Source: Haloterrigena turkmenica DSM 5511
Lineage (GTDB): Archaea; Halobacteriota; Halobacteria; Halobacteriales; Natrialbaceae
Direction: 5' to 3'
Assembly: GCF_000025325.1 (NCBI RefSeq)
Contig: NC_013743.1
Span: 2,542,001 to 2,606,000, forward strand
DNA length: 64,000 bases
Numbering within the stretch: the first letter of the stretch is position 1; the number at the start of each line of letters is the position of its first letter. Of this stretch, positions 1 to 64,000 are shown piece by piece. Made by a program: the position numbers and the translations under genes. The notes under the pieces are model-generated. The model had not been told where the DNA came from, ran no database searches, and worked only from the letters and a program-made list of their open reading frames with translations.

Positions 1-843
1 GGAACCCAATCCGTCTCGACGTCCGACGACAGCACCGCCCGTTCGGACACGTCCGCAACCGACGACGTCCCCCTCGGATCACCGCTGGTCGACGACGCCG
101 TCATCGAAACCCGCGATCTGGACGTCTACTACGGCGACGACCCGGCGCTTGACGGTATCCACATGGACATCCCCGAAAAACAGGTGACGGCGCTGATCGG
201 CCCGTCGGGCTGTGGAAAGTCGACGTTCCTGCGCTCGATCAACCGCATGAACGATCTGATAGACATCGCCCGCGTCGAGGGCGACCTCTACTTCCGCGAG
301 AAGAACGTCTACGACGACGACGTCGATCCAGTCGCCTTACGCCGGAAGATCGGCATGGTCTTCCAGTCGCCCAACCCGTTCCCGAAATCGATTCGGGACA
401 ACGTCGCCTACGGGCTTCGGGTCCAGGACAAAGATGAAAACGTCGACGAGAAGGTTCGAACCGCCCTCGAGCGGGCCGCACTGCTCGAGGAGGTCGAAGA
501 TCAGTTGGACTCGAGCGGACTCGATCTCTCGGGCGGCCAGCAACAGCGGCTCTGCATCGCCCGGGCGATCGCTCCGGACCCGGAAGTGATCCTGATGGAC
601 GAGCCGGCGTCGGCGCTGGATCCGATCGCCACCTCGAAAATCGAGGACTTGATCGAGGACCTCTCCGAGGAGTACACGGTCGTCATCGTCACCCACAACA
701 TGCAGCAGGCCGCTCGGATCTCCGATAAGACGGCGGTCTTCCTCACTGGCGGCGAGCTCGTCGAGTTCGACGACACGGACAAAATCTTCGAGAACCCCGA
801 GCACGACCGCGTCGAGGACTACATCACTGGCAAGTTCGGCTAA
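1..843 (+). CDS. pstB: Phosphate ABC transporter ATP-binding protein PstB, 5' partial
   Basis: The reading frame is open from the first base, so the start lies outside the window. It encodes the ATPase that drives phosphate import through PstC/PstA. Visible are Walker A (GPSGCGKST), the Q-loop (VFQSPNPFP), the ABC signature LSGGQQQR, Walker B ([12 protein letters not shown]) and the H-loop (VTHNMQQ). The N-terminal region is a Ser/Thr/Asp-rich leader followed by the conserved DLDVYYGDD strand. From about base 166 to the stop it is almost identical to the second pstB at 4258-4932, with only two amino-acid differences across about 225 residues, whereas the N-terminal part differs. It is presumably the last gene of an upstream pst operon. 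The identification is secure; only the start is unknown. Confidence 0.96.
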
Positions 844-1278
844 CGAAGTCATCGATACATGCGGCTACGGGAAGTCGGAGTCGACGGCTCCGAAGCGTCC
901 GAACGTCGTCGGGAGATTCGTCGCGTAGTTCGTGCCCGGTGAATGGGGCCACTCCTGACTCGATTTTTTGACCGAATTATGGAATCTGGCGCTGGTCGAT
1001 ACGTCGCGAAACTCGGGATTCCATCAGCGTGACCCTCGGCCGGTCGACCGATCGTCCGATCTCGTCTATATATGTTCGACTGTTTCCCACCGAATACTCT
1101 CTAGTAGAGTACACGTTCATTCCTCGCTACTGCTTCGCGCGTTAGCTATTCTCATATGTATGGATTAACGCCTTAACAGCAGCACCAGTTATAGCGCTGA
1201 CAGTCACTGTATCGAGTACATATCACTATATAGTTCTCATAGTAGTCTACTTACCTACAGTGTGGTTTGCATCCGGTG
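844..1278. other. Intergenic region between two pst operons
   Basis: No convincing gene is present; the only open frame (968-1168) has no recognisable product and non-halophilic composition. The right half is AT-rich. It contains a perfect inverted repeat TACTCT-5 nt-AGAGTA at 1095-1111 and an A/T-rich TATA-like stretch at about 1221-1237, ahead of pstS. A phosphate-responsive operator would be expected here, but I cannot identify a known box. Confidence 0.6.
1221..1237 (+). promoter_or_regulatory. Probable TATA region of the pstSCAB operon
   Basis: The sequence ATCACTATATAGTTCTC lies about 45-50 bases before the chosen pstS ATG at 1279. That would give a short leader of roughly 20-25 bases. 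It is the only strong TATA-like element close to the gene. Confidence 0.45.
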
Positions 1279-2253
1279 ATGTCGAGAGAAACCACGGCGT
1301 CCCTGCCGACCGGCTTCGGTCGGCGTGATTTTCTCGCCGCGGCTGGCGTCGCTCTTTCCGGTGGGTTAGCCGGCTGTAGCGGCGTCTTCGCCGCGGAAGG
1401 GAAACAAGTGAACGTCGCGGGGAGCAGCACGGTGTTTCCCGTGACTGAGGCGATCGCCTCTGCGTTCTCGGAGAAAAACCCGACCGTCAATATCTCGCTC
1501 AGCAAGACCGGGACCGGCGGCGGGTTCGGGAACTTCTTCTGTGCGGGGCGAACCGACATTAACAACGCGAGTCGGGAGATCGCCGATGCCGAAATCGAAC
1601 AGTGCGGAAACAACGATGTCACACCGATCGAGTTCCAGATCGCGACCGACGCGCTAACGGTGGTCGTCAATCCGGAAGCCGACTGGGTCGACTGTCTCAC
1701 AGTCGAACAACTCCAGGAGATCTGGCGGACCGACGGCGCCCAGCGGTGGAGCGATCTCAACGACGAGTGGCCCGACGAGGAGATCGAACTGTACGGCGCC
1801 GCGACCACCTCGGGCACGTTCGACTACTTCAACGAGGCGGTCCTCGGCGAGGAACTGAACCACCGTAGCGACTACTACGCGACCGAACGGGATCGAACGA
1901 TCGTTCAGGGAGTCCGCGGTTCGGAAACTGCTATGGGGTACTTCGGCTTCTCGTACTACAGCGAGAACCCGGATTCGATCAAAGCCGTCTCGATCGACAG
2001 CGGTGACGGTTGTGTCGAGCCGTCGATCGAGACGGCCATGTCCGGCAAGTACACGCCGCTTTCGCGACCGCTGTTCATCTACGTCGCGAAGGAATCGCTC
2101 ACGAAACCGGCGGTCCGTAACTTCGTTCGGTTCTACATGGAACAGGCCGCGACGGATCTCGTCTCCGACGTCGGCTACGTGCCGATCACCGAGGACAAGC
2201 GCGACGAGAACCTCGAGAAACTCGACGCCGCGGTCGCGGAGGTGACCGAATGA
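1279..2253 (+). CDS. pstS: Phosphate-binding lipoprotein PstS
   Basis: This 324-residue protein is the extracytoplasmic phosphate-binding component of the Pst importer. It carries a Tat signal ([10 protein letters not shown], arginines 15-16) with a lipobox LAGC ending at Cys33, so it should be a lipid-anchored Tat substrate. The mature part begins with the family hallmark [16 protein letters not shown] and contains TGTGGGF and the DITNASR-like DINNASREI. An in-frame TTG at 1267 is possible, but the ATG at 1279 places the twin arginines at the usual depth. The stop overlaps the start of pstC (ATGA), indicating translational coupling. It heads the second pst operon in the window. Confidence 0.95.
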
Positions 2254-3173
2254 GCCAACCCGATTTCTCCCACGACGACATCCGAACGGCGCGGGGGACC
2301 GCGTTCCGGTACCTCTTCCTGCTCTGTGCGCTCCTGTCGATTCTGACGACGGTCGGGATCATCCTGACGTTGCTCATCGATGCGGTGGATTTCTTCGCTC
2401 AGGTTTCGCCCGTCGAATTCCTCACCGGAACGGAGTGGAACCCGACGCACGATCCGGTTTCGTTCGGCGTGCTGCCGCTGATCTCGGGAACGCTCGTCAT
2501 CACCATCGGCTCGGCGATGGTCGCGCTCCCGATCGGGCTGCTGACCGCTATCTACCTCAGCGAGTACGCCTCCGACCGCCAGCGCGCCTACCTCAAGCCG
2601 GCGCTCGAGGTGCTGGCGGGCGTGCCGACGGTCGTCTACGGCTACTTCGCGCTGGTCTACGTGACGCCGGCGCTGGACACGTTCCTGCCGCTGTCGACGT
2701 TCAACGCCCTGTCGGCGTCGATCATGGTCGGTATCATGATCATCCCGATGGTCTCCTCGATCAGCGAGGACGCGATGAGCGCGGTGCCGGACTCGCTTCG
2801 CCAGGCCAGTTACGGGCTGGGAGCGACGAAGTTCACCGTCTCGACGTCCGTCGTCGTGCCGGCCGCCCTGTCCGGAATCTTCTCGTCGTTCATCCTCGCG
2901 CTCTCGCGGGCGATCGGCGAGACGATGATCGTCGCCATCGCGGCGGGACAGACGCCCCGGATGGTCGATCTGACCGATCCGGCGGGGATGTTCCTGAACT
3001 CGATTCAGCCGATGACCTCCGCGATGGTCCAGATCGGGACGGGCGACATCGTCGGCCAGGGAGAAGCGTACAAGAGCCTCTTCGCGGTCGGCCTGACACT
3101 GTTCGTCATCACCTTCGTCATGAATCTCATCAGTGAATTCGTCGCGTCGCGTTACCGGGAGGTGTACCGCTGA
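2250..3173 (+). CDS. pstC: Phosphate ABC transporter permease PstC
   Basis: This 307-residue integral membrane protein is one half of the phosphate channel. About six hydrophobic segments are visible, starting with [19 protein letters not shown] near the N-terminus. The EAA-type cytoplasmic loop that docks onto PstB is seen as [15 protein letters not shown], followed by [12 protein letters not shown], a signature of the PstC/PstA family. Length is typical. The start overlaps the pstS stop by four bases and its own stop overlaps the pstA start, so pstS, pstC and pstA are translationally coupled. Confidence 0.95.
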
Positions 3174-4063
3174 TGGCGGCCGACACCCGCGACGAACCCG
3201 CCGACTCCGGGTTCGGTCATATCAGTCGGACGAAAGACGTGTCGTTCCGCCTGCTCGCGCTGGCGGCGACGCTCGTCGGTATCGTCTCGCTGGCGGCGTT
3301 GCTCCTGAACGTCGCCGTCGACGCCGTCGGCTGGCTCGACTGGCAGTTCCTCACGAACCCGCCGCATCCCGATCCGTTCCAGGCCGGGTTCCTGCCGGCG
3401 ATCGTCGGTTCGATCGCGATCATGCTCGTGATCGCGCTCGTCACGTTCCCGCTCGGCGTCGGCGCCGCGATCTATCTGGAGGAGTACGCCGGCGACGGCT
3501 ACCTCACGAAGTTCATCCAGCTCAACATCGCGAACCTCGCCGGCGTCCCCTCGGTCGTGTACGGATTGCTGGGACTGGGGCTGTTCGTCGGCCTCTTTAG
3601 CATCGGCTACGGGTCGGTGTTGGCGGCCGCGTTCACCATCGCCCTGCTCATCCTGCCGATCGTGATCATCTCGGCCCAGGAAGCGATCCGGTCTGTTCCC
3701 GACTCCCAGCGGCAGGCGTCCTACGGGATGGGCGCGACGAAGTGGCAGACGATCCGCAACGTCGTCTTGCCGCGGGCGATGCCCGGCATCATGACCGGGA
3801 CGATCCTCGCGCTCGGCCGTGCAATCGGCGAGACGGCACCGCTGATCATGATCGCCGCCCCGACGACCGTCTTCGGGCTCCCGAACGGCCCCTTCAGCAA
3901 GGTCAGCGCCATGCCGCTACAGATCTACAACTGGGCCTCCTACCCCCAGACCGAATTCCAGTACGGCGTCGTCGCCGCCGGCGTCGTCACGCTGCTCGTC
4001 GTCTTGCTGACCATCAACTCGATCGCGATCGTCATCCGGAACCGATATCAACAGCGCACCTGA
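3173..4063 (+). CDS. pstA: Phosphate ABC transporter permease PstA
   Basis: This 296-residue protein is the second membrane subunit of the phosphate importer. It has the same six-span architecture as PstC, the docking loop [17 protein letters not shown], and the conserved [17 protein letters not shown] segment near the C-terminus that is characteristic of PstA. An acidic 30-residue cytoplasmic N-terminus precedes the first span. The start codon overlaps the pstC stop (TGATG), and pstB follows two bases after its stop. Confidence 0.95.
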
Positions 4064-4065
4064 CA

Positions 4066-4935
4066 ATGACTAACGAACAGATGACTTCCTCGGAGACGGA
4101 ACCGACCGACGACCAGCCAGCCCCGACGCCGGGAACCGGCGGTCTCGCCGACAGCGCCGACGCCGGCGCCGAATCGGTGACCGATCGGACGATTATCGAG
4201 GCGCGAGACCTCGACGTCTACTACGGCGACGACCAGGCACTCCAGGGGATCGACATGGAGATTCCCGAAAAACAGGTGACGGCGCTGATCGGCCCGTCGG
4301 GCTGTGGAAAGTCGACGTTCCTGCGCTCGATCAACCGCATGAACGATCTGATAGACATCGCCCGCGTCGAGGGCGACCTCTACTTCCGCGAGAAGAACGT
4401 CTACGACGACGACGTCGACCCGGTCGCCCTGCGCCGGAAGATCGGCATGGTCTTCCAGTCGCCCAACCCATTCCCGAAATCGATTCGGGACAACGTCGCC
4501 TACGGGCTTCGGGTCCAAGGGAAAGACGAAAACGTCGACGAGAAGGTTCGAACCGCCCTCGAGCGGGCCGCACTGCTCGAGGAGGTCGAAGATCAGTTGG
4601 ACTCGAGCGGACTCGATCTCTCGGGCGGCCAGCAACAGCGGCTCTGCATCGCCCGGGCGATCGCTCCAGACCCGGAAGTGATCCTGATGGACGAGCCGGC
4701 GTCGGCGCTGGATCCGATCGCCACTTCGAAGATCGAGGACTTGATCGAGGACCTCTCCGAGGAGTACACGGTCGTCATCGTCACCCACAACATGCAGCAG
4801 GCCGCTCGGATCTCCGATAAGACGGCGGTCTTCCTCACCGGCGGGGAGCTCGTCGAATTCGACGACACGGACAAAATCTTCGAGAACCCCGAGCACGACC
4901 GCGTCGAGGACTACATCACCGGCAAGTTCGGATAG
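4066..4935 (+). CDS. pstB: Phosphate ABC transporter ATP-binding protein PstB (second copy)
   Basis: This 289-residue ATPase completes the pstSCAB operon. The ATG at 4066 is two bases after the pstA stop; upstream in-frame codons lie inside pstA and are ignored. A 45-residue Thr/Ser/Asp-rich N-terminal tail precedes the ABC domain, which carries Walker [21 protein letters not shown] and an H-loop. From PEKQVTAL to the stop it is nearly identical to the copy at 1-843, including most synonymous positions, which suggests recent duplication or gene conversion between the two operons. The N-terminal tails are unrelated in sequence. Confidence 0.96.
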
Positions 4936-5088
4936 GCGCCGCCCTCGTCTGAGCGGCGGCCGCTGATCGTACACCGATCGGATCCAACTTTGGTCGAAGC
5001 GACGTTTTCAGTACCGCCCGTATGAGCGAACACACTGATTACTACCCGAGGAGATGCTTCCGTCTGCGAATGTGTATTGTTCGCTAAC

Positions 5089-5103
5089 CACATCTATTAT
5101 GTG
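5089..5103. promoter_or_regulatory. Inverted repeat overlapping a TATA-like box
   Basis: CACAT-CTATT-ATGTG is a perfect 5-bp inverted repeat enclosing the TATA-like CTATTATG, centred about 31 bases before the ATG at 5128. This spacing fits a promoter giving a leaderless transcript. The symmetry suggests an operator, which is inference. Confidence 0.4.
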
Positions 5104-5127
5104 ACTAACTAGCATGGACTGAGAAAC

Positions 5128-5619
5128 ATGGTCGCCACTGGGGTACACATCCTGCTCAGTCTGGCACTGGTTTCGCTCGCCGCTCGGTCCGAACGACCCG
5201 AGCCGTATCTCGTCGCGGCGCTCGCCGCGACGGTCCCCGACGCCGATACGTTCGTCTTTCGACCGCTGATCGAACTCGGCTACGTCTCGAGTATCGTGTG
5301 GACGCACCGAGGACTCACGCACTCGCTGCTGGCGGGAGTCGTCGTGGTCGCGCTCCTCTCCGCGGTCGGCCCCTGGCGAGCCGCCGCGATCGGGTTCGGC
5401 TCGCACGTCGTCTTCGATATGCTGAGCGGCGGCGTCCGGTTGTTCGCGCCCATCGATCAGACGCTGTACGGAATCTCGATCGACTGGCTCCTCCTGAATA
5501 TGACCGCGTCGGCCGTCGCGATCACCGTGATCCTCGGCGGCCTGCTCGGGATGAAGTACGACTTCGATCGACGAGTCTCCCTTCGGGCTCCGAGAACGTC
5601 GCTGGAGCGGTTCCGATAG
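5128..5619 (+). CDS. Membrane-bound metal-dependent hydrolase (YdjM/DUF457 type)
   Basis: This 163-residue protein has several hydrophobic stretches and the histidine/aspartate motifs of the YdjM-like inner-membrane hydrolase family: an Asp pair in VPDADTF, the H-x3-TH motif in THRGLTHSLL (residues about 58-67), and HVVFDML further on. Such proteins are predicted zinc-dependent membrane hydrolases with poorly defined substrates. The ATG lies 30 bases downstream of a TATA-like box. It sits between pstB and phoU but shows no overlap with either, so a role in phosphate metabolism is not implied. Confidence 0.8.
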   Translation: MVATGVHILLSLALVSLAARSERPEPYLVAALAATVPDADTFVFRPLIELGYVSSIVWTHRGLTHSLLAGVVVVALLSAVGPWRAAAIGFGSHVVFDMLSGGVRLFAPIDQTLYGISIDWLLLNMTASAVAITVILGGLLGMKYDFDRRVSLRAPRTSLERFR

Positions 5620-5718
5620 CGTGCGGTCTCGACGATCCAGACGAGCGCGTGGAGAGCGCGACGAAGCCCCTGCGCTCGGTACGCGAGGAGCGACCCCGAT
5701 GCGAACCGAACGCGTCCG

Positions 5719-6003
5719 TCAGGCGCCGTCGACCGTCCCGTCCGGACGGACCGTGACGACCGGAACCGGAGCCGTCCGGACCACCGTATCGGTGACGCTG
5801 CCGACGATCCGTTTCTCGAGTCCGGTTCGGCCGGCGGTCCCCATGACGATCATGTCGGCGTCGATCTCCGCGGCGAAGTCGGCGATCTCCTCGGCGGGGA
5901 CGCCGGTCCGGACGACGCCCTTCGCCTCGAGGCCGTACGCTTCCGCGTCGTCCGCCAGTTCGTTGGCCCACTCAGCGGCGATCTCGGTGACCTCGTCCTT
6001 GCT
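5719..6003 (-). pseudogene. Universal stress protein (UspA) remnant lacking its N-terminus
   Basis: Reading the minus strand into the stop at 5719-5721 gives about 95 residues that match the C-terminal two thirds of a UspA-fold protein. They include a helix ending in AEEIADFAAEIDADMI, the ATP-binding VMGTAGRTG-type signature followed by GSVTDTVVRTAPVPVV, and a short tail. Upstream in the frame the homology stops at about 6003 and a stop codon follows near 6043. No ATG or GTG lies in a position that would restore the missing first beta strand and its nucleotide-binding residues, about 40-45 residues. The break lies directly against the phoU promoter, so a deletion or rearrangement probably removed the 5' end. 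Confidence 0.75.
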
Positions 6004-6041
6004 GCGGGGCGGCGAACCGCTGTGTGGTAGTGCGAGCGCAA

Positions 6042-6048
6042 GTTATAT
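6042..6048 (+). promoter_or_regulatory. TATA box of phoU
   Basis: GTTATAT is centred 29 bases before the phoU ATG at 6074, the spacing expected for a leaderless haloarchaeal transcript. It lies at the broken end of the usp remnant. Confidence 0.6.
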
Positions 6049-6073
6049 CTTCGCCCAGAAAGGTGGCTGCATC

Positions 6074-6745
6074 ATGGCCAGAAAATCGTATCAGGAGAAA
6101 CTCGCGGAACTCCGCGAGGACATCCTCTACATGAGCGAAGTCGTCATGGAGCGACTTCGGATGGGGCTCGACGCCCTCGAGCAGAAAGACCACGAACTCG
6201 CCCGCGAGGTAATCGAGGGCGACGGCGAGATCAACCGGATGTACCTCGACTTAGAGAAGGACTGTATCGACCTGCTGGCGCTCCAGCAGCCGGTCGCGAG
6301 CGATCTCCGGTTTATCGCCGCCTCGTTCAAGATCATCACCGACTTAGAGCGGATCGCCGACCTCGCGACGAACCTCGGTGAGTACACGTTAGACGCCGAG
6401 GAGAACCTGTTCCCCGACGTCGACGTCCAGGAGATGGGCGAGTTGACTCTCCAGATGATCGAGGACGCGATGGTCGCCTACGACGAGGAGGACACTGCAG
6501 CCTGTCGCGAACTCGCCGCTCGAGACGACGACCTGGATCACTTCGCTGAGCGAGCCAGCGAGATCGTCGTCCGCGACCTGATCGAGCGCGAACTCGATTC
6601 GCCCGACGAGGTCGAACTACTGCTCCAGGACGTCTCGCGGCTCCTGCTGACGATCCGCGACCTGGAGCGCGTCGGCGATCACTCGGTCAACATCGCGGCG
6701 CGGACGCTGTACATGGTCGAAAACGACGACGAACTGATCTACTGA
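6074..6745 (+). CDS. phoU: Phosphate uptake regulator PhoU
   Basis: This 223-residue, strongly acidic and all-helical protein is the classical PhoU with two three-helix repeats. Typical segments are LREDILYMSEVVMERL, PVASDLRFIAASFKIITDLERI and LLLTIRDLERVGDHSVNIA; the E/D-rich helices form the metal clusters of the family. PhoU represses high-affinity phosphate uptake and interacts with the PstB side of the transporter. The ATG at 6074 is the family start and is preceded by its own TATA box, so phoU is transcribed separately from pstSCAB, from which it is separated by a hydrolase gene and the usp remnant. Confidence 0.93.
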   Translation: MARKSYQEKLAELREDILYMSEVVMERLRMGLDALEQKDHELAREVIEGDGEINRMYLDLEKDCIDLLALQQPVASDLRFIAASFKIITDLERIADLATNLGEYTLDAEENLFPDVDVQEMGELTLQMIEDAMVAYDEEDTAACRELAARDDDLDHFAERASEIVVRDLIERELDSPDEVELLLQDVSRLLLTIRDLERVGDHSVNIAARTLYMVENDDELIY

Positions 6746-6778
6746 GCGCCGCGCTCGTTTTCTCGCCGCGACCCGTCC

Positions 6779-7639
6779 TCACTCGGGTTCGCGGTCGGTC
6801 GTCCCCATCGTGATCTCGCCGTCGGCGCGGATCGTCCCGTCGATCTCCGCGTCGGGGCCGAGCTCGAGCGCCGCACACGAGACGTCGCCGAGGACGCGAG
6901 CGCCCGCCGCGATCGTGACGTCGCCGTCGCGCGTGGTCAGGTCGCCGTGAATTCGCGTTCCCTCGCCGACGGAGACGTCACCTCGAGCCCGGAGGCTGCC
7001 GAAGATCGTGGTGTCGGTTCCGACATCGATCGTCTCGGCGCGGACGTTGCCGTGAAGCCGGCAGTCGTCGCCGATCGTCGCGGGCGTCGAGACCCGCCAG
7101 GCGTCGTCGCTGACCGTCGCGTTTTTGGGGATCACGAGCGGGTCGACGTCGATCTCCTCGCCCTCGTCCTCGTCGACGAGTTCGGAGACGAGTCGCTGCG
7201 CGGTCTGTTCCTCGCCGATCAGCAGGAGGTGTTTGAGGTAGACGAACAGGAACACGATCGTCGGCATGGGGTTGCGAATGACGATCCAGCCGTTGGCCTC
7301 GAACCCCTCCTCGATCTCGACGTCGTCGCCGATGTCGAGGTCGCCGGCGACTTTCATCTCGCCGGCGACGTGGACGCGCTCGCCGATGTAGGCGTCTTGA
7401 CCGACCAGTACGTTCTCGGCGACCTCACACCACATGTCGAGGCGACAGTCCGCCTCGGCTTCGATGGCGCCGCCGAACTCGACGCCTTCGCCGGCGAGGA
7501 CGTTTCGGCCGCGGACCCCGAACTCGACGGTCGACCGACCGCCGACGAGGACGTCACCGTCGGTTACAAGGTCGACTTCCTTGGCTTCCGTTCCGTCGGG
7601 AACGACCAGTTCGTCTAACGGGTCCCTGCTGAAGGCCAC
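6779..7639 (-). CDS. Bactofilin-like polymer-forming beta-helix protein
   Basis: This 286-residue acidic protein consists of many short beta-helix turns (repeated x-V-x-V/I-G-x patterns such as AENVLVGQDAYIGERVHVAG and the C-terminal GDVSVGEGTRIHGDLTTRDG). This is the pattern of the bactofilin/polymer-forming cytoskeletal family. Two beta-helix blocks are separated by a hydrophobic helix-like linker (NPMPTIVFLFVYLKHLLLIG, residues about 125-145) and an acidic stretch. The hydrophobic linker could associate the protein with the membrane. The gene is convergent with phoU. Whether it polymerises in archaea is unknown; an acyltransferase-like left-handed helix is the main alternative. Confidence 0.75.
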   Translation of the reverse strand: MAFSRDPLDELVVPDGTEAKEVDLVTDGDVLVGGRSTVEFGVRGRNVLAGEGVEFGGAIEAEADCRLDMWCEVAENVLVGQDAYIGERVHVAGEMKVAGDLDIGDDVEIEEGFEANGWIVIRNPMPTIVFLFVYLKHLLLIGEEQTAQRLVSELVDEDEGEEIDVDPLVIPKNATVSDDAWRVSTPATIGDDCRLHGNVRAETIDVGTDTTIFGSLRARGDVSVGEGTRIHGDLTTRDGDVTIAAGARVLGDVSCAALELGPDAEIDGTIRADGEITMGTTDREPE

Positions 7640-7764
7640 ACTTCACCCCAAAGGAGTTATCCACTAATAAACCTCGCGCGTCGTCCGCCGCGCGTCTGAC
7701 GCGCGTCTCACGCGAAGCGAGTCGCAACGCCTCTCTTTTAATCCCGCACCGCGTACGGCCGTCC

Positions 7765-7959
7765 ATGACGACTCTCGCGTTCGACGAAGAGGGGGTCGAC
7801 GTCGTCTACGAAGGCACCGAGTTCCGCCTCGAGCGAGAACTCATCGAGGAGGCGACGGAGAAGACCTACTACGACGTGACCGATCACGAAGTGCTGCAGA
7901 TGGTCGCCGAACAGCCGAACCTCCAGGGAGAACCGCGACGCGTCGGTGATATCCTCTGA
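7765..7959 (+). CDS. Small haloarchaeal protein (DUF5800-like)
   Basis: This 64-residue acidic protein reads as a complete small domain beginning with LAFDEEGVDVVYEGTEFRLE and ending in GEPRRVGDIL. From memory it resembles the haloarchaeal DUF5800 family, whose function is unknown. The composition is that of a genuine halophilic protein (many Glu/Asp, few Lys), and the ATG follows a T/A-rich stretch (CTCTTTTAATCC) by about 25-30 bases. No membrane segment or cysteine motif is present. Confidence 0.7.
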   Translation: MTTLAFDEEGVDVVYEGTEFRLERELIEEATEKTYYDVTDHEVLQMVAEQPNLQGEPRRVGDIL

Positions 7960-8054
7960 GGACGAACGGGGATCCCGCGACTGGTACGGTACACACCATC
8001 ACGGGAGGCGAAAATCGAAACGGGTAAAAACATCACCCGGGTACGAATGAGTGA

Positions 8055-8139
8055 GCCGAGATAGCCTAGCCCGGCCAAGGCGGTAGATTCGAAATCTACT
8101 GTCCTCACGGACTCGGGAGTTCAAATCTCCCTCTCGGCG
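8055..8139 (+). tRNA. tRNA-Ser (anticodon CGA)
   Basis: An 85-base class II tRNA folds from these bases. The acceptor stem pairs GCCGAGA with TCTCGGC, the discriminator is G, the anticodon stem-loop is GTAGA-TTCGAAA-TCTAC with anticodon CGA, there is a long variable arm, and the T-arm is GGAG-TTCAAAT-CTCC. There is no intron and no encoded CCA. A weak A-rich box (GGGTAAAAACA) lies about 30 bases upstream. Its 3' end is repeated twice downstream. Confidence 0.93.
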
Positions 8140-8400
8140 TTTTCACGGCGCAACAAGGCGAACAGAGTGAGCCACTGCGCCGTGAAACCCACTATGGAGA
8201 TTTGAATCAGGGAGGAGCTTTGCTCCGACCGTGGTTCAAATCTCCCTCTCGGCACTTTTGCAGCGACACTAACCGACGAGCGGCGCGTAGCGGCGCGAAC
8301 CGACTCCCGTTGCTGGAAAACGATCGCGGGAATTTGAACGAGGCCAGACGCGCGCAGCGGAGCGAGCACGTCTGGACGTTGTTCAAATCTCCCTCTCTTA
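8140..8400. repeat. Tandem tRNA-Ser 3'-end copies separated by hairpins
   Basis: The last 20 bases of the tRNA gene (GTTCAAATCTCCCTCTCGGC, 8119-8138) recur exactly at 8234-8253, and 17 of them recur at 8381-8397. The spacers hold inverted repeats: a perfect 12-bp pair at 8141-8152/8176-8187, GGAGATTTGAA at 8196-8206 facing TTCAAATCTCC at 8235-8245 around a small GGAGC-TTT-GCTCC stem, and ATTTGAAC at 8332-8339 facing GTTCAAAT at 8381-8388 around CCAGACG/CGTCTGG at 8344-8375. Short frames here are translations of these repeats and not genes. The copies look like attachment-site scars of integrative elements or a self-amplified hairpin family. Confidence 0.8.
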
Positions 8401-8566
8401 CGAACGGCAAAGTGAGTGCGGCGAGCCGTGCGTTCGTTCATCCGACGACACCGACTCGAGTCCGAGTCCAGTCCTCGAGTCGAGCCCGCAGCGACGACCC
8501 ACTCACCGCTTTGTCGACCGCGGCGAACCGTCGCGCGTTCGGACCTCACGAGTGATATACACAACC

Positions 8567-8593
8567 ATGCTATTCGCAAGCATACTGTTTATC
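8567..8593 (+). promoter_or_regulatory. Inverted repeat and TATA-like box before the iron-sulfur protein gene
   Basis: ATGCT-7 nt-AGCAT (8567-8583) is directly followed by TGTTTATCG (8585-8593). Transcription would begin near 8615, ten bases before a 16-codon frame at 8625 and about 57 before the GTG at 8672. The symmetry hints at a regulator site. Confidence 0.4.
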
Positions 8594-8624
8594 GAAATCG
8601 GTCCGAAATCGGTAGTAGCAGAAA

Positions 8625-8675
8625 ATGGGACTCGATTATAATCAGGCAGCCGTCGATCGGGGTGGACAGCAGTGA
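8625..8675 (+). CDS. Possible 16-residue leader peptide overlapping the iron-sulfur protein start
   Basis: An ATG at 8625 opens a 16-codon frame (MGLDYNQAAVDRGGQQ) whose TGA overlaps the GTG start at 8672 as GTGA. It lies just after a plausible transcription start, so ribosomes would meet it first. The arrangement is typical of translational coupling or of a regulatory leader peptide. It may equally be chance or the stub of a lost upstream subunit. Confidence 0.25.
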   Translation: MGLDYNQAAVDRGGQQ

Positions 8676-10270
8676 GTTCCGACGATCACGAGGATGCGGA
8701 CGAGGAGGTGTTTCATCCGCTCGGCGAAGAGTGGCAAGATGGCCTCGAGGCGGAACTCGAGGACACGGAGTACGACGCGGAGCTTGGGATGGAGATGGCC
8801 AAAGACGCCATGCGCGTCACGAAGGGGGAGCTCTCGGAGGCGGACTTCCACGACCGCTACCACGAGGACGTGATGGACGAGTTCGGCGAGGACGAGCGGC
8901 CAATCGAGGCCGGTGACGCCGACGAGGACGGTCGCCTCGAGAACACGCTCTCTCGGTTCGGCGTCGACGAGGAGTCGCGCCGCGACATGATGAAGAAGAT
9001 GGGGGGCGCCGGTGCGGTGGGGTTCGGCGCCTGGGGGATCTCCAACGGCGGTTCGGACGAACCGCCGGCCGCCGCGGTCGCGGAGGAGTCCGAAGAGGGG
9101 GGCGAAGAGAACGAAGGGACCCAGTGGGGGATGGCCCTCGATCTGGAGTACTGCGACGGCTGTCTCTCCTGCGTCGTCGCCTGCGCAGAGGAACACGACT
9201 GGAATCAGGGCGCCAACTGGATGTACATCCTCGACTACCAGGACGAGACGACCGACGAGGAGGAGGACTACCGCCTCATCCGTCCCTGCCAGCACTGCAC
9301 CGACGCGCCCTGTGAGAAGGTGTGTCCGACGACGGCGCGCCACACCCGCGACTCCGACGGGCTCGTCCTGACCGACTACGGCGTCTGTATCGGCTGTCGC
9401 TACTGTCAGGTCGCCTGTCCGTACGGCGTCAACTACTTCCAGTGGGACGAGCCCGAAGTCCCCGAATCCGAACTCGATCCGGACCACGTTTACGACGAAC
9501 GGGGGCGGCCGGTCAGCGCCCGTGGTCCCCGTGGCGTCATGGAGAAGTGTACGTTCTGTCCGACGCGCCAGGACGGAAGTAAAGGCGAGGAGTTCGTCGG
9601 CCGGACAGCTTGCGAGGACGCTTGCCCGCCGGAGGTCATCCAGTTCGGCGACATGAACGATCCGAACAGCGATCCGCAACGATACATCGAGAACACCGCG
9701 AAAAGTCGCTCACTCGTCCAAATCGCCAGTGATCTTCCGGATCCGGAGACGATCGAAGGGAGTCTCGAGGGCGGCGATCAGGATCTCCAGTCGGTCGTCG
9801 ACTCCGTCGAAGACCTCGACGAGGAGACGATTGCGGTCGTGGTGGCGGTCGCCATCCTCGGAAAGGGCGGCGAACCCGAACACGGGGCGAACGAGACCCT
9901 CGCCGAACAGGAGGCGACCGTGTTCGACGTAGCCAGCGCGCTCCAGGAAAACGGACTCGACCTCGAGAGCCGGGACCTGCTCGTCGAACTCGACCTCGCC
10001 GAGGAACCGGACGAGGACGAGGAGTTCCAGGGACCGGACGAGGAGCTCGCACAGGAAGTCCTCGAAGACTTCGGCGGCGATCCGCAGTCGCAGTTCAAAC
10101 TCCTCGAGGACATCGGGACGGATCCGAACGTCGTTTATATCGGCAACCAGCCCGGCCCCGAAGCCCATCAGGTCGAGGGCCCGGTCGCCTACGAGGACGT
10201 CGACCAGACGGACGTCCGCAAGGACGTCCTCGACGAGAAGACTTTCGGCCCGCAGGGACCCTCCCTGTGA
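8672..10270 (+). CDS. Four-cluster 4Fe-4S ferredoxin-like electron-transfer protein
   Basis: This 532-residue protein belongs to the DmsB/NrfC/PsrB-type iron-sulfur subunits. Four cysteine clusters are visible: CxxCxxCxxxC at 161-171, CxxCx4CxxxC at 206-218, CxxCxxCxxxC at 239-249, and a split fourth (CTFC ... CEDAC) near 290-315. They should bind four [4Fe-4S] clusters and relay electrons. The first 100 residues form a very acidic helical N-terminal domain specific to halophilic homologues, followed by a Tat-like SRRDMMKKMGGAGAVGFGAWG at 102-121. A long acidic C-terminal region has no known motif. No catalytic molybdopterin subunit is adjacent; only a small membrane protein follows. The GTG start is the only reasonable one. 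Confidence 0.85.
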   Translation: MSSDDHEDADEEVFHPLGEEWQDGLEAELEDTEYDAELGMEMAKDAMRVTKGELSEADFHDRYHEDVMDEFGEDERPIEAGDADEDGRLENTLSRFGVDEESRRDMMKKMGGAGAVGFGAWGISNGGSDEPPAAAVAEESEEGGEENEGTQWGMALDLEYCDGCLSCVVACAEEHDWNQGANWMYILDYQDETTDEEEDYRLIRPCQHCTDAPCEKVCPTTARHTRDSDGLVLTDYGVCIGCRYCQVACPYGVNYFQWDEPEVPESELDPDHVYDERGRPVSARGPRGVMEKCTFCPTRQDGSKGEEFVGRTACEDACPPEVIQFGDMNDPNSDPQRYIENTAKSRSLVQIASDLPDPETIEGSLEGGDQDLQSVVDSVEDLDEETIAVVVAVAILGKGGEPEHGANETLAEQEATVFDVASALQENGLDLESRDLLVELDLAEEPDEDEEFQGPDEELAQEVLEDFGGDPQSQFKLLEDIGTDPNVVYIGNQPGPEAHQVEGPVAYEDVDQTDVRKDVLDEKTFGPQGPSL

Positions 10271-10337
10271 TCGGGTGATCGGTGATCCGGCGGCGGCGAC
10301 CCGCCGGGTTCATTACGTCCGCCGCGAACGTCCACGT

Positions 10338-10535
10338 ATGAACATTCGCCAGCGACTGATCGTCGGGGCCCTCTGGATCGGCGTCGGGGCCGTAATGGCG
10401 ATCACGATCGAGCCGGGCATTCCGTCGACCGCGAGCGAGTTCCTCAAACTGTTCGTCGTGCTCCTCGCGCTGTTCATCGCGGGCGTCTACCTGTTCGACC
10501 CCTGGAACGTTATCTCCCGCCAGCGGTTCCACTAG
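10338..10535 (+). CDS. Small two-span membrane protein
   Basis: This 65-residue protein has two hydrophobic helices (about residues 6-23 and 34-54) and ends in FDPWNVISRQRFH. The ATG at 10338 is chosen over upstream non-ATG codons because the preceding translation is arginine-rich and lacks halophilic character. It follows the iron-sulfur protein by 67 bases in the same direction and might help anchor it, but no motif shows this. The function is unknown. Confidence 0.6.
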   Translation: MNIRQRLIVGALWIGVGAVMAITIEPGIPSTASEFLKLFVVLLALFIAGVYLFDPWNVISRQRFH

Positions 10536-10614
10536 CGGGACGAATCCGGAACGGGAGCGGTGCTACTGGGTGCTATTTCCTCGAGCGAACGCGTGGAAAG
10601 CGGCTCGCGCGACC

Positions 10615-12189
10615 TCAGTCGTCCGCGGGCGCGAGCGGCTGCTGATCGGCCGCGAGCAACCGATCGAGCGCGTCGACCATCGCCTCGACGCTCGCGCGCG
10701 TGATGTCGGCCTCGCTGCGGGCGACCGTCACCGAGCGATCGTTGCGCATCATGGTCACCTCGACGGTGACGACGGCGTCGGTGCCGCCGGTCACGGCGTC
10801 GACGTGGTAGGAGTCGAGTTCGGCGTCGGCCATTGAGCCCAGCGCCTCGCGAACCGCGGAGACGGCGGCGTCGACGGGGCCGGAGCCGGTTCCGCTGGCG
10901 ACGCGTTCCTCGCCGTCGACCTCGAGTCGGACGCTCGCCGTGGGAACGGCACCGCCGCTGGTGGCGTTGAGGTCCAGCAGTTCGACGACCCGTTCGCGGT
11001 CGTCGCCGGTGACGTCCTCGGCGATCGCCAGCAGGTCGGCATCCGTGACCCGGCGACCTCGGTCGCCGAGTTCGGTGACGCGGGTCGCGATCTCGGCGAC
11101 CTCGTCGGAGTCGGCCTCGACGCCGTGTTCTTCGAGCGTCGCCGTGACGCCCGCGCGGCCGGTGTGCTTGCCGAGGGCGAGCCGGCGCTCGCGGCCGACG
11201 GTTTCGGGCGCGTAGGGCTCGTACATCTTGTCGTCCTTGAGCGTCCCGTCGGTGTGGATCCCGCTCTCGTGGGTGAAGGCGTTCTCGCCGATGACGGCCT
11301 TGTTCGGCGGGAGCTGGATGCCCGTCGCCCGGGAAACGGTCTGGGCGAGATCGTACAGCTCCGTGAGCTCGAGTGTCTCCACGTCGTAGACGTGGGAGAG
11401 GGCGATCGCGACCTCCTCTAAGGCGACGTTGCCGGCGCGTTCGCCGAGCCCGTTGACCGTACAGTGGACGAGGTCGGCGCCGGCCGAGACGGCCGCCAGC
11501 GCGTTCGCGACGCCCAGCCCGAGGTCGTCGTGGGTGTGGGCGCTGACCGGTCCGACGTCGGCGAGCCGACCGACGGCTTCGGCGGTGCGTTCGGGCCCGG
11601 TGTGGCCGACGGTGTCGGCGAAGCAGATCCGATCGGCGCCGGCGTCGACGGCCGTCGCCATCAGTTCCTCGAGGTAATCGAGATCGGCCCGGGAGCCGTC
11701 CTCGCCGATGACCTCGACCCAGAGGTCGTGGTCTTTCGCGTAGGCGACGAGTTCGGCGGTTTTCTCGAGGTTGTCCTCGTGAGAGGTGCCGACCTTGTCC
11801 TCGATGTGGCGGTCGCTGGCGGGGACGACAATGTGGACCCCGTCGACGTCACAGTCGAGGGCCAGATCGATGTCGGACTCCATTCCGCGACAGAAGCTCG
11901 TGACGCGGGCGTCGAGTTCGAGGTCGGTCACCCGCGAGATCGCCTGTCGCTCGCCCGCGCCGGTGCAGGCGCTGCCCGCCTCGATGACCGAGACGCCCGC
12001 CTGCTCGAGCGAGCGGGCGATGTCGACTTTCTCGTCGGGCGTCAGCGAGACGCCCGGGGCTTGTTCGCCGTCGCGAAGCGTCGTGTCGAGAAGGCGGACT
12101 GTGCGGTCTGGAGCGATCGTATCGTCGGCGGAGTGAGTCACAGGTAGAAGCGAATCGGTGGTTGCAGTCTGTTCATCGGAGAATTTCAC
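10615..12189 (-). CDS. 2-isopropylmalate / (R)-citramalate synthase family protein
   Basis: This 524-residue enzyme of the LeuA/CimA family condenses acetyl-CoA with a 2-oxoacid at the entry of leucine or isoleucine synthesis. The TIM-barrel opens with LLDTTLRDGEQAPGVSLT (residues 33-50). The metal-binding HTHDDLGLGVAN and NGLGERAGN motifs follow, then HESGIHTDG and the LGKHTGR segment. A C-terminal LeuA allosteric domain begins near residue 400 (ASVRLEVDGEE), so end-product inhibition is likely. No other leu or ilv gene is nearby, so substrate choice between 2-oxoisovalerate and pyruvate cannot be settled. The first 28 residues are a poorly conserved tail, and the true start may be internal. 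Confidence 0.88.
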   Translation of the reverse strand: MKFSDEQTATTDSLLPVTHSADDTIAPDRTVRLLDTTLRDGEQAPGVSLTPDEKVDIARSLEQAGVSVIEAGSACTGAGERQAISRVTDLELDARVTSFCRGMESDIDLALDCDVDGVHIVVPASDRHIEDKVGTSHEDNLEKTAELVAYAKDHDLWVEVIGEDGSRADLDYLEELMATAVDAGADRICFADTVGHTGPERTAEAVGRLADVGPVSAHTHDDLGLGVANALAAVSAGADLVHCTVNGLGERAGNVALEEVAIALSHVYDVETLELTELYDLAQTVSRATGIQLPPNKAVIGENAFTHESGIHTDGTLKDDKMYEPYAPETVGRERRLALGKHTGRAGVTATLEEHGVEADSDEVAEIATRVTELGDRGRRVTDADLLAIAEDVTGDDRERVVELLDLNATSGGAVPTASVRLEVDGEERVASGTGSGPVDAAVSAVREALGSMADAELDSYHVDAVTGGTDAVVTVEVTMMRNDRSVTVARSEADITRASVEAMVDALDRLLAADQQPLAPADD

Positions 12190-12301
12190 GCCCAGCCGGG
12201 TTGCCCCGACTTCCTCTATCCTCGGACATATGTGTGTGACCCTATCGCATCTTGCCGACTTAAATCCGCCGGTCCCGGAGAGCGGAGACGTGGGTGAGCC
12301 A

Positions 12302-12393
12302 GTATGCTCGCCGCGAGCGAACGAAGCGAGCGAGCGGGCCGACGACTGACCCGAAACGGAGTGGAGGGGAAAGAGGAGTGCGTTTCATCAACG
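12302..12393 (+). repeat. Dispersed ~90-bp intergenic repeat, copy A
   Basis: The segment from GTATGCTC through the palindromic GAGCGAACGAAGCGAGCGAG, a GGGCCGACGAC core and the terminal TTTCATCAACG closely matches the reverse complement of 28105-28188. Both copies are intergenic. Short frames reading through it translate to an ASERSERAGRR-type peptide in both places, which is an artefact of the repeat. Confidence 0.75.
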
Positions 12394-12398
12394 CTAAG

Positions 12399-12523
12399 CG
12401 GGATCGAAGATCCCGCGGGGTCGTCGGCGTGGCCCGAAAATCGAAGATTTCCGGCATCACGAAAGATCGAAGAGCTTTCGAACGACTTCGCGTCGACTGC
12501 TCGAGGGCGCGGCGAAGCCGCGC
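12399..12523 (+). repeat. Array of four hairpins with GAA-type loops
   Basis: Four stem-loops follow one another: CGGGATC-GAA-GATCCCG (12399-12415), CCGAAAATC-GAA-GATTTCCGG with one mismatch (12434-12454), CGAAAG/CTTTCG (12460-12480) and GCGCGGC-GAA-GCCGCGC (12507-12523). They end about 65 bases before the ATG of the downstream gene, so they would be in its leader only if transcription starts far upstream. Confidence 0.6.
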
Positions 12524-12587
12524 TCGCAGAGCAAACGGTTGGATCCAAACACCCTTGCAACCCCCCGTTGTACCGGCGCTCGAGTAC

Positions 12588-13148
12588 ATGGACCCGACTC
12601 TGAAGCAGCTCGCACGGTCGCTTCGCGAGGCCCCGGTCGTCGATCGCGACGGCTACGAGTACTTCGTCCACGGCGTCACTGACGGGGTGCCCCCGCTCGA
12701 CCCCGCGGTGCTCGAGGCGATCGCCGACGGCATCCGCGAGCGGATCGACCTCGAGGGCGTCGACACGCTCGTCGCACCCGAAGCGATGGGAATCCACCAC
12801 GGGACGGCGCTGTCGCTGGCCACCCGAATTCCGCTGGTCGTCGTCCGCAAACGCTCCTACGGCTTCCCGGAGGAGGTGGCCGTCCACCAGGAGACCAGTT
12901 ACGGCGAGAGCGATCTCTATCTGAACGGCGTCGACGCGGGCGACCGCGTGGTCGTCGTCGACGACGTGCTCTCTTCGGGCGGCACGATCGAAGCGGTCTG
13001 CGAGGCCCTCGAGGCCGTCGGCGCCGAAATCGTCGACATCGTGACCGTCCTCCGACGGGTCGATGCCGACCACGGGGACATCTCCCGGCCCGTGACGAGC
13101 CTGCTCGATGTTCGCGTTCGGGACGGCGCGCTCGAGGTCGTCGAGTGA
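12588..13148 (+). CDS. hpt: Hypoxanthine/guanine phosphoribosyltransferase (archaeal type)
   Basis: This 186-residue enzyme transfers ribose-5-phosphate from PRPP to a purine base in the salvage pathway. It shows the type I PRTase PRPP loop VVVVDDVLSSGGTIEA (residues about 122-137), a preceding APEAMGIHHGTALS pyrophosphate-loop region and VVVRKRSYGFPEE. Length fits archaeal HGPRT. The ATG at 12588 is chosen because the upstream in-frame stretch translates the hairpin repeats. Homologues close to APRT exist in haloarchaea, so the preferred base is not certain. Confidence 0.85.
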   Translation: MDPTLKQLARSLREAPVVDRDGYEYFVHGVTDGVPPLDPAVLEAIADGIRERIDLEGVDTLVAPEAMGIHHGTALSLATRIPLVVVRKRSYGFPEEVAVHQETSYGESDLYLNGVDAGDRVVVVDDVLSSGGTIEAVCEALEAVGAEIVDIVTVLRRVDADHGDISRPVTSLLDVRVRDGALEVVE

Positions 13149-13172
13149 GGCGGGCGAGCGATCGGAGCAGGC

Positions 13173-13547
13173 TCAGGACTCGAGAACGACCCTGTCACCG
13201 TCCTCGACGCCGTCCGCGGTGCCGGCCGGGAGTTCGACGAGGAGGTCGCACTCCGCGCGGGCGAAGCTCAGCCACGGGCGCAGGCGCTCGACTCGTTCGA
13301 CGACGCCGTCGACGACCCAGACAGCGTCGATCGGGAAGAAGACGAACAGCATGTGGACATCGCGAACCGCAGCGGAATCGAACCGGAAAGTCAGCGCGGA
13401 GCCGTCGAGCAGCGATCGGCGGAACATCAGGCCGCGGGTCTGGCTCAGCAGCGAGTCCGCGAGGTCGACGTCGGTCGCCAGCACTCGTCGATCGCCGCCC
13501 TTATCGGTCGCATCGCCGCCCGAAACCGGTTCGTGAACCAACTGCAC
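13173..13547 (-). CDS. DUF192 family protein
   Basis: The protein (124 residues from the GTG at 13547) shows the DUF192 core: ADSLLSQTRGLMFRRSL, a hydrophobic FRFDSAAVRDVHMLFVFFPID centre, and the closing LPAGTADGVEDGDRV loop. The fold is a small beta barrel of unknown function. The in-frame TTG nine codons upstream is a possible but less likely start, because family members begin shortly before a VHEP-type motif. The gene is convergent with hpt, 24 bases apart. Confidence 0.82.
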   Translation of the reverse strand: MQLVHEPVSGGDATDKGGDRRVLATDVDLADSLLSQTRGLMFRRSLLDGSALTFRFDSAAVRDVHMLFVFFPIDAVWVVDGVVERVERLRPWLSFARAECDLLVELPAGTADGVEDGDRVVLES

Positions 13548-13905
13548 AGCCTCGAGTCGGGAGTCGGGTGGCAAAAACCTTCTCGCTCGAGGCGCCTCCG
13601 AGGGCCGACTGCGATGAGAGCGATCAGGTCGGTTCTACGGGATGCCGTGCGAGCAGTGCTGGTCCAGGGAGGATAGATCTGCGAACACATCGTCGTATTC
13701 GCAACGGAAACGCTCCGTGTACTCCCGTCTGGATTGTAACGCGATCTTTCTCGCCGCTAACCCTGATTTCGCCACTGTAACTGCAGTGATGCGACCGAAA
13801 ACGATCGGATAGGCGGCGCCACGAGAAGATTACGACCGTGAACGGACTTCCGTCTTTTATTGGATGCCGTTTCTACGCGAGAGCGTCCGCGGGGACGAGA
13901 GAACG
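13548..13905. other. Intergenic region with promoter of the Tat protein gene
   Basis: No gene is evident in these 358 bases. A TATA-like CGTCTTTTATTGG at 13851-13863 predicts a transcription start near 13885. That lies downstream of the in-frame ATG at 13864 and so supports the ATG at 13906 as the start of the next gene. Confidence 0.55.
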
Positions 13906-14514
13906 ATGACTGACAGTAACAAACGCCGACCTGAGAGAATTGTTGCCGATGAATCGCGTCGGACGTTCCTCAAGAAGAGCGTCGTCGCAACTGTCGGCGC
14001 GAGCGCCGCAGCATCGGGCGTAACGAGCGCACAGGACTACGACGAGGAGCGGCCCGGCCCCCTCGAGGGGGCGTGGGAGGCGTTGATTTTTCAGAACAAC
14101 TTCCATCCGGAGGCGCGGTTTGCGATCGTCTCGGATACCCTCGACTGGTCGCCGAATTACGGCGGGATCGACGATAGCTGGTTCACGGGCTACAACACGC
14201 GGACGATTCGATGGCTCAACACCGGCGAACACGTCCAGTTGTTCATCGCGGACGAAGCCGACATCGGGCAGTACGATGTGAGCCTCGGATACGTCCCGAA
14301 CCTGAAAGAGGGCTCGGACCGGCCGCTGGTGTACGAAGTGAGTCCGGAGTGGACGCCCTTTGATAACGATCCGCGGCTGACCGCGATCAACTTCAGTCCG
14401 GTCGAGGAGGAGATCGAAACGCGACTGCTCGAGGGGGACGACTGGTGGCGGAACCAACAAGAGACGATCCCCGACGACGAAAGCATCGGCGGCAACGCCA
14501 CTGACGATACTTAG
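13906..14514 (+). CDS. Tat-exported protein of unknown function
   Basis: This 202-residue protein starts with a Tat signal (SRRTFLKKSVVATVGASAAA, arginines 18-19) and a probable signal peptidase site near SAQD. The mature domain is about 150 residues, tryptophan- and tyrosine-rich, with an EALIFQNNFHPEARF beginning and YNTRTIRWLNTGEHVQLFI in the middle, suggesting a soluble beta-rich domain. It has no lipobox, so it is probably released or wall-associated. The start is fixed by the TATA box position. I do not recognise the family. Confidence 0.8.
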   Translation: MTDSNKRRPERIVADESRRTFLKKSVVATVGASAAASGVTSAQDYDEERPGPLEGAWEALIFQNNFHPEARFAIVSDTLDWSPNYGGIDDSWFTGYNTRTIRWLNTGEHVQLFIADEADIGQYDVSLGYVPNLKEGSDRPLVYEVSPEWTPFDNDPRLTAINFSPVEEEIETRLLEGDDWWRNQQETIPDDESIGGNATDDT

Positions 14515-14658
14515 CTCGAGTCGATTCTCGCCGACTCGTCTGCTCGCCTCGAACAGCGCGAGCACACCCTCCTCGAGCAGCGAGCGCCCGGAGTCCGGAG
14601 CCGTCTCGCCGACCCGTGACGTTCAACTGCTCGCCGTGCGAACGGCTGCTAACCACGC

Positions 14659-15186
14659 ATGGAGAAAACGCCGCGGGGAACGTCGGTCGGCGTCGACGAC
14701 CCCTACGAGTTCGCGGGCGTCTGCGACCACCTCACCGGCGAGGGAACGTGTCGGTACGCCTTCGACCACTACGAGCACGATCCCGAATTCGCTCGCGAAC
14801 GCGCCGAAGACGAGTACGAGTGTCCCGTCGTCGACCCCGAATCGGACTGGACGTGGGCCGACTGCCCGCACTTCCGCTCGCGCAATCGCGACCGGGAGTG
14901 CGTCCGGTGTGGCCTCGAGGAAAAGCGCATGGCCCACGACGACGAGCGCCCGCTGCTCGAGGAGCACCACCTCTCGTACGCGCGCGACGGGGAGACCCTC
15001 TCCCACGAGATCACGGTCTACCTCTGCCGGTGGTGTCACGCGAAGGTCCACAACTCGTGGGCGCGGATCACCGACGACGCGGCGCCGGATCCGGAGGCGA
15101 TCGCCGCGCTCGAGGAACGGCGCGGTCGGGAATACGAGGAGTTGGGGTTCCAGTCGGCCGCGGAGCGGTACGACGAGGACGACTGA
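14659..15186 (+). CDS. Haloarchaeal Cys/His-rich protein with HNH-like module
   Basis: This 175-residue acidic protein carries several metal-ligand pairs: CDHLTGEGTC near the N-terminus, CPHF, ECVRCGLE, then EEHHLSYA and LCRWCHAKVHNSW. The last three resemble the zinc-bound core of HNH nucleases (CxxC, a central histidine pair, CxxCHxxxH). Whether it is a nuclease is unknown; many haloarchaeal genomes encode this conserved protein. The ATG at 14659 opens the only frame with halophilic composition. It is convergent with the PEP carboxylase gene. Confidence 0.7.
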   Translation: MEKTPRGTSVGVDDPYEFAGVCDHLTGEGTCRYAFDHYEHDPEFARERAEDEYECPVVDPESDWTWADCPHFRSRNRDRECVRCGLEEKRMAHDDERPLLEEHHLSYARDGETLSHEITVYLCRWCHAKVHNSWARITDDAAPDPEAIAALEERRGREYEELGFQSAAERYDEDD

Positions 15187-15230
15187 CGAACGGATAGCCG
15201 CGTCAGCCCCTCGTGGACCGAACTAATCGA

Positions 15231-17924
15231 TTAGCCCGTGTTCTTCATCCCGGCGGCGATTCCCTTCACCGTCAGCCGCAGCGTCCGCTCTTCGACGTCC
15301 GTCCGGTGGTTGCGATCGAGCAGGTAGACCTGTAACACGTTCAGCGGGTCGACGTAGGGGTTGCGCCGCGCCAAGTTCTCGCCGAGCCAGTCGCGCGTGT
15401 GCAGGTCCTCCCGCTGGCCGATCTCGGTGATCAGCTCCGTCGCGCGCTGGTACTCGTCGGTGATCCGCGGGAAGAACCGCTCGCGGAGCTCCGAATCGGC
15501 GAGGTCGGCGTACTGGTCGGCGATCTCGAGTTCGGTTCGCGACAGCGAGAGCGCCGCGTTGTCGAGCGTGGTCCGGAAGAACGGCCACTGGTCGTACATC
15601 TCCTGCATGGTCTCCATCGAGCCACCGTCCTCCAGATACGCGTCGATCCCCGCGGCGACGGCGTACCAGCCCGGGAGGATACACCGCGACTGGGTCCAGG
15701 AGAACACCCACGGGATCGCCCGCAGATCCTCGACGGTGCGCTCGCCGCTGCGCGAGGCCGGCCGGGAGCCCAGATCGAGATCCTCGATGACGGAGATCGG
15801 CGTCGCCTGCTCGAAGTACTGGACGAAGCCGTCGCTCTCGAGGAGATCCCGGTACTCTTGCCGGGCGGCGTCGGCCATGGTCTCCATCGCGTCGAACCAC
15901 TCCTCGGGGAGCTCCTCCTCGTCGGGTTCTTCCTTCGCGTACAGCCGCGCCCGGAGCTGGGCGTTGAGCATCTGCTCGATGTTGCGCTCGGCGATACGGG
16001 GGTTGGCATACTTCTCGGCGATGGCCTCGCCCTGTTCGGTGAACTTGACCTGGCCGGTGATCGTGTTGTTCGGCAGGGCCAGCAGCGCCTCGTTCATCGG
16101 CCCGCCGCCACGGGAAATCGAGCCACCCCGGCCGTGGAACAGCCGCATCTGGACGTCGTAATCGTCGCAGATCTCGCCCAGCCGGCGCTGGTTTTTAAAT
16201 AGCGACCAGTTGGCCGCCAGGAAGCCGTTCTCCTTGTTCGAGTCCGAGTAGCCCAGCATGATCTCCTGAGTCCGCCCGCGGGCCTCGAGGGCCTGACTGT
16301 AGGCCTCGTTTTCGAACAGCGTCCCCATGATGCGTCGCGCTCCCGAGAGGGCGTACTCGGTCTCGAGCAGCGGAACGATGTCGATCCCCGCGTGTTCGGG
16401 CAGCGAGACGACGCCGGCTTGATCGGCCAAGAACAGCACCTCGAGGACGTGGCTGGGCTCGTCGGTCATCGAGATGGCGTAGGTGTCGATGGCTTCGACG
16501 CCGTACTCGGTCTGCCAGTCCCCGAGGCTGTCGAAGAGTTCGAGGACTCGCGCCGAGTCCTCGGAGAGGTCGCTCGTCTCCGAGAGATCGACGAGGGGGT
16601 CGTCCTGTAGGACCGCGTCGGTCAGCAGTTCGACGCGTTCGTCCTCGGAGAGCGATCTGTAGTCGATCCCCTCTCGCTCGAGGGCCTCGGCGATAGCGCC
16701 GGTGTGTTTCTGCTGGTGTTCGCGCAGGTCCAGACTGGCCAGCGAGAAGCCGAAGGTGGCGACCTGTCTGCGGATCGGATCGACGTGGGCCTCGACGACG
16801 CTCTCCCCGCTGTTGTTCCGCAGACTCTGTGCGATGACCGCGAGATCGTCGAGGAGTTCGTCGACGTCGTCGTAGCCACCCGGCCGGACGTCGCCGACGC
16901 GCGCGAGGCGCTCGCGCATGAGTTTGAGTTTCTGGCGGTAGGGCTCACCCGGGTACCGATCTTCGGCGGTGCGAGCGCTTCCGGGCAGTCGCTCGCGGTC
17001 GTCCTCGAGGGAGGCCTCGAACTCGCCGCCGGTGTCGATCCGGCTCCCGTCCTGGCTCAGGACGCCCGAGAGGCGCTTGAGCTCGTCACGGTACTTCTCG
17101 AGGACGACCTCGCGCTGGCGCTCCAAGACGTTCGCGGTCACTTCGGGCGTCACGTAGGGGTTGCCGTCGCGGTCGCTGCCCGCCCACGAGCGGAACTCGA
17201 ACAGCTTCGGAATCTCGAGGTCGCCCGCCGTCTCCGCGTCGATCGCGTCGGCGAGCTCGTCGTAGACCTCGCCGACGACGTCGAACAGGGTGTTCTCGAG
17301 GTACCACTGGACGTTGCGCGCCTCGTCTTCGGGCTCGGGCTGGCGGTTTCGCACCTGTGGGGTCTGCCAGAGGCTCGTCACCTCGGCATCGATGTCCCGC
17401 CAGACCTGCGACTGCTCCTTCTCGGTCAGCAGCCGTTCGTCCAGCGTCTCGAGGTGCGTCGAGATCGTCCGCAGCTTCGATTTGACCGTTTTGCGCCGCG
17501 CCTCCGTCGGATGGGCCGTGAACGTCGGCTCGATGAGAACGTCGTCGAGCACATCCTCGACGGTGTCGACGCCGCGCTCGCCGAGTTCCTCGGCCGCCAT
17601 CTCGAGGCTGTCCTCGAGCGTTCCCTCGTTGGATTCGGTGCGGATCGTTCGGACTCGCTCGCGCTCCTCCGCGAGGTTGATCAGTTCGAAGTAGGTCGTA
17701 AACGCCCGCGCGACGATCCGCTGATTGTGGGGCGAGAGCCCCTCGAGTCGCGAGATCAGCGGCTCACGGGACTCGAGGTCGCCCGATCGGTAATCGATCG
17801 CCGCCCGCCGGCACGACTCGACCGTCTCGAACCCCTGCCGGGAGGTCTGGTCCTCGAGAACGTCCCCGAGTAACGCGCCGAGTTCTCGAACGTCCTGTCG
17901 AATCTCCCTGTTGTGAAGTCTCAT
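15231..17924 (-). CDS. ppc: Phosphoenolpyruvate carboxylase
   Basis: This 897-residue bacterial-type PEPC carboxylates PEP to oxaloacetate, replenishing the TCA cycle. Catalytic hallmarks are FTAHPTEARRKT (His138 by the chosen start), GYSDSNKENGFLAANWSLF, the glycine-rich FHGRGGSISRGGGP loop, and the C-terminal AGMKNTG tetrapeptide region. Full family length is present. The ATG at 17924 (MRLHNREI) is preferred to an in-frame codon nine residues upstream, since homologues begin at this point. The gene is monocistronic, convergent with the Cys/His-rich protein gene. Confidence 0.96.
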   Translation of the reverse strand: MRLHNREIRQDVRELGALLGDVLEDQTSRQGFETVESCRRAAIDYRSGDLESREPLISRLEGLSPHNQRIVARAFTTYFELINLAEERERVRTIRTESNEGTLEDSLEMAAEELGERGVDTVEDVLDDVLIEPTFTAHPTEARRKTVKSKLRTISTHLETLDERLLTEKEQSQVWRDIDAEVTSLWQTPQVRNRQPEPEDEARNVQWYLENTLFDVVGEVYDELADAIDAETAGDLEIPKLFEFRSWAGSDRDGNPYVTPEVTANVLERQREVVLEKYRDELKRLSGVLSQDGSRIDTGGEFEASLEDDRERLPGSARTAEDRYPGEPYRQKLKLMRERLARVGDVRPGGYDDVDELLDDLAVIAQSLRNNSGESVVEAHVDPIRRQVATFGFSLASLDLREHQQKHTGAIAEALEREGIDYRSLSEDERVELLTDAVLQDDPLVDLSETSDLSEDSARVLELFDSLGDWQTEYGVEAIDTYAISMTDEPSHVLEVLFLADQAGVVSLPEHAGIDIVPLLETEYALSGARRIMGTLFENEAYSQALEARGRTQEIMLGYSDSNKENGFLAANWSLFKNQRRLGEICDDYDVQMRLFHGRGGSISRGGGPMNEALLALPNNTITGQVKFTEQGEAIAEKYANPRIAERNIEQMLNAQLRARLYAKEEPDEEELPEEWFDAMETMADAARQEYRDLLESDGFVQYFEQATPISVIEDLDLGSRPASRSGERTVEDLRAIPWVFSWTQSRCILPGWYAVAAGIDAYLEDGGSMETMQEMYDQWPFFRTTLDNAALSLSRTELEIADQYADLADSELRERFFPRITDEYQRATELITEIGQREDLHTRDWLGENLARRNPYVDPLNVLQVYLLDRNHRTDVEERTLRLTVKGIAAGMKNTG

Positions 17925-18641
17925 ACTGGTATGATGTATCTTCACCCCCAAAAACCCCTGTGGAGCCGTTCTACCGCCGGTTTGAATCGTTTTTCGTGAT
18001 AGTTACTCGTGGTAGTCGGCTGCGACGACGATTCGTGTAGGCGATCGGCGATAGCGAATGTTTGCGAATAGCAACCACAGTTGCGTTACCGCGAAATTTC
18101 GATCGAATATGATACGTCAGAAACTGTTTGCTCGCCGTGGTGTCTGTCAGGTAGACATACATATTTCCGCCAGCGCCATTCAATTCACTACAAAAATAGT
18201 CAATGATTGCGATTATCGGGCGGCGACGGACCCCGCTGCTGACCGCGCCCGAGTTCACCGGCGCGTTCGGTCCGCTGTATCCGGCGCATAGCGCGCGACC
18301 GTCGCGCTCGTCCGTTCGAAAGCGACTCCTATCCGTTTCGCACCCTATTGGATCTTTGCGCCGAGTCGCGAGGGAACGTACTCGCGTCGCCGCGACCGAA
18401 CGTCGACACCGTCGCTCTCGAGCACCTGGACCGTCGAGCGCGCTACTGACGTTACCAGCATTCGACAGGGTATCAGTCTTGAGGGGGCTCCGATTGGACG
18501 ACTGACATGTACCGGCGTTTCACTCATTCGTATCTTATTCATTGACAATTTGGCGTGTATGTACTGTCCTCTGTCATGGATGGGTGAGAAAAACGTCCTC
18601 GAGAACACCACTATGTCGGTGTTAGGGAGACTGAACGAATT
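17925..18641. other. Long intergenic region upstream of the glycan cluster
   Basis: Over 700 bases without a supportable gene. The part from about 17990 to 18200 is A/T-rich compared with its surroundings, and 18480-18640 is also A/T-richer. The short frames here lack the acidic bias of the genome. Lower GC and lack of genes mark a boundary between the conserved and accessory regions. Confidence 0.6.
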
Positions 18642-18660
18642 GTACGACTGTAATAACAAA
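18642..18660 (+). promoter_or_regulatory. Shared promoter element, copy 1
   Basis: GTACGACTGTAATAACAAA closely matches 25758-25776, with 16 of 19 positions the same. Both include a TATA-like AATAACAAA or TATAACAAA core and lie upstream of plus-strand glycan genes. Transcription from here would start near 18685. Confidence 0.6.
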
Positions 18661-18695
18661 ACTCTATACACTGTGACAATAGCCCCGTGTTCGCT

Positions 18696-19001
18696 ATGGA
18701 GAGTTCGACTGGTTTCGATCGCCGTTCCGTGGCTGTCCGGACAGCCGACGGGATCCCCGTAGCCGAGCGCGCGGAGCGCGCTCGCCCCGCAGTCGACCGT
18801 CGTCGGGACGGTAACGACGATTCCGACGCCCTCGCCGCGCCGAGAACCGGGAACGCGTCCGGATCGGCAGTCGCCGGTCCGCGTTCGGGGCGACCGCGCG
18901 TTCGCGCGTGGAACCGGGGAAACCGCGATCGACCAGTGGCGTTGCTTGGACGGATTGCAGGGTATCGAACGCAACCCGGGACCGCCGGCTACGGAGGGTG
19001 A
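18696..19001 (+). CDS. Uncertain small ORF in the leader of the glycosyltransferase gene
   Basis: An ATG at 18696 opens 101 codons ending five bases before the GT2 start at 19006, and it lies at the right distance downstream of the shared promoter element to be its first translated frame. Against it, the product is very arginine-rich and not acidic, which is unlike other proteins here. It may be a real basic protein, a leader, or non-coding leader RNA. Confidence 0.22.
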   Translation: MESSTGFDRRSVAVRTADGIPVAERAERARPAVDRRRDGNDDSDALAAPRTGNASGSAVAGPRSGRPRVRAWNRGNRDRPVALLGRIAGYRTQPGTAGYGG

Positions 19002-19005
19002 GAGC

Positions 19006-20037
19006 ATGTATAGACAGCACACGGTCGGCGTCGTCGTTCCGGCGTACAACGAGGAAGGATTCGTCGGCGACGTGCTCAGAACGATGCCGGAGTACGTCGA
19101 TCGGATCTACGCCGTCGACGACTGCTCGACCGACGGCACCTGGGACGAGATCCGCCAGACGGCCGAGGAGATAAACGGCGCCGCCGAGGAGTCCGTCGCG
19201 GCCGTTCGGGCCGACGAACAGCCGGTGACCGCCACCGACGGCGGTCCGGCGTTCGACCGGCGCGTCGTTCCGATTCAACACGAGACGAACCGCGGCGTCG
19301 GTGGTGCGATCAAGACCGGCTATCTCGAGGCCCTCGAGGACAAGATCGACATCACCGCCGTGATGGGCGGCGACGGTCAGATGGACCCCGACATCTTGTC
19401 GCGCTTTCTCGATCCGATCGTCGAGGGCAAGGCAGACTACACGAAAGGGAACCGCCTGGTCGACAAGGAGTACCGCGACGGCATGTCGCGGTGGCGGTTC
19501 TTCGGCAACTCAGTCTTAACCTTCCTGACAAAGATTGCCTCCGGCTACTGGAAGATGATGGACCCACAGAACGGGTACACAGCCATCTCCCAGCGGGCCC
19601 TCGAGAACGTCGGCATCGAGGAGATGTACGAGTACTACGGCTACTGTAACGACCTGCTGGTGAAGCTCAACGCCCGCGGCATGCGGATCGCCGACGTCCC
19701 GATGCCGGCCGTCTACGGCGACGAGGAGTCGAGCATCGATTACCCCTCCTACATCTGGAACGTGTCGGGAATGCTCCTCCGGAACTTCTGCTGGCGGCTG
19801 AAGGCTCGCTATCTCGTCCTCGATTTCCACCCGCTGGCGCTGTTTTACCTCCTCGGGACGGCGATCTGCGGCGTCGGCGTCCTCGGGATCGCCTGGTCGC
19901 TGTACGCCTGGATGACGCTCGCCGCCCCGCTGTTCGTCCGCGGATCGGTGAGCGCGCTCCTGTTCGTCACCGGCTGCCTGTTCGTCTTCTTCGCGATGCT
20001 GTTCGACATGCAGGCCAACGAGTCCATGGAGGTGTGA
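19006..20037 (+). CDS. GT2 family glycosyltransferase with C-terminal membrane anchor
   Basis: This 343-residue dolichyl-phosphate-sugar-synthase-like enzyme starts with VGVVVPAYNEEGFVGDVL. It has the acidic DDCSTDGTWDEI and VMGGDGQMDPD (DxD-type) nucleotide-sugar sites, the acceptor-loop NGYTAISQRAL, and two hydrophobic segments after residue 265. A charged insert of about 30 residues follows the first DxD region. The ATG at 19006 aligns with the family N-terminus. It probably transfers a sugar to a lipid carrier on the cytoplasmic face. The DUF354 and deacetylase genes follow with a 2-base gap and a 4-base overlap, forming one operon. Confidence 0.9.
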   Translation: MYRQHTVGVVVPAYNEEGFVGDVLRTMPEYVDRIYAVDDCSTDGTWDEIRQTAEEINGAAEESVAAVRADEQPVTATDGGPAFDRRVVPIQHETNRGVGGAIKTGYLEALEDKIDITAVMGGDGQMDPDILSRFLDPIVEGKADYTKGNRLVDKEYRDGMSRWRFFGNSVLTFLTKIASGYWKMMDPQNGYTAISQRALENVGIEEMYEYYGYCNDLLVKLNARGMRIADVPMPAVYGDEESSIDYPSYIWNVSGMLLRNFCWRLKARYLVLDFHPLALFYLLGTAICGVGVLGIAWSLYAWMTLAAPLFVRGSVSALLFVTGCLFVFFAMLFDMQANESMEV

Positions 20038-20039
20038 CG

Positions 20040-21185
20040 ATGGCGACTACACCTGCGGGCCGCGTCGTCGTCACCGTCCAGCATCCGGCTCACGTCCACT
20101 TCTTCAGGAACGCGATCGACGAACTGGAGGAACGGGGCTACGACGTTCGCGTCTTCGCCCGCGCGAAGGACGTCACCGAGGCTCTCCTCGAAGCCTACGG
20201 GATCGAGTACGAGCGTCTCGCGGGGAGCGCGGAGTCGCCCTTCGAACTCGCGAAAGTGCAGGCGACCTACGAGTACCGCCTGCTCAAACGCGTCCGACGG
20301 CTGGATCCGGACGTCATGCTCGCGATCGGCGAACCGGCGGTCGCACACGCGTCCGCGGCCGTCGACGGCCACAGCGTGCTGTTCACCGACACCGAGCACG
20401 CGACCCTGTCGAACGCGCTCGCGCTGCCGTTCGCCGACCTCGTCTGTACGCCCCGTGCGTTCTGGGACGACCGCGGCTCCTCCCACTACACCTATCCGGG
20501 CTACCACGAACTGGCGTACCTCCACCCGGATCGGTTCAGTCCCGATCCGTCGGTCCTCGCGGACCTCGAGCCGCAGGTCGAGGCGGGACTTCCCGCGGCG
20601 ACCGACGGAGGGGCCGCGTCCGGGACCGCCACCGGAGCTGACTCTGTTGAGCCCGGCGACGCGACCGCCACCATCGGCGACGAGTCGCTGATCGTCCTGC
20701 GGCTGATCTCGTGGACCGCGGCCCACGACATCGGCCAGGAGGGGATGGCCGGTGTCGAACGCCTCGTCGCCGACCTCGAGCGCGAGGGGGCGACGGTCCT
20801 CGTCTCGGCGGAGGGCGACCTCCCGCCGGCGCTTGCCGACCGACGGATCGACCTGCCGCCCGAACGGATGCACGACCTGCTGGCTCACGCCGATCTGTTC
20901 CTCGGCGAGAGCGCGACGATGGCCATCGAGAGCGCCGTCCTCGGCACGCCGTCGCTGTACGTCTCCGATCTGGACGCCGGCGTCCTCGAGGAACTCGAGA
21001 CGCGCTACGGGTTGATCCGCCGGCTCGAGCAGGACGCCGAGCCGAGCCAAGTCGCCGCCACCGCCCGGGAGCTGCTGGCGATCGACGACTCGACGTGGCG
21101 GGAGCGTCGACGGACGCTGTTCGACGAGACGATAGACACGACGGAGTTCGTCGTGAACACGGTCGAACGGGTGAGCGACGCATGA
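20040..21185 (+). CDS. DUF354 protein (GT-B/epimerase-like)
   Basis: This 381-residue protein begins with VVVTVQHPAHVHFFRNAI and continues through GYDVRVFARAKD, the hallmark N-terminus of DUF354. These proteins have a GT-B fold related to UDP-GlcNAc 2-epimerases and MurG-like transferases. The C-terminal half contains LGESATMAIESAVLGTPSLY, a typical nucleotide-sugar-binding element. A Gly/Ala/Thr-rich linker lies near residues 185-205. Either the ATG at 20040 or the GTG at 20034 could start it. The stop overlaps the next gene. Role is inferred as sugar transfer or epimerisation in the surface glycan pathway. Confidence 0.85.
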   Translation: MATTPAGRVVVTVQHPAHVHFFRNAIDELEERGYDVRVFARAKDVTEALLEAYGIEYERLAGSAESPFELAKVQATYEYRLLKRVRRLDPDVMLAIGEPAVAHASAAVDGHSVLFTDTEHATLSNALALPFADLVCTPRAFWDDRGSSHYTYPGYHELAYLHPDRFSPDPSVLADLEPQVEAGLPAATDGGAASGTATGADSVEPGDATATIGDESLIVLRLISWTAAHDIGQEGMAGVERLVADLEREGATVLVSAEGDLPPALADRRIDLPPERMHDLLAHADLFLGESATMAIESAVLGTPSLYVSDLDAGVLEELETRYGLIRRLEQDAEPSQVAATARELLAIDDSTWRERRRTLFDETIDTTEFVVNTVERVSDA

Positions 21186-22066
21186 TGGCGGACCGCTCGT
21201 TCGACGACGACTACGAGTTCGCCCTCTGTCTCACCCACGACGTCGACCGGCCCTACAAGACGTTCCAGGCGCCCTACTACGCCGCCGCGGAGCGCGATCC
21301 CTCCCATCTCCGGTCGCTGGTCACCGACGAGCGCCCCTACTGGCAGTTCGAGGAGCTGATGGCCCTCGAGGACGACCTCGACGTCCGGTCGGCCTGGTAC
21401 TTCTTGAACGAGAAGCGTCTCTGGGAGCAGTCCCCTCGCGAGTGGCTCGAGCCCCGCAACTGGATGCTCTACACGGGCCGCTACGACATCATGGACCCGG
21501 AGATCGTCGACGTCGTTCGGGCGCTCGACGATGGCGGCTGGGAGGTCGGCCTGCACGGCTCCTACGACTCCTACGACGACCGCGAGCGGTTGGGGTACGA
21601 GAAGCGGGTCCTCGAGAATGTCCTCGGCGATACCGTTCGCGGCGGCCGCCAGCACTACCTCAACACGAAACTCCCCGAGACGTGGGAGCACCACCGAGAG
21701 ATCGGCCTCCGGTACGACGCCAGCTACGGCTCGAGCGACAGCTACGGCTTCGACGGCCAGTACGACGTCCTCCGCCCGTTCGACGACGAGTTCGTCGTCT
21801 TCCCGCTGACGGTGATGGAGACGACGCTGTTCTCCCAGACGCCCTCGGTCGACGCCGCGTGGCGCGAGTGTCGGCGCCTGCTCGAGGAGGCGGCCGACAA
21901 CGGGGCGATCATGACCGCGCTCTGGCATCCGCGGTACCTCAACGAGGACGAGTTTCCGGGATATCGAACGATCTACCGCCGAATGATCGAGAAGGCGAAG
22001 GCGCTGGGCGGCTGGGTCGGACCGCCGGCCGAGTGTTACGAGCGGCTCGCGGCGGCGACGCCGTAG
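21182..22066 (+). CDS. Polysaccharide deacetylase family protein
   Basis: This 294-residue protein has the NodB-homology pattern of the haloarchaeal clade: an early CLTHDVDR metal site (Asp-Asp/His type), WEVGLHGSYDSY with the conserved histidine, GGRQHYLN, and a C-terminal ALWHPRYLNE motif providing the last histidine. It probably removes acetyl groups from an N-acetylated sugar. It has no signal peptide, so it would act in the cytoplasm on a lipid-linked or nucleotide-linked precursor. The start ATGATG overlaps the stop of the DUF354 gene by four bases. Confidence 0.87.
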   Translation: MMADRSFDDDYEFALCLTHDVDRPYKTFQAPYYAAAERDPSHLRSLVTDERPYWQFEELMALEDDLDVRSAWYFLNEKRLWEQSPREWLEPRNWMLYTGRYDIMDPEIVDVVRALDDGGWEVGLHGSYDSYDDRERLGYEKRVLENVLGDTVRGGRQHYLNTKLPETWEHHREIGLRYDASYGSSDSYGFDGQYDVLRPFDDEFVVFPLTVMETTLFSQTPSVDAAWRECRRLLEEAADNGAIMTALWHPRYLNEDEFPGYRTIYRRMIEKAKALGGWVGPPAECYERLAAATP

Positions 22067-22128
22067 CGGCTACTCGCGCACAAAATCGGCGCTCCGTCTC
22101 GGCAGCTAACTGACCGCGTCGAAGACAC

Positions 22129-23052
22129 TTACCGGCTCTCGAGAGCGGCGCGGGCTTCCTCGCGGCCCATGTCGAGACAGATCTCGTGTTCGTCGTAGTA
22201 CAGCGCCGCATTGGACGCGTCGCCGACGACGTAGCCCAGCGGCCCGACGGCTTCGATCCGGTTGTCGTCGGTCGTCGTAAAGCGCATCGAGGTGTCCTCG
22301 AAGGCGAGTTCGCCGTTGACCCAGTACTGCATCACGCCGTCGGCGTTGGCCTGCCCGTTCTGGTAGGAGTTGACCTTCACGTGGCACTCGATCTCGTTCC
22401 ACTCGTCCATTCGAACCACGGCGTCGGTCATCTGGAAGTCGCCCGAGCCGGTGTTGTCGAGGTGGTAGGAGTAGCTGAAGAACTTGTACCCCTCCGGCGC
22501 CGGCGAATCGTTCCGGTTGGCGAAGCCGATCGCGTTCGACCAGCCGTTCGTCCCGTCGGTGTTACCGCCGCCGGAGGAGCCGGGACCGTTCGTCAGGGGC
22601 CCCCAGAACATCCGGATGGTATCGTCCTGATTGAGGGTGAAGTTCTCCGGGTAGATCTTGAATCGCGTGTAGACCTCGTCCTGATAGTCGCCGACGTGCT
22701 CGGGGAACCGGTACTCGCAGTTGGCGATCTTCTGATCGCCCGTAAACGCCGTGTAGAGGGACTGTCGGCCAGTCGTCGCTCGGTCCGTAACGAACTCTGG
22801 CTGGTGGGAGCCGCGAACGTCGTTGACGTCGTAGACGTCGCCCGGTGCGCTGTAGTCGTCGTAGTTCACGGAGATCAGATCGCCGTCACCCGCAGCGGCC
22901 GCCGACCCCGCTACGCCCGAGACCCCGAACGCCGCGGCGGCCGATCCGGCCAGCTTGAGATAGGACCGTCGGCCGAGACCCGACTCGGCACCGTTGGTTC
23001 GGTCGTTGCTGACCGATCGATCGTGTTCGGTTACCGGCTGATCGCTCGTCAT
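22129..23052 (-). CDS. Tat-exported polysaccharide-lyase-like protein A
   Basis: This 307-residue protein has a Tat signal (LGRRSYLKLAGSAAAAFG) and one beta-jelly-roll domain like polysaccharide lyases of the PL14/heparinase-I type. Conserved stretches are the GSSGGGNTDGTNGWSNAIGF loop, FFSYSYH, the WNEIECHVKVN strand, MQYWVNGELAF and the final ALYYDEHEI. A catalytic role is inferred from the family; carbohydrate binding alone is possible. The ATG at 23052 follows a TATA box by 30 bases. It is convergent with the deacetylase gene, and two paralogues lie at 23328 and 28264. Confidence 0.8.
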   Translation of the reverse strand: MTSDQPVTEHDRSVSNDRTNGAESGLGRRSYLKLAGSAAAAFGVSGVAGSAAAAGDGDLISVNYDDYSAPGDVYDVNDVRGSHQPEFVTDRATTGRQSLYTAFTGDQKIANCEYRFPEHVGDYQDEVYTRFKIYPENFTLNQDDTIRMFWGPLTNGPGSSGGGNTDGTNGWSNAIGFANRNDSPAPEGYKFFSYSYHLDNTGSGDFQMTDAVVRMDEWNEIECHVKVNSYQNGQANADGVMQYWVNGELAFEDTSMRFTTTDDNRIEAVGPLGYVVGDASNAALYYDEHEICLDMGREEARAALESR

Positions 23053-23078
23053 GCAACTCGGGTAACGCTGGGATATCA

Positions 23079-23085
23079 TTATAAA
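23079..23085 (-). promoter_or_regulatory. TATA box of lyase-like gene A
   Basis: On the minus strand GTTTATAATG is centred about 30 bases before the ATG at 23052, predicting a leaderless transcript. The neighbouring bases resemble the promoter of paralogue B (AAGTTTATGAT). Confidence 0.65.
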
Positions 23086-23327
23086 CCTTTACTACTGATT
23101 AACGTTATATTATACTGAATGTATTCTATTACTACCACGATTGGTCGATAATTCTCGAAAACAGATATGGACGACGGCAGGCGATATTGCCCGTTCGAAA
23201 GGCAGCATTACCGGCCGTTGACGGTGGGGAAATAGTCTATTACTACGGCAGGAATAGGCCGGCTCTATCGTCGGTAGCGGACGGAAAACGGACGGAATCG
23301 AATTACCGAAACGCCGAGTCGACGGTC

Positions 23328-25394
23328 CTACTGGATGTCGTGGTGGACGTCGACGGTGGCGTCGCCGACGAGCGTGAAGTCCGTGATGTCCCCGTCGAAG
23401 AAGTAGGCGTCTCGTTCGCCCGCCCGAACGGTGCCCGCGGCGCTCGTACCCTCGAGCGAGTCGGCGCGGTCGACGGTCGCGTCGCGGTAGTTCGACTGAA
23501 TCACGTCGCCGTCGATGGTAAAGGAGTAGTCGGTCGCGTCGTCGGCCTCGCTGCCGTCGACGACGATCGCGTGCGGCAGGACGCGGGTCTCGCTGCTGTA
23601 GTCGGCGGGATCGATTCGCTCGGCGTCGAGGTACACGTGCGTCTCGCCCGTCGCGAACGTGACGTCGACGAGTTCGCCGGAGAAGCGGAATCGGTGGACG
23701 CCGCGCTCGATCGTTCCCGTCACGGTCTCGGTGGTCCGTCGCTCGGCGTCAGTAGCGGACGCGTCACCCAGGACGGTGTCGATCGTCCCGTCGACGGTCA
23801 GCTCGTAGCTCGCCTCCGATCCGTTGCCGACCACGGTCAGGACGTGGGGCAGGTCGTTGCCGTAGTCGGCCGGATCGATCTCCTCGCCGTCGACGGAGAC
23901 GCGCGCGGCCCCGTCGACCGTGAGCTCCTCGAGGTCGCCGCTGAAGCGGAACGCGTCGCGCCAGCCGGCGACGGAGCCCGTGACGGTCCCACTCTCGATG
24001 GTATCCGTGCCGTCGATCGAGGCACCGCCGTCCGACGATTTCTCGACCGAGCCGCTGACGGTGAACTCGTATCGGCTGGTGCCGGTCGTTCCGAGACCGT
24101 CGACGAGCACGACGCGCTCGAGGGGCTCGTCGGATCGATTCTCGGCCGGCGGCGCGTCGGGATAGTCGGCCGGATCGATCTGCTCGCCCGAGACCCACAG
24201 CTGTTCGGGTTCGGGGTCGGCCGAAATCGCGACGATGTCGCCGTCGAAGAAGTAGCCGTCGACGGTGCCGGGCTCGGCCGTCGCCTCGACGACGGCGTAC
24301 TCGTCGGACGCGATTTCGACGCTCTCGTTGTAGGTCGCCTGGCTCCAGTCGGACTGGACGATGTCGCCGTCGACGTACAGTTTGTACTCGGCCTCCTCGT
24401 CGCCGTTTCGGTAGGTGAACCGCTCCTCGTACTGCTCGCGGGCGCTGGGCTCGACCAGCGTCGGATCCTCGTCGTACGGCGGCGAATCGTCCCGATCGTC
24501 GGGCACGCCGCCGATCGCGATCTCGTGGTCGTCGTAGATCAGCGCGCTGCCCGAGAGGTTCGAGCCGACGACGTACCCCAGCGGGCCGACGCCCTCGATG
24601 AGGTTGCTCTCGGTAGTCGTCATCCGGAGGTTCGTCCGTTCGAAGGCGAGTTCGCCGTTGACCCAGTAGCGCATCACGCCGTCCCGGTTCGCGCTGCCGC
24701 CGGAGAACGTGTTACACCGGACGTAGCCCTCGATTTCGTTCCACTGGTCCATCCAGATCGGAACGTCCGTCATCTGGAAGTCGCCCGAGCCGCCCCGATC
24801 CATGTGATAGGAGTAGCTGAAGAAGTTGTAGCCGTTCGGCGCCGGCGAGTCGTTCCGGTTAGCGAATCCGATCGCGTTCGACCAGCCGTTGGTTCCGTCC
24901 GTCGCGCCGCCGCCCGACGAACCGGTTCCGTTCGTCAGGGGCAGCCAGAAGATCCGGACCGTATCGTTCGCGCTGAGTCGAATCCCGTCGGGATAGAGCT
25001 TGAAGCTGGTGTACACCTCCCGCGGCATCTCGTAGCCGTTCTCCTCAAACCGATACTCGAGATTCGCGGTCTTTTGCGCGCTCGAGAACTCCGTCCGAAT
25101 CGCCTGGTCGGACCCGTTCGTCGGCGAGGAGACGAACTCCGGCGGAATGCCGCTGCGGTTGTCGTTGACGTTGTACAGCTGCGACGGATCGCCGTACCGG
25201 TCGTAGTCGAGTTCGATTCGTTCCATTCCCTCGGTCGATTGCGCGCCCGCGACGCCTGCCGAGGTCCCGATCGCCGCCGCGGTCGCGCCGGCGAGTTTGA
25301 GATACGATCGGCGGTCGATCGCGCTGTCGCTAGCGGCCCTCTCGTCCGCACCGCCCGACGAGTCGTCACCCAGTTCCGGAGTCTTGCGTGCCAT
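23328..25394 (-). CDS. Tat-exported polysaccharide-lyase-like protein B with four C-terminal repeats
   Basis: This 688-residue protein begins with a Tat signal (IDRRSYLKLAGATAAAIG) and the same jelly-roll domain as A and C (about residues 60-300: GSSGGGATDGTNGWSNAIGF, FFSYSYHMD, MRYWVNGELAF, ALIYDDHEI). After a short acidic linker come four divergent modules of about 80-90 residues. Each has a Y-x-F/L-x-V-D-G strand, an RFSGDL or FFDGDI strand, and usually a closing VDGEEIDPADY. The modules look like beta-sandwich adhesion or carbohydrate-binding units. The ATG at 25394 is fixed by a TATA box 30 bases upstream. No membrane or wall anchor is visible. Confidence 0.8.
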   Translation of the reverse strand: MARKTPELGDDSSGGADERAASDSAIDRRSYLKLAGATAAAIGTSAGVAGAQSTEGMERIELDYDRYGDPSQLYNVNDNRSGIPPEFVSSPTNGSDQAIRTEFSSAQKTANLEYRFEENGYEMPREVYTSFKLYPDGIRLSANDTVRIFWLPLTNGTGSSGGGATDGTNGWSNAIGFANRNDSPAPNGYNFFSYSYHMDRGGSGDFQMTDVPIWMDQWNEIEGYVRCNTFSGGSANRDGVMRYWVNGELAFERTNLRMTTTESNLIEGVGPLGYVVGSNLSGSALIYDDHEIAIGGVPDDRDDSPPYDEDPTLVEPSAREQYEERFTYRNGDEEAEYKLYVDGDIVQSDWSQATYNESVEIASDEYAVVEATAEPGTVDGYFFDGDIVAISADPEPEQLWVSGEQIDPADYPDAPPAENRSDEPLERVVLVDGLGTTGTSRYEFTVSGSVEKSSDGGASIDGTDTIESGTVTGSVAGWRDAFRFSGDLEELTVDGAARVSVDGEEIDPADYGNDLPHVLTVVGNGSEASYELTVDGTIDTVLGDASATDAERRTTETVTGTIERGVHRFRFSGELVDVTFATGETHVYLDAERIDPADYSSETRVLPHAIVVDGSEADDATDYSFTIDGDVIQSNYRDATVDRADSLEGTSAAGTVRAGERDAYFFDGDITDFTLVGDATVDVHHDIQ

Positions 25395-25757
25395 ATACTC
25401 CGAGTAATCAGATTTTACTATCATAAACTTTTCCGCTCCGTGAACGGACAAATAATGCTAGAGTAAAAGCGTTTGAAAGGGAATTCCGTGAAATAACGAC
25501 ACATATATCGAAAACATTGACTGTGATGATACCGTGGTGTAAGGCGGGATTACCGGCGGCTCGAGGCCGCATTGGTCGCACAGTCGCCCCCGGTCGACTT
25601 CGGTTGGCTCCGGTTCGCGGGCCCGAAACGGTCGGATTGTCCGTACGGTCACGCGAACCGACGTTATCGCGGTCGTCGCGAATCGCGTGTCCGGATGACC
25701 ATCCCCGAAACGAAAGAAGCGACTCCCTTCGTTTTGCGCAGTACGGCTACAGCGGCC
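25395..25757. other. Divergent intergenic region
   Basis: No gene is supported between lyase-like gene B and the first FemAB-like gene. The left end holds the TATA box of gene B (25420-25428, minus strand). A stretch around 25660-25750 has direct copies of GTACGGCT at 25741 and 25758, the second belonging to the shared promoter element. Confidence 0.6.
25420..25428 (-). promoter_or_regulatory. TATA box of lyase-like gene B
   Basis: AAGTTTATGAT on the minus strand lies about 30 bases before the ATG at 25394, which suits a leaderless or near-leaderless transcript. Confidence 0.6.
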
Positions 25758-25777
25758 GTACGGCTGCTATAACAAAG
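25758..25777 (+). promoter_or_regulatory. Shared promoter element, copy 2
   Basis: GTACGGCTGCTATAACAAAG matches the element at 18642. The core TATAACAAA would direct transcription from about 25798, giving a leader of about 50 bases to the ATG at 25846. An additional GTACGGCT lies 17 bases upstream. Confidence 0.6.
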
Positions 25778-25845
25778 CCTACATGAACCAAAGCTGAGCG
25801 AGAGTGTCGCCTTCGGCGATCGACCGCCCGTCGACACCGACAACA

Positions 25846-26898
25846 ATGAGTATTCGTGTTTCAGTAGCCGATCCGTCAGAACAGGAGACGTGGAACAAGT
25901 ACGTCGATCGCTCCCCGCAGGGAACGGTCTTTCACCGGTACGAGGCCCTCGAGTGTCTCCGAAATCATTCGGGCGCGACGCTGTACCCGCTGATAGGGTA
26001 CAAGGGGGAGCAGCCGGTCGGGATCTTCCCCGTCTTCGAACTGAACAGCGGCCCGTTCTCGCTGGTCTTCTCTCCGCCGTACGAACTCGGCATTCCGAAC
26101 CTCGGGCCCGCACTGGTACACTTAGACCAGTTGAAACAGCGAAAACGAGAGAAACGGCACCTCCGATTCATGGAGAGCTGTCTCGAGTGGATCGACGAGG
26201 AGATCGATCCCCAGTACACCTACGTCGAGACCGACTGGCACTACGAGGACACGCGACCGTTTGCCTGGAACGACTTCGACGTTTCCCCGTCGTACACGTA
26301 CGTCATCCCGCTGGAGGATTCGCCCAGCGAGGAGGAGTTGATCGGTCGATTCAGCCAGAACCCACGGCGACTGATCCGGAACGCCCAGGACAGGGACTAC
26401 AGCGTCGAGGTCGGAGATCGCGACGACCTCAAGTGGATCACCCAGCAGGTCATCGAGCGATACGAGGAACAGGATCGGACGCCGCATCTCTCCGTCGATT
26501 ACGTCTTGGAACTGTACGATCGACTCCCGGAGGGGACCGTCCGACCGTTGGTTCTCGCGCTCGAGGGCGAGCGAGTGACGGGCAACATCCTCACCGATAG
26601 TGGGGATCGGGTCCGCGCCTGGCAGGGCGGGACGCGCGTCGAGATGGACTTTCCCGCGAACGAACTGGTCGAGTGGCACGGTATGCTCGACGCGATCGAG
26701 CGCGATGTGCCCAGTTACGAACTCGTCGGCGCGAACACGCGCCGACTGACCACGTGGAAGGCGAAGTTCAGCCCGGAGACGCGGACCTACTACTCGGCGA
26801 AACGGTCGACGGTGAGCATGGAACTGGCCGAGAGCCTCTACGTCAACCTCCGAGACAGCAGCGAGTTGCTCTCGCGACTGTCTCCGGCGACGAACTAG
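25846..26898 (+). CDS. FemAB-like GNAT-fold acyltransferase 1
   Basis: This 350-residue protein has the double-GNAT architecture of FemABX/BioF2-like proteins: an N-terminal half starting with WNKYVDRSPQGTVFHRYEAL, a middle RFSQNPRRLIRNAQDRDYSV helix pair typical of this family, and a C-terminal acyl-binding half with VRPLVLALEGERVTGNI. In bacteria such enzymes add amino acids from aminoacyl-tRNA to peptidoglycan precursors; archaeal substrates are unknown. The ATG at 25846 keeps the same distance to the first W-N motif as in the paralogue at 26993; a GTG at 25804 is an alternative. Confidence 0.8.
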   Translation: MSIRVSVADPSEQETWNKYVDRSPQGTVFHRYEALECLRNHSGATLYPLIGYKGEQPVGIFPVFELNSGPFSLVFSPPYELGIPNLGPALVHLDQLKQRKREKRHLRFMESCLEWIDEEIDPQYTYVETDWHYEDTRPFAWNDFDVSPSYTYVIPLEDSPSEEELIGRFSQNPRRLIRNAQDRDYSVEVGDRDDLKWITQQVIERYEEQDRTPHLSVDYVLELYDRLPEGTVRPLVLALEGERVTGNILTDSGDRVRAWQGGTRVEMDFPANELVEWHGMLDAIERDVPSYELVGANTRRLTTWKAKFSPETRTYYSAKRSTVSMELAESLYVNLRDSSELLSRLSPATN

Positions 26899-26992
26899 AC
26901 GTTCGCGCCGTCGCACGGGCCGAGTCGTCCGCGACCGCGAGTCGAATACCACGCACGAACACCGCCGACCAACCGTCTACGCTTTCGAAACC

Positions 26993-28054
26993 GTGTCAGC
27001 ACTCGAACCGACTCTGTACCGGAGCATCGAACCGATAAACGAGAACCAGTGGAACAACGTCGTCACCCAGTCCGACCGCGGGACCGTCTACCAGCGCTAC
27101 GAGTGGGTGCGGGCGATCGAGGAGGCGTTCGACCACGAGCCTCGCCACGTCGTCGTCGAGAAGAGCGGCAATCCGATCGCCCTCATGCCTAACTTCAAGA
27201 CCGACCTCCCCGTCCCCGACGCGGTCACGGAGACGCTCCCCGTCGCGCCGCCGCTCGAGCAGCTGGTCTCCCTGCCGACCGGATTCGGCGGCCCGGTCGT
27301 CCTCACCGACGAGGCCGACGCGCTCGACATGCTGTTCGACGGCCTCGAGTCGACCAGCGAGCGCACCGTCGTCACCCACGCCATCGAGACCTACGACCTC
27401 GAGTACGTGCGGTACGGCCAGTACCTCCAGACGCGGGGGTACGAGCCGTCGTTTGAGTCGTGTCTGTTCCTGATCGACCTGACAGACGGCTGGGATTCGA
27501 TCCTCGAGGGGATGGACAAGGGCCGACGCCGCGACATCCGAAAGGGCAACGAACAGGAGTATCAGATCGAGATCGACCCGCTCGGGACGGACCTCGAGAC
27601 GACCTACGACTGGTACGTCAAGAACCTGGAGCGCGTCGACGGCTCGCCGCTCCCGAAGGCGTTCTTCGAGTCCCTGGCCGACCGACTCGAGGATCGGCTG
27701 CGGGTCTTCAGGGCCGTCGTCGAGGGAGAGGAAGTCGGTCGGTACGTCTACCTCTTAGACGACGAGGGCGGGGTCCTCCACCACTGGTTGTCGGCGATCC
27801 CGGATTCGGACAACTATCAGTACCACCCCTCCGAACTCCTCCACGAACGCGGGATCAAATGGGGGATCGAGCAGGGGTACGAGCGGTACAACTTCGGGAA
27901 AACCGGCTCGCACTTCTCGAACTCGGTCTTCCGGTTCAAACACAAGTACGGGGGGACGGCCGTCCCCGTCTTCAAGGTCGAGAAGGGGTACTCGCGCGTC
28001 GCGTGGCCGTTGTACCAGCTCGGGCGCGAGAAGTACGTCGAAAAATCTCTCTAA
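26993..28054 (+). CDS. FemAB-like GNAT-fold acyltransferase 2
   Basis: This 353-residue paralogue of the preceding gene shows WNNVVTQSDRGTVYQRYEWV near the N-terminus, GMDKGRRRDIRKGNEQEY in the middle, and VFRAVVEGEEVGRYVYLL plus HHWLSAIP in the C-terminal GNAT half, ending with YNFGKTGSHFSNSVFRFKH, a strong FemAB-type motif. It starts at GTG 26993, about 95 bases after gene 1, and is probably in the same transcription unit. Divergence between the two suggests separate donor or acceptor specificities. Function is inferred from fold and cluster. Confidence 0.82.
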   Translation: MSALEPTLYRSIEPINENQWNNVVTQSDRGTVYQRYEWVRAIEEAFDHEPRHVVVEKSGNPIALMPNFKTDLPVPDAVTETLPVAPPLEQLVSLPTGFGGPVVLTDEADALDMLFDGLESTSERTVVTHAIETYDLEYVRYGQYLQTRGYEPSFESCLFLIDLTDGWDSILEGMDKGRRRDIRKGNEQEYQIEIDPLGTDLETTYDWYVKNLERVDGSPLPKAFFESLADRLEDRLRVFRAVVEGEEVGRYVYLLDDEGGVLHHWLSAIPDSDNYQYHPSELLHERGIKWGIEQGYERYNFGKTGSHFSNSVFRFKHKYGGTAVPVFKVEKGYSRVAWPLYQLGREKYVEKSL

Positions 28055-28104
28055 CCAACCTTTTGCTCTGCGCTCCCTCGCTATCGCTCGGTCGGTCGGC
28101 AAAA

Positions 28105-28188
28105 CGTTGATGAAAAGCGCTCCTCCCTCCCCTACGGGTCGGTCGTCGGCCCGCTCGCTCACTCCGTTCGCTCGCGGTGAGTGCATAC
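28105..28188 (-). repeat. Dispersed ~90-bp intergenic repeat, copy B
   Basis: The reverse complement of this segment reads GTATGCACTCACCGCGAGCG, then GGGCCGACGACCGACCCG, and ends in TTTTCATCAACG, matching copy A at 12302-12393 along its whole length. It lies downstream of the second FemAB gene and could act at the RNA level as a 3' end structure. Confidence 0.75.
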
Positions 28189-28263
28189 CCTCTCTTTCTA
28201 CTTTTCGCGAGCACAGCCACTCGTACGCCTTGAGGTGCCCTCATCTAATCGACCGCCCCCGCG

Positions 28264-29496
28264 TCACTCCTCGGGCCTCGAGGGAACGGCCGCCGGGTCG
28301 AGTTCCTGCCCATCGACCCACAGCTCCGCCAATTCCGGGTCAGCGTCGACGGCGACGACCGAACCGTCGTAGAGGAAGCCGTCGGCGCTCTCGGGATCGG
28401 CGACGGCGTCGGCGACCGCGTACCCCTCGGTGTCGTCGGCCAGTTCGATCTCGACCGTCTCGTTGGGTACCGCCGTGTGCCCGTCGACGTTGCTCCACCC
28501 GCTGTGGACGACGTAGCCATCGACGTAGATGCGATATCTCGTCTCCTCGTCGCCAGTCGCGACGGTGATCCGGCCATCGTAGTCGTCCATTCTGCTTGGA
28601 TCCTCGACGTAGGGATCCGGGTCCCGTTGGTCCTCGATCGCCCCGTTCCCGCGCAGTTCGTGGTCGTCGTAGTAGAGTGCCAGATCCGCCGGTGCCGTTT
28701 CGTCGCCGCCGTACCGAACCAGCGGCCCGCCGTACTCGATCGCCTGATCCTCGGTCGTCGTCCAGCGGAAGTCAGTTCGCTCGTAGACGGGCGTGCCGTT
28801 CAGCCAGCACCGAACCTCGCCGTTCGGATCCGCCGCGCCGTCGCTGACCGTGTTCATCCAAACGAGCGTCTCGAACTGAAACCACTTGCCGACCGGAACC
28901 GGCGCGCCGACGACCTCGAACTCGCCGCTGATGCCCTCCTGATCCATGTGGTAGGAGTACGCGGCGAGGTTGTAGGCCGCCTCGTCGTCGATCTCGCGAT
29001 CGGTCACGGCGAACATGCTCGACCAGCCGTCGTCACCGTGCGGCCGACCTCGACTGCCCGATCCCTGGACGCCGGCCTCCGTGTTGAGCCCCGCACACCA
29101 GAACCGACAGACGTCCGTCTCCGCCATCGTCCAGTCCTCGCTCAGTGAGACCATCGCCCGCTGGTAGAGCGCCCGCGGCTGGTCGTAGCCGTCGTCGGGA
29201 AACCAGACCATCGCGTTGCTCCCGTCGCTGTCGCCCTCGGGGATGTCACACCGCAGGGCCGTCTCTCCCGTGTAGGTGCGTCCGTTTTCGAAGGCGAACC
29301 GTTCCGGATACCCCGTCCAGACGCGGTAGACGTCCGACGGGTCGTCGTGCGCGTCGTACTCGATCTCTCGTTCCTCGAACGTCGCGGTCCCGCCGCCACC
29401 CCCCTCGTCTCGGGCGACGAGCGCGATCACCCCACCCGCGATCCCTGCCGTGAGCGCGCCGCCGGTGAGTTTCAAATACGACCGTCGGTCGACCAT
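28264..29496 (-). CDS. Tat-exported polysaccharide-lyase-like protein C
   Basis: This 410-residue third paralogue has its Tat motif at the very N-terminus (VDRRSYLKLTGGALTAGIAG) and then a glycine-rich linker, so the hydrophobic stretch might remain as a membrane anchor. The jelly-roll domain is more divergent (GSRGRPHGDDGWSSMFAV, LAAYSYHMDQEG, VRCWLNGTPVY, LALYYDDHEL). A single copy of the repeat module found four times in protein B forms the C-terminus (YRIYVDGYVVHSGWS ... LWVDGQELDPAAV). It is convergent with the FemAB pair and divergent from the membrane protein at 30088. Confidence 0.8.
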   Translation of the reverse strand: MVDRRSYLKLTGGALTAGIAGGVIALVARDEGGGGGTATFEEREIEYDAHDDPSDVYRVWTGYPERFAFENGRTYTGETALRCDIPEGDSDGSNAMVWFPDDGYDQPRALYQRAMVSLSEDWTMAETDVCRFWCAGLNTEAGVQGSGSRGRPHGDDGWSSMFAVTDREIDDEAAYNLAAYSYHMDQEGISGEFEVVGAPVPVGKWFQFETLVWMNTVSDGAADPNGEVRCWLNGTPVYERTDFRWTTTEDQAIEYGGPLVRYGGDETAPADLALYYDDHELRGNGAIEDQRDPDPYVEDPSRMDDYDGRITVATGDEETRYRIYVDGYVVHSGWSNVDGHTAVPNETVEIELADDTEGYAVADAVADPESADGFLYDGSVVAVDADPELAELWVDGQELDPAAVPSRPEE

Positions 29497-30087
29497 CTCC
29501 CGGGAGATACAGCGATGGCGCTCTTAGTTACGGTCCGGATTCGAGGGTATACAATCGGTAGCAGGCCGTTATATTATATACGTCTCTGCTACGGCACCGT
29601 CCCGCCTGTCCCAACGCTCGAGAGACCTCGTTCACCCGCTCCAGGCGTCAACCAGAGGCGATCAGATCGTGTCGCTGGTGCGGTGTTCAGTGCTCGAGGA
29701 AGCCTCACGCTCTTCGTGCCGGATCGTCCCCGCTAGCGGGACTCTCGAGTCGGGATTCGATTCCGTCTTGACAACTGTTGTGTCACCCTACTCTGACAGC
29801 TCCGATTCGATTACGTTCACCGAACTTCTCATAAGTTACCAGATGTGAGCAGTCCAACAGTAGCGACAGCGATACCTTCTCAGCGGCTGTGAACGGTGTC
29901 GTACGTTTTTCGAACGCGATTGTATGTAGTTGCGACAGATGATCAGTTCCGTCGATCGAAGCGGACCGGCGGCCGACCGTCGGTCCCGACCGGGAGCCGA
30001 ACCGAGACCGGACCCCGTCGCTCGAGTACGGATACCGAACTTCCCGCGACCGATTGCGAGACCGACGACGCAGGTCGGTGATGCCCC
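29497..30087. other. Intergenic region
   Basis: About 590 bases with no convincing gene. An A/T-rich island TATATTATATACG lies at about 29568-29582, and another A/T-rich patch lies at 29825-29935 before the GTG of the next gene. A 61-codon frame at 29896 has no support. Confidence 0.55.
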
Positions 30088-31980
30088 GTGAGACGGCTCG
30101 TCGATCGCGTCTACGGGCTATCGACGGTCGCGCTGCCGCTCGTGGCCGTCATCGGAATCGTCGCCCCGCTGGTCCTCGGGCTAACGAATCTGGCGATTCT
30201 GGGCCTGTACTTCGCCGTCCCCATGATCGCCGCGCCGGCACTGGTCCGAGCGATCGGCGACGAGCGGGGTTCCTCGACGGCGGCCGGCCGTCGGATCCCG
30301 CGGGTCGACTGGCGCGTCTGGTCGGTCACCTTCCACCTGCTGCTCGCGGGACTCGTGGTGGTGCTCAGCGCGACCGCGGTCCGACCGCTCCTGTTCTACG
30401 CGGGGGTCGCCGTCGCGTACCTGCTGTGTTTCCTGTTGATCACGACCTCGCGACCGACTCGAGGCCGCCACGCGATCGGCCTCTATCACCTGGTGGTCCT
30501 CGCCGCGCTCGTCATCTTCAGCGTCACGCTGAACTACGACCTCTTCGTGGGCCACGGCGACCTCATGACCCACATCGCGATGGCGAGGTCGATCCTCGAG
30601 ACGGGCGAGCTTTCCTCGCTGCTGCCGGAGTACGAGGCGTTCCAGCTCTGGCACGTCTACACCGCCGTCTCGACGCAGCTGTCGGGCGGCTGGCTCCCCG
30701 TCCACACGACGATGTACCTGCTCTCCGGGGGGATCTTCGCCGCCGCCGTCGGGCTCATGTACGGCCTCGCCCGGCGCGTCTACCCCAACGAGACCGCCAG
30801 CCTGCTGTCGTGTCTGGTGTTGATCTCGTTCCCGCTGTACCTCTTCTACGGGATGTACTCGATCCCGCGCAGCGTCACCTCGATCCTCTTTATCGCGCTC
30901 GTGCTCGCGCTCGTCGATCGGCCGACGGGGAACATGCGGATCCTGACGGTGCTGCTCGTCGCGGCGATCGTCGTCTACCACCCCGCGTCGATCCCGTTCG
31001 TCCTCGCGATCCTCCTCCTGTTCGCAGCCCTCGAGTTCTCGATCGCCAGCCCGATCCGGGCCGCCGACAACTACGTCCTCTCCGTCGGCGTCCTGATCAC
31101 GGCCACCTACTGGCTCTACAACGCTCAGTTCATCGTCGAACGGCTCGTCGACACGATGGTCGCGAGCTTCCTCGGCTCCACGCCGGGGTCGGGTCAGTCC
31201 GGAGACGTGCTCGCCGCGCCGTGGGCGCAGGCCGCGAACTTCGTCCCCTACGCGTTCGCCCTGTTGCTGGTCCTCGTCGGCTTCCTGTTCTGGCACCGGC
31301 GGCTCGCGACGAGCGGCGAGGCCGACGCGATGGCGGACGTGGCCGAGCCGGGCGTCGACGTCCGTTCGTCGCGGCGCGTGCCGCTGTTTACCTCCCTCGG
31401 ACTGCTGACGGTAGCCCTCATTCCGCTCGCCTTCCCCGGACCGACGCTGCTGCTCGATTCCCTAGCGGGCATCAACATCAGCCGGTTCGGCCACTACAGC
31501 ATCATGTTCGTCGCGCTGCTCGGCGGGTTCGGACTGTACGAACTGTTCGACCGCGGCGGCGTCGCGGTGTTCCTCGCGCTGCTCGTGCTCACGTCGGGGC
31601 TCGGGTTCACCGCCGTCTCCAACGACTTCACCGCATCCGACAACCCCGTCGTCGAGCGGCCCTTCTACACCTTCTACCTCACCGACAACGAGGTCCAGTC
31701 GTTCGAGGCCGTCGGCGCGGGCTACGACGGCGAGGTCGGCGCCGACAGGCTCTCCTGTCGATACCTCGAGGAACTGCAGGGGTCGTCGTGTTCGGTCGTC
31801 AACGCCGGCGGGGAGGGAGACCTGTTCGCCGGCTACGACGCCGTCCTCATCAGGGAGGGCGAACTCGCGGACAGGCCGTTGCAGTTCTCCGAGTACGTCG
31901 AGAAGGAGTCGATCGACGAGAGCGAACTCGCGGATCGAAACCGCGTCTACGATTCGAACGAGGTCGCGCTCTACGGCTGA
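30088..31980 (+). CDS. Polytopic membrane protein, GT-C-like
   Basis: This 630-residue protein has about 12-13 hydrophobic spans and an extracytoplasmic C-terminal domain of about 130 residues (from roughly residue 500). Its first large loop contains VGHGDLMTHIAMARSILETG, reminiscent of the acidic active-site loop of GT-C enzymes (PMT/ArnT/STT3 type), and the later VYPNETASL and SIPRSVTSI loops fit a lipid-linked sugar transferase. The GTG start follows no clear TATA box. Position between lyase-like C and the flippase suggests transfer of lipid-linked sugars outside the cell. I do not recognise a specific family. Confidence 0.72.
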   Translation: MRRLVDRVYGLSTVALPLVAVIGIVAPLVLGLTNLAILGLYFAVPMIAAPALVRAIGDERGSSTAAGRRIPRVDWRVWSVTFHLLLAGLVVVLSATAVRPLLFYAGVAVAYLLCFLLITTSRPTRGRHAIGLYHLVVLAALVIFSVTLNYDLFVGHGDLMTHIAMARSILETGELSSLLPEYEAFQLWHVYTAVSTQLSGGWLPVHTTMYLLSGGIFAAAVGLMYGLARRVYPNETASLLSCLVLISFPLYLFYGMYSIPRSVTSILFIALVLALVDRPTGNMRILTVLLVAAIVVYHPASIPFVLAILLLFAALEFSIASPIRAADNYVLSVGVLITATYWLYNAQFIVERLVDTMVASFLGSTPGSGQSGDVLAAPWAQAANFVPYAFALLLVLVGFLFWHRRLATSGEADAMADVAEPGVDVRSSRRVPLFTSLGLLTVALIPLAFPGPTLLLDSLAGINISRFGHYSIMFVALLGGFGLYELFDRGGVAVFLALLVLTSGLGFTAVSNDFTASDNPVVERPFYTFYLTDNEVQSFEAVGAGYDGEVGADRLSCRYLEELQGSSCSVVNAGGEGDLFAGYDAVLIREGELADRPLQFSEYVEKESIDESELADRNRVYDSNEVALYG

Positions 31981-32001
31981 TCGGCGCCGCACAGCGTGCG
32001 A

Positions 32002-33462
32002 TCAGCCCGTGAGCTGCTCCGCGACCTGATCGACGTCGATGAGATCGAAGGCCTGGCAGGCGACCAGCCAGACGACGCCGCTGGCGGCGATCGCGACGAC
32101 GAGGCCGACGTACCCCGAGAGAACGTGCAGGAACGCCAGGACGATCGCGGCTATCCCGACGCTGATCCCCAGTGACGTCGTGAAGCAGTGGGCCACCTTC
32201 CGGTAGTCGAAGGGGAGTTCGGTGTAGACGATCCCGACCGTACAGATCGCGTAGGTGCCGTACGTGATCACGGTCGCGACCGCAGCCCCGGCGGCTCCGA
32301 AGATCGGGATCAGGGCGAGGTTCAGGGCGACGTTCCCGGTCGACGTCGTCGCCTTGAGGATCGCCCGCGACCGCGCTCGCCCGAGATAGTCCAGCGCGGG
32401 CCCGGAGATGTTCTCGAGGGCCTCGAAGAAGACGAACAGCGAGAGGATCTGGACGACGAGGATGCCGCCAGCGTAGCCGTCCCCGAAGATCAGCACGATG
32501 GCCGGGTCGGCGATAACGAGGATGCCGACGCAGGCGGGCACGTACAGCGTCAGCGTCTTGCGAAGACTCTCCTCGTACACCGAGGCGGCCGCCTCGGTCT
32601 CTCCCTTCGACGACTCTGCCCCGTAGGAAGGCGAGAGCGCGAAACCGATCGAGGCCGCGGGGACGCGCGTGAACTGGCTGATCTGTTTCCCGATCGTGTA
32701 GAACGCGACCTGCGTCGGATTCGTGAGAAAGCCCACGAGGATCGTGTCGAGGTGGCCGTCGACCTCGGCGGAGAGTCGCGTGACGCTCAGGGGCACGTTG
32801 TACCGGAGGATGTTCATTCGGACCTCGCCGTCGCCGGTGATGCTCGCCCGATCGAGGTCGCTGACTCGCCAGACCATCCAGTGGCCCAGCAGTGTCGCGA
32901 GGCCGTAGGCGACTACGTAGCCCACGACGGCCGCCGTCGGCGTCGGTCGGAGCAGGACGGCGGCCGTCACGAGCGCCAGGGTCATGCCTCCCTTTATCGC
33001 GTGCAACTTCGCTGTGGCGGAAATCGCTTCGTACCCCTGCAGGATGGCTCGGTTGTACCGGTAGAGCGTGTAGAACAGGACGTAGCCCGAGCCGACGAAC
33101 AACAGGCCGGCGAGGCCCGTCTCGTTCAGCAGCGCCGCGAGGAAGTCGGCGCCGACGAGCAGGGCGACGGCGACGGCCAGCGACGCGATCGCGACGAGGA
33201 CCCACGATTCGACGACCGCGGCGACGGCGCGCTCGGTGGCGTCGTCCCTGTCCTCGGCGATGAACCGCGCCGCGGCCCACGGCAGCCCCGATTCGCTGAT
33301 GAACCGAGAGAAGGAGAAGACCGAGAGCGCGAACGCGAGTAGTCCGTACGACTCCGGCCCGAGGATCCGCGTGAGTACGAGCAACAGGAGTCCGGTCGAT
33401 ACGACGTGGATGACGCGACCACCGAAATCGGAGACGATGTTCGATATCAGTCTGTTCGCCAT
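32002..33462 (-). CDS. Wzx-type lipid-linked oligosaccharide flippase
   Basis: This 486-residue protein has about 12-14 spans of the MATE/MVF polysaccharide-exporter superfamily. Landmarks are the N-terminal SNIVSDFGGRVIHVVSTGLL, RILGPESYGLLAFALSVFSF and the central ISQFTRVPAASIGFALSPSY. It should flip lipid-linked glycan units to the outer face of the membrane. The gene converges with the GT-C-like gene (21-base gap) and diverges from the GNAT gene. It provides the export step of the cluster. Confidence 0.9.
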   Translation of the reverse strand: MANRLISNIVSDFGGRVIHVVSTGLLLLVLTRILGPESYGLLAFALSVFSFSRFISESGLPWAAARFIAEDRDDATERAVAAVVESWVLVAIASLAVAVALLVGADFLAALLNETGLAGLLFVGSGYVLFYTLYRYNRAILQGYEAISATAKLHAIKGGMTLALVTAAVLLRPTPTAAVVGYVVAYGLATLLGHWMVWRVSDLDRASITGDGEVRMNILRYNVPLSVTRLSAEVDGHLDTILVGFLTNPTQVAFYTIGKQISQFTRVPAASIGFALSPSYGAESSKGETEAAASVYEESLRKTLTLYVPACVGILVIADPAIVLIFGDGYAGGILVVQILSLFVFFEALENISGPALDYLGRARSRAILKATTSTGNVALNLALIPIFGAAGAAVATVITYGTYAICTVGIVYTELPFDYRKVAHCFTTSLGISVGIAAIVLAFLHVLSGYVGLVVAIAASGVVWLVACQAFDLIDVDQVAEQLTG

Positions 33463-33790
33463 GTGGTGTTTGGAGGTATTGTGTGTGCGATTGGACGGCG
33501 CGGCGTTCCGGAGCCGACGCGGGCGCGGAACCGATTCCGTCCGCGGTCGGCCCGGGGCGATACCTGATCTGAGGGTGATGTGAAACGCGAACTAATAGGT
33601 TCGTGACGGGAATCGTGTCACTGACGAGTTGCTGAACGATAGGGATCGAATAGGATTCGCTACCCGCCGCCTGAACCGACCGGCGGCGCGCGTAGGATCC
33701 GAATTCTCTCCGCCGTCTCGAGGGGGACTCCTCGCTACGGTTCGAACGATCACCCACCGATATGTACGCGAATCGCATTAGCCGACCGTG
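33463..33790. other. Divergent intergenic region
   Basis: No gene seen. It should hold the promoters of the flippase and of the GNAT gene, but neither has a clear TATA box. Confidence 0.5.
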
Positions 33791-34414
33791 ATGTCACTCG
33801 TCAGTAAGGCGAAACACACCACGCAGGATCTCACCAGCAAAGCGAAGAACGCGAAACTCGATCTGGCCGCCTACAAGTTCGCTGGCGAGCTTCCCGAGGA
33901 ATCGTACGCGTCGATCGATACCGAGCGTGCCGTCGTCGACGACAGAGGGACCGTGCGGCGGTTCTTCGGCGACGACCCCACGTGGCGCGACCGCTACTTC
34001 GAGTACCTCGAGGACGGCCACGTCGGGATGGTCCTCCACGACGACGGCGAGGTGATGAGCTACGGCTGGACCCTGACGCCGGCGTCGGTTCGGGCCCCCA
34101 GAGCGCTCCCGGATTCGATCGTTGAAGAGGACTGCTACTGGCTGTTCGACGCCGGGACGGAGCCGGCGTACCGCGGCAACGGGCTGTTCAAGGAGATCAA
34201 CCGCGCGCGAACCGAGTGGATCCTCGAGCGCGATCCCGACGCGACGATCTACACCGATACCGGCGTCGACAACGTCGCCCGCTACGGTATCGAGTCCTCG
34301 CAGTTCGAGCCGCACGGCACGATCTCGCTGGTCAGGTTCGAACTCCCGGGAACGCCGCTGTTGAAGTGGAGCCGATGGGATCGGGACGCCGAGCATCCGC
34401 CGAAACCGGAGTGA
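33791..34414 (+). CDS. GNAT-family N-acetyltransferase
   Basis: This 207-residue protein starts with a basic amphipathic stretch (MSLVSKAKHTTQDLTSKAKN) that may touch the membrane. It then has a single GNAT domain with DGEVMSYGWTLTP, the acetyl-CoA loop AGTEPAYRGNGLFKEINRA, and TDTGVDNVARYGIESS. ATG 33791 is preferred to GTG 33788. The position beside the flippase makes a sugar-modifying role plausible (acetylation of an amino sugar), but no substrate motif is visible. Confidence 0.78.
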   Translation: MSLVSKAKHTTQDLTSKAKNAKLDLAAYKFAGELPEESYASIDTERAVVDDRGTVRRFFGDDPTWRDRYFEYLEDGHVGMVLHDDGEVMSYGWTLTPASVRAPRALPDSIVEEDCYWLFDAGTEPAYRGNGLFKEINRARTEWILERDPDATIYTDTGVDNVARYGIESSQFEPHGTISLVRFELPGTPLLKWSRWDRDAEHPPKPE

Positions 34415-34538
34415 CGGATCGGCGACGGCCGACGGTCGCTCGCGTCTCGCGCCGGAACCGCTCGCTCGAGTCCGGCGCTGCCACGATCGACGGGTACGTG
34501 CCGATTACCGCCCGTTCGTGCGGTGGACGACCGACTGG

Positions 34539-34545
34539 TTTTATG
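34539..34545 (+). promoter_or_regulatory. TATA box of the small membrane protein gene
   Basis: TTTTATG lies 30 bases before the ATG at 34572 and decides in favour of that start over upstream in-frame codons. Confidence 0.6.
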
Positions 34546-34571
34546 TCACGGTCCGGAATAGTGCGGCGGCG

Positions 34572-34850
34572 ATGCCTACGCCACGTCGTCTCAGATTCAT
34601 TCACACGCAGGTCGCGCTGCTCCTGGGGTTGCTCCTAGCGCTGACGGTGGTCGGCGCGTTCTCGCCGGGACTGTTCGTCCTGCTGGGAGTCATCGGCTTC
34701 GTCACGGCCATCGAACTCCTGACGCCGGTCGAAGTCCGTCCGCGGTGGTACGGCCGCGTCGAGGTGCTCGTCACGCTGGCGCTGGTCACCGCCGCGGCCG
34801 TCGCCGGCGTCCGCACCCTCCAGTTGTTCGAGCCGAGCCTCCTCCCGTAG
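34572..34850 (+). CDS. Small membrane protein
   Basis: This 92-residue protein has a short basic N-terminus (MPTPRRLRFIHTQ) and three hydrophobic segments (about residues 14-32, 33-48 and 63-81). The start is set by a TATA box 30 bases upstream, so the transcript should be leaderless. No enzymatic motif is visible and the family is unknown to me. It is not overlapping with neighbours. Confidence 0.6.
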   Translation: MPTPRRLRFIHTQVALLLGLLLALTVVGAFSPGLFVLLGVIGFVTAIELLTPVEVRPRWYGRVEVLVTLALVTAAAVAGVRTLQLFEPSLLP

Positions 34851-35151
34851 CGCGGCCGTCCGCCGCCGTCGGTGGTCGACACCTTCCGCGACTCACGGAC
34901 GCAGCACTGGCGTTGCACCGGTACTCGATAGCAGCGTCACGTATCTCGTACTCAGTAGCAGCGGCACGAATTCGCACTCCGTACCGGCGTCACGACGACT
35001 CGCATCGCCCAGACGTCTCGCGTCTCAGCGACACCGCCATCCGTTTCAAAAGGAGTTCCGTTTCCACCCGTTCGAACGGTGCTATGCGGGTCCCCGATCC
35101 CCAGCCGTCGCGCAGCGACTCGAGTCCGAGTCCGCGTCCCGAGCGCCGCGC

Positions 35152-36036
35152 TCAGTTCGCGTCGATAGCTGCGTCCGCGTCCCACGCACAGCGGACGAGC
35201 CACTCCCCGCGGTCGGTGTCGTCGGTGACCTCGAGTCGAACCGGCCGCTCGAGACCGCCGGCAAGCCCCACCGCGAGCGTCGAGGCGACGGGGTGGTCGA
35301 ATCGGTCGACGGCGCCGAACGCGCTGCCGGAGACGGCGATCTCGGCCCGGCCCCGATCGATATCGACGGCCGGCTCGGCCGCGGTCACGAACTCGAACCG
35401 GGCCTCGAGGGCGTCGCTCAGTTGCTCGACAGCCGCGGCCGGCGTCTCGGTCGCGTCCGAGCCCGTTTCCACGACTTCGCGAACGAACTCAGTGCCGATC
35501 GGCTTGAGGACGAGGCCGTCATCGCCGAAGCCGACGCTCGCGTCGCCCTCGGTCGGCCGTGGTGCGTCGTCCGAATCGGCCGGGACGAACAGGCGGACGC
35601 GATCGTCCTCGGTCGGGCAATACCACCGGCTCGTCTCGAGACCGCGACGCGCGAGTATCGCCTCGTAGTTGGCGGCGCAGGTCGCGTAGACCCGCTCGGC
35701 GTCGCCGCTTTCGACGAATCGACTCCCCGTCACGGACCGGGTCAGCAGGCCGGCGAACAGTCCGACGCCGGCGAGCGCGTACAGCACCTCCTGCCCGTTC
35801 GGGAGGACGAACGCGGCCGCGAAGCTCAGGACGCCGAGGCCGACGAACCCGAGGGCGGTGAGCCGAAGCCGGTGTCGGCGGGAGTTGTCGACTCCGTCTC
35901 GGAGCCGTTTGTTTTGGGCCCGCAGTCGCTCGACCCGGTGCTCGAGTTCGACGCGGTCGCCCTGCGTCGGGCCGCGAGTTCGGTCGGTGTCGGCGATGCT
36001 CGCATCGACGTTTTCGTCGGGGTTGTCAGTCCTCAT
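35152..36036 (-). CDS. Haloarchaeal protein with coiled coil and two membrane spans
   Basis: This 294-residue acidic protein has a charged N-terminal helix likely forming a coiled coil (VELEHRVERLRAQNKRLRDG, about residues 27-46), then two adjacent spans (about residues 60-100), and a cytoplasmic or external domain of about 190 residues with RVYATCAANYEAILARRGLE and WYCPTEDDRVRLFVP. The ATG at 36036 is chosen because upstream translation is arginine-rich and unlike the rest. Conserved in haloarchaea by appearance, but function is unknown. Confidence 0.7.
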   Translation of the reverse strand: MRTDNPDENVDASIADTDRTRGPTQGDRVELEHRVERLRAQNKRLRDGVDNSRRHRLRLTALGFVGLGVLSFAAAFVLPNGQEVLYALAGVGLFAGLLTRSVTGSRFVESGDAERVYATCAANYEAILARRGLETSRWYCPTEDDRVRLFVPADSDDAPRPTEGDASVGFGDDGLVLKPIGTEFVREVVETGSDATETPAAAVEQLSDALEARFEFVTAAEPAVDIDRGRAEIAVSGSAFGAVDRFDHPVASTLAVGLAGGLERPVRLEVTDDTDRGEWLVRCAWDADAAIDAN

Positions 36037-36405
36037 GGGTGGATTCCTGTGGCGGTCGACCGCCGCGGACGGCCGCCTGCGCGCCGCGTCGGTCCCGCGA
36101 GCGGCGCCGACAGAGACGGCTCGCTCCCGGTGGGCGGAGAGACGCCCGCAGTCGACGCGAACGGCGCATTCCTCGGGTGCTAATGACGATCCCGGTGAAA
36201 GTAATGCTCTCACTATACTCCGTCAGGAGCAGAAACTACGGGGGACACTGCTGAGCGTCGCGTTCTTCGATATGGTGGGTCGCTCGCTCGAGTCGCGTAG
36301 TCGGATGCTACGCTCGTGACTGTTCAAGTTGCGTAGTCACTACTTCCTGACTGTCTCCGCAAGCGACCACCCAATTTACGTATCGGATATCGAACGGGTG
36401 CATAT
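36037..36405. other. Divergent intergenic region
   Basis: No gene is supported. The right end carries TTTACGTA at 36375-36382, about 28 bases before the ATG of the DUF1616 gene, a good TATA candidate giving a leaderless transcript. Confidence 0.55.
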
Positions 36406-37470
36406 ATGTCAGACACCACTGCGAACCGGAATCGGTCCGCGCGGACCGAGAGGGTACCGCCGGATCTCGCGGCGGTCGTCGTGGCGACGCTGCTCGTCGT
36501 CGTCGCCGCGTTCGCGCCGGTGATCCGCGAGACGCCGCTGCGCGTCCCCGTCGGCATCGCCTTCGTCCTCTTCGTTCCCGGCTACGCGCTCATCGCAGCA
36601 CTGTTTCCCGAACGGAATCGAGTCGCCGTCGCCGACGCGGACGGCGGCGATGCGAGCGAGACGACCGACGGAGGGCGAACCCGCGTCCTCGGTGCCGGCA
36701 CCGGCCTCGACGGCGTCGATCGCCTCTCACTGTCGGTCCTCGCCAGCGTGATCCTCGTCTCGACGGTCGGCGTCGCGATCCACTACACGCCCTGGCCCAT
36801 CCAGGCCGGCCCGGTCGTCGCCGTCGTCGCGGTCGCCACGCTACTGCTGTCGTGGATCGCCGTCCGCCGTCGGCGAGCGCTCGCCCCGTCGGTCGCGTTC
36901 GCCGTTCCGGTCGAGCGCTGGCGGTCGACGGTTCGGGGCGCCGTCCGCGACCCCGACAGCCGCGCCGACGTCGTGCTGACCGGGCTGCTGGTTCTCGCCG
37001 TCGGAATCGCGCTGGCGAGCGTCGGCTTCGCCGCTGTCGGTCCCGGATTCGGTGGTGCCGACGGCGCCGATGGTCACTCGGCCCTGTTCCTCGAGCACGA
37101 CGGCGACCTCCTGACCAACGAATCGGCCGTCCTCGAGACCGACGACGCGGCGAACGTCACCGTCGGCGTCGAGAACGAGGAGGGGCGGACGGTCGACTAC
37201 ACCGTCGTCGCCGTCACACAGCAACTCGAGGGCGACGGCGAGAACGTCTCCGTCGCGAACGAAACCGAACTCGAGCGCCGCGGGATCGAGGTCGACGACG
37301 GCGACACCCGACGCCTCGAGTACGAACTCGAGTCCGCGGCGGTCGACGACGCCGCGGACGACACGCGGGTCGTCTGGCTGCTCTACGCGGACGAGGTGCC
37401 CGACGACCCGTCGACGGAGACCGCCGAGGCGTACGTGACGCTGTCGCTGTCGGACGGGTCGGACGGCTGA
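36406..37470 (+). CDS. DUF1616 membrane protein
   Basis: This 354-residue protein has two membrane pairs separated by charged loops and an extracytoplasmic C-terminal domain. The family signature is the second span, VPVGIAFVLFVPGYALIAALFPE, and the RLSLSVLASVIL helix after an acidic insert. The C-terminal part (VTVGVENEEGRTVDYTVVAV) resembles a beta-sandwich domain. DUF1616 genes often lie in glycan or S-layer neighbourhoods in haloarchaea, which fits this region, but the role is unknown. Confidence 0.8.
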   Translation: MSDTTANRNRSARTERVPPDLAAVVVATLLVVVAAFAPVIRETPLRVPVGIAFVLFVPGYALIAALFPERNRVAVADADGGDASETTDGGRTRVLGAGTGLDGVDRLSLSVLASVILVSTVGVAIHYTPWPIQAGPVVAVVAVATLLLSWIAVRRRRALAPSVAFAVPVERWRSTVRGAVRDPDSRADVVLTGLLVLAVGIALASVGFAAVGPGFGGADGADGHSALFLEHDGDLLTNESAVLETDDAANVTVGVENEEGRTVDYTVVAVTQQLEGDGENVSVANETELERRGIEVDDGDTRRLEYELESAAVDDAADDTRVVWLLYADEVPDDPSTETAEAYVTLSLSDGSDG

Positions 37471-37741
37471 GCGCCGCGGCCCGATTTAGCCGACTGCCCG
37501 GCACAGTAGCGACCGACCGCGGATCGGTCCGGCCGCCGATCGGGGTCGGTCGCGCTCTCCGGCCGTCGACGTACCGCTACCCACCCCAACCTCTTTTCGA
37601 ACGACCCGACAGCCGTTCCGCTCGCGGGAGCGCGGAATCGATTCGAGGTGTCGGTGAGTTCCTGACCGACCTGACAGCGGGACCGAACGTCGCCACCTCT
37701 CCGGCAACAATAATCAAGAGGGCGTACTCACAAGCGAGACT

Positions 37742-39625
37742 ATGACAGATTCGGGTCCACCGGAGGGGGAACGCGAGGGGGATCCGGAACGGTCGTTCGT
37801 CTCGCGAGTCGCGCGCTCGGTCGTGCTCGGTGTCGTCCGCCGCAGCTACGCGCTGAAACTCGCGCTCGCGCTCTTCGTCGTCGTCCTGTTGATCGCCGGC
37901 ATCGGCGCGGTCAGTTACGTCCAGATTCAGGGGATCATCGAAGCGGACGCGGAGGAGACGCTCCGATCGACCGCGACGATCCAGTCAGACGCCGTCGGCG
38001 AGTGGGTCAACGGAATCGAGAGCCAGACGCGCGGGATCGCGACGTCGGACGTCTACGGCACTCGAGACCGGGAGGCGATCCGGGACCACCTGCGGGACTC
38101 GCAGGCGCTGGCCGGCGAGGACGTCGTGGGCGTCCACTACGTGGATCCGGAGAGTGACGAGATCGTCGCGAGCACCGATTCGGACTACGAGGGAGAGTCG
38201 GTCGCGACGGCGGTCCCGGCCTGGAGCGATCCGATCGAGCGAGCGACCGCCGAGGACGGCGACGACGGCCTGATCGCGCCGTCCGATCGCGCCTACGAAC
38301 GCAACGGCCGCCTGCTGATGGCGTTCGCCGGGCCGGTTCGCGTCGGCGACGGCGTGCTCGTCGTCGTCGCCGACGTCCGGCAGGGGTTCGAACAGCTCTA
38401 CCGGTCGGAGACGATCACGACGACGCGGGTCCTGACCGCCGACGGCCGAGAGGTGGCCGCTCCGCGCCAGATCCGGCCGACACCGCTCTCGGACTCGTCG
38501 GCGTTCGAAATCGCTCGCGACGGGAAGACGGCGATTCACGACCGCGAGTCCGACGTGCTCGCGTTCGCTCCGGTCGACGGCACTGACTGGATCGTCGTCG
38601 CCGAGGCCCCCAAGACGCGGCTCTACGAGGCCGGCGAGACCGTCGGTCGGAACGTCGCCTTCCTGGCGGTCGCCTCGCTCGCCGCCCTCGCCGTCGTCGG
38701 GCTCGTCGTGGGCCGCGGGACCGTCCTCCCGCTGATCCGACTGCGCGAGCGGACCCGAGCGCTCGAGGCCGGCGAGTTCGACGTCGATCTTCGAACCGAC
38801 CGCGAAGACGAGATCGGGCGACTGTTCACCTCCTTCGCGGCGATGCGAGACACGCTCCGAACACAGATCCGGGAGACCGAAGCGGCGCGAGAGCGGGCCG
38901 AACGCTCCAGTCGGAAACTCGCGCGCCAGAACGAGCGCCTCGACCAGTTCGCGAGTACGGTCAGCCACGACCTGCGCAACCCGCTGAACGTCGCGGACGG
39001 CTACCGGGACCTCCTCGAGTCGAAGCTCGCCGACGCCGAATCCGAGGACGTCGACCTCGAAGAACTCCGGGAGTACGCGACGCGGATCGACGAGTCCCAC
39101 GCGCGCATGGAGACGATCATCGACGACGTGCTGGCGCTCGCCCGAGAGGAGAACACCATCGACGACACCGTCTCGGTCGACCTCGAGTCGATCGCGACCG
39201 ACGCCTGGGCGACCGTCGACCACGAGGACGCGACGCTGTCGGTGGTCGGCAGCCGAACGTTCGAGGCCGATCGGGACCGGCTCCTGCGCGTATTCGAGAA
39301 CCTCTTCCGCAATTCCATGGAACACGGTACCACGAGCGCCGCCTCGCGAACGGAGCACCCCGTCGTCCAGCAGGGCGGCCCGAGCGTCAGCCTCGAGGTT
39401 GGCCCAACGGAGACGGGGTTCTACGTCGCCGACGACGGTCCCGGCATCCCGACGGACGCCGTCAACGACGTCTTCGAGTACGGAGCAACGACGGCCGAGG
39501 ACGGGACCGGGTTCGGGCTGGCCATCGTCGAGAGCATCGTCTCGGCACACGACTGGACGATCGCCGTCGACGAGAGCCACGACGACGGGGCGAAGTTCGT
39601 CGTCTCGGACGTCGGTGACGAGTGA
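37742..39625 (+). CDS. Membrane sensor histidine kinase (dCache-HAMP-HisKA-HATPase)
   Basis: This 627-residue receptor kinase has a span near residues 36-58, an extracytoplasmic sensory domain of the Cache type to about residue 300, a second span, a HAMP linker (LIRLRERTRALEAGEFDVDL), a coiled coil, and the HisKA motif STVSHDLRNPLNVADGY with phospho-acceptor His409. The ATP-binding domain has an N box (ENLFRNSMEHG), DDGPGIP and GTGFGLAI. No response regulator is adjacent. A TATA-like ACAATAATC lies about 30 bases before the ATG. The ligand is unknown. Confidence 0.9.
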   Translation: MTDSGPPEGEREGDPERSFVSRVARSVVLGVVRRSYALKLALALFVVVLLIAGIGAVSYVQIQGIIEADAEETLRSTATIQSDAVGEWVNGIESQTRGIATSDVYGTRDREAIRDHLRDSQALAGEDVVGVHYVDPESDEIVASTDSDYEGESVATAVPAWSDPIERATAEDGDDGLIAPSDRAYERNGRLLMAFAGPVRVGDGVLVVVADVRQGFEQLYRSETITTTRVLTADGREVAAPRQIRPTPLSDSSAFEIARDGKTAIHDRESDVLAFAPVDGTDWIVVAEAPKTRLYEAGETVGRNVAFLAVASLAALAVVGLVVGRGTVLPLIRLRERTRALEAGEFDVDLRTDREDEIGRLFTSFAAMRDTLRTQIRETEAARERAERSSRKLARQNERLDQFASTVSHDLRNPLNVADGYRDLLESKLADAESEDVDLEELREYATRIDESHARMETIIDDVLALAREENTIDDTVSVDLESIATDAWATVDHEDATLSVVGSRTFEADRDRLLRVFENLFRNSMEHGTTSAASRTEHPVVQQGGPSVSLEVGPTETGFYVADDGPGIPTDAVNDVFEYGATTAEDGTGFGLAIVESIVSAHDWTIAVDESHDDGAKFVVSDVGDE

Positions 39626-39731
39626 TCGGGCTGCCTCGAGGGCCACGGAGTCATCGTCGGGTTCGCAACCGATCGCCCGCCCGGCGTCGGGCCATCACGG
39701 TTATCAGCGTTACCGAGAGAGTACACCGGTA

Positions 39732-41654
39732 ATGCACCGCCGCCGGTATCTGGCGTCGCTCTCGGCTAGTTCGATGGCTGCGATCGCCGGCTGCTCGAGC
39801 CAGCGAACCGATGGTCCGGAGACGGCCGGACCGCCGCGGCTCACCGTCGAGGGGCGGTGGGTGACCGACCCGGACGGCAACCCGGTCGTCCTCCGCGGAG
39901 TGAGTCTCGCCGATCCCGTGTGGAGTCTCGAGCACGCCGAAAAGCCGGAGGAAGAGTACTGGGAGACGTTCCGACTCGCGACCGACGACGACGCCGGGTG
40001 GCACGCGCGGGTACTCCGGCTCCCGATCGAGCCCAACTCGATCAGCGAGGCCGGCATGGACGCCGTCGTCGACGCCCTCGATCGAGCGGTCGAACTCGCG
40101 GCCGAGCGAGGCGTCTATCTCCTCGTCGATTACCACGCGAGCAAACGTTACGACACGTCGTCGATCGATCGACGACTGCGCTCGTTCTGGGACCGCGTCG
40201 CCCCCCGGTACGCCGACGATACCCACGTCCTCTACGAACTGTTCGGCGCGCCGACCGAGCCGGCGGCCGGTGGCCGCGAGGCCTGGCGGACCTGGCGCGA
40301 TCGTGCGCGTCCGTGGCTGTCCGTCGTACGCGATCACGCCCCGGACACGCCGATCGTCGTCGGCTCGCCGGCGTGGTCGTCGCTGACGGCATACGCCGCC
40401 GCGGAGCCGTTCGATCACGACGGACTGCTGTATTCGGCGCACGTCTACCCGTCCTGGGAGCCCCGCTCCTGGGAGGCGACGTTCGGTACGCCCGCCCTCG
40501 AGGTACCGGTGTTCGTGACCGAGTGGGGGTACACCGGCGCCGAGGCGGCGGGATCGGTGACCCACCTGATCGGCACCGCCGAGAGGTGGGGCGAGCCGTT
40601 CCGCGAGTGGGTCGACACCCACGAGAACGTCCACTGGTGTGCGGCGACGTTCGACACTCGCCGACAGCCGGCCATGTTCGACGCCGACTGGACCCTCCCC
40701 GACGGCGACGACAACATGGGCGCGCTGGTCAAGGCGTGGCTCACCGACAGACGCGACGACCACCGACCCGGTCAGGAGACGCCGCTTCCGTCCGACGAGG
40801 GGTCGCCGCCGACGCCCCCGGAATCGGTCAGGATCGTGCGCGTTCAGGAGACGAGGGCGACCGTGCGATGGGAGCGGCCGCAGGATCCGGACGGCGCCGT
40901 CCTCCAGTATCGGGTGACCCTCGACGATCGCGAGCCGACGATTCTGCGCGGGAGCAAACGGGTGGTGGAACTGTCCGACCTCGCTCCGGATCAGGACTAC
41001 GAGGTGCGCGTGACGGCCGTCGACGAGCGCGGCCTCGAGTCTGACCCCGCGTCCGCCCGGTTCAGTACGCTCGCTCTTTCCAGTCCCGAGGCCGCGATTC
41101 CGCGGACGCCCTCGGCGCCGTCGATCGGTGCCGAGGTCGACGACGCGTGGACCCTCGCCGAGCCGAACGCGGTCGATACGCTTCTCTGGACCGATCGGCG
41201 CCTCGAGATAACGGCCACGTGGCGAGCACTGTGGGACGAGAACGCGCTGTACGTTCTCGTCGATACTGACGATCCCGAGGGCGGGACGGACGTCTTCGCG
41301 GAGCTCTATCTCGACCTCGATAACAGCCGCGAGGAAGCGTACGACGGGGAAAACGATCTTCAACTCGGTATCCATCGAGGCGACGAATACATGTGGCAAG
41401 GCTATCACTCGGCGCCGGTAACCGGGGTTGCGGAAGTCGCGACGACTGAGACCGATCGCAGCTGGCGTGTAGCATTTGTGGTCCCGTGGACGGAATACGA
41501 CGTGCGGCCGATCGTCGGCTCCCGACTCGGACTGGACGTCCACATCGGCGTCAGGGACGGCAGCGAGCGAATCGCGAAAGTTAGCTGGTTCGACGAGAGC
41601 GACGAGGCGTGGGAGAACCCGCAGGCGTTCGCGACCGTCGAACTCGGCGAGTGA
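39732..41654 (+). CDS. GH5-like Tat lipoprotein with fibronectin III and CBM9-like domains
   Basis: This 640-residue protein has a Tat lipoprotein signal (MHRRRYLASL, lipobox IAGC with Cys21). It then has a GH5 cellulase-type barrel (residues about 40-330: VLRLPIEP, VYLLVDYHA, LYSAHVYPSWEP, VFVTEWGY), a fibronectin III domain (about 360-450) and a C-terminal CBM9-like domain. The nucleophile Glu264 is present, but the usual NEP acid/base motif reads FGAP at residues 171-174, so the catalytic acid is missing. It may be a binding protein or use another residue. The ATG at 39732 gives the correct Tat signal. Confidence 0.82.
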   Translation: MHRRRYLASLSASSMAAIAGCSSQRTDGPETAGPPRLTVEGRWVTDPDGNPVVLRGVSLADPVWSLEHAEKPEEEYWETFRLATDDDAGWHARVLRLPIEPNSISEAGMDAVVDALDRAVELAAERGVYLLVDYHASKRYDTSSIDRRLRSFWDRVAPRYADDTHVLYELFGAPTEPAAGGREAWRTWRDRARPWLSVVRDHAPDTPIVVGSPAWSSLTAYAAAEPFDHDGLLYSAHVYPSWEPRSWEATFGTPALEVPVFVTEWGYTGAEAAGSVTHLIGTAERWGEPFREWVDTHENVHWCAATFDTRRQPAMFDADWTLPDGDDNMGALVKAWLTDRRDDHRPGQETPLPSDEGSPPTPPESVRIVRVQETRATVRWERPQDPDGAVLQYRVTLDDREPTILRGSKRVVELSDLAPDQDYEVRVTAVDERGLESDPASARFSTLALSSPEAAIPRTPSAPSIGAEVDDAWTLAEPNAVDTLLWTDRRLEITATWRALWDENALYVLVDTDDPEGGTDVFAELYLDLDNSREEAYDGENDLQLGIHRGDEYMWQGYHSAPVTGVAEVATTETDRSWRVAFVVPWTEYDVRPIVGSRLGLDVHIGVRDGSERIAKVSWFDESDEAWENPQAFATVELGE

Positions 41655-41765
41655 CCGACGGTCTCGCCGTCGCAGTTCGTCGACGGGATGGTCGACCCCA
41701 GTACCGCCGCGCTCACATGAGACCTTATGATCGCTTCGCCGTCGTATCGACCGCTGGTTCGGCTG

Positions 41766-42743
41766 TCAACTCCGTTCTTGCCGTTCGTTTCGATCGCTCG
41801 CGGACTCGTTTCCGCTCCTGTCCATCGACCCGATCAGATCCGTCCGGAAGGTGCGGTCATACGAGAGGAACTCCAGCGGGACCGTCCGCTGGACTCCGGC
41901 ATACTCGAGAGTCGCATTAAATTCGACCGACAGGGTCGACGTTTCGTCGTTCCGGAGATGCGTGACCCACCAGTCGTCTAGCTCCGTGTTATCGATGGCC
42001 GCCCTGGCGTCGATCGTTCGCGTACTGTCGGCCGGGATAACGGTCCGCTCGGCCGCGACGCCCTCTCCGACGACGATTCCGTTCAGTCGGATCGTGTAGC
42101 CGATCTCCGTGATCGGAACCGGCAGTCGGGTCGGGTTGGTCACCGTCGCCGACGCGTCGATCGGCGTTCGGTTCTCGGTCGCGTTGCCCCACTCGGCGTC
42201 CGTTTCGTCGACGACGAACACCGTCCGATCGTACGCCCGGAGCCGTTGGGTCTGATTCGTCCGGAGCGGCTCGAGCAGGTCCGTCCGGACGGTCCGTTCC
42301 TGCGTCATTCCGTCCGCGGGGAGCCGGATATCGCCGTAGGCGGCGACCACGTCGGGGTCGATGCGCACCGTCGTCGTCTCGTTTCGGTTGACGTGGGACG
42401 CCCACCACGCCGGGATCTCGTCGTTGTCGATCCACGTCGAGACGGTAACGGCGCGTCCCGCGTCGTCGAATCGGACGCGGTTGTCCCGCTCCGACGCGAG
42501 CACGATGTCGTTCGCCGAGACGGTGTACGAGACGTTCGCCGCGGCGTCGCCGGCGCGGAGGACCAGCGGCTCGTCGACGCCGATCCGGGTTTCGACTTCG
42601 GTCCGCTCGTCCGTGACGGTCCCCCACTCGGTCTCGACGGATTCGACCTGCGGCCGATCGGCCGTGATCACGCCGTACGTCGCGGTCCCGCCGGTCAGGA
42701 CGATCACGGCGAGCACCGCCAGCACCGCTCTGCGACGGTCCAT
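41766..42743 (-). CDS. LEA14/WHy-domain membrane-anchored protein
   Basis: This 325-residue protein has an N-terminal hydrophobic anchor (AVLAVLAVIVLTGGTATYGV) and two tandem water-stress (WHy/LEA14) beta-sandwich domains. Each contains a pattern such as VSYTVSANDIVLASER or IGYTIRLNGIVVGEGV and a closing TWIDNDEIPAWWASHVNRNE or AAIDNTELDDWWVTHLRNDE. Such domains occur in desiccation-related proteins and lipid-binding proteins. The gene is convergent with the GH5-like gene. Its exact role is unknown. Confidence 0.82.
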   Translation of the reverse strand: MDRRRAVLAVLAVIVLTGGTATYGVITADRPQVESVETEWGTVTDERTEVETRIGVDEPLVLRAGDAAANVSYTVSANDIVLASERDNRVRFDDAGRAVTVSTWIDNDEIPAWWASHVNRNETTTVRIDPDVVAAYGDIRLPADGMTQERTVRTDLLEPLRTNQTQRLRAYDRTVFVVDETDAEWGNATENRTPIDASATVTNPTRLPVPITEIGYTIRLNGIVVGEGVAAERTVIPADSTRTIDARAAIDNTELDDWWVTHLRNDETSTLSVEFNATLEYAGVQRTVPLEFLSYDRTFRTDLIGSMDRSGNESASDRNERQERS

Positions 42744-43263
42744 CTACCGCTCCTTCCGTTCGGCCGGGGTTCTGCTATCGCGTTACACGTTCAGGTCGTT
42801 CAAGTCCGCCCGTCAGTGGCTCGCTCGTCAGCGCTCGAGACGTCGCTGCGAGCGCTGGTCCCTTCCGCCGAGTCGTCGCCTCTGGTTGTGACACCGCAGC
42901 GAACCGTCCCCGCTGCTCCGCGACCGGATTTCGAATACCAAATCGTATTGGATATACGGTTATTCCGATCGGTTTCCTTTGTTGTCGTAGGGCAGGCACC
43001 ATCCCCCATCATCCCCCACCATCGCAGTGTCAGAGGCAGTTTTCCTGCCCTATCACGGCACCCCCTTCCATCCCACCGTTTCGGGATCAATCGGGGAGAA
43101 CCACCATCGGCTCCTGCTTCCAGTCAGTCGCTCTGATCAGCGTCTTGCTCGAGTCGAACGACTCGCGACGGTCTCAATAGGCCGGTCGCTTCTGGCGAAA
43201 AGACGACATCTCCGCAAGCGGAATAAGCTACGCGTCGCTCACTCGAAAACTGTATTAGAGAAG
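42744..43263. other. Intergenic region between WHy gene and tRNA-Glu
   Basis: No gene is supported in 520 bases. An inverted repeat AGGGCAGG (42990-42997) and CCTGCCCT (43044-43051), preceded by T4, encloses a C-rich segment. A/T-rich sequence with a small palindrome lies at 42938-42965 and could be a promoter of an unrecognised small RNA. Confidence 0.45.
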
Positions 43264-43338
43264 TGCTCCGTCAGGGATTCGAACCCTGGTCATTGCCGTG
43301 AGAGGGCAATATGATTGGCCGGACTACACCAACGGAGC
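43264..43338 (-). tRNA. tRNA-Glu (anticodon CTC)
   Basis: Read on the minus strand, the 75 bases fold as a class I tRNA. The acceptor stem pairs GCTCCGT with ACGGAGC, the discriminator is A, the anticodon stem-loop is TTGCC-CTCTCAC-GGCAA with anticodon CTC, and the T-arm is CAGGG-TTCGAAT-CCCTG. No intron and no encoded CCA. A TTTAAG-type box A lies about 45-50 bases upstream on the minus strand (43382-43389). Confidence 0.95.
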
Positions 43339-43445
43339 GTTCACGTCCTTCGTCTGCATTCAATCGTTACGTCGTACGATGTTTAAGCATTCCGTTTCGA
43401 TCCGAGAGTGTTCCACCGTGACACAGATTCGGATGCTGACAGCAG

Positions 43446-44666
43446 TCACTCCTCGAAGGGCGATTTGGTGGCTTCGGGTTCGAACCCGTCGAGGCTGATG
43501 ATGTTCTCCCGACCGACCCGGAGTTTGCTGATCGTCCCGTCCTCTTCCATATCGGAGAGGAGCATGCTGACCTTGGATTTCGACCAGCCCGTCTCTTCGA
43601 CGATGTTGACCTGCTTCATGCGGCCGCCGTTCTCGCGGATGAGTTTGACGACCCGGTCCTCGTCGGTGAGCAGTTCTTCGTCGGTGAGCGGATTGGGCTC
43701 CGATTGCGCCTCCCGTTCCGACGGTCCGTCGTCGACATCGCGCTCTGTCGTGGCGGCCGTCGCGGCTGCCGCCGCTGGGGCCGACGCCTCCGAATCGTCC
43801 GGCTCTGCGACTGCGTCAGGCGTCGGGCCGTCGTCGTCGTCGGTCCGTCGGCGGTGATACCAGACGGCGCCGACGACGACCGCCAACGCGAGGAGGCCGG
43901 CCGCGGCGAGTTGCCACGTCACGGCGCTCCCTTCGGCGACGCCGTCCCGTACGAACACCGCTCGCGGTTGCCCGTCGAGAAACTGCTGCTCGCCGCTCCA
44001 GCGAACCGTGTCCGCGTTCTCGAGCGAGTTGCCGGCGTACTGAGCGTCGGCTTCGGGATCGACGCGATCGAAGGTGAGACCGTCGCCGGCCTCGACCTCG
44101 ATTACCTGATCATCCGCGATGTAGAGGTCTTCGAAGACGTCGCCGACGGTAACGGTCCCGCCGTCGACGCGGGCGAACCCTTCCCAGGTGAACGACATTT
44201 CGACGATGCCGTGCGTTGTGCCCAACTGCTCTTCGACTCTCGCGGAGCGTCGGAAGTTCGTCGCCGCCATCTCGCGGTCGGTCTGCTCGGCGCCGCCGGC
44301 CGCCATGGCCTTCGAGGAGTTAATAAATCGCTGGTAGAGGTCGCTCTCTTCGGACTCGAACTCCTCGGCGAACTCCTCGAACGCGTCCTGCTCTTCGGAC
44401 GCGTTCTCGCCCTCGAACCGCCGTTCGTGGCGGATCGTCCACGTCGCGCTCCCGTTCTGGTGGACGGTGATCTCGAACGTCGTCTGATCGAAGTCCTGGG
44501 ACTGAGCGACCGCGGACTGTGACTGCGTCTCCGTCGGCGCAGTCGACTGTGCGTACGGCGACGGATCGCTTGCGGCACCCGTCCCAGCCATCGCCGTCGG
44601 GACGCCGAGACCGGCGACACAGAGGACGACGAGAACGACGGCGACGACGGAGACCGGCCGGTTCAT
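43446..44666 (-). CDS. Membrane-anchored winged-helix transcription regulator
   Basis: This 406-residue protein has a Sec-type signal (VSVVAVVLVVLCVAGLGVPT), an extracytoplasmic domain of about 220 residues with FEITVHQNGSATWTIRHERR, one membrane span near residues 252-270, a long Ala/Asp-rich linker, and a C-terminal winged helix (EDRVVKLIRENGGRMKQVNI, WSKSKVSMLLSDMEEDG). This is a known haloarchaeal layout for one-component sensors that bind DNA while tethered to the membrane. A TATA-like GATTTTTAG lies about 28 bases before the ATG. Target genes are unknown. Confidence 0.85.
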   Translation of the reverse strand: MNRPVSVVAVVLVVLCVAGLGVPTAMAGTGAASDPSPYAQSTAPTETQSQSAVAQSQDFDQTTFEITVHQNGSATWTIRHERRFEGENASEEQDAFEEFAEEFESEESDLYQRFINSSKAMAAGGAEQTDREMAATNFRRSARVEEQLGTTHGIVEMSFTWEGFARVDGGTVTVGDVFEDLYIADDQVIEVEAGDGLTFDRVDPEADAQYAGNSLENADTVRWSGEQQFLDGQPRAVFVRDGVAEGSAVTWQLAAAGLLALAVVVGAVWYHRRRTDDDDGPTPDAVAEPDDSEASAPAAAAATAATTERDVDDGPSEREAQSEPNPLTDEELLTDEDRVVKLIRENGGRMKQVNIVEETGWSKSKVSMLLSDMEEDGTISKLRVGRENIISLDGFEPEATKSPFEE

Positions 44667-44878
44667 TCGTCTACCACTACGTGCCGCAGCTAAAAATCCT
44701 TGTGAATACGAGACTCTCGAAGAAACCGGCCCAGACTCGAGTCGAAAGCCGATATCGTTGGGTTACAGACGCCAAATCACACTTTGAGAGGCGTATGTCG
44801 CAGTGACGCACAACGCTCGAAACCGGCGCGTGTCGGGATGTCGATACGTACAAACGGATCGACGGCGTACCGTCGGCT

Positions 44879-45457
44879 ATGATCGCCAATCTCGCGCAGG
44901 GCGTCCAGGCGTTTACGAGCAACGTCTTTCTCGTCGACGGCGAGCGGACCGTGTTAGTCGACGCGGGAGCGAACTTCGACGGCGTCGCGGCCGTCCGGGA
45001 ACGGGTCGACGACCTCGACGCCGTCGTGCTCACGCACACCCACCGCGACCACGTCGGCAATCTCGAGGCGGTGAAAGACGCCTTCGACGTCGACGCGTGG
45101 GGGTACGACCCCTCGATCGACGGCGTCGACCGCGCGATCGCGGACGAGGAGACGGTCCGCCTGGGCGACCACGAGTACGTCGCGCTCCACACGCCCGGCC
45201 ACAAGAACGACCACCTCTGCTTTTACGCCGAGAGCCCGGGCATCCTCTTCGCCGGCGACCTAATCTTCCAGAACGGGAGTTTCGGCCGGACGGATCTCGA
45301 GGAGGGGGACCGCGAAACCCTCATCGAGAGCCTCGATCGCGTCCGCGAGCGGATCGATCCGACCCTCGAGGAGATGCACACGGGCCACGGGCCGAGCGTG
45401 ACGTCCGATCCGTACGATCACGTCGAACTCTCGGCGCAGATGGCGCGACAGGCCTGA
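44879..45457 (+). CDS. MBL-fold metallo-hydrolase
   Basis: This 192-residue protein has the metallo-beta-lactamase metal site THTHRDHVGN (residues about 58-67), a downstream HTPGHKNDH motif, FAGDLIF and a final HTGHGP. It is close in size to glyoxalase II-type hydrolases, so a thioester or phosphodiester substrate is likely. No signal peptide is seen. Its TGA directly abuts the stop codon of the ABC ATPase gene on the other strand, with no base between. Confidence 0.88.
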   Translation: MIANLAQGVQAFTSNVFLVDGERTVLVDAGANFDGVAAVRERVDDLDAVVLTHTHRDHVGNLEAVKDAFDVDAWGYDPSIDGVDRAIADEETVRLGDHEYVALHTPGHKNDHLCFYAESPGILFAGDLIFQNGSFGRTDLEEGDRETLIESLDRVRERIDPTLEEMHTGHGPSVTSDPYDHVELSAQMARQA

Positions 45458-46675
45458 TTAACGCCGCTCTTCTGCCGACTGCGTCTCCAGTACGTGCGCG
45501 TCCGTCGGCGCGAATCCGACCACGACGTCTCCGTTGATCGTCGCATCGCCGTCGTCCGCCGTCTCCGCACCGCCATCGTCCACCGCCTCCGCACCCCCGT
45601 CGGTCGTCGCAGTCGCCCCGTTATCGAGACCGTCGGGATCCGACGGAAGTGGCGTCTCGGCGTCGAACTGGAGGACGACCGACCCGCCGTCCCACCGCCC
45701 GTACGTTCGGACGCGCTCGCCGCGGAACTCGCTCGTTTCGATCTCGACGGCGAACCGATTGGCGTCGGCGTCTCGAGCGAGCGCGGCCGGTCGGACGCAG
45801 AAGCTCACGCGCTCCGCGCCCGCGGGGACGTCCGCGACCTCGAACTCGCGGTCGCTGCCGTCGACGGCGACCCGCGTCCGGTCGCCGTCGCGGCCGCGCA
45901 CGGTCGCGTCGAAGACGTTGTTGTCGCCGACGAACGCGGCGACGAATCGCGTCGACGGCTCGCGATAGATCTCCCGGGGGCTCCCGATCTGCTCGATCCG
46001 GCCGTCGCGCATCACCGCGAGGCGGTCCGAGATCGCCAGCGCCTCCGCCTGGTCGTGGGTGACGTAGACGGTCGTGATATCGAGTCGCGACTGGATGCGT
46101 TTGAGCTGTCGGCGCAGCGACTCCCGGAGCCGCGCGTCGAGCGCGCTCATCGGCTCGTCGAGCAGGAGGAGATCCGGTTCGGGCGCGAGCGCGCGGGCCA
46201 GCGCGACTCGCTGGCGCTGGCCGCCCGACAGCTGATCGGGATCGCGATCGCCCGTTCCCTCGAGGTCGACCAACTCGAGCAGTTCGCGGACGCGCTCGTC
46301 GGCGCTCGTCCCCGCGGGCGACTCCCGGTATCGGAGCCCGTAGCCGACGTTTTCGGCGACGCTCATGTGCGGAAAGAGCGCGTAGCTCTGAAAGACGACG
46401 CCGACGTCGCGCTCCTCGGGCGCCGCGTCGGTGACGGCCTCGCCGTCGAAGCGGACGGTTCCGTCGGTCGGCGCTTCGAACCCCGCGATCGCTCTGAGCG
46501 TGGTCGTCTTCCCGCAGCCCGACGGCCCGACGAGCGTGAAGAACTCGCCGTCGCGGACGGTCAGGTCGACGTTCCGCAACGCGACGGTGCCGTCGCCGTC
46601 CCCAGCTCCGTCTCCCGAACCGCTCCCGCCCGCACCGTAGCGCTTGGTGACGCCCTCGAGTTGGAGTTCGGTCAC
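45458..46675 (-). CDS. thiQ: Thiamine-type ABC transporter ATP-binding protein
   Basis: This 405-residue ATPase has Walker A (GPSGCGKTTT), Q-loop VVFQSYALFPHM, signature LSGGQRQRVAL, Walker B LLLLDEPMSALD and H-loop YVTHDQAEAL. A C-terminal TOBE-like domain follows residue 250. A Gly/Ser/Asp-rich insert of about 18 residues lies between the first two strands (after KRYG). The GTG start at 46675 overlaps the TGA of the permease gene by four bases, making it the third gene of a thiBPQ-like operon. The thiamine assignment rests on the binding protein; ferric-ion or other substrates are less likely. Confidence 0.82.
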   Translation of the reverse strand: MTELQLEGVTKRYGAGGSGSGDGAGDGDGTVALRNVDLTVRDGEFFTLVGPSGCGKTTTLRAIAGFEAPTDGTVRFDGEAVTDAAPEERDVGVVFQSYALFPHMSVAENVGYGLRYRESPAGTSADERVRELLELVDLEGTGDRDPDQLSGGQRQRVALARALAPEPDLLLLDEPMSALDARLRESLRRQLKRIQSRLDITTVYVTHDQAEALAISDRLAVMRDGRIEQIGSPREIYREPSTRFVAAFVGDNNVFDATVRGRDGDRTRVAVDGSDREFEVADVPAGAERVSFCVRPAALARDADANRFAVEIETSEFRGERVRTYGRWDGGSVVLQFDAETPLPSDPDGLDNGATATTDGGAEAVDDGGAETADDGDATINGDVVVGFAPTDAHVLETQSAEERR

Positions 46676-48576
46676 AGTTCGTACCTCCCGCCGACGCGGT
46701 CGACGACGACGAAACTCGCCGCCGTGACGAGCAACAGCAGCGTTCCCATCGCGATCGCGGGGCCGGAGCGACGGCCCAGATAGCGTTCGACGGCGACCGG
46801 CATCGTGTAGTGTTCGCTCCCGCTGGCCAAAATCACCGTCGAAGAGAACTCCCCGATCGAGATGGCGAAGGCGAAGGCCGCGCCGGCGACGATCCCGTTG
46901 GCGACCAGCGGGAGTTCGACGTCGAGCAACGCCCGCGTTCGCGAGGCGCCGAGGGCGCGGGCGGACTCGACCATCGCCGGATCGAGGGTCGCGAGCAGCG
47001 GCGAGACGTTGCGCGTCACGAACGGGTAGGCCGCGACCGCGTGGGCGGCGACGATGGCGACCGTACCCGTCACCTGAAAGCGCCAGCCGCCGGGCAGCGG
47101 GATGCCGAAGACCAGCCCCTGCAAAAGGCCGATCCCGAAGACGATGCCGCTGACCGCCAGCGGGAGCATCGCGAGCGTGTCGACGAGCCGTCCGCTCCTG
47201 CCGGCCCGGACCGTCAGCACCGAGATCACGACGCCCATCGGGACCGCGACGGCCAGCGTCGCGAGCCCGAACAGCAGCGAGTTCCGGATCGCGGGGAACG
47301 GACGCGTCTGGAAGCTTGCGCCCTCGAGCTGGCGCTCCACGAGGAACGCGTAGTTCCGGAGCGTGAACCCGGAGCCGTCGGTGACGCTCCCGACGACCAG
47401 ACTCGCCAGCGGACCGACGAAGAGGACGAGCGCGACGCACCCGTAGCCGAGCACGGCGAGCCGTCGCGGCGAGAGCGCCGTCCGCGCGTCGGGGAAGAGC
47501 GCCTCTTTCGGCGGCGGCGACGGCGCCTGGGAGAAGCCGGTCTGTGCCGACTCGTACCGGAGGTAGGCGTAGGTCAGCCCCAGCGAGAGGATCGTCTCGA
47601 GGATCGCCAGCGAGGCCGCTTCGCCGTAGGCCAGCCGCTGGACCCGGTCGTAGATCCAGACCTCGACGGTCGCGAGTTGGAGGCCGCCGAGCGCGAGCAC
47701 GATGGGGAAAGTCATGAACGTGAAGATGAAGGTCAGCAACGCGCCGGTGAGGACCGCCGGGACGAGTTGCGGAGCGACGACGTCGCGAAAGGCCCGGCGG
47801 GGGCTCGCGCCGAGGCTACGTGCGGTTTCGACGGTCCGGGCGTCGACGGACTCCCAAGCGGCGACGGTCAGGCGGGCGACCAGCGGCGCGTTGTAGAAGG
47901 CGTGGGCCAGGATCACGATCGCGAGCGGACTCGTCTCGATGAACGCGAACGGACCCAGGCCGACGGCTCCGAGCAGGGTGTTGAGCGTCCCCGTCCGCCC
48001 GAACATCGCATAGAAGCCGACGGCGACCATGATCCCGGGCAGGACGAACGGCAGGATCGTCAGCGACCGAAGGGTGCGCCGGCCGTAGAACTCGTAGTTC
48101 GCGAGGATGTAGGCGGCCGGGAGGCCGAGCGCGACGCTCGCGACCGTCGACAGCGCGGCCTGATAGGCCGTGAAGCCGAACAGTCCCTTCTGAACGGGCG
48201 GGAGCTCGACGGCGAGCCACGGCACCGGGAGATCGAGTCCGGGAACCGGAGACGCGAGCGTCACCGCGATCGATATTCCACCGAGCCAGCCCGCCAGCGC
48301 GCCGAGGTGGTCGCCGATCGCGAGCGGATCAGCGAAAACGTCCGCGAGGACGCCGAAGTAGAACGGATCCGTCAGCACCTCGACGAAGTGGCCGAGCGTC
48401 GGCGATCCGTCCTCGAGGAGCGCCTCGACGAAGACGAGCCCGACGGGCAGATAGAGCATGACGACGAGGACGGCCGCCGTCCCGAACGCGGCCAGCGAGA
48501 GGACGTGGCGCTCGAGCCACGCGCTGACGACGCCGGCGGAGAGTCGATCGACGACGGGACGATCTGCGAGGGACAC
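46672..48576 (-). CDS. thiP: ABC transporter permease, two fused domains (ThiP type)
   Basis: This 634-residue protein holds two tandem binding-protein-dependent permease domains, each with an EAA loop (ETARSLGASPRRAFRDVVAP and ESARALGASRTRALLDVELP), as in ThiP and FbpB. Around 12 spans are expected. It starts with GTG at 48576, 15 bases after the binding-protein stop, and overlaps the ATPase gene. It forms the complete channel of the importer. Confidence 0.87.
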   Translation of the reverse strand: MSLADRPVVDRLSAGVVSAWLERHVLSLAAFGTAAVLVVMLYLPVGLVFVEALLEDGSPTLGHFVEVLTDPFYFGVLADVFADPLAIGDHLGALAGWLGGISIAVTLASPVPGLDLPVPWLAVELPPVQKGLFGFTAYQAALSTVASVALGLPAAYILANYEFYGRRTLRSLTILPFVLPGIMVAVGFYAMFGRTGTLNTLLGAVGLGPFAFIETSPLAIVILAHAFYNAPLVARLTVAAWESVDARTVETARSLGASPRRAFRDVVAPQLVPAVLTGALLTFIFTFMTFPIVLALGGLQLATVEVWIYDRVQRLAYGEAASLAILETILSLGLTYAYLRYESAQTGFSQAPSPPPKEALFPDARTALSPRRLAVLGYGCVALVLFVGPLASLVVGSVTDGSGFTLRNYAFLVERQLEGASFQTRPFPAIRNSLLFGLATLAVAVPMGVVISVLTVRAGRSGRLVDTLAMLPLAVSGIVFGIGLLQGLVFGIPLPGGWRFQVTGTVAIVAAHAVAAYPFVTRNVSPLLATLDPAMVESARALGASRTRALLDVELPLVANGIVAGAAFAFAISIGEFSSTVILASGSEHYTMPVAVERYLGRRSGPAIAMGTLLLLVTAASFVVVDRVGGRYEL

Positions 48577-48591
48577 GGATACGCTGGCCCG

Positions 48592-49704
48592 TTACTGGCC
48601 GGCGAACTCGCGCGCCCAGTCCTCGACCCAGCCGTCGAGGTTGCCCCGGAGACCGTCGTAATCGAACGAGACCATCTCCGACGGCCTGTGTGCGTACTCG
48701 TCGAACTCCTCGTCGAGATCGACGTGCTCGTCTGCGACGGCCGGGAACTGGACGTTTCGGGTAGCGATCTCGGCCTGGGCTTCACTCGAGAGGACGAAGT
48801 CGAAGAAGTCGTAAGCGAGGTCGACGTCGCCGGCGTCCTCGAAGATCGCCATCCCCTCGGGGTTGGCGTAGCCCTGCTCGTTCGGGAAGGCGACCTGGTG
48901 GCGCGAGAAGTCGTAGTCGAACCGGTTGGTGTACACCTGGTCGGTCGAGTAGGAGACGACCATCGGTCGCTCGCCCTCCATGTACGCGCCCGAGTAGGAC
49001 TCGGTCCAGCCGTCGAGAACGCGAACCCCGTTGTCCTCGAGTCGCTGCCAGTAGTCCAGGTATCCGTCCTCACCGAAGGCGTCGATCGTCCACAGAAGGA
49101 ACGCCTGTCCCGAATCGGCTTTCTGGGCGTTCTGGGCCAGCAGCGTGTTCTCGTATTCGGGCTCGGTCAGATCCTCGAGCGACGCGGGTTCCGCGACCTC
49201 GTTCTCGTCGTAGACGAGGCTGATGTAGCCCATGTCGTAGGTGAGCGTGCGGCCGTGGGGATCCCCCAGCGCGAACTCGTCGCGGACGCGGTCGGCGCGC
49301 TCGAGTCGATCGCGGTCGAGTTCGCGAAAGAGAGCGCCGTCCTCGAGTTGGTCATCGACGCGCACCAGATCGTCCACGTTCAGCCCCAGGTAGACGTCGG
49401 CGTCGATCCCGGCGTCTCGATCGGCGCGCTGGATATAGTGGTTGATCCCGCCGTCGGGCAGCTGCTCCCACTCGAGTTCGGCGTCGAACTCGTCTTCGAA
49501 CGCCTCTTTGAGCCACGGCCCGGCGGAGTCTTCCGTGTCGATCATCGACTCGTACGTGACGACGGTGAGCGTTCCGTCGCCCTCGCTGCCGCCGTCCCCA
49601 CCGTTCCCGCCGTTTTCATCGCCCTCTCCGTCTCGAGTCAGACAGCCCGCCAGACCGAGCGCCGATCCGCTTCCAACGGTACCGAGAAACGTGCGTCGTC
49701 TCAT
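48592..49704 (-). CDS. thiB: Thiamine-binding lipoprotein (ThiB type)
   Basis: This 370-residue Tat lipoprotein (MRRRTFLGTVG, lipobox LAGC with Cys21) has a Gly/Asp/Glu-rich linker and a solute-binding domain of the ThiB family: LTVVTYESMI, ADVYLGLNVDDLVRVD, the ligand-site YSTDQVYTNRFDYD and QGYANPEGMAIFEDAG. It captures thiamine or a derivative outside the membrane and hands it to ThiP. The ATG at 49704 is chosen because it places the twin arginines correctly and follows a TATA-like GATTAAGA by about 27 bases. It is the first gene of the operon. Confidence 0.85.
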   Translation of the reverse strand: MRRRTFLGTVGSGSALGLAGCLTRDGEGDENGGNGGDGGSEGDGTLTVVTYESMIDTEDSAGPWLKEAFEDEFDAELEWEQLPDGGINHYIQRADRDAGIDADVYLGLNVDDLVRVDDQLEDGALFRELDRDRLERADRVRDEFALGDPHGRTLTYDMGYISLVYDENEVAEPASLEDLTEPEYENTLLAQNAQKADSGQAFLLWTIDAFGEDGYLDYWQRLEDNGVRVLDGWTESYSGAYMEGERPMVVSYSTDQVYTNRFDYDFSRHQVAFPNEQGYANPEGMAIFEDAGDVDLAYDFFDFVLSSEAQAEIATRNVQFPAVADEHVDLDEEFDEYAHRPSEMVSFDYDGLRGNLDGWVEDWAREFAGQ

Positions 49705-49840
49705 TACACGGTGGTTCCACTGGGTGGTCTTAATCCCTCTGATCGCGTATTCCGGCAATACGTTCCGTAGGAAGTGCTTTCGAACGGATATACGAGCGGA
49801 AAATCGGTCCGAACAGACGCGGGATGTCCGACCGGAACGG

Positions 49841-50680
49841 TCAGACTGCTCCGGCCGCCTCGAGCAGCGCGTCGTAGGCCTCCGAATACGCGCGAGCGAC
49901 CTGTTCGGGATCCGCCCGCTCGTCGCTCCCGAGCGGCGGCAGGCGAACCCGGTCGATCGGATCGAGGTACTCGAGCACGTCGGGGACGCGCTTCTCTATG
50001 GCGCCGTCTTTCGGGCTCGAGCTGGCGATCTCGCAGGCGCGACAGTAGCGATCGCTCGGATAGATCCGGACACGGCCGGGCTCGACGGCCGCGACGGCGC
50101 TGATCGCCGCGGGGTCGAGCGACTGCAGCGGCCGCGCAATATCGCTGTAGGACTCGACGACGGCGACCTCCGTCGATTCGATCTCGGCGGCCAGTTCCTC
50201 GAAGGCGGAGACGTACCGCCGCTCGGCGAGCTCGTTGAACTCCGCGACCGTCTCGACGGGGACGGCGTCCTCGAGCGGGAGCGCCTCGGCGACCGCGTCC
50301 GGAATATCCGCGGTCGCGTTGCGCACGAACGTCGGTCCGTCGCCGCCGTCGCCCGGGCGGCCGACGCGGTCGACGAGGAACTCGCGATCGGACTTCCCCA
50401 GGAGTCCGGTCCCCTCGTCCGGCGTGGGCCGCCAGAGGCGGTGGACGGGGTTGAGCGCTTCCGGGTCACGGTCGCGTCCCTCCGCGGCCGCGAGGCGCTT
50501 CGCGTCCTTGCCGTAGAGGCGGTCGTCGGCCAGCGCCGTCCGGCAGTCGTCGTGGTCGAACCAGTAGTCGTTGCCGGCCCGGGGCTTGTAGCCGACCGCG
50601 CCGGTTCGCTCGAGCAGGCCGACCGAGAACGTGGTCTTGCCGGCGTCGACGCGATCGGCACCGACCACGAGGAGGATCAT
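49841..50680 (-). CDS. P-loop ATPase/kinase, dethiobiotin-synthetase-like
   Basis: This 279-residue protein starts with MILLVVGADRVDAGKTTFSV, a deviant Walker A resembling the BioD/CobQ class, and VGYKPRAGNDYWFDHDD, where K and D residues would contact phosphates. A CxxC pair (YCRACEIASSS) and a final acidic helix follow. It overlaps the preceding small gene by four bases (ATGA), so the two are co-translated. Its substrate is unknown; an archaea-specific kinase is the best guess. Confidence 0.7.
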   Translation of the reverse strand: MILLVVGADRVDAGKTTFSVGLLERTGAVGYKPRAGNDYWFDHDDCRTALADDRLYGKDAKRLAAAEGRDRDPEALNPVHRLWRPTPDEGTGLLGKSDREFLVDRVGRPGDGGDGPTFVRNATADIPDAVAEALPLEDAVPVETVAEFNELAERRYVSAFEELAAEIESTEVAVVESYSDIARPLQSLDPAAISAVAAVEPGRVRIYPSDRYCRACEIASSSPKDGAIEKRVPDVLEYLDPIDRVRLPPLGSDERADPEQVARAYSEAYDALLEAAGAV

Positions 50681-50943
50681 TCTTTCAGGCCGTAGTAGCC
50701 GGGCTCGTCGTCGGATCGGGGCTCGGCGACGACGAGATCGTCCGCGTTTGTCATCACCCAGGGGATCGCCCAGTCCAGCAGGACGCTCTCGGTACCTTCG
50801 TCGATCTCGGCGTCGGCCTCGATCCCCTGCAGGAGGCGGGCGATCTCGTAGACGGTGTACATCTGGTCGTCCTCGAGCAACTCGTCGGGCGTGTAGAAGT
50901 CACACGGTGGAAGCTGATCGAATTCGGATTTCGGAACCGGCAT
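50677..50943 (-). CDS. Small haloarchaeal protein (DUF5827-like)
   Basis: This 88-residue acidic protein begins MPVPKSEFDQLPPCDFYTPD and ends with SDDEPGYYGLKE. It resembles from memory a haloarchaeal family (DUF5827) of unknown function. The ATG at 50943 is chosen; upstream translation is not acidic. Its stop overlaps the start of the P-loop ATPase gene by four bases, implying a functional link. Confidence 0.72.
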   Translation of the reverse strand: MPVPKSEFDQLPPCDFYTPDELLEDDQMYTVYEIARLLQGIEADAEIDEGTESVLLDWAIPWVMTNADDLVVAEPRSDDEPGYYGLKE

Positions 50944-51189
50944 ACCCGTCCGTACGCGTGCGCGCCACAAGACCGCACCGATCCCGGCTCTCGATTTCGC
51001 CCCTCGATCCAGCCGCCGCAGCGACTGTTCGAGGGACGACGGCACTCGAGAGACGAGACGACTACCGAGACGTATCCGACCGTCAGACACGTCTACCGCT
51101 CGATGTGCCGTTGCGAGTAGTAAAATCCAAAGTTGGATGGGGATAATCTCGCAATATATAGCGCATACGCTAGCTATTAGCCGCAAATC

Positions 51190-51197
51190 TTTATAAT
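51190..51197 (+). promoter_or_regulatory. TATA box of the 7TM sensor kinase gene
   Basis: TTTATAAT is centred about 26 bases before the GTG at 51219. It supports this start and a leaderless transcript. Confidence 0.65.
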
Positions 51198-51218
51198 TTC
51201 GGCGAGAGACGAACTCGA

Positions 51219-52991
51219 GTGGAATCTACCGATGTCCTGGTCCCGATCATCTACGCAGTTGCGACGGTGATCGCCGCCGTTCTCGGCGGTGTCATCTGGC
51301 GCCATCGGGAGAAAACCGGGGCCGTGCCGCTGGTGGTGGCGATGGCCGGCGCAGTGATCTGGGCGGGATCGCTGTTCGCGCGCTCCGCGGTCGATCACGT
51401 CTCGCTGTCGGTGTTCTTCCTCCGATTTCTCTACGTCGGTGTCGGAGCCAGCGTCCTCGGCTCGTTCCTGTTCGTCCTCGCGTACACCGGCCGCGAGCAC
51501 CTCCTCACGCGACGGACGATCGCGCTCCTCTCGATCGAGCCAGTGCTCCTCGTGGCGTTCGCGTTCGCGAATCCCGGCAACCTGTTTTTCGAATCGATCT
51601 TCCGCGATCCGACGGTCGTCGGCGGTATCGGCTTTCAGTGGGGCCCCGCGTTCGACGTCCACCTCGTCTACTCGTACTGTCTCTCCCTCGCCGGAACGAT
51701 ACTAATCCTCGAGTTCCTGCACAACTCCCGGTCGCTATACCGGGGCCAAGCCGCGATGCTGGTCGGCGCGTCCACGTCCCCGCTACTGACGAACGTGGTC
51801 TACACCCTCGACGTCCTCGGGTCGATCGACATCGATACGACACCGATCGGCTTCATCGTCGCGGGTGCGCTGTATTCGGTCGCGATCGTCCGCTACCGGC
51901 TGGTCGATATCGCTCCGATCGCCCGCGATCGGGTCCTCGATACCGTCACCGACGGCGTTTTCGTCGTCGATACTGAGAATCGCCTCATCGACGTTAATCC
52001 CGCCGGCCGAGCGCTGCTCGAGGAGTTCGACGAGTCGCCGATCGGTACGGATCTCGGTTCGCTGTTCGCCGATCGCCCCGAGTTACGGGACGAATTCCGC
52101 GGTCTCAGGGATCGTCCCGTCGAGACCGAACGCGAACTGGCACTGCGCGACGGGCACTTTCACGTCCGGACGACGCCGATCGAAGACGGGCGCGACCGTC
52201 ACGTCGGCTGGCTGTTCGTCGTCCGGGATATCACCGAACGCAAGCGCCGGGAAGCCGAGTTACAGCGCCAGAACGAACGCCTCGAGCGGTTCGCCGATCT
52301 CGTCTCCCACGATCTTCGCAATCCGTTGAACGTCGCGGACGGCTACCTCGAGCTCGCCCGCGAGACCGACGACGAGGAATACCTCGACGAGATCGAGCGG
52401 TCCCACGATCGGATGGCGACGATCATCGACGACGTCCTCGCGCTCGCCCGCGAGGGGGCGGACGTGACCGATCCGGAGCCGGTCGCGCTCGAAGATGTCA
52501 CCGAACGGGCGTGGAACGGCGTCGATACGGGCGCGGCGTCGCTCGCGATCGATACCGACGCCTCGATCCTCGCCGATCCGGAGCGGATCACGCGACTGCT
52601 CGAGAACCTGTTTCGCAATTCCCTCGAGCACGGTGCCGAGCGCGCGGACGGCGCCGACCTCGAGGTCGCGGTGGGTACGCTCGGTAACTCCGGCGACGGC
52701 TCCGCCGCGGGGTTTTACGTCGCGGACGACGGCGACGGAATCCCGTCGTCCCAGCGCGGTCGGGTCTTCGAGGGCGGCTACACGACCGACGAGGACGGAA
52801 CCGGGTTCGGACTCGCGATCGTCGCCGAGATCGCGACGGCTCACGACTGGACCAGCGCCGTCGCGGAGAGCGACGCCGGCGGCGCCAGGTTCGAGTTCCG
52901 CGGCGTCGAACCAGCCGGCGACGCGACTCCCGCGGACGCCGAGATCGAATCGACCGAGTCACCGCTTAGGTCCGACCCGTCTCAACCCTGA
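51219..52991 (+). CDS. Sensor histidine kinase with 7TM receptor and PAS domains
   Basis: This 590-residue kinase has an N-terminal seven-span receptor domain (histidine-kinase N-terminal 7TM type, residues 1-220), a PAS domain (TDGVFVVDTENRLIDVNPAGRA onward), a coiled coil, HisKA with LVSHDLRNPLNVADGYL (His364), and HATPase with ENLFRNSLEHG, DDGDGIPSS and GTGFGLAI. The kinase half closely resembles that of the kinase at 37742. No response regulator gene is next to it. The start is a GTG supported by a TATA box. Confidence 0.9.
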   Translation: MESTDVLVPIIYAVATVIAAVLGGVIWRHREKTGAVPLVVAMAGAVIWAGSLFARSAVDHVSLSVFFLRFLYVGVGASVLGSFLFVLAYTGREHLLTRRTIALLSIEPVLLVAFAFANPGNLFFESIFRDPTVVGGIGFQWGPAFDVHLVYSYCLSLAGTILILEFLHNSRSLYRGQAAMLVGASTSPLLTNVVYTLDVLGSIDIDTTPIGFIVAGALYSVAIVRYRLVDIAPIARDRVLDTVTDGVFVVDTENRLIDVNPAGRALLEEFDESPIGTDLGSLFADRPELRDEFRGLRDRPVETERELALRDGHFHVRTTPIEDGRDRHVGWLFVVRDITERKRREAELQRQNERLERFADLVSHDLRNPLNVADGYLELARETDDEEYLDEIERSHDRMATIIDDVLALAREGADVTDPEPVALEDVTERAWNGVDTGAASLAIDTDASILADPERITRLLENLFRNSLEHGAERADGADLEVAVGTLGNSGDGSAAGFYVADDGDGIPSSQRGRVFEGGYTTDEDGTGFGLAIVAEIATAHDWTSAVAESDAGGARFEFRGVEPAGDATPADAEIESTESPLRSDPSQP

Positions 52992-53035
52992 GCCGCTCGC
53001 CGAGTCGGCGAGCGGTCCGAACGCGAGCGCTGCCC

Positions 53036-54166
53036 TCATTCGTCCCGCGTGCCACCGTCCAGGTAGTACCGGATCCGATCCCGGCTCGACTCGGCCACCT
53101 TCACGAACTCGAGGACGCGCTCGCCGTCCGCGCGGCGGTCCGACTCGAGGTCGATCGTCAGCGACTGCTCGCGAAGGTGCTCGAGGAGCGCGCCGATCGT
53201 CTCCGGATCGCCCCTGACCGTGTGTCGCTCGCCGATCGTCTCGCCGGCTTCAACGGCCCGAATGGCCGAGACCATCGGCCGGAGGATCGACTCGCCGAGG
53301 TCGTGCGCCCGTTCCTCGAGCCGATCGTCGTCCGCGTCGAACTCGGCCGCCTGAAACGCGTCCCGGACGATCCGCGAAAAGACGAAGTCGCGGCCGTGAT
53401 CGAAGGGCAGCGAGAACGCGTAGGCGAGTTCCTCGTGGTGTTGGGTCTCCGTCGTGTACTTGACCAGTCGCTCCCCGTCCCCCGATTTCAGGACGACCCC
53501 TTCCCGGCCGGCCGCGTCGAGTTCCTCGATCGCCGCTCGAGTCGGTCCGACGGCGTCGGACGGCGTCGCTCGTCCGAAGAGTCGCGGCTGGGCGAACTCG
53601 TACTCCTCGCAGAGCCGTCGCCGGTCGACGACGGAGAGCGGTTCTCCGGACTCCCGGTCGCGGACGTCGAAGACCCGGAACTCGTGGGTGTCGATCTCCT
53701 CGTAGTCGTGAGTCGAGTAGGGCGTCTCCGGGCCGATGAGTTCGGCACAGAGGGTCTTCTCCGGGTGGGTCACGAAAAAGTCCTCGAGCGGGAGGCGATC
53801 GCGGGCCCGGCCCGTCGTGTACGGGCAGACGTAGCCGCTTCTGGTGAAGGCGAGAGGCTCGCCGTCGACGGCCGCGATTCGGACGTTGAAGCCGTCGAGT
53901 TTCTCCTCGATGACGACGTTCTCGCCGTCATCGAAAAACGACGGAACTCCGGGGTCGAGCACGAGAACTCGGGGGATGCTCGGATAGCCGCGAACGATGG
54001 TCTCCGTCTCCTCGACGATGACCGTCCCCCGCTCGACCCCGTGACGAGCGGCCGTGAGGACGTGGTGGGTCCGCCCCGCCGTCGACCGTTCCTCGACGTG
54101 CTCGAAGAGGTCGTCGGGCGTTTCCGCGGTCGCCTCGAGCCGCTCGAGGTACTCGTCGCGTTCCAT
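53036..54166 (-). CDS. ATP-dependent RNA ligase, archaeal Rnl3 type
   Basis: This 376-residue enzyme has the nucleotidyl-transferase motif I EEKLDGFNVR with adenylated Lys89, a motif III-like FRVFDVRD, motif IV EGVVLKSGDG and motif V LVKYTT, followed by a C-terminal helical domain. It joins RNA ends or circularises RNA. The ATG at 54166 gives the family N-terminus (MERDEYLERL). It is divergently arranged, 146 bases from its conserved partner gene at 54313, a pairing known in archaea. Confidence 0.88.
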   Translation of the reverse strand: MERDEYLERLEATAETPDDLFEHVEERSTAGRTHHVLTAARHGVERGTVIVEETETIVRGYPSIPRVLVLDPGVPSFFDDGENVVIEEKLDGFNVRIAAVDGEPLAFTRSGYVCPYTTGRARDRLPLEDFFVTHPEKTLCAELIGPETPYSTHDYEEIDTHEFRVFDVRDRESGEPLSVVDRRRLCEEYEFAQPRLFGRATPSDAVGPTRAAIEELDAAGREGVVLKSGDGERLVKYTTETQHHEELAYAFSLPFDHGRDFVFSRIVRDAFQAAEFDADDDRLEERAHDLGESILRPMVSAIRAVEAGETIGERHTVRGDPETIGALLEHLREQSLTIDLESDRRADGERVLEFVKVAESSRDRIRYYLDGGTRDE

Positions 54167-54312
54167 GCGTTGTTTGTCACCATTCCTCGTGAAAAACACC
54201 CGGTAGGTCAGCGGCCGGCGATCAGCGGTCCGCGGATCGTCGACCGATCGACTGCGCCCGACCGATCGAACGCGGGGGGAGACCTTTGTAGCACACCGTC
54301 GAAGTACCGACT

Positions 54313-54999
54313 ATGCCCGGCGAACTGCCGCGCCAACAGTTCGTTCTCGACACGTCGCTGTTCATCACCGAAGAGATCCGTCGGGGCGACGAATCGCTCG
54401 AGCCGGCCGTCATCCGCCTGCTCGATCTCGTCGCGACCGCGCGACTCGAGCTCAACATCTCCTGTTACGTGCCGCCGTCGATCCACGACGAACTCGCGAC
54501 GATGTTGCGCGAGCGCGACGTCGACGAGGCGGTGTTCTCGCGGCTCGACACGTGGGTCGTCCGCAAGAGCCCCGATCGGTACGGCGTGACGATTCCGGCC
54601 AACATCGTCTACAACTTCATCGACGAGATGAGCGATCGGGTCGACCGCGGCCTCCGCGTCTCCGAACAGGCGATCCGCGAGGTCGAACAGCTCGATCCCG
54701 ACGCGCTCGCGAGCGATCCGACCGACGACGGGCGCGAGGAGTACATGACCGACGCCGACCGGATCCTCTCTAACATGCGCGATAAGTATCGAGGGGCGCT
54801 CCGACAGGGCGTGCTCGACTCCCGCGAGGACTTCGACCTGCTGATCCTCGCCCGCGAACTCGACGCCGGCGTGGTCACCGAGGATCGGGGCATTATCTCC
54901 TGGGCCGACGAGTTCGGTCTTCGGTACGTTCGCGGCGGGCAGTTCCCGACGCTCCTCGAGGAGTACCTGCGAGCGACCGGCGTCGAGGACGACTCGTAA
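54313..54999 (+). CDS. RNA ligase partner protein (HARP/PIN domain, UPF0278)
   Basis: This 228-residue PIN-fold protein belongs to the family called RNA ligase partner protein, related to the protein-only RNase P of Aquifex (HARP). Acidic catalytic residues are visible in [12 protein letters not shown] (start), in the central acidic helices, and in [20 protein letters not shown] near the end. A helical insert follows the first strand. It may process tRNA 5' ends or trim RNA before ligation; in archaea with a normal RNase P the role is not settled. Divergent from the ligase gene. Confidence 0.9.
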
Positions 55000-55116
55000 T
55001 TGCGGTCTCCGCACTATCCGCTCCTCGACTGACAGTCACAGGTGCGCCGCTATCGGCGGACCGATCTGCGAGAAAAATTCGGGATTGACTGGCTCGTCGC
55101 TGTCGCGGTCGGCGAC

Positions 55117-55719
55117 TTACTCGAAGTGGTCGAGGCAGGTCTGGTACTCCTCTTCGGCCTTCTCCCAGTTGACGACGTCGAAGAAGGCGTCGATGAACTC
55201 GCCACGGTCCGGACCGTAGTCGTAGTAGTAGGAGTGTTCCCAGACGTCCAGCGCGAGCACGGGATGGGCGCCCCAGAGCGCGCCCTGGTCGTGCTTGTCG
55301 ACCGCGAGGTTGCGCAGCTGCTTGGCGACCGGGTCGTAGACCAGCAGGGCCCAGCCACCGGCGGCGCCGGCGGCCTTCTGGAACTCGCCCTTCCAGCCCT
55401 CGTAGGAGCCGAAGTCCTCCTCGATGCGGTCGGCGAGGTCGCCCTCGGGCTCGCCGCCGCCGTTAGGGGACATGTTCTCCCAGAACAGCGTGTGGAGATA
55501 GTGGCCACAGCCGTTGTGGGTGACGTCCGAGAGGGCACCGGGCGTCGAACTGTAGTCGCCCTCCTCGCGGTTCTCCGCGAGGGTCTCCTCGGCCGAGTTC
55601 AGGCCGTTCACGTAGCCCTGATGGTGGGTGTCGTGGTGCCAGGTCAGGACCTGCTCGGAAAGTGCCGGTTCAAGCGCGTCGTAGTCGTACGGAAGTGGTG
55701 GAAGTTCGTGGTCAGTCAT
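55117..55719 (-). CDS. sod: Superoxide dismutase (Mn/Fe type)
   Basis: This 200-residue enzyme detoxifies superoxide. Metal ligands are seen in TWHHDTHHQGYVNGLN, GHYLHTLFWENM and the Asp/His of DVWEHSYYYDY; haloarchaeal enzymes usually use manganese. Length and motifs are complete. A T5 tract about 35 bases after the stop (minus strand, 55075-55079) may terminate transcription. Confidence 0.96.
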   Translation of the reverse strand: MTDHELPPLPYDYDALEPALSEQVLTWHHDTHHQGYVNGLNSAEETLAENREEGDYSSTPGALSDVTHNGCGHYLHTLFWENMSPNGGGEPEGDLADRIEEDFGSYEGWKGEFQKAAGAAGGWALLVYDPVAKQLRNLAVDKHDQGALWGAHPVLALDVWEHSYYYDYGPDRGEFIDAFFDVVNWEKAEEEYQTCLDHFE

Positions 55720-55888
55720 TGGCGCTCACCTACAGTTTGTATCTGCATCTCGCGTGTTAAGCTTTGAGGAAAGAAACGCTACCACGGAGCACAACCCGAC
55801 GCCCGCACGCGATTTGCACTCTAGACGCCGAGCTATCGAGACGCGCACTCCCCAGTTCGTCGCCCCTCGTCCGGCTGTCGTCGGTCCC

Positions 55889-56293
55889 TCAGGCGAGTTC
55901 CTTGTGACGGGCGTGCTCGAGCCACTCCTCGAGCGACGGCTGATTCCAGTAGCGGACCATCTCGCTGCGATGGTCGTGTTCGAGAACGCCCGCATCCTCG
56001 AGTTTCGGCAGGTGCGTATGCTGGAGGTCCATGCGAACCTGTTGGCGGCGGCCCTCGAGAGCGCCGTCGGCGTCGGTCCGGTCGTCCGTCTCGCGGTCCG
56101 CGTTCGACTCGAGATACTGGTGCGTGACGACGGCATCCGTCAGTTCGTCCATCGTCGCGACGCCGTCGGGCTGGTCGTAAAGATGGTACAGCGCGTATCG
56201 GCGACGACGGTTCGAAAGTAGTTCAAAGATGAGATCCAGCGACGGCGTCACCTGAGCCGTGAGCTCCGTCGACTCTCCCTCCGTTTCACGCAT
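55889..56293 (-). CDS. Winged-helix protein of haloarchaeal DUF7344 type
   Basis: This 134-residue acidic protein has a winged-helix fold: LDLIFELLSNRRRRYALYHL at the start (helix one), a wing-forming middle MRMDLQHTHLPKLEDAGVLE-like stretch and YWNQPSLEEWLEHARH at the end. Such small proteins are abundant haloarchaeal transcription regulators of unknown targets. It lies 169 bases upstream of sod on the same strand. Confidence 0.82.
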   Translation of the reverse strand: MRETEGESTELTAQVTPSLDLIFELLSNRRRRYALYHLYDQPDGVATMDELTDAVVTHQYLESNADRETDDRTDADGALEGRRQQVRMDLQHTHLPKLEDAGVLEHDHRSEMVRYWNQPSLEEWLEHARHKELA

Positions 56294-56512
56294 CCACGAA
56301 CCACCTACCGTGTGTTACCATTCGAAACCACCACCCGCCTCTACTGCAGCCGTCACATTAGATGTTACGTCTACCTAGAAAAATACATGTATTCGATTCC
56401 GGACCATATCGGCAGTAGAACCTCTATTTGGGCCCGTTAGCGCGGAATCAGCCGCTATCCGGGGCTGGTAATTATCGCTACAAATGATGAATGGATGACC
56501 GGAGTGAGTCCG

Positions 56513-56977
56513 TTACTCGTAGAGCCACTCGGCGTCGTGCTGATCGTAGTCGATCAGCTCGTCGTCGTTGAAGTGGATTCCGATCTCGCGTTCGTTAGCG
56601 CCCTCGTCCTCGTGGTCGGCGGCGTGGACGACGTTCCGACCGAGATCGAGCGCGTAGTCGCCCCGGATCGTTCCGGGTTCGGCCTCGAGGGGGTCGGTCT
56701 CGCCGATCATCTGGCGAACCTGCCGCGTCGCGTCCTGGCCCTCCCAGACCATCGGGACGACTGGCCCCGAGGTGATGAAGTTCACGAGGTCGTCGTAGAA
56801 CGGTTTGTCCTCGTGTTCGCTGTAGTGTTCCTCGGCCCGTTCGCGGGGCATGTTCTCGACCTTGATTCCGACGAGCTTGAGCCCGCGGTCCTCGAGTCGG
56901 GAGACGACCTCGCCCACGAGCCCGCGCGCGAAGGCGTCGGGCTTGACCATCACGAAGGTCCGCTCGTGGTCACTCAT
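56513..56977 (-). CDS. ndk: Nucleoside diphosphate kinase
   Basis: This 154-residue enzyme balances nucleoside triphosphate pools by phosphoryl transfer through an active-site histidine. The motif is RNVVHAADHEDEG with His118, replacing the common NIIHGSD, and the N-terminus ERTFVMVKPDAFARGLVGE is classical. The ATG overlaps the stop codon of the L24e gene by one base. It is the last gene of the ribosomal-protein operon, a typical archaeal arrangement. Confidence 0.96.
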   Translation of the reverse strand: MSDHERTFVMVKPDAFARGLVGEVVSRLEDRGLKLVGIKVENMPRERAEEHYSEHEDKPFYDDLVNFITSGPVVPMVWEGQDATRQVRQMIGETDPLEAEPGTIRGDYALDLGRNVVHAADHEDEGANEREIGIHFNDDELIDYDQHDAEWLYE

Positions 56978-57342
56978 TAGGCCTCACTCTCCTCGGCCTC
57001 GGCTTCCTCGGTCTCGTCGACCGCTTCGTCGCCGGCGGACACGTCGTCTTCACCCTCGTCGACGGCGTCCGCTTCGGTCTCGAGATCCTCGTCTTCGTCG
57101 GCTTCGACCTCCTCGGTCTGCTCGGCGTCCTCGGCGGCGGCCGTCTCGGCCCGGGTGGGGCCCTTGCCGCGGCGACCTTCCTCGGTCCACTCGAGATCGC
57201 GAGGCTCGCGACCGAGCTTGTAGTTCTTCTCGGCCTTCGAGTCGACGAAGTGGAGCACGCTGCCGTCGTTCTTGACGTACATGATGCCCGTGCCGGGCTC
57301 GATCTCTTCGCCCGTGTAGTCGCACGTTCGTTTCTCGACCAT
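56977..57342 (-). CDS. rpl24e: Ribosomal protein L24e with degenerate zinc site and acidic tail
   Basis: This 121-residue protein keeps the L24e core ([36 protein letters not shown]) but retains only one of the four zinc-binding cysteines; the other positions read Thr, Val and Ala. After residue 65 comes a tail of about 55 residues made almost entirely of Glu, Asp and Ala. It binds 23S rRNA in the large subunit. It is cotranscribed with rpl7ae, rps28e and ndk, starting three bases after the S28e stop. Confidence 0.93.
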
Positions 57343-57345
57343 TGG

Positions 57346-57570
57346 TTATTGTCCTCCGATGGAGTCCGCCTCGCGGGCGGTCTCGCGAAGCTGGAGTACG
57401 TCCCCTTCGCGGACCGGCCCGAGGCAGTTCCGGGTGATGATACGTCCCTGGTTCTCGCCCTCCTGAATACGGCATTTGACCTGCATGGCCTCGCCGTGCA
57501 TGCCGGTCTTGCCGACGATCTCGATGACCTCGGCGGGCGTGGATCCAGTTTCTTCCTCTTCAGCACTCAT
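57346..57570 (-). CDS. rps28e: Ribosomal protein S28e
   Basis: This 74-residue small-subunit protein is an OB-fold component near the mRNA exit. The conserved core [36 protein letters not shown] and the final LRETAREA are all present. The N-terminal tail is acidic as expected in halophiles. It lies eleven bases after rpl7ae and three before rpl24e. Confidence 0.96.
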
Positions 57571-57581
57571 CTCTGATCACC

Positions 57582-57944
57582 TCAGTCGAGGTCCTCGACC
57601 TTGTCGGCGATATCTTCGACGTCGTCGGAAGCCTCGCCGGCGTCGACGATCGCCGCGGCGGCCGAGCCGACCTCGAGGCCGGCTGCGTGGCCGACGTCGT
57701 CCTGAGTCTCGACGAAGATGACGGGGATGCCCTTCTCCTCGGCGAGGTCGGGCAGGTGCATGACGATCTCCTCGGGGGAGACGTCCTCGGCGACGTAGAC
57801 GAGCTCGGCGTTGCCGCGCTCGATCGCCTTCGTGGTTTCGTTCGTTCCTTTCTTTACGCGTCCGGTGTCTCGTGCGACCTCGAGGGCCTCGAGGGCGTCC
57901 TCTGCGAGGTCGGCTGGGATGTCGGTGTTGACGTAGACTGACAT
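57582..57944 (-). CDS. rpl7ae: Ribosomal protein L7Ae
   Basis: This 120-residue kink-turn-binding protein is part of the large subunit and of box C/D and H/ACA RNPs and RNase P. Typical motifs are [40 protein letters not shown] and [20 protein letters not shown]. The ATG at 57944 is preceded by GGAGAGGTGAAC, a good ribosome-binding site, and by a leader of nearly 130 bases. It heads the operon. Confidence 0.97.
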
Positions 57945-58073
57945 TGGTTGTTCACCTCTCCTACACGTGGGCTCGCGCTCCCCTGCCATTCGGGGCACTG
58001 GGCACCCCTGGCCGAAGTAGCTTCGGCGGAAGTCCTGTGAGGCTAGGAGCATCATCAACCCCGCGTAGGGTGT
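57945..58073 (-). promoter_or_regulatory. Long structured leader of the rpl7ae operon
   Basis: The predicted 5' leader contains three hairpins: GCCGAAG-CTA-CTTCGGC, GGGGTGC-CCA-GTGCCCC (with wobble pairs) and a CCCC/GGGG stem, plus a box-C-like TTGATGATG upstream and a GGAGAGGTG ribosome-binding site at the end. L7Ae is known in some archaea to control its own synthesis by binding its leader. I cannot place a canonical kink-turn with confidence. Confidence 0.5.
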
Positions 58074-58096
58074 ACTACGTCTGTAGCGTTGCCCCC

Positions 58097-58103
58097 CTTA
58101 AAA
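58097..58103 (-). promoter_or_regulatory. TATA box of the rpl7ae-rps28e-rpl24e-ndk operon
   Basis: On the minus strand CGCTTTTAAGGGG contains a TTTTAAG core that predicts transcription from about 58073, far upstream of the ATG at 57944. Confidence 0.55.
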
Positions 58104-58201
58104 GCGTGTTCAAACGCACGGAGCCGTGCGACGTGTCCGCACAGGAAGTCCCACGTCGTTCTCTCACCCTAACGTCAATAACTCGATAATTCTACCGATA
58201 C

Positions 58202-58600
58202 TCAGGTCGCGCCCTCGGTCTCGAGTTGGAGGTCCCCGATCTCCTCGACCAGCATCTGACGCAGTCGTTCGGCGTCCTCGTCGTTGTAGTCGGTGTGGTA
58301 CTCCTTCGCCACGCCGTGTTCCGCGAGCATGTAGTGGCGGTCTGGCGTGACGTCGTGGCGGTCGAGACACTGTTTCGTACACTCGAGCGGGCAGCCGTCG
58401 ATCGCGACGATCGGCCGGCCAGAGGTCGCGGTGTCGACCAGCGGCGCCACGCCGCCGCCGACGCCGGCGATACACGACATCTCGGCGACGCCGTCCCGGT
58501 CGAGGGAGACGGCCAGCTCGTTCGCCAACTGCGCGGCGCTCGAACAGCCCGAACAGGAGTAGACCAGCGGCAGATCGTCGTACTCGGTCTCGTCGCTCAT
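58202..58600 (-). CDS. DGC-type putative zinc-binding protein
   Basis: This 132-residue protein has paired cysteine motifs of the DGC family: YSCSGCSSAAQLANELAVSL near the start, EMSCIAGVGGGV, and AIDGCPLECTKQCLDRH. The cysteines are expected to bind zinc or a metal cluster. The ATG at 58600 precedes the motif by 14 residues. It is divergent from the molybdoprotein gene and faces the L7Ae leader. The biological role of this family is unknown. Confidence 0.83.
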   Translation of the reverse strand: MSDETEYDDLPLVYSCSGCSSAAQLANELAVSLDRDGVAEMSCIAGVGGGVAPLVDTATSGRPIVAIDGCPLECTKQCLDRHDVTPDRHYMLAEHGVAKEYHTDYNDEDAERLRQMLVEEIGDLQLETEGAT

Positions 58601-58691
58601 ATCGGGCGTCCGTTTCGCTCGAGCGCTCGAGAAGGTGGTCCCGCACATGTGCGCCCCGACAGGTTTCTCGGTCGGCGGCGTACCGGCTCCC

Positions 58692-59192
58692 GTGACCGAT
58701 CTCAGAACGCACCCGGTCCCGGACGCGGTCGACGCCGAGGCTTGGGCGCTCCGCGTGACCGGCGCCGTCGACCGATCGCTTCGCCTCTCCGCGGCGGCCC
58801 TCGAGTCGTTCCCGCTCGAGACGGTGACCGACGACTTCGCCTGTGCCGAGGGGTGGGTCGCCGACGGACTCGCGTGGCGCGGAATTCGCGTCGGGGATAT
58901 CCTCGAGCGCGCCGGGCCGTCGGCCGAGGCCGAGTACGCCCTCGTCCGCGCGATGGACGGCGACTACGCCTGTTCGTTCCCGCTCGAGGCCCTTTCGGAC
59001 GCGATACTCGCGGTCGAACTCGACGGCGAGCCCTTGCCGGTCGACCACGGCGGGCCGGCGCGACTCGTCCCGACCGGTCCCGACCGCGACTGCTGGACGA
59101 GCGTCAAGTGGGTTTCAGAGATTCGCATCGGTGAAACGCCGTTTTCGGACGCCGACACCGCGAAAGAGACCGCACTGTCTCGACTCGAGTAG
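58692..59192 (+). CDS. Sulfite-oxidase-type molybdopterin domain protein
   Basis: This protein (166 residues from the GTG at 58692; an ATG at 58647 is an alternative) is a single small oxidoreductase molybdopterin-binding domain, as in YedY/sulfite oxidase. The molybdenum-ligand cysteine is in DDFACAEGWVADGLAWRGI, and the DRDCWTSVKWVSEI segment near the end matches the family. There is no signal peptide, so it is cytoplasmic. No heme or membrane partner is adjacent. Confidence 0.8.
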   Translation: MTDLRTHPVPDAVDAEAWALRVTGAVDRSLRLSAAALESFPLETVTDDFACAEGWVADGLAWRGIRVGDILERAGPSAEAEYALVRAMDGDYACSFPLEALSDAILAVELDGEPLPVDHGGPARLVPTGPDRDCWTSVKWVSEIRIGETPFSDADTAKETALSRLE

Positions 59193-59334
59193 GACTGCCT
59201 GTCCCTCCCGCCTACCCGATCGCCGGATCGAGGATAGTCCGACCGTTCGGACCGCGGCCGATAGTAGTGACAACTATCTCCGACGTGACCACCATTCATG
59301 TGATTATGTGCTAACAATAGTATGCACCATAAGC

Positions 59335-59727
59335 ATGGCTTCGATAGAAAAGATTACTTACGCTTGTAATTCACCGGACCGACTCGCGACGTTTTGGGAA
59401 CAGGCGCTCGAGCGCGACCGGGTACCACTCCCATCTGAACTAGCCGACGAGACGGACGATCCGGATCACGTTCTCCTCGCGGATCCCGATGGTCGATCAC
59501 CGCCGCTCCTGTTCAAGCGGCTGCCTAAGGGGTCCACCGAGGACATTCCGATTCACCTCGATTTGGCGACCAAAGAGAGGGCGGCCACGGTCGAACGACT
59601 CGAGGATCTCGGCGCGAGCACAGTCGAGACGAAACGCGAGCGATTCCACGAACGAACCGAGGAATGGACCGTGATGAAGGATCCCGAGGGGAACGGCTTC
59701 TGCGTCTGTGATCGAGCGTCTCGATGA
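59335..59727 (+). CDS. VOC-family (glyoxalase-like) protein
   Basis: This 130-residue protein shows one VOC repeat pair: ITYACNSPDRLATFWEQAL at the start, HVLLADPDG, IHLDLATKERAATVERLEDL and MKDPEGNGFCVCD at the end, with histidine and glutamate positions fitting a metal site. Substrate unknown. The ATG at 59335 follows a TATA-like TGATTATG (59300-59307) by about 31 bases. Confidence 0.82.
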   Translation: MASIEKITYACNSPDRLATFWEQALERDRVPLPSELADETDDPDHVLLADPDGRSPPLLFKRLPKGSTEDIPIHLDLATKERAATVERLEDLGASTVETKRERFHERTEEWTVMKDPEGNGFCVCDRASR

Positions 59728-59959
59728 GAGTGAGCCCGCGATAGCGTTTCGATTCCTATTACTCTCGAGTCCTCAGGGCGGACGTCTGAACGCAGACGTC
59801 GTCAGTCTCGCCGAGTGGCTGTTCGAGGGCAACGGCAGTCGCGTTCGATTCCTCGAGCCGTCGCTCGGTCGAGTGCGGTAGTGGACGTACCGTCTGAACT
59901 ATCAGAGAATTGACTCCCGAAACGCGAACGGTCGAGCCGACTCGCGTCGACGACCGACG

Positions 59960-60637
59960 CTACTCGCCTTCGGAAGCGGTTTCGGTGACCCGATCGAGGA
60001 GTTCTTCTTCCGAGCGCTGGTTGCGGACGAACTCGACCAGCCAGGAGACCCGAACCTTCACCGTGAGGCCCGACTTTCCTTTCTTGTTCTTCCCGTGGGT
60101 CTCGTCCAGAATGGACACGGTGATGGTCTCGATTTCAGCGATAAACGCCTGCGGATCGGTGACCGCGTCGGCCGCGGCGCTAACGATGTCCGAGAGCCGC
60201 TGTTGCACCGCGGCACTGTCGGCCGAGGCCGACAGGTCGTCCGTGTTCATGTCCGAGACCGACACCTCGAGGGTGAGATTCGGCCCGCTTCGGCGGAGCG
60301 TCTCGATAGTGATACCCCGTTGCTCCAGCAGGGACTCGAACGCATCGACGTCGAGGCCGGGAACGTCCCGTTTCCCCTTCTTGTCACCGCCTTTCTCGTC
60401 GCCGTTCTCGCCGTTCTCGCCGTTCTCGCCGTTCTCGCCGTTCTCGCCGTTTTTGTCGTTTTTGTCCTTTTTGCTGTTTTTGCCCTTTTTGCCGTTCTTG
60501 TCCGAATCGTTCGACGTTTCGTTCCCGTTTCCGTCGGGATCGTTCTCATTACCGCTCATGAGGTCCCCGCCGCTGCAGCCCGCGAGGACGGTTGCCAGTC
60601 CGACGCCGCTACCAAGGAGGAGTTTTCGTCGCTCCAT
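59960..60637 (-). CDS. Tat lipoprotein with Asn-Gly-Glu minisatellite
   Basis: This 225-residue protein has a lipoprotein signal (MERRKLLLGSG, lipobox LAGC with Cys21), a low-complexity Asn/Asp/Lys/Gly region including five consecutive NGE repeats encoded by a 9-bp DNA repeat, and a C-terminal folded domain of about 130 residues (GLDVDAFESLLEQRGITIET, LTVKVRVSWLVEFVRNQRSE). The ATG at 60637 gives the correct signal. Family unknown; the tail domain is probably exposed at the cell surface. Confidence 0.78.
   Translation of the reverse strand: MERRKLLLGSGVGLATVLAGCSGGDLMSGNENDPDGNGNETSNDSDKNGKKGKNSKKDKNDKNGENGENGENGENGENGDEKGGDKKGKRDVPGLDVDAFESLLEQRGITIETLRRSGPNLTLEVSVSDMNTDDLSASADSAAVQQRLSDIVSAAADAVTDPQAFIAEIETITVSILDETHGKNKKGKSGLTVKVRVSWLVEFVRNQRSEEELLDRVTETASEGE
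60403..60457. repeat. 9-bp tandem repeat (CCGTTCTCG)
   Basis: About five to six perfect copies of GTTCTCGCC lie here, followed by degenerate GTTTTTGTC units. They encode the NGE repeats of the lipoprotein on the minus strand and are prone to length change. Confidence 0.85.
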
Positions 60638-60677
60638 GGGCGCCACGTCGACGATACTTGGTAAAGGTAATCGGTGA

Positions 60678-60685
60678 ATATAAAT
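60678..60685 (-). promoter_or_regulatory. TATA box of the minisatellite lipoprotein gene
   Basis: AATTTATATTC on the minus strand lies about 44 bases before the ATG at 60637, predicting a short leader of some 15 bases. Confidence 0.55.
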
Positions 60686-60955
60686 TGAGACGCGACCGTT
60701 CGAATTTTGGGATTGTTTCTGGACGCTCAACCGAGGCGCCGGCTGTCGCTTACGGTGTGGGTGCCGCAGGCTGTCGCTTACGGTATGGAACCGCAGTTCG
60801 GTCGCGTCCGACCGGGTACGGCGTCGATGGTTGCACTGATTGCAACGGAACGGTAACGCTTCTCGGCCACGCCACCGAATCGCCGGGCTGGACGCGGCAA
60901 CGCCGTCCTCGACGGATCCCGGATACTATTACGGTCTGCGTTCCAACGAGATCCC

Positions 60956-63337
60956 ATGATCGTCGAGACGGGCGCGACGGCCCTATTCGAGGAGGCGACG
61001 GCGGTCGACGAGCGACGCGTCCTCGTTCTGGCCGGTGACCGCGACCGGGGGTACGACACCCTCGAGTCGGTCCTCGAGGCGCTTCCCGTGCCGATCACGG
61101 AAACCACGCTCGTCGGTCCCGAGGACCGGCTTCGCTGCGAACACCTGTCCCAGGCCAACGCGAGCGAACTCCTCGGGACGACGCGGACCGCGATCGCGCT
61201 CGACGCCCACGAGGGGTTGCGGCCGAACGCCCTCGGAAAAGTCGTCGGCGCGGTCGACGGCGGCGGCCTGCTCGTCCTGCTGACGCCGCCGCTCGAGGAC
61301 TGGCCGAATCGCCGCGGCGCGTTCGACGAGTCGCTGGCCGTCCCGCCGTTCTCGCTGGACGACGTCACCGGTCGCTTCAGGGCACGGCTCGTCGAGACGC
61401 TCCGAGCCCACCGGGGAATCGGAATCGTCGACCTCGAGACCGAGCGGATCGTCGACGACGGGCTGACGGAGCCGGCGCCGAAGCGAGTCGACGGCTCGGA
61501 CGCGACCTCGCTCGGGGCACCGCCGAACGCTCGGTTCCCCGCCGACGCCTACGAGGCGTGTCTGACTGGCGACCAGCGGGACGCCGTCGCGGCGTTCGAG
61601 TCGCTGCTCGAGAGCGATAATCCCGATGATAGTGAGGGGCAACAGCGAGCCATCGTCCTCGAGGCCGACCGCGGACGGGGCAAGTCCAGCGCCGCGGGAC
61701 TGGCCGCGGGTGCGTTCGCCGCCGAAGGGTTGGACGTGCTCGTCACTGCACCTCGGTCGCGGAACGCGGCGGAACTGTTCGACCGCGCCGGCGAACTCCT
61801 GGAGACGCTCGAGGCCGACGCGACGATCGACGGTCGGACGATCGAGACGGGTTCCGGCGGTCGCGTTCGGTTCCTCGAGCCGTCGACGGCCGTCGAGCGG
61901 ATCGAATCGGCGGCCGATGGCGACGGCACCGGCCCCGCCGATATCGTCGTCGTCGACGAGGCCGCCGCGCTCCCGGTCTCGGTCCTCGAGTCGCTGCTGG
62001 CGGCCGACCGCGTCGCCTTCGCGACGACGATCCACGGCTACGAGGGGGCGGGCCGGGGGTTCTCGGTCCGGTTCCGGGACCGGCTCGCCGAGAGCGATCA
62101 CGAGGTGGTCGACCGCACGCTCGTCGAACCCATTCGGTACGCCGCCGGCGACCCCGTCGAGGTCTGGGCCTTCCGCGCGCTGTTGCTCGACGCGCGCCCG
62201 CCGGTCGAGCCGCTGGTCGCCGACGCGAGACCCGAGACTGTCGCGTACCACAGCCTCGAGCCCGACGACCTCCTCGCGGACGACCGCCTCCTGCGGGAGG
62301 CCTTCGGCTTACTCGTGCTCGCCCACTACCGTACCGAGCCCAACGACCTCGCGAGGCTGCTCGACGCGCCCAACCTCGAGGCCCGCGCGCTGGTCCACCG
62401 CCCGGACGGGGCGGACGGGGAGCCGGGTGACGGTCGCGGAGACGGCCACGTCGTCAGCGTCGCCCTGCTGGCCCGCGAGGGGAATCTCCCGCCCGAGACG
62501 CGCGCGATGATGTACGAGGGCGGCCGGGTTCGGGGGAACATGCTCCCGGACGTCCTCACGAGCCAGTTGCGCGATGAGGACGCCGGCAAGCCGGCCGGGC
62601 TGCGCGTCGTCCGGATCGCGACCCATCACGCGGCCCGCTCTCGAGGGCTGGGTTCGCACCTGCTCGAGCGCGTTCGCGAGGAGTTTACCGACGGCCTCGA
62701 GGCGGACGACAACGGCGACGAGATAGACTGGCTCGGCACCGGTTTCGGCGCCACGCCCGGCCTGCTCGAGTTCTGGCGCGAGAACGGTTACCGGACCGTC
62801 CACGTCTCGACGACGCGCAACGACGCCAGCGGCGAGTACTCGGCGCTCATGCTCGCCCCGACGAGCGACGCCGGACGAGCGCTGCACGACCGTCACGCCG
62901 ACTGGTTCGCCCGTCGGTTCCCCGCGCTCTGTACGGACGCCCTCTCGGACCTCGAGCCGGACGTCGCCCGCGCGGTGCTTCGCTCGGTCGACGCCGACGC
63001 GGCCCCGGAACTCGCGCTCTCGGCTCACGACTGGCGCGTCGTCGCCGGCGCGGCCTACGGTCCCGGTCTGTTCGACGCCGATCCCGGCCCGTTCCGCGAC
63101 CTCGTCGTCCGATACTTCGTCGAGAACCCCGACGACGTCGACCTGACCGCCCGCGAGGAGCGCTTGCTCGTCCTGCGCGCCCTGCAGGGCCGGGACTGGG
63201 AGTCCGTTGCCGACCGCCTCGAGTACCACTCTACGGGCCAGTGTATGCGCGCGCTCGGCGGGGCGTTCTGTCCGCTGGTCGATCGCTACGGGTCGGACGC
63301 GGCGTTAGATGTTCGAGAACGGTTCCTTGAGGAATAG
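60956..63337 (+). CDS. tmcA: tRNA(Met) cytidine acetyltransferase TmcA
   Basis: This 793-residue enzyme makes N4-acetylcytidine in RNA using acetyl-CoA and ATP. Domains in order are DUF1726-like N-terminus, an RNA helicase-type module with Walker A EADRGRGKSSAAGL (Lys243) and Walker B VVVDEAAALPV, a GNAT domain (LRVVRIATHHAARSRGLGSH) and the C-terminal tRNA-binding region. Full archaeal length is present. A TATA-like ATACTATT lies about 29 bases upstream of the ATG. It is flanked by non-overlapping genes. Confidence 0.95.
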   Translation: MIVETGATALFEEATAVDERRVLVLAGDRDRGYDTLESVLEALPVPITETTLVGPEDRLRCEHLSQANASELLGTTRTAIALDAHEGLRPNALGKVVGAVDGGGLLVLLTPPLEDWPNRRGAFDESLAVPPFSLDDVTGRFRARLVETLRAHRGIGIVDLETERIVDDGLTEPAPKRVDGSDATSLGAPPNARFPADAYEACLTGDQRDAVAAFESLLESDNPDDSEGQQRAIVLEADRGRGKSSAAGLAAGAFAAEGLDVLVTAPRSRNAAELFDRAGELLETLEADATIDGRTIETGSGGRVRFLEPSTAVERIESAADGDGTGPADIVVVDEAAALPVSVLESLLAADRVAFATTIHGYEGAGRGFSVRFRDRLAESDHEVVDRTLVEPIRYAAGDPVEVWAFRALLLDARPPVEPLVADARPETVAYHSLEPDDLLADDRLLREAFGLLVLAHYRTEPNDLARLLDAPNLEARALVHRPDGADGEPGDGRGDGHVVSVALLAREGNLPPETRAMMYEGGRVRGNMLPDVLTSQLRDEDAGKPAGLRVVRIATHHAARSRGLGSHLLERVREEFTDGLEADDNGDEIDWLGTGFGATPGLLEFWRENGYRTVHVSTTRNDASGEYSALMLAPTSDAGRALHDRHADWFARRFPALCTDALSDLEPDVARAVLRSVDADAAPELALSAHDWRVVAGAAYGPGLFDADPGPFRDLVVRYFVENPDDVDLTAREERLLVLRALQGRDWESVADRLEYHSTGQCMRALGGAFCPLVDRYGSDAALDVRERFLEE

Positions 63338-63537
63338 CGGATCGTTTCCACCCTTTTGATCGTTTGAATACCACGAAAGCCCCTGTCGGCATCCGGTCGA
63401 TGCACTCGCTGCGCGCTCCCACCGGTCGCGTGCTTACGTCGTCCGTCATTCCGGATACTGACAGCCCCTTTCGTGGTAGTCTCAAGCGGATCGGTGCGGA
63501 ACAACTGTGAGCCGATTCCAACTCACTCCGTGATTCG

Positions 63538-64000
63538 TCATTCCAGAACGGCCTCGAGCGCGTCCATCGCTCGATCGACCTTTTCGACTTCGGCGTTGTA
63601 CCCCATGTGACCGAATCGGAGGATGTCGTTCTCAAGGTCGCCCAGTCCGGTCGCCAGCACGACGTCCTCCTCTTCGGCGACCCGTTGCTGGATTTCCACT
63701 ACCTCGCCGGGCAAGCGGAACGCCGTCACGGTCGGCGAACTCCGCTCCTGATCGGGATAGACCTCGAGCCCCAGTTCGGCGCCGCGCTCGCGACAGCGCT
63801 CGGCGGCTTCCTCGTGACGCCGATAAACGCTCTCGAGGCCCTCATCGAGGATCATCTCGACCGCAGTCTCGAGCGCGGCCACGTTCGCGCTCAGGTGGGT
63901 GTAGGGGAAGCCGTCGGAGACGTCGCGCCACGGGAGGAAGTTCGTGTACAGCGAGGAGGGATCGCGTTCTTCCATGCGCTCCCACGCTCGGTCGCTGATC
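63538..64000 (-). CDS. Class V aminotransferase, alanine-glyoxylate type, C-terminal part
   Basis: The frame remains open to the end of the window (the upstream residues read ISDRAWERME), so only the last 150 or so residues are seen. They match the C-terminal domain of serine-pyruvate/alanine-glyoxylate aminotransferases: FLPWRDVSDGFPYTHLSANV, LESVYRRHEEAAERCRERGA, SSPTVTAFRLP and DILRFGHMGYNAEVEKVD. The PLP-lysine lies outside the window. The enzyme moves amino groups between alanine or serine and a keto acid. Confidence 0.88.
   Translation of the reverse strand, partial: ISDRAWERMEERDPSSLYTNFLPWRDVSDGFPYTHLSANVAALETAVEMILDEGLESVYRRHEEAAERCRERGAELGLEVYPDQERSSPTVTAFRLPGEVVEIQQRVAEEEDVVLATGLGDLENDILRFGHMGYNAEVEKVDRAMDALEAVLE

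Follow-up and report, generated by a model that had tools for sequence, protein, structure and literature searches.

Genes of the locus

The window analysed here is a stretch of 64,000 nucleotides of Haloterrigena turkmenica DSM 5511. Positions 19006-34414 of this window carry 11 genes (Table 1), all of which are real, as their coordinates were confirmed and their codon usage is coding-like. The same inventory had been drawn up in a first-pass annotation of this DNA, and it stood except for two entries, the GT-C label and the GNAT. A Pfam search of P0009, which had been called a GT-C-like membrane protein, gave no match; the family of this protein travels with lyase-like genes. The GNAT P0011 had been counted as a member of the set. 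Its PF00583 match falls below cut-off, it was absent from the recurrent clusters of the compared loci, and it is the only gene of the set for which sister-locus homologues were not present. It was dropped and is probably outside the system. The GT2, DUF354 and deacetylase genes form an operon, since GT2/DUF354 and DUF354/deacetylase overlap by 4 nt each. The GT2 protein falls in the same cluster as the GT2 that other haloarchaea have between wbpA and wbpI. Surface-glycan loci of this kind are conserved in haloarchaea, and the present gene cluster represents one variant.

Table 1. Features between positions 19006 and 34414 of the window
Gene	Product	Position	Strand	Evidence
P0001	GT2 glycosyltransferase	19006..20037	+	PF00535 1.7e-17; cluster 7, 34 loci
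P0002	DUF354 protein, GT-B-like	20034..21185	+	PF04007 2.1e-12; cluster 2, 56 loci
P0003	VimE-like sugar N-deacetylase	21182..22066	+	NF053580 6.4e-16 across 256 aa, under curated cut-off
P0004	Jelly-roll lyase-like protein, Tat-exported, no C-terminal module	22129..23079	-	model, Foldseek, profile
P0005	Tat-exported lyase-like protein, four C-terminal module repeats	23328..25451	-	repeats; Tat motif
P0006	FemAB-like double-GNAT transferase	25804..26898	+	PF13480 1e-12; AF2; Foldseek; tree
P0007	Second FemAB-like transferase	26993..28054	+	PF13480 7e-15; TIGR03019 1.6e-17; FemX profile
P0008	Tat-exported lyase-like protein, one C-terminal module	28264..29496	-	module, Tat motif
P0009	Large multi-spanning membrane protein, possible GT-C transferase	30088..31980	+	cluster 31, 7 loci
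P0010	Wzx-type flippase	32002..33462	-	PF13440 2.4e-23; HfsF 9.6e-17; cluster 15, 20 loci
P0011	Weak GNAT-like protein	33788..34414	+	PF00583 E = 0.011, under cut-off

Deacetylase, FemAB and wbp genes in haloarchaea

Among the curated NCBIfam models, the best match of P0003 was VimE, a UDP-diNAc-glucuronate deacetylase. The score against the VimE equivalog model NF053580 was 57.9 bits, far under its cut-off of 440 bits; judged by sequence, P0003 appears homologous to VimE below the equivalog level, and equivalence is not established. The CE4-like motifs of the deacetylase (H19, D20, D22, H125, S127, R156 and H249) are invariant. A signal peptide was not evident in P0003, and its profile gave no useful match against the PDB. 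Similarly, TIGR03019, which describes VimA-related FemAB proteins with a cut-off of 260 bits, scored 63.5 bits for P0007 and 33.3 bits for P0006, that is, related but below the cut-off. With such scores we rejected filing the deacetylase and the FemAB-like proteins as VimE and VimA members, and retained only the wording that they would work like them.

The deacetylase is present in 97 of 194 haloarchaeal genomes. Both deacetylase and FemAB were found in 96 genomes, the deacetylase alone in 1, FemAB alone in 20 and neither in 77, so that FemAB accompanies 96/97 genomes with the deacetylase vs 20/97 without it (Fisher p = 1.5e-33, uncorrected for the phylogeny of the genomes). As FemAB is universal within the window's own family, the co-occurrence signal stems from other families. 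FemAB lay inside the 20-kb stretch at 70 of 81 deacetylase loci, and the two genes directly adjoin repeatedly, across families. The first-pass annotation had paired FemAB with the lyase-like proteins and proposed that neighbourhoods and co-occurrence be compared. The genes do share this locus, but the core partner of FemAB proved to be the VimE-like deacetylase together with wbp genes. The lyase-like proteins were rejected as core, their cluster being found in 7/81 loci and their co-occurrence with the deacetylase being weak (p = 0.04); they are accessories of a minority of loci.

The wbpE-type aminotransferase occurs in 96/97 genomes with the deacetylase vs 35/97 others. A wbpD-E-B-A-(GT2)-wbpI operon often lies directly upstream of the deacetylase, and the conserved order continues with deacetylase-FemAB. 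The wbpB-type family is the archaeal UDP-GlcNAc 3-dehydrogenase, and wbpI is WecB. Haloferax mediterranei and H. gibbonsii show the identical operon order in their NCBI annotation, the full operon of H. mediterranei being on plasmid pHME505. In the genome of the window, wbpD-E-B-A-GT2 is on another replicon (C5:72727-78106), where wbpA, B, D and E were all recognised; one chromosome segment thus showed half of the pathway, the other half being on a second replicon. In two relatives (loci L113 and L034, L114 and L058), the wbp genes neighbour deacetylase, lyase-like, FemAB and P0007-type genes. Halococcus morrhuae DSM 1307 carries the operon and FemAB on one contig. The operon is also present in H. 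gibbonsii ATCC 33959, whose exopolysaccharide is reportedly neutral; this leaves a link of the operon to the main secreted exopolysaccharide unsupported. Haloferax denitrificans ATCC 35960 has the operon as well; its exopolysaccharide is of GlcA2,3NAc, which speaks for the proposed pathway, but all residues are diacetylated and no amino acid was reported (PMC3191746). From these two cases, what the operon makes may be something other than the main secreted exopolysaccharide.

FemAB-like and exported lyase-like proteins

The AF2 model of P0006 (pLDDT 91) has the double-GNAT fold. Its best Foldseek matches in the PDB were Sbb17, FemX, FemA and MprF (FemX/FemA E ~1e-13 to 1e-11), and the top match belongs to a class which places glycine on a sugar C2-amine. 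P0006 has invariant K319/K321 within a YKAKF-like motif, where FemX K305 is presumed to align. In the tree, P0006 falls in a phosphodiesterase-associated FemAB clade, apart from the deacetylase-adjacent clade, which contradicts P0006 being the orthologue of the deacetylase-adjacent FemAB. P0007 is nearest to FemX and TIGR03019, its profile matching FemX at 2.1e-15 and an aminoacyl-tRNA-dependent synthase at 8.3e-11; its K316 aligns with the catalytic lysine K305 of FemX. Taken as a model and an alignment, the P0006 fold and the P0007 lysine point to aminoacyl-tRNA-dependent transfer. With acyl-CoA or some other activated acid as donor, the same deacetylase/transferase swap could instead add an acyl group other than an amino acid, as suggested for HfsH/HfsK of the Caulobacter holdfast. 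In favour of this, the GNAT fold is versatile, the Pfam model that fits best is PF13480, and the role of HfsK is itself putative (PMC5362036). CoA-dependent GNATs do appear in the P0006 fold list, but further down, the best 14 matches all being aminoacyl-tRNA-dependent enzymes, and the equivalent of FemX K305 is invariant throughout the P0007 family. We therefore regard acyl transfer as unlikely, though it is the strongest of the alternatives.

The three exported proteins had been described as lyase-like and Tat-exported. Profile and fold searches gave a jelly-roll polyuronate-lyase fold resembling PL14/PL36, and the Tat motif RRSYLK is present in 3/3 (P0004, P0005 and P0008). The AF2 model of P0004 (mean pLDDT 78.5, core mostly >85) matched vAL-1/Aly36B in Foldseek, and its profile matched Aly36B at 1.4e-15; in Pfam, the three proteins reached PF14099 (PL14) only under its cut-off, and P0004 stayed below the gathering scores (PF14099 26.0 vs 29.9 bits, PF21294 17.6 vs 27 bits). 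In the sequence alignment, the position of the PL36 catalytic Lys143 is not Lys in the window's proteins. As the fold is kept but this lysine is missing, a trimming role is unproven. Two of the three proteins carry a C-terminal module absent from Pfam. One could suppose that they scavenge foreign alginate-like polyuronates and lie here by chance, as their fold is that of alginate/glucuronan lyases and homologues are also found off this locus in haloarchaeal genomes. This account, which touches these three proteins only, is rather improbable: the locus holds three paralogues in Haloterrigena and Natrinema, while related genera have one or two; a second locus type (L159-L163) again combines lyase-like genes with P0007-type FemAB; the C-terminal module is shared with beta-helix proteins at sister loci; and the catalytic lysine of PL36 has not been kept.

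Proposed pathway and comparison with known systems

The genes present, their conserved linkage, the folds and the key residues are observed. On balance we favour, with some reserve, the reading that this cluster covers the late steps of a Wbp/Vim-like haloarchaeal pathway making an N-aminoacylated amino-uronic-acid unit for a surface polymer; the substrates, the amino acid, the order of steps and the export of this particular glycan are what we infer. WbpA/B/E/D, encoded on the other replicon here and in cis in most relatives, would convert UDP-GlcNAc to UDP-2,3-diacetamido uronic acid, from which the VimE-like deacetylase would liberate one amine. P0007 and/or P0006 may then use aminoacyl-tRNA to place an amino acid, probably glycine or serine, on the freed amine; an amino sugar linked to a nucleotide or a lipid is a likelier acceptor than a peptide. 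The glycan would be built up on a lipid carrier by GT2, DUF354 and the membrane protein and translocated outward by the flippase. Outside, the Tat-exported jelly-roll proteins may bind, trim or remodel the polymer. The N-modified, probably aminoacylated exported polymer proposed earlier is thus strengthened by the co-occurrence and co-localisation of deacetylase, FemAB and wbp genes, the P0006 fold and the P0007 lysine, while its chemistry stays conditional. Alternatively, the genes could form a general cluster for surface polysaccharides, where the amine exposed by the deacetylase stays free and the substrate of the FemAB-like proteins is a lipid, protein or small molecule. This would suit the FemAB-like genes found without the deacetylase in 20 genomes and at other sites, and the same fold of MprF-type lipid aminoacyltransferases, but is very improbable given the repeated adjacency across families and the near-universal co-occurrence.

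More tentatively, and at somewhat less than even chance, haloarchaea may aminoacylate amino sugars of surface polysaccharides from aminoacyl-tRNA by an archaeal Wbp/Vim-type pathway, which would also be the gene set for the N-glycyl-glucosamine bridges of Halococcus morrhuae, with the jelly-roll and beta-helix proteins sharing the new C-terminal module as dedicated polymer-acting partners. If true, tRNA-dependent sugar aminoacylation would extend to archaea without peptidoglycan, the wall chemistry described in 1979 (as cited in a later source) would become accessible to genetics, and the pathway would be testable in tractable species, e.g. Haloferax mediterranei with its full operon.

The PL14/PL36 alginate lyases vAL-1 and Aly36B have the jelly-roll fold and the Y-x-Y-H motif, but the window's proteins differ in the aligned Lys143 position, in their Tat signals and in the extra C-terminal module of 2/3. 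FemX, FemA and FemB share the double-GNAT fold and, by alignment, K305 with P0007 K316, but are distant (FemX profile match 2e-15) and act on peptidoglycan, which to our knowledge haloarchaea do not have. The Caulobacter holdfast system HfsH/HfsK/HfsF similarly combines a cytoplasmic deacetylase, a Fem-related GNAT and an HfsF-like flippase with an exported polysaccharide, but is bacterial, and wbp genes are unmentioned in the excerpt of its description (PMC5362036). Orf11, Sbb17 and Sba18 carry out tRNA-dependent aminoacylation of streptothrisamine, the Fem-like enzyme placing glycine from Gly-tRNA on a 2-amino sugar (PMC12945691, PMC10156733); an N-acetyl-gulosamine deacetylase acts in the same route, going by a title cited in PMC10156733. 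This class gave the best P0006 fold match and has glycine transfer onto the amino-sugar C2-amine as its feature, but it belongs to a Streptomyces antibiotic pathway with a free small-molecule acceptor, and identity is 12-13%. The wall of Halococcus morrhuae contains N-glycyl-glucosaminyl bridges (Steber & Schleifer 1979, as cited in PMC4187196), and this species carries the operon and FemAB; the tie of genes to chemistry is only putative, as the wall has N-glycyl-glucosamine, whereas an N-glycyl diamino uronic acid is not known from it.

The closest comparison is the bacterial Wbp/Vim pathway of Porphyromonas gingivalis and Tannerella forsythia, which yields 2-N-aminoacyl-3-N-acetyl uronic acids, VimE and VimA of P. 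gingivalis being proposed to deacetylate and then aminoacylate the linking sugar (PMC7468200). The haloarchaeal set differs from it in having two FemAB types and exported lyase-like proteins, in HMM scores below curated cut-offs, in wbp genes on a separate replicon in this genome, and in that no T9SS cargo/sortase role was seen. The system had been called undescribed, which holds only in part; the pathway type is known in bacteria, while we found no haloarchaeal description in the open-licence literature, a search of which for FemAB in haloarchaea returned no papers. Both systems have wbpA/B/D/E genes for a UDP-diNAc-uronate, a VimE-type deacetylase and a TIGR03019-related FemAB, VimA in bacteria. 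Thus, the earlier reading went in the right direction, and the locus is likely an archaeal variant of Wbp/Vim-type sugar aminoacylation.

Gene set of the window and of a second replicon

The eleven genes named in the first-pass annotation were all borne out, and a codon-based gene caller found the same set. The GT2 (P0001), DUF354 (P0002) and deacetylase (P0003) genes overlap by 4 nt at each junction and thus form one operon, the lyase-like genes lying on the opposite strand. The nearest named relatives found were Haloterrigena species (96% for the deacetylase of H. salina). No wbp genes were found in the window; the same genome carries wbp genes on another replicon, C5, along with a second FemAB-phosphodiesterase pair. 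In two relatives (loci L113+L034 and L114+L058), wbp, deacetylase, lyase-like, FemAB and P0007-type genes share one chromosomal neighbourhood.

Positions of the genes, motif and side features discussed
Feature	Location	Remark
Eleven-gene region	window 19006-34414	
leuA-Halobacteria RNA motif (RF03001)	window 12178-12230 (-)	73.5 bits; beside 524-aa ORF
wbpD-E-B-A-GT2	C5:72727-78106	
FemAB-phosphodiesterase pair	C5:6099-8749	
141-aa lyase-family-like ORF	G000:C5:78490-78915 (L111:18490-18915)	matches C-terminal module; directly past plasmid wbp operon
Type I phosphodiesterase-family gene (PF01663)	L092:6772-8376	also at 45 other loci
Cluster 10 gene (420 aa)	L101:11864-13129	31 loci
Asparagine-synthase-related genes	L123:929-2791; L124:19572-21362; L125:2205-4055	

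Co-occurrence and gene order across haloarchaea

Among 194 genomes drawn from the class, 101 carried P0003 homologues, 97 of them strong. P0006-type FemAB was present in 96 of these 97 as compared to 20 of 97 others, an association that ignores phylogeny; since FemAB is universal within the window's own family, the signal stems from other families. When genus labels were inspected by eye, deacetylase and FemAB varied together in g21, g22, g37 and g46, for example, whereas some genera (g25, g45) were discordant. Genes of wbpE type were found in 96/97 deacetylase genomes and 35/97 others.

We compared 81 loci of about 20 kb, the window included. FemAB was present in 70, DUF354 in 56, type I phosphodiesterase in 46, and wbpA, D, B, I and E in 31-39 each. 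The typical order, wbpD-wbpE-wbpB-wbpA-(GT2)-wbpI-deacetylase-FemAB, recurs among 80 named loci and also appears in plasmids of Haloferax mediterranei and H. gibbonsii as annotated by NCBI. Curated models identified wbpB-type as UDP-GlcNAc 3-dehydrogenase, wbpI as WecB and wbpA as a nucleotide-sugar dehydrogenase. The phosphodiesterase gene, often paired with a distinct-clade FemAB beside the wbp operon, encodes a protein that may attach phosphate groups to the glycan or remove them. The cluster 10 protein had no informative Pfam match; its gene lies between deacetylase and FemAB in Haloferax loci L077, L231 and L256. Three annotated plasmids have an asparagine-synthase-related gene close to the operon; the related WbpS makes a uronamide in P. 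gingivalis (PMC7468200).

Deacetylase, FemAB-like and exported proteins

The nearest curated family of P0003 was VimE, UDP-2,3-diacetamido-glucuronate deacetylase (6.4e-16, far under the curated cut-off), and its CE4-like motifs were invariant across 41 aligned sequences. Both P0006 and P0007 are PF13480/FemAB-like in Pfam; P0007 also matched TIGR03019, and VimA is related to that family (PMC7468200). For P0006, the top fold matches of an AlphaFold model (pLDDT 91) were aminoacyl-tRNA-dependent peptide synthases acting on streptothrisamine, followed by FemX, FemA and MprF. A Fem-like enzyme of the streptothricin-type BD-12 route adds glycine from Gly-tRNA to an amino-sugar C2-amine (PMC10156733; PMC12945691). 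The P0007 family aligned with FemX at 2e-15, its invariant K316 coinciding with FemX K305. The FemAB tree comprised two clades, one mostly deacetylase-adjacent and the other, including P0006, mostly phosphodiesterase-adjacent. P0007 may be the real partner of the deacetylase, because in the lyase-type loci L032 and L033 the sole FemAB near the deacetylase is of P0007 type. No paper dealing with haloarchaeal FemAB came up in our literature search, which covered an open-licence library.

All three exported lyase-like proteins (P0004, P0005, P0008) carry an RRSYLK Tat motif, and their Pfam polysaccharide-lyase matches were all sub-threshold. The family profile matched Aly36B (PL36) at 1e-15 and vAL-1 (PL14) at 7e-9, and the best fold matches of the P0004 model were alginate, glucuronan and ulvan lyases. 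The Y-x-Y-H motif is retained, but the PL36 catalytic lysine is absent. A C-terminal module spanning roughly 85-110 residues, which matched nothing in Pfam, is present in four copies in P0005 and one in P0008. It was matched by 67 proteins, mostly lyase-like or exported beta-helix proteins, many of the latter at sister loci; one module is thus borne by two unrelated folds. Further copies are found at other genomic sites. The genes of the lyase-like proteins are accessories. A second locus type (L157-L163) has FemAB together with P0007-type FemAB, a wbpA-like gene in most and lyase-like genes in L159-L163; no deacetylase was found within the stretch seen.

Relation to known amino-sugar and wall chemistry

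The locus is probably an archaeal variant of Wbp/Vim-type amino-sugar aminoacylation, as argued by the gene content, linkage, fold and FemX lysine observed here. The gene combination noted in the first-pass annotation was confirmed, and its proposal of an aminoacylated or otherwise N-modified exported polymer was right in direction and is now made specific. Wbp/Vim logic, supported for P. gingivalis, where the amino acid is serine or glycine (PMC7468200), is the simplest reading, from which we infer substrate, amino acid, donor and product. A diacetamido uronic acid would be made first and deacetylated at C2, an amino acid would then be attached to the sugar, and the glycan would finally be built and exported.

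The wall polysaccharide of Halococcus morrhuae has N-glycyl-glucosaminyl bridges (PMC4187196), and strain DSM 1307 carries flippase-wbpD-E-B-A-GT2-wbpI-deacetylase, with FemAB about 10 kb off on the same contig. A link of the pathway to this wall chemistry, whose genes remain unassigned, is testable. The operon is also present in Haloferax denitrificans ATCC 35960 (L231), the EPS of which has three GlcA2,3NAc per repeat and no amino acid reported (PMC3191746). H. gibbonsii ATCC 33959 (L256) has the operon although its EPS is neutral, and the product may therefore be a glycan that stays bound to the cell.
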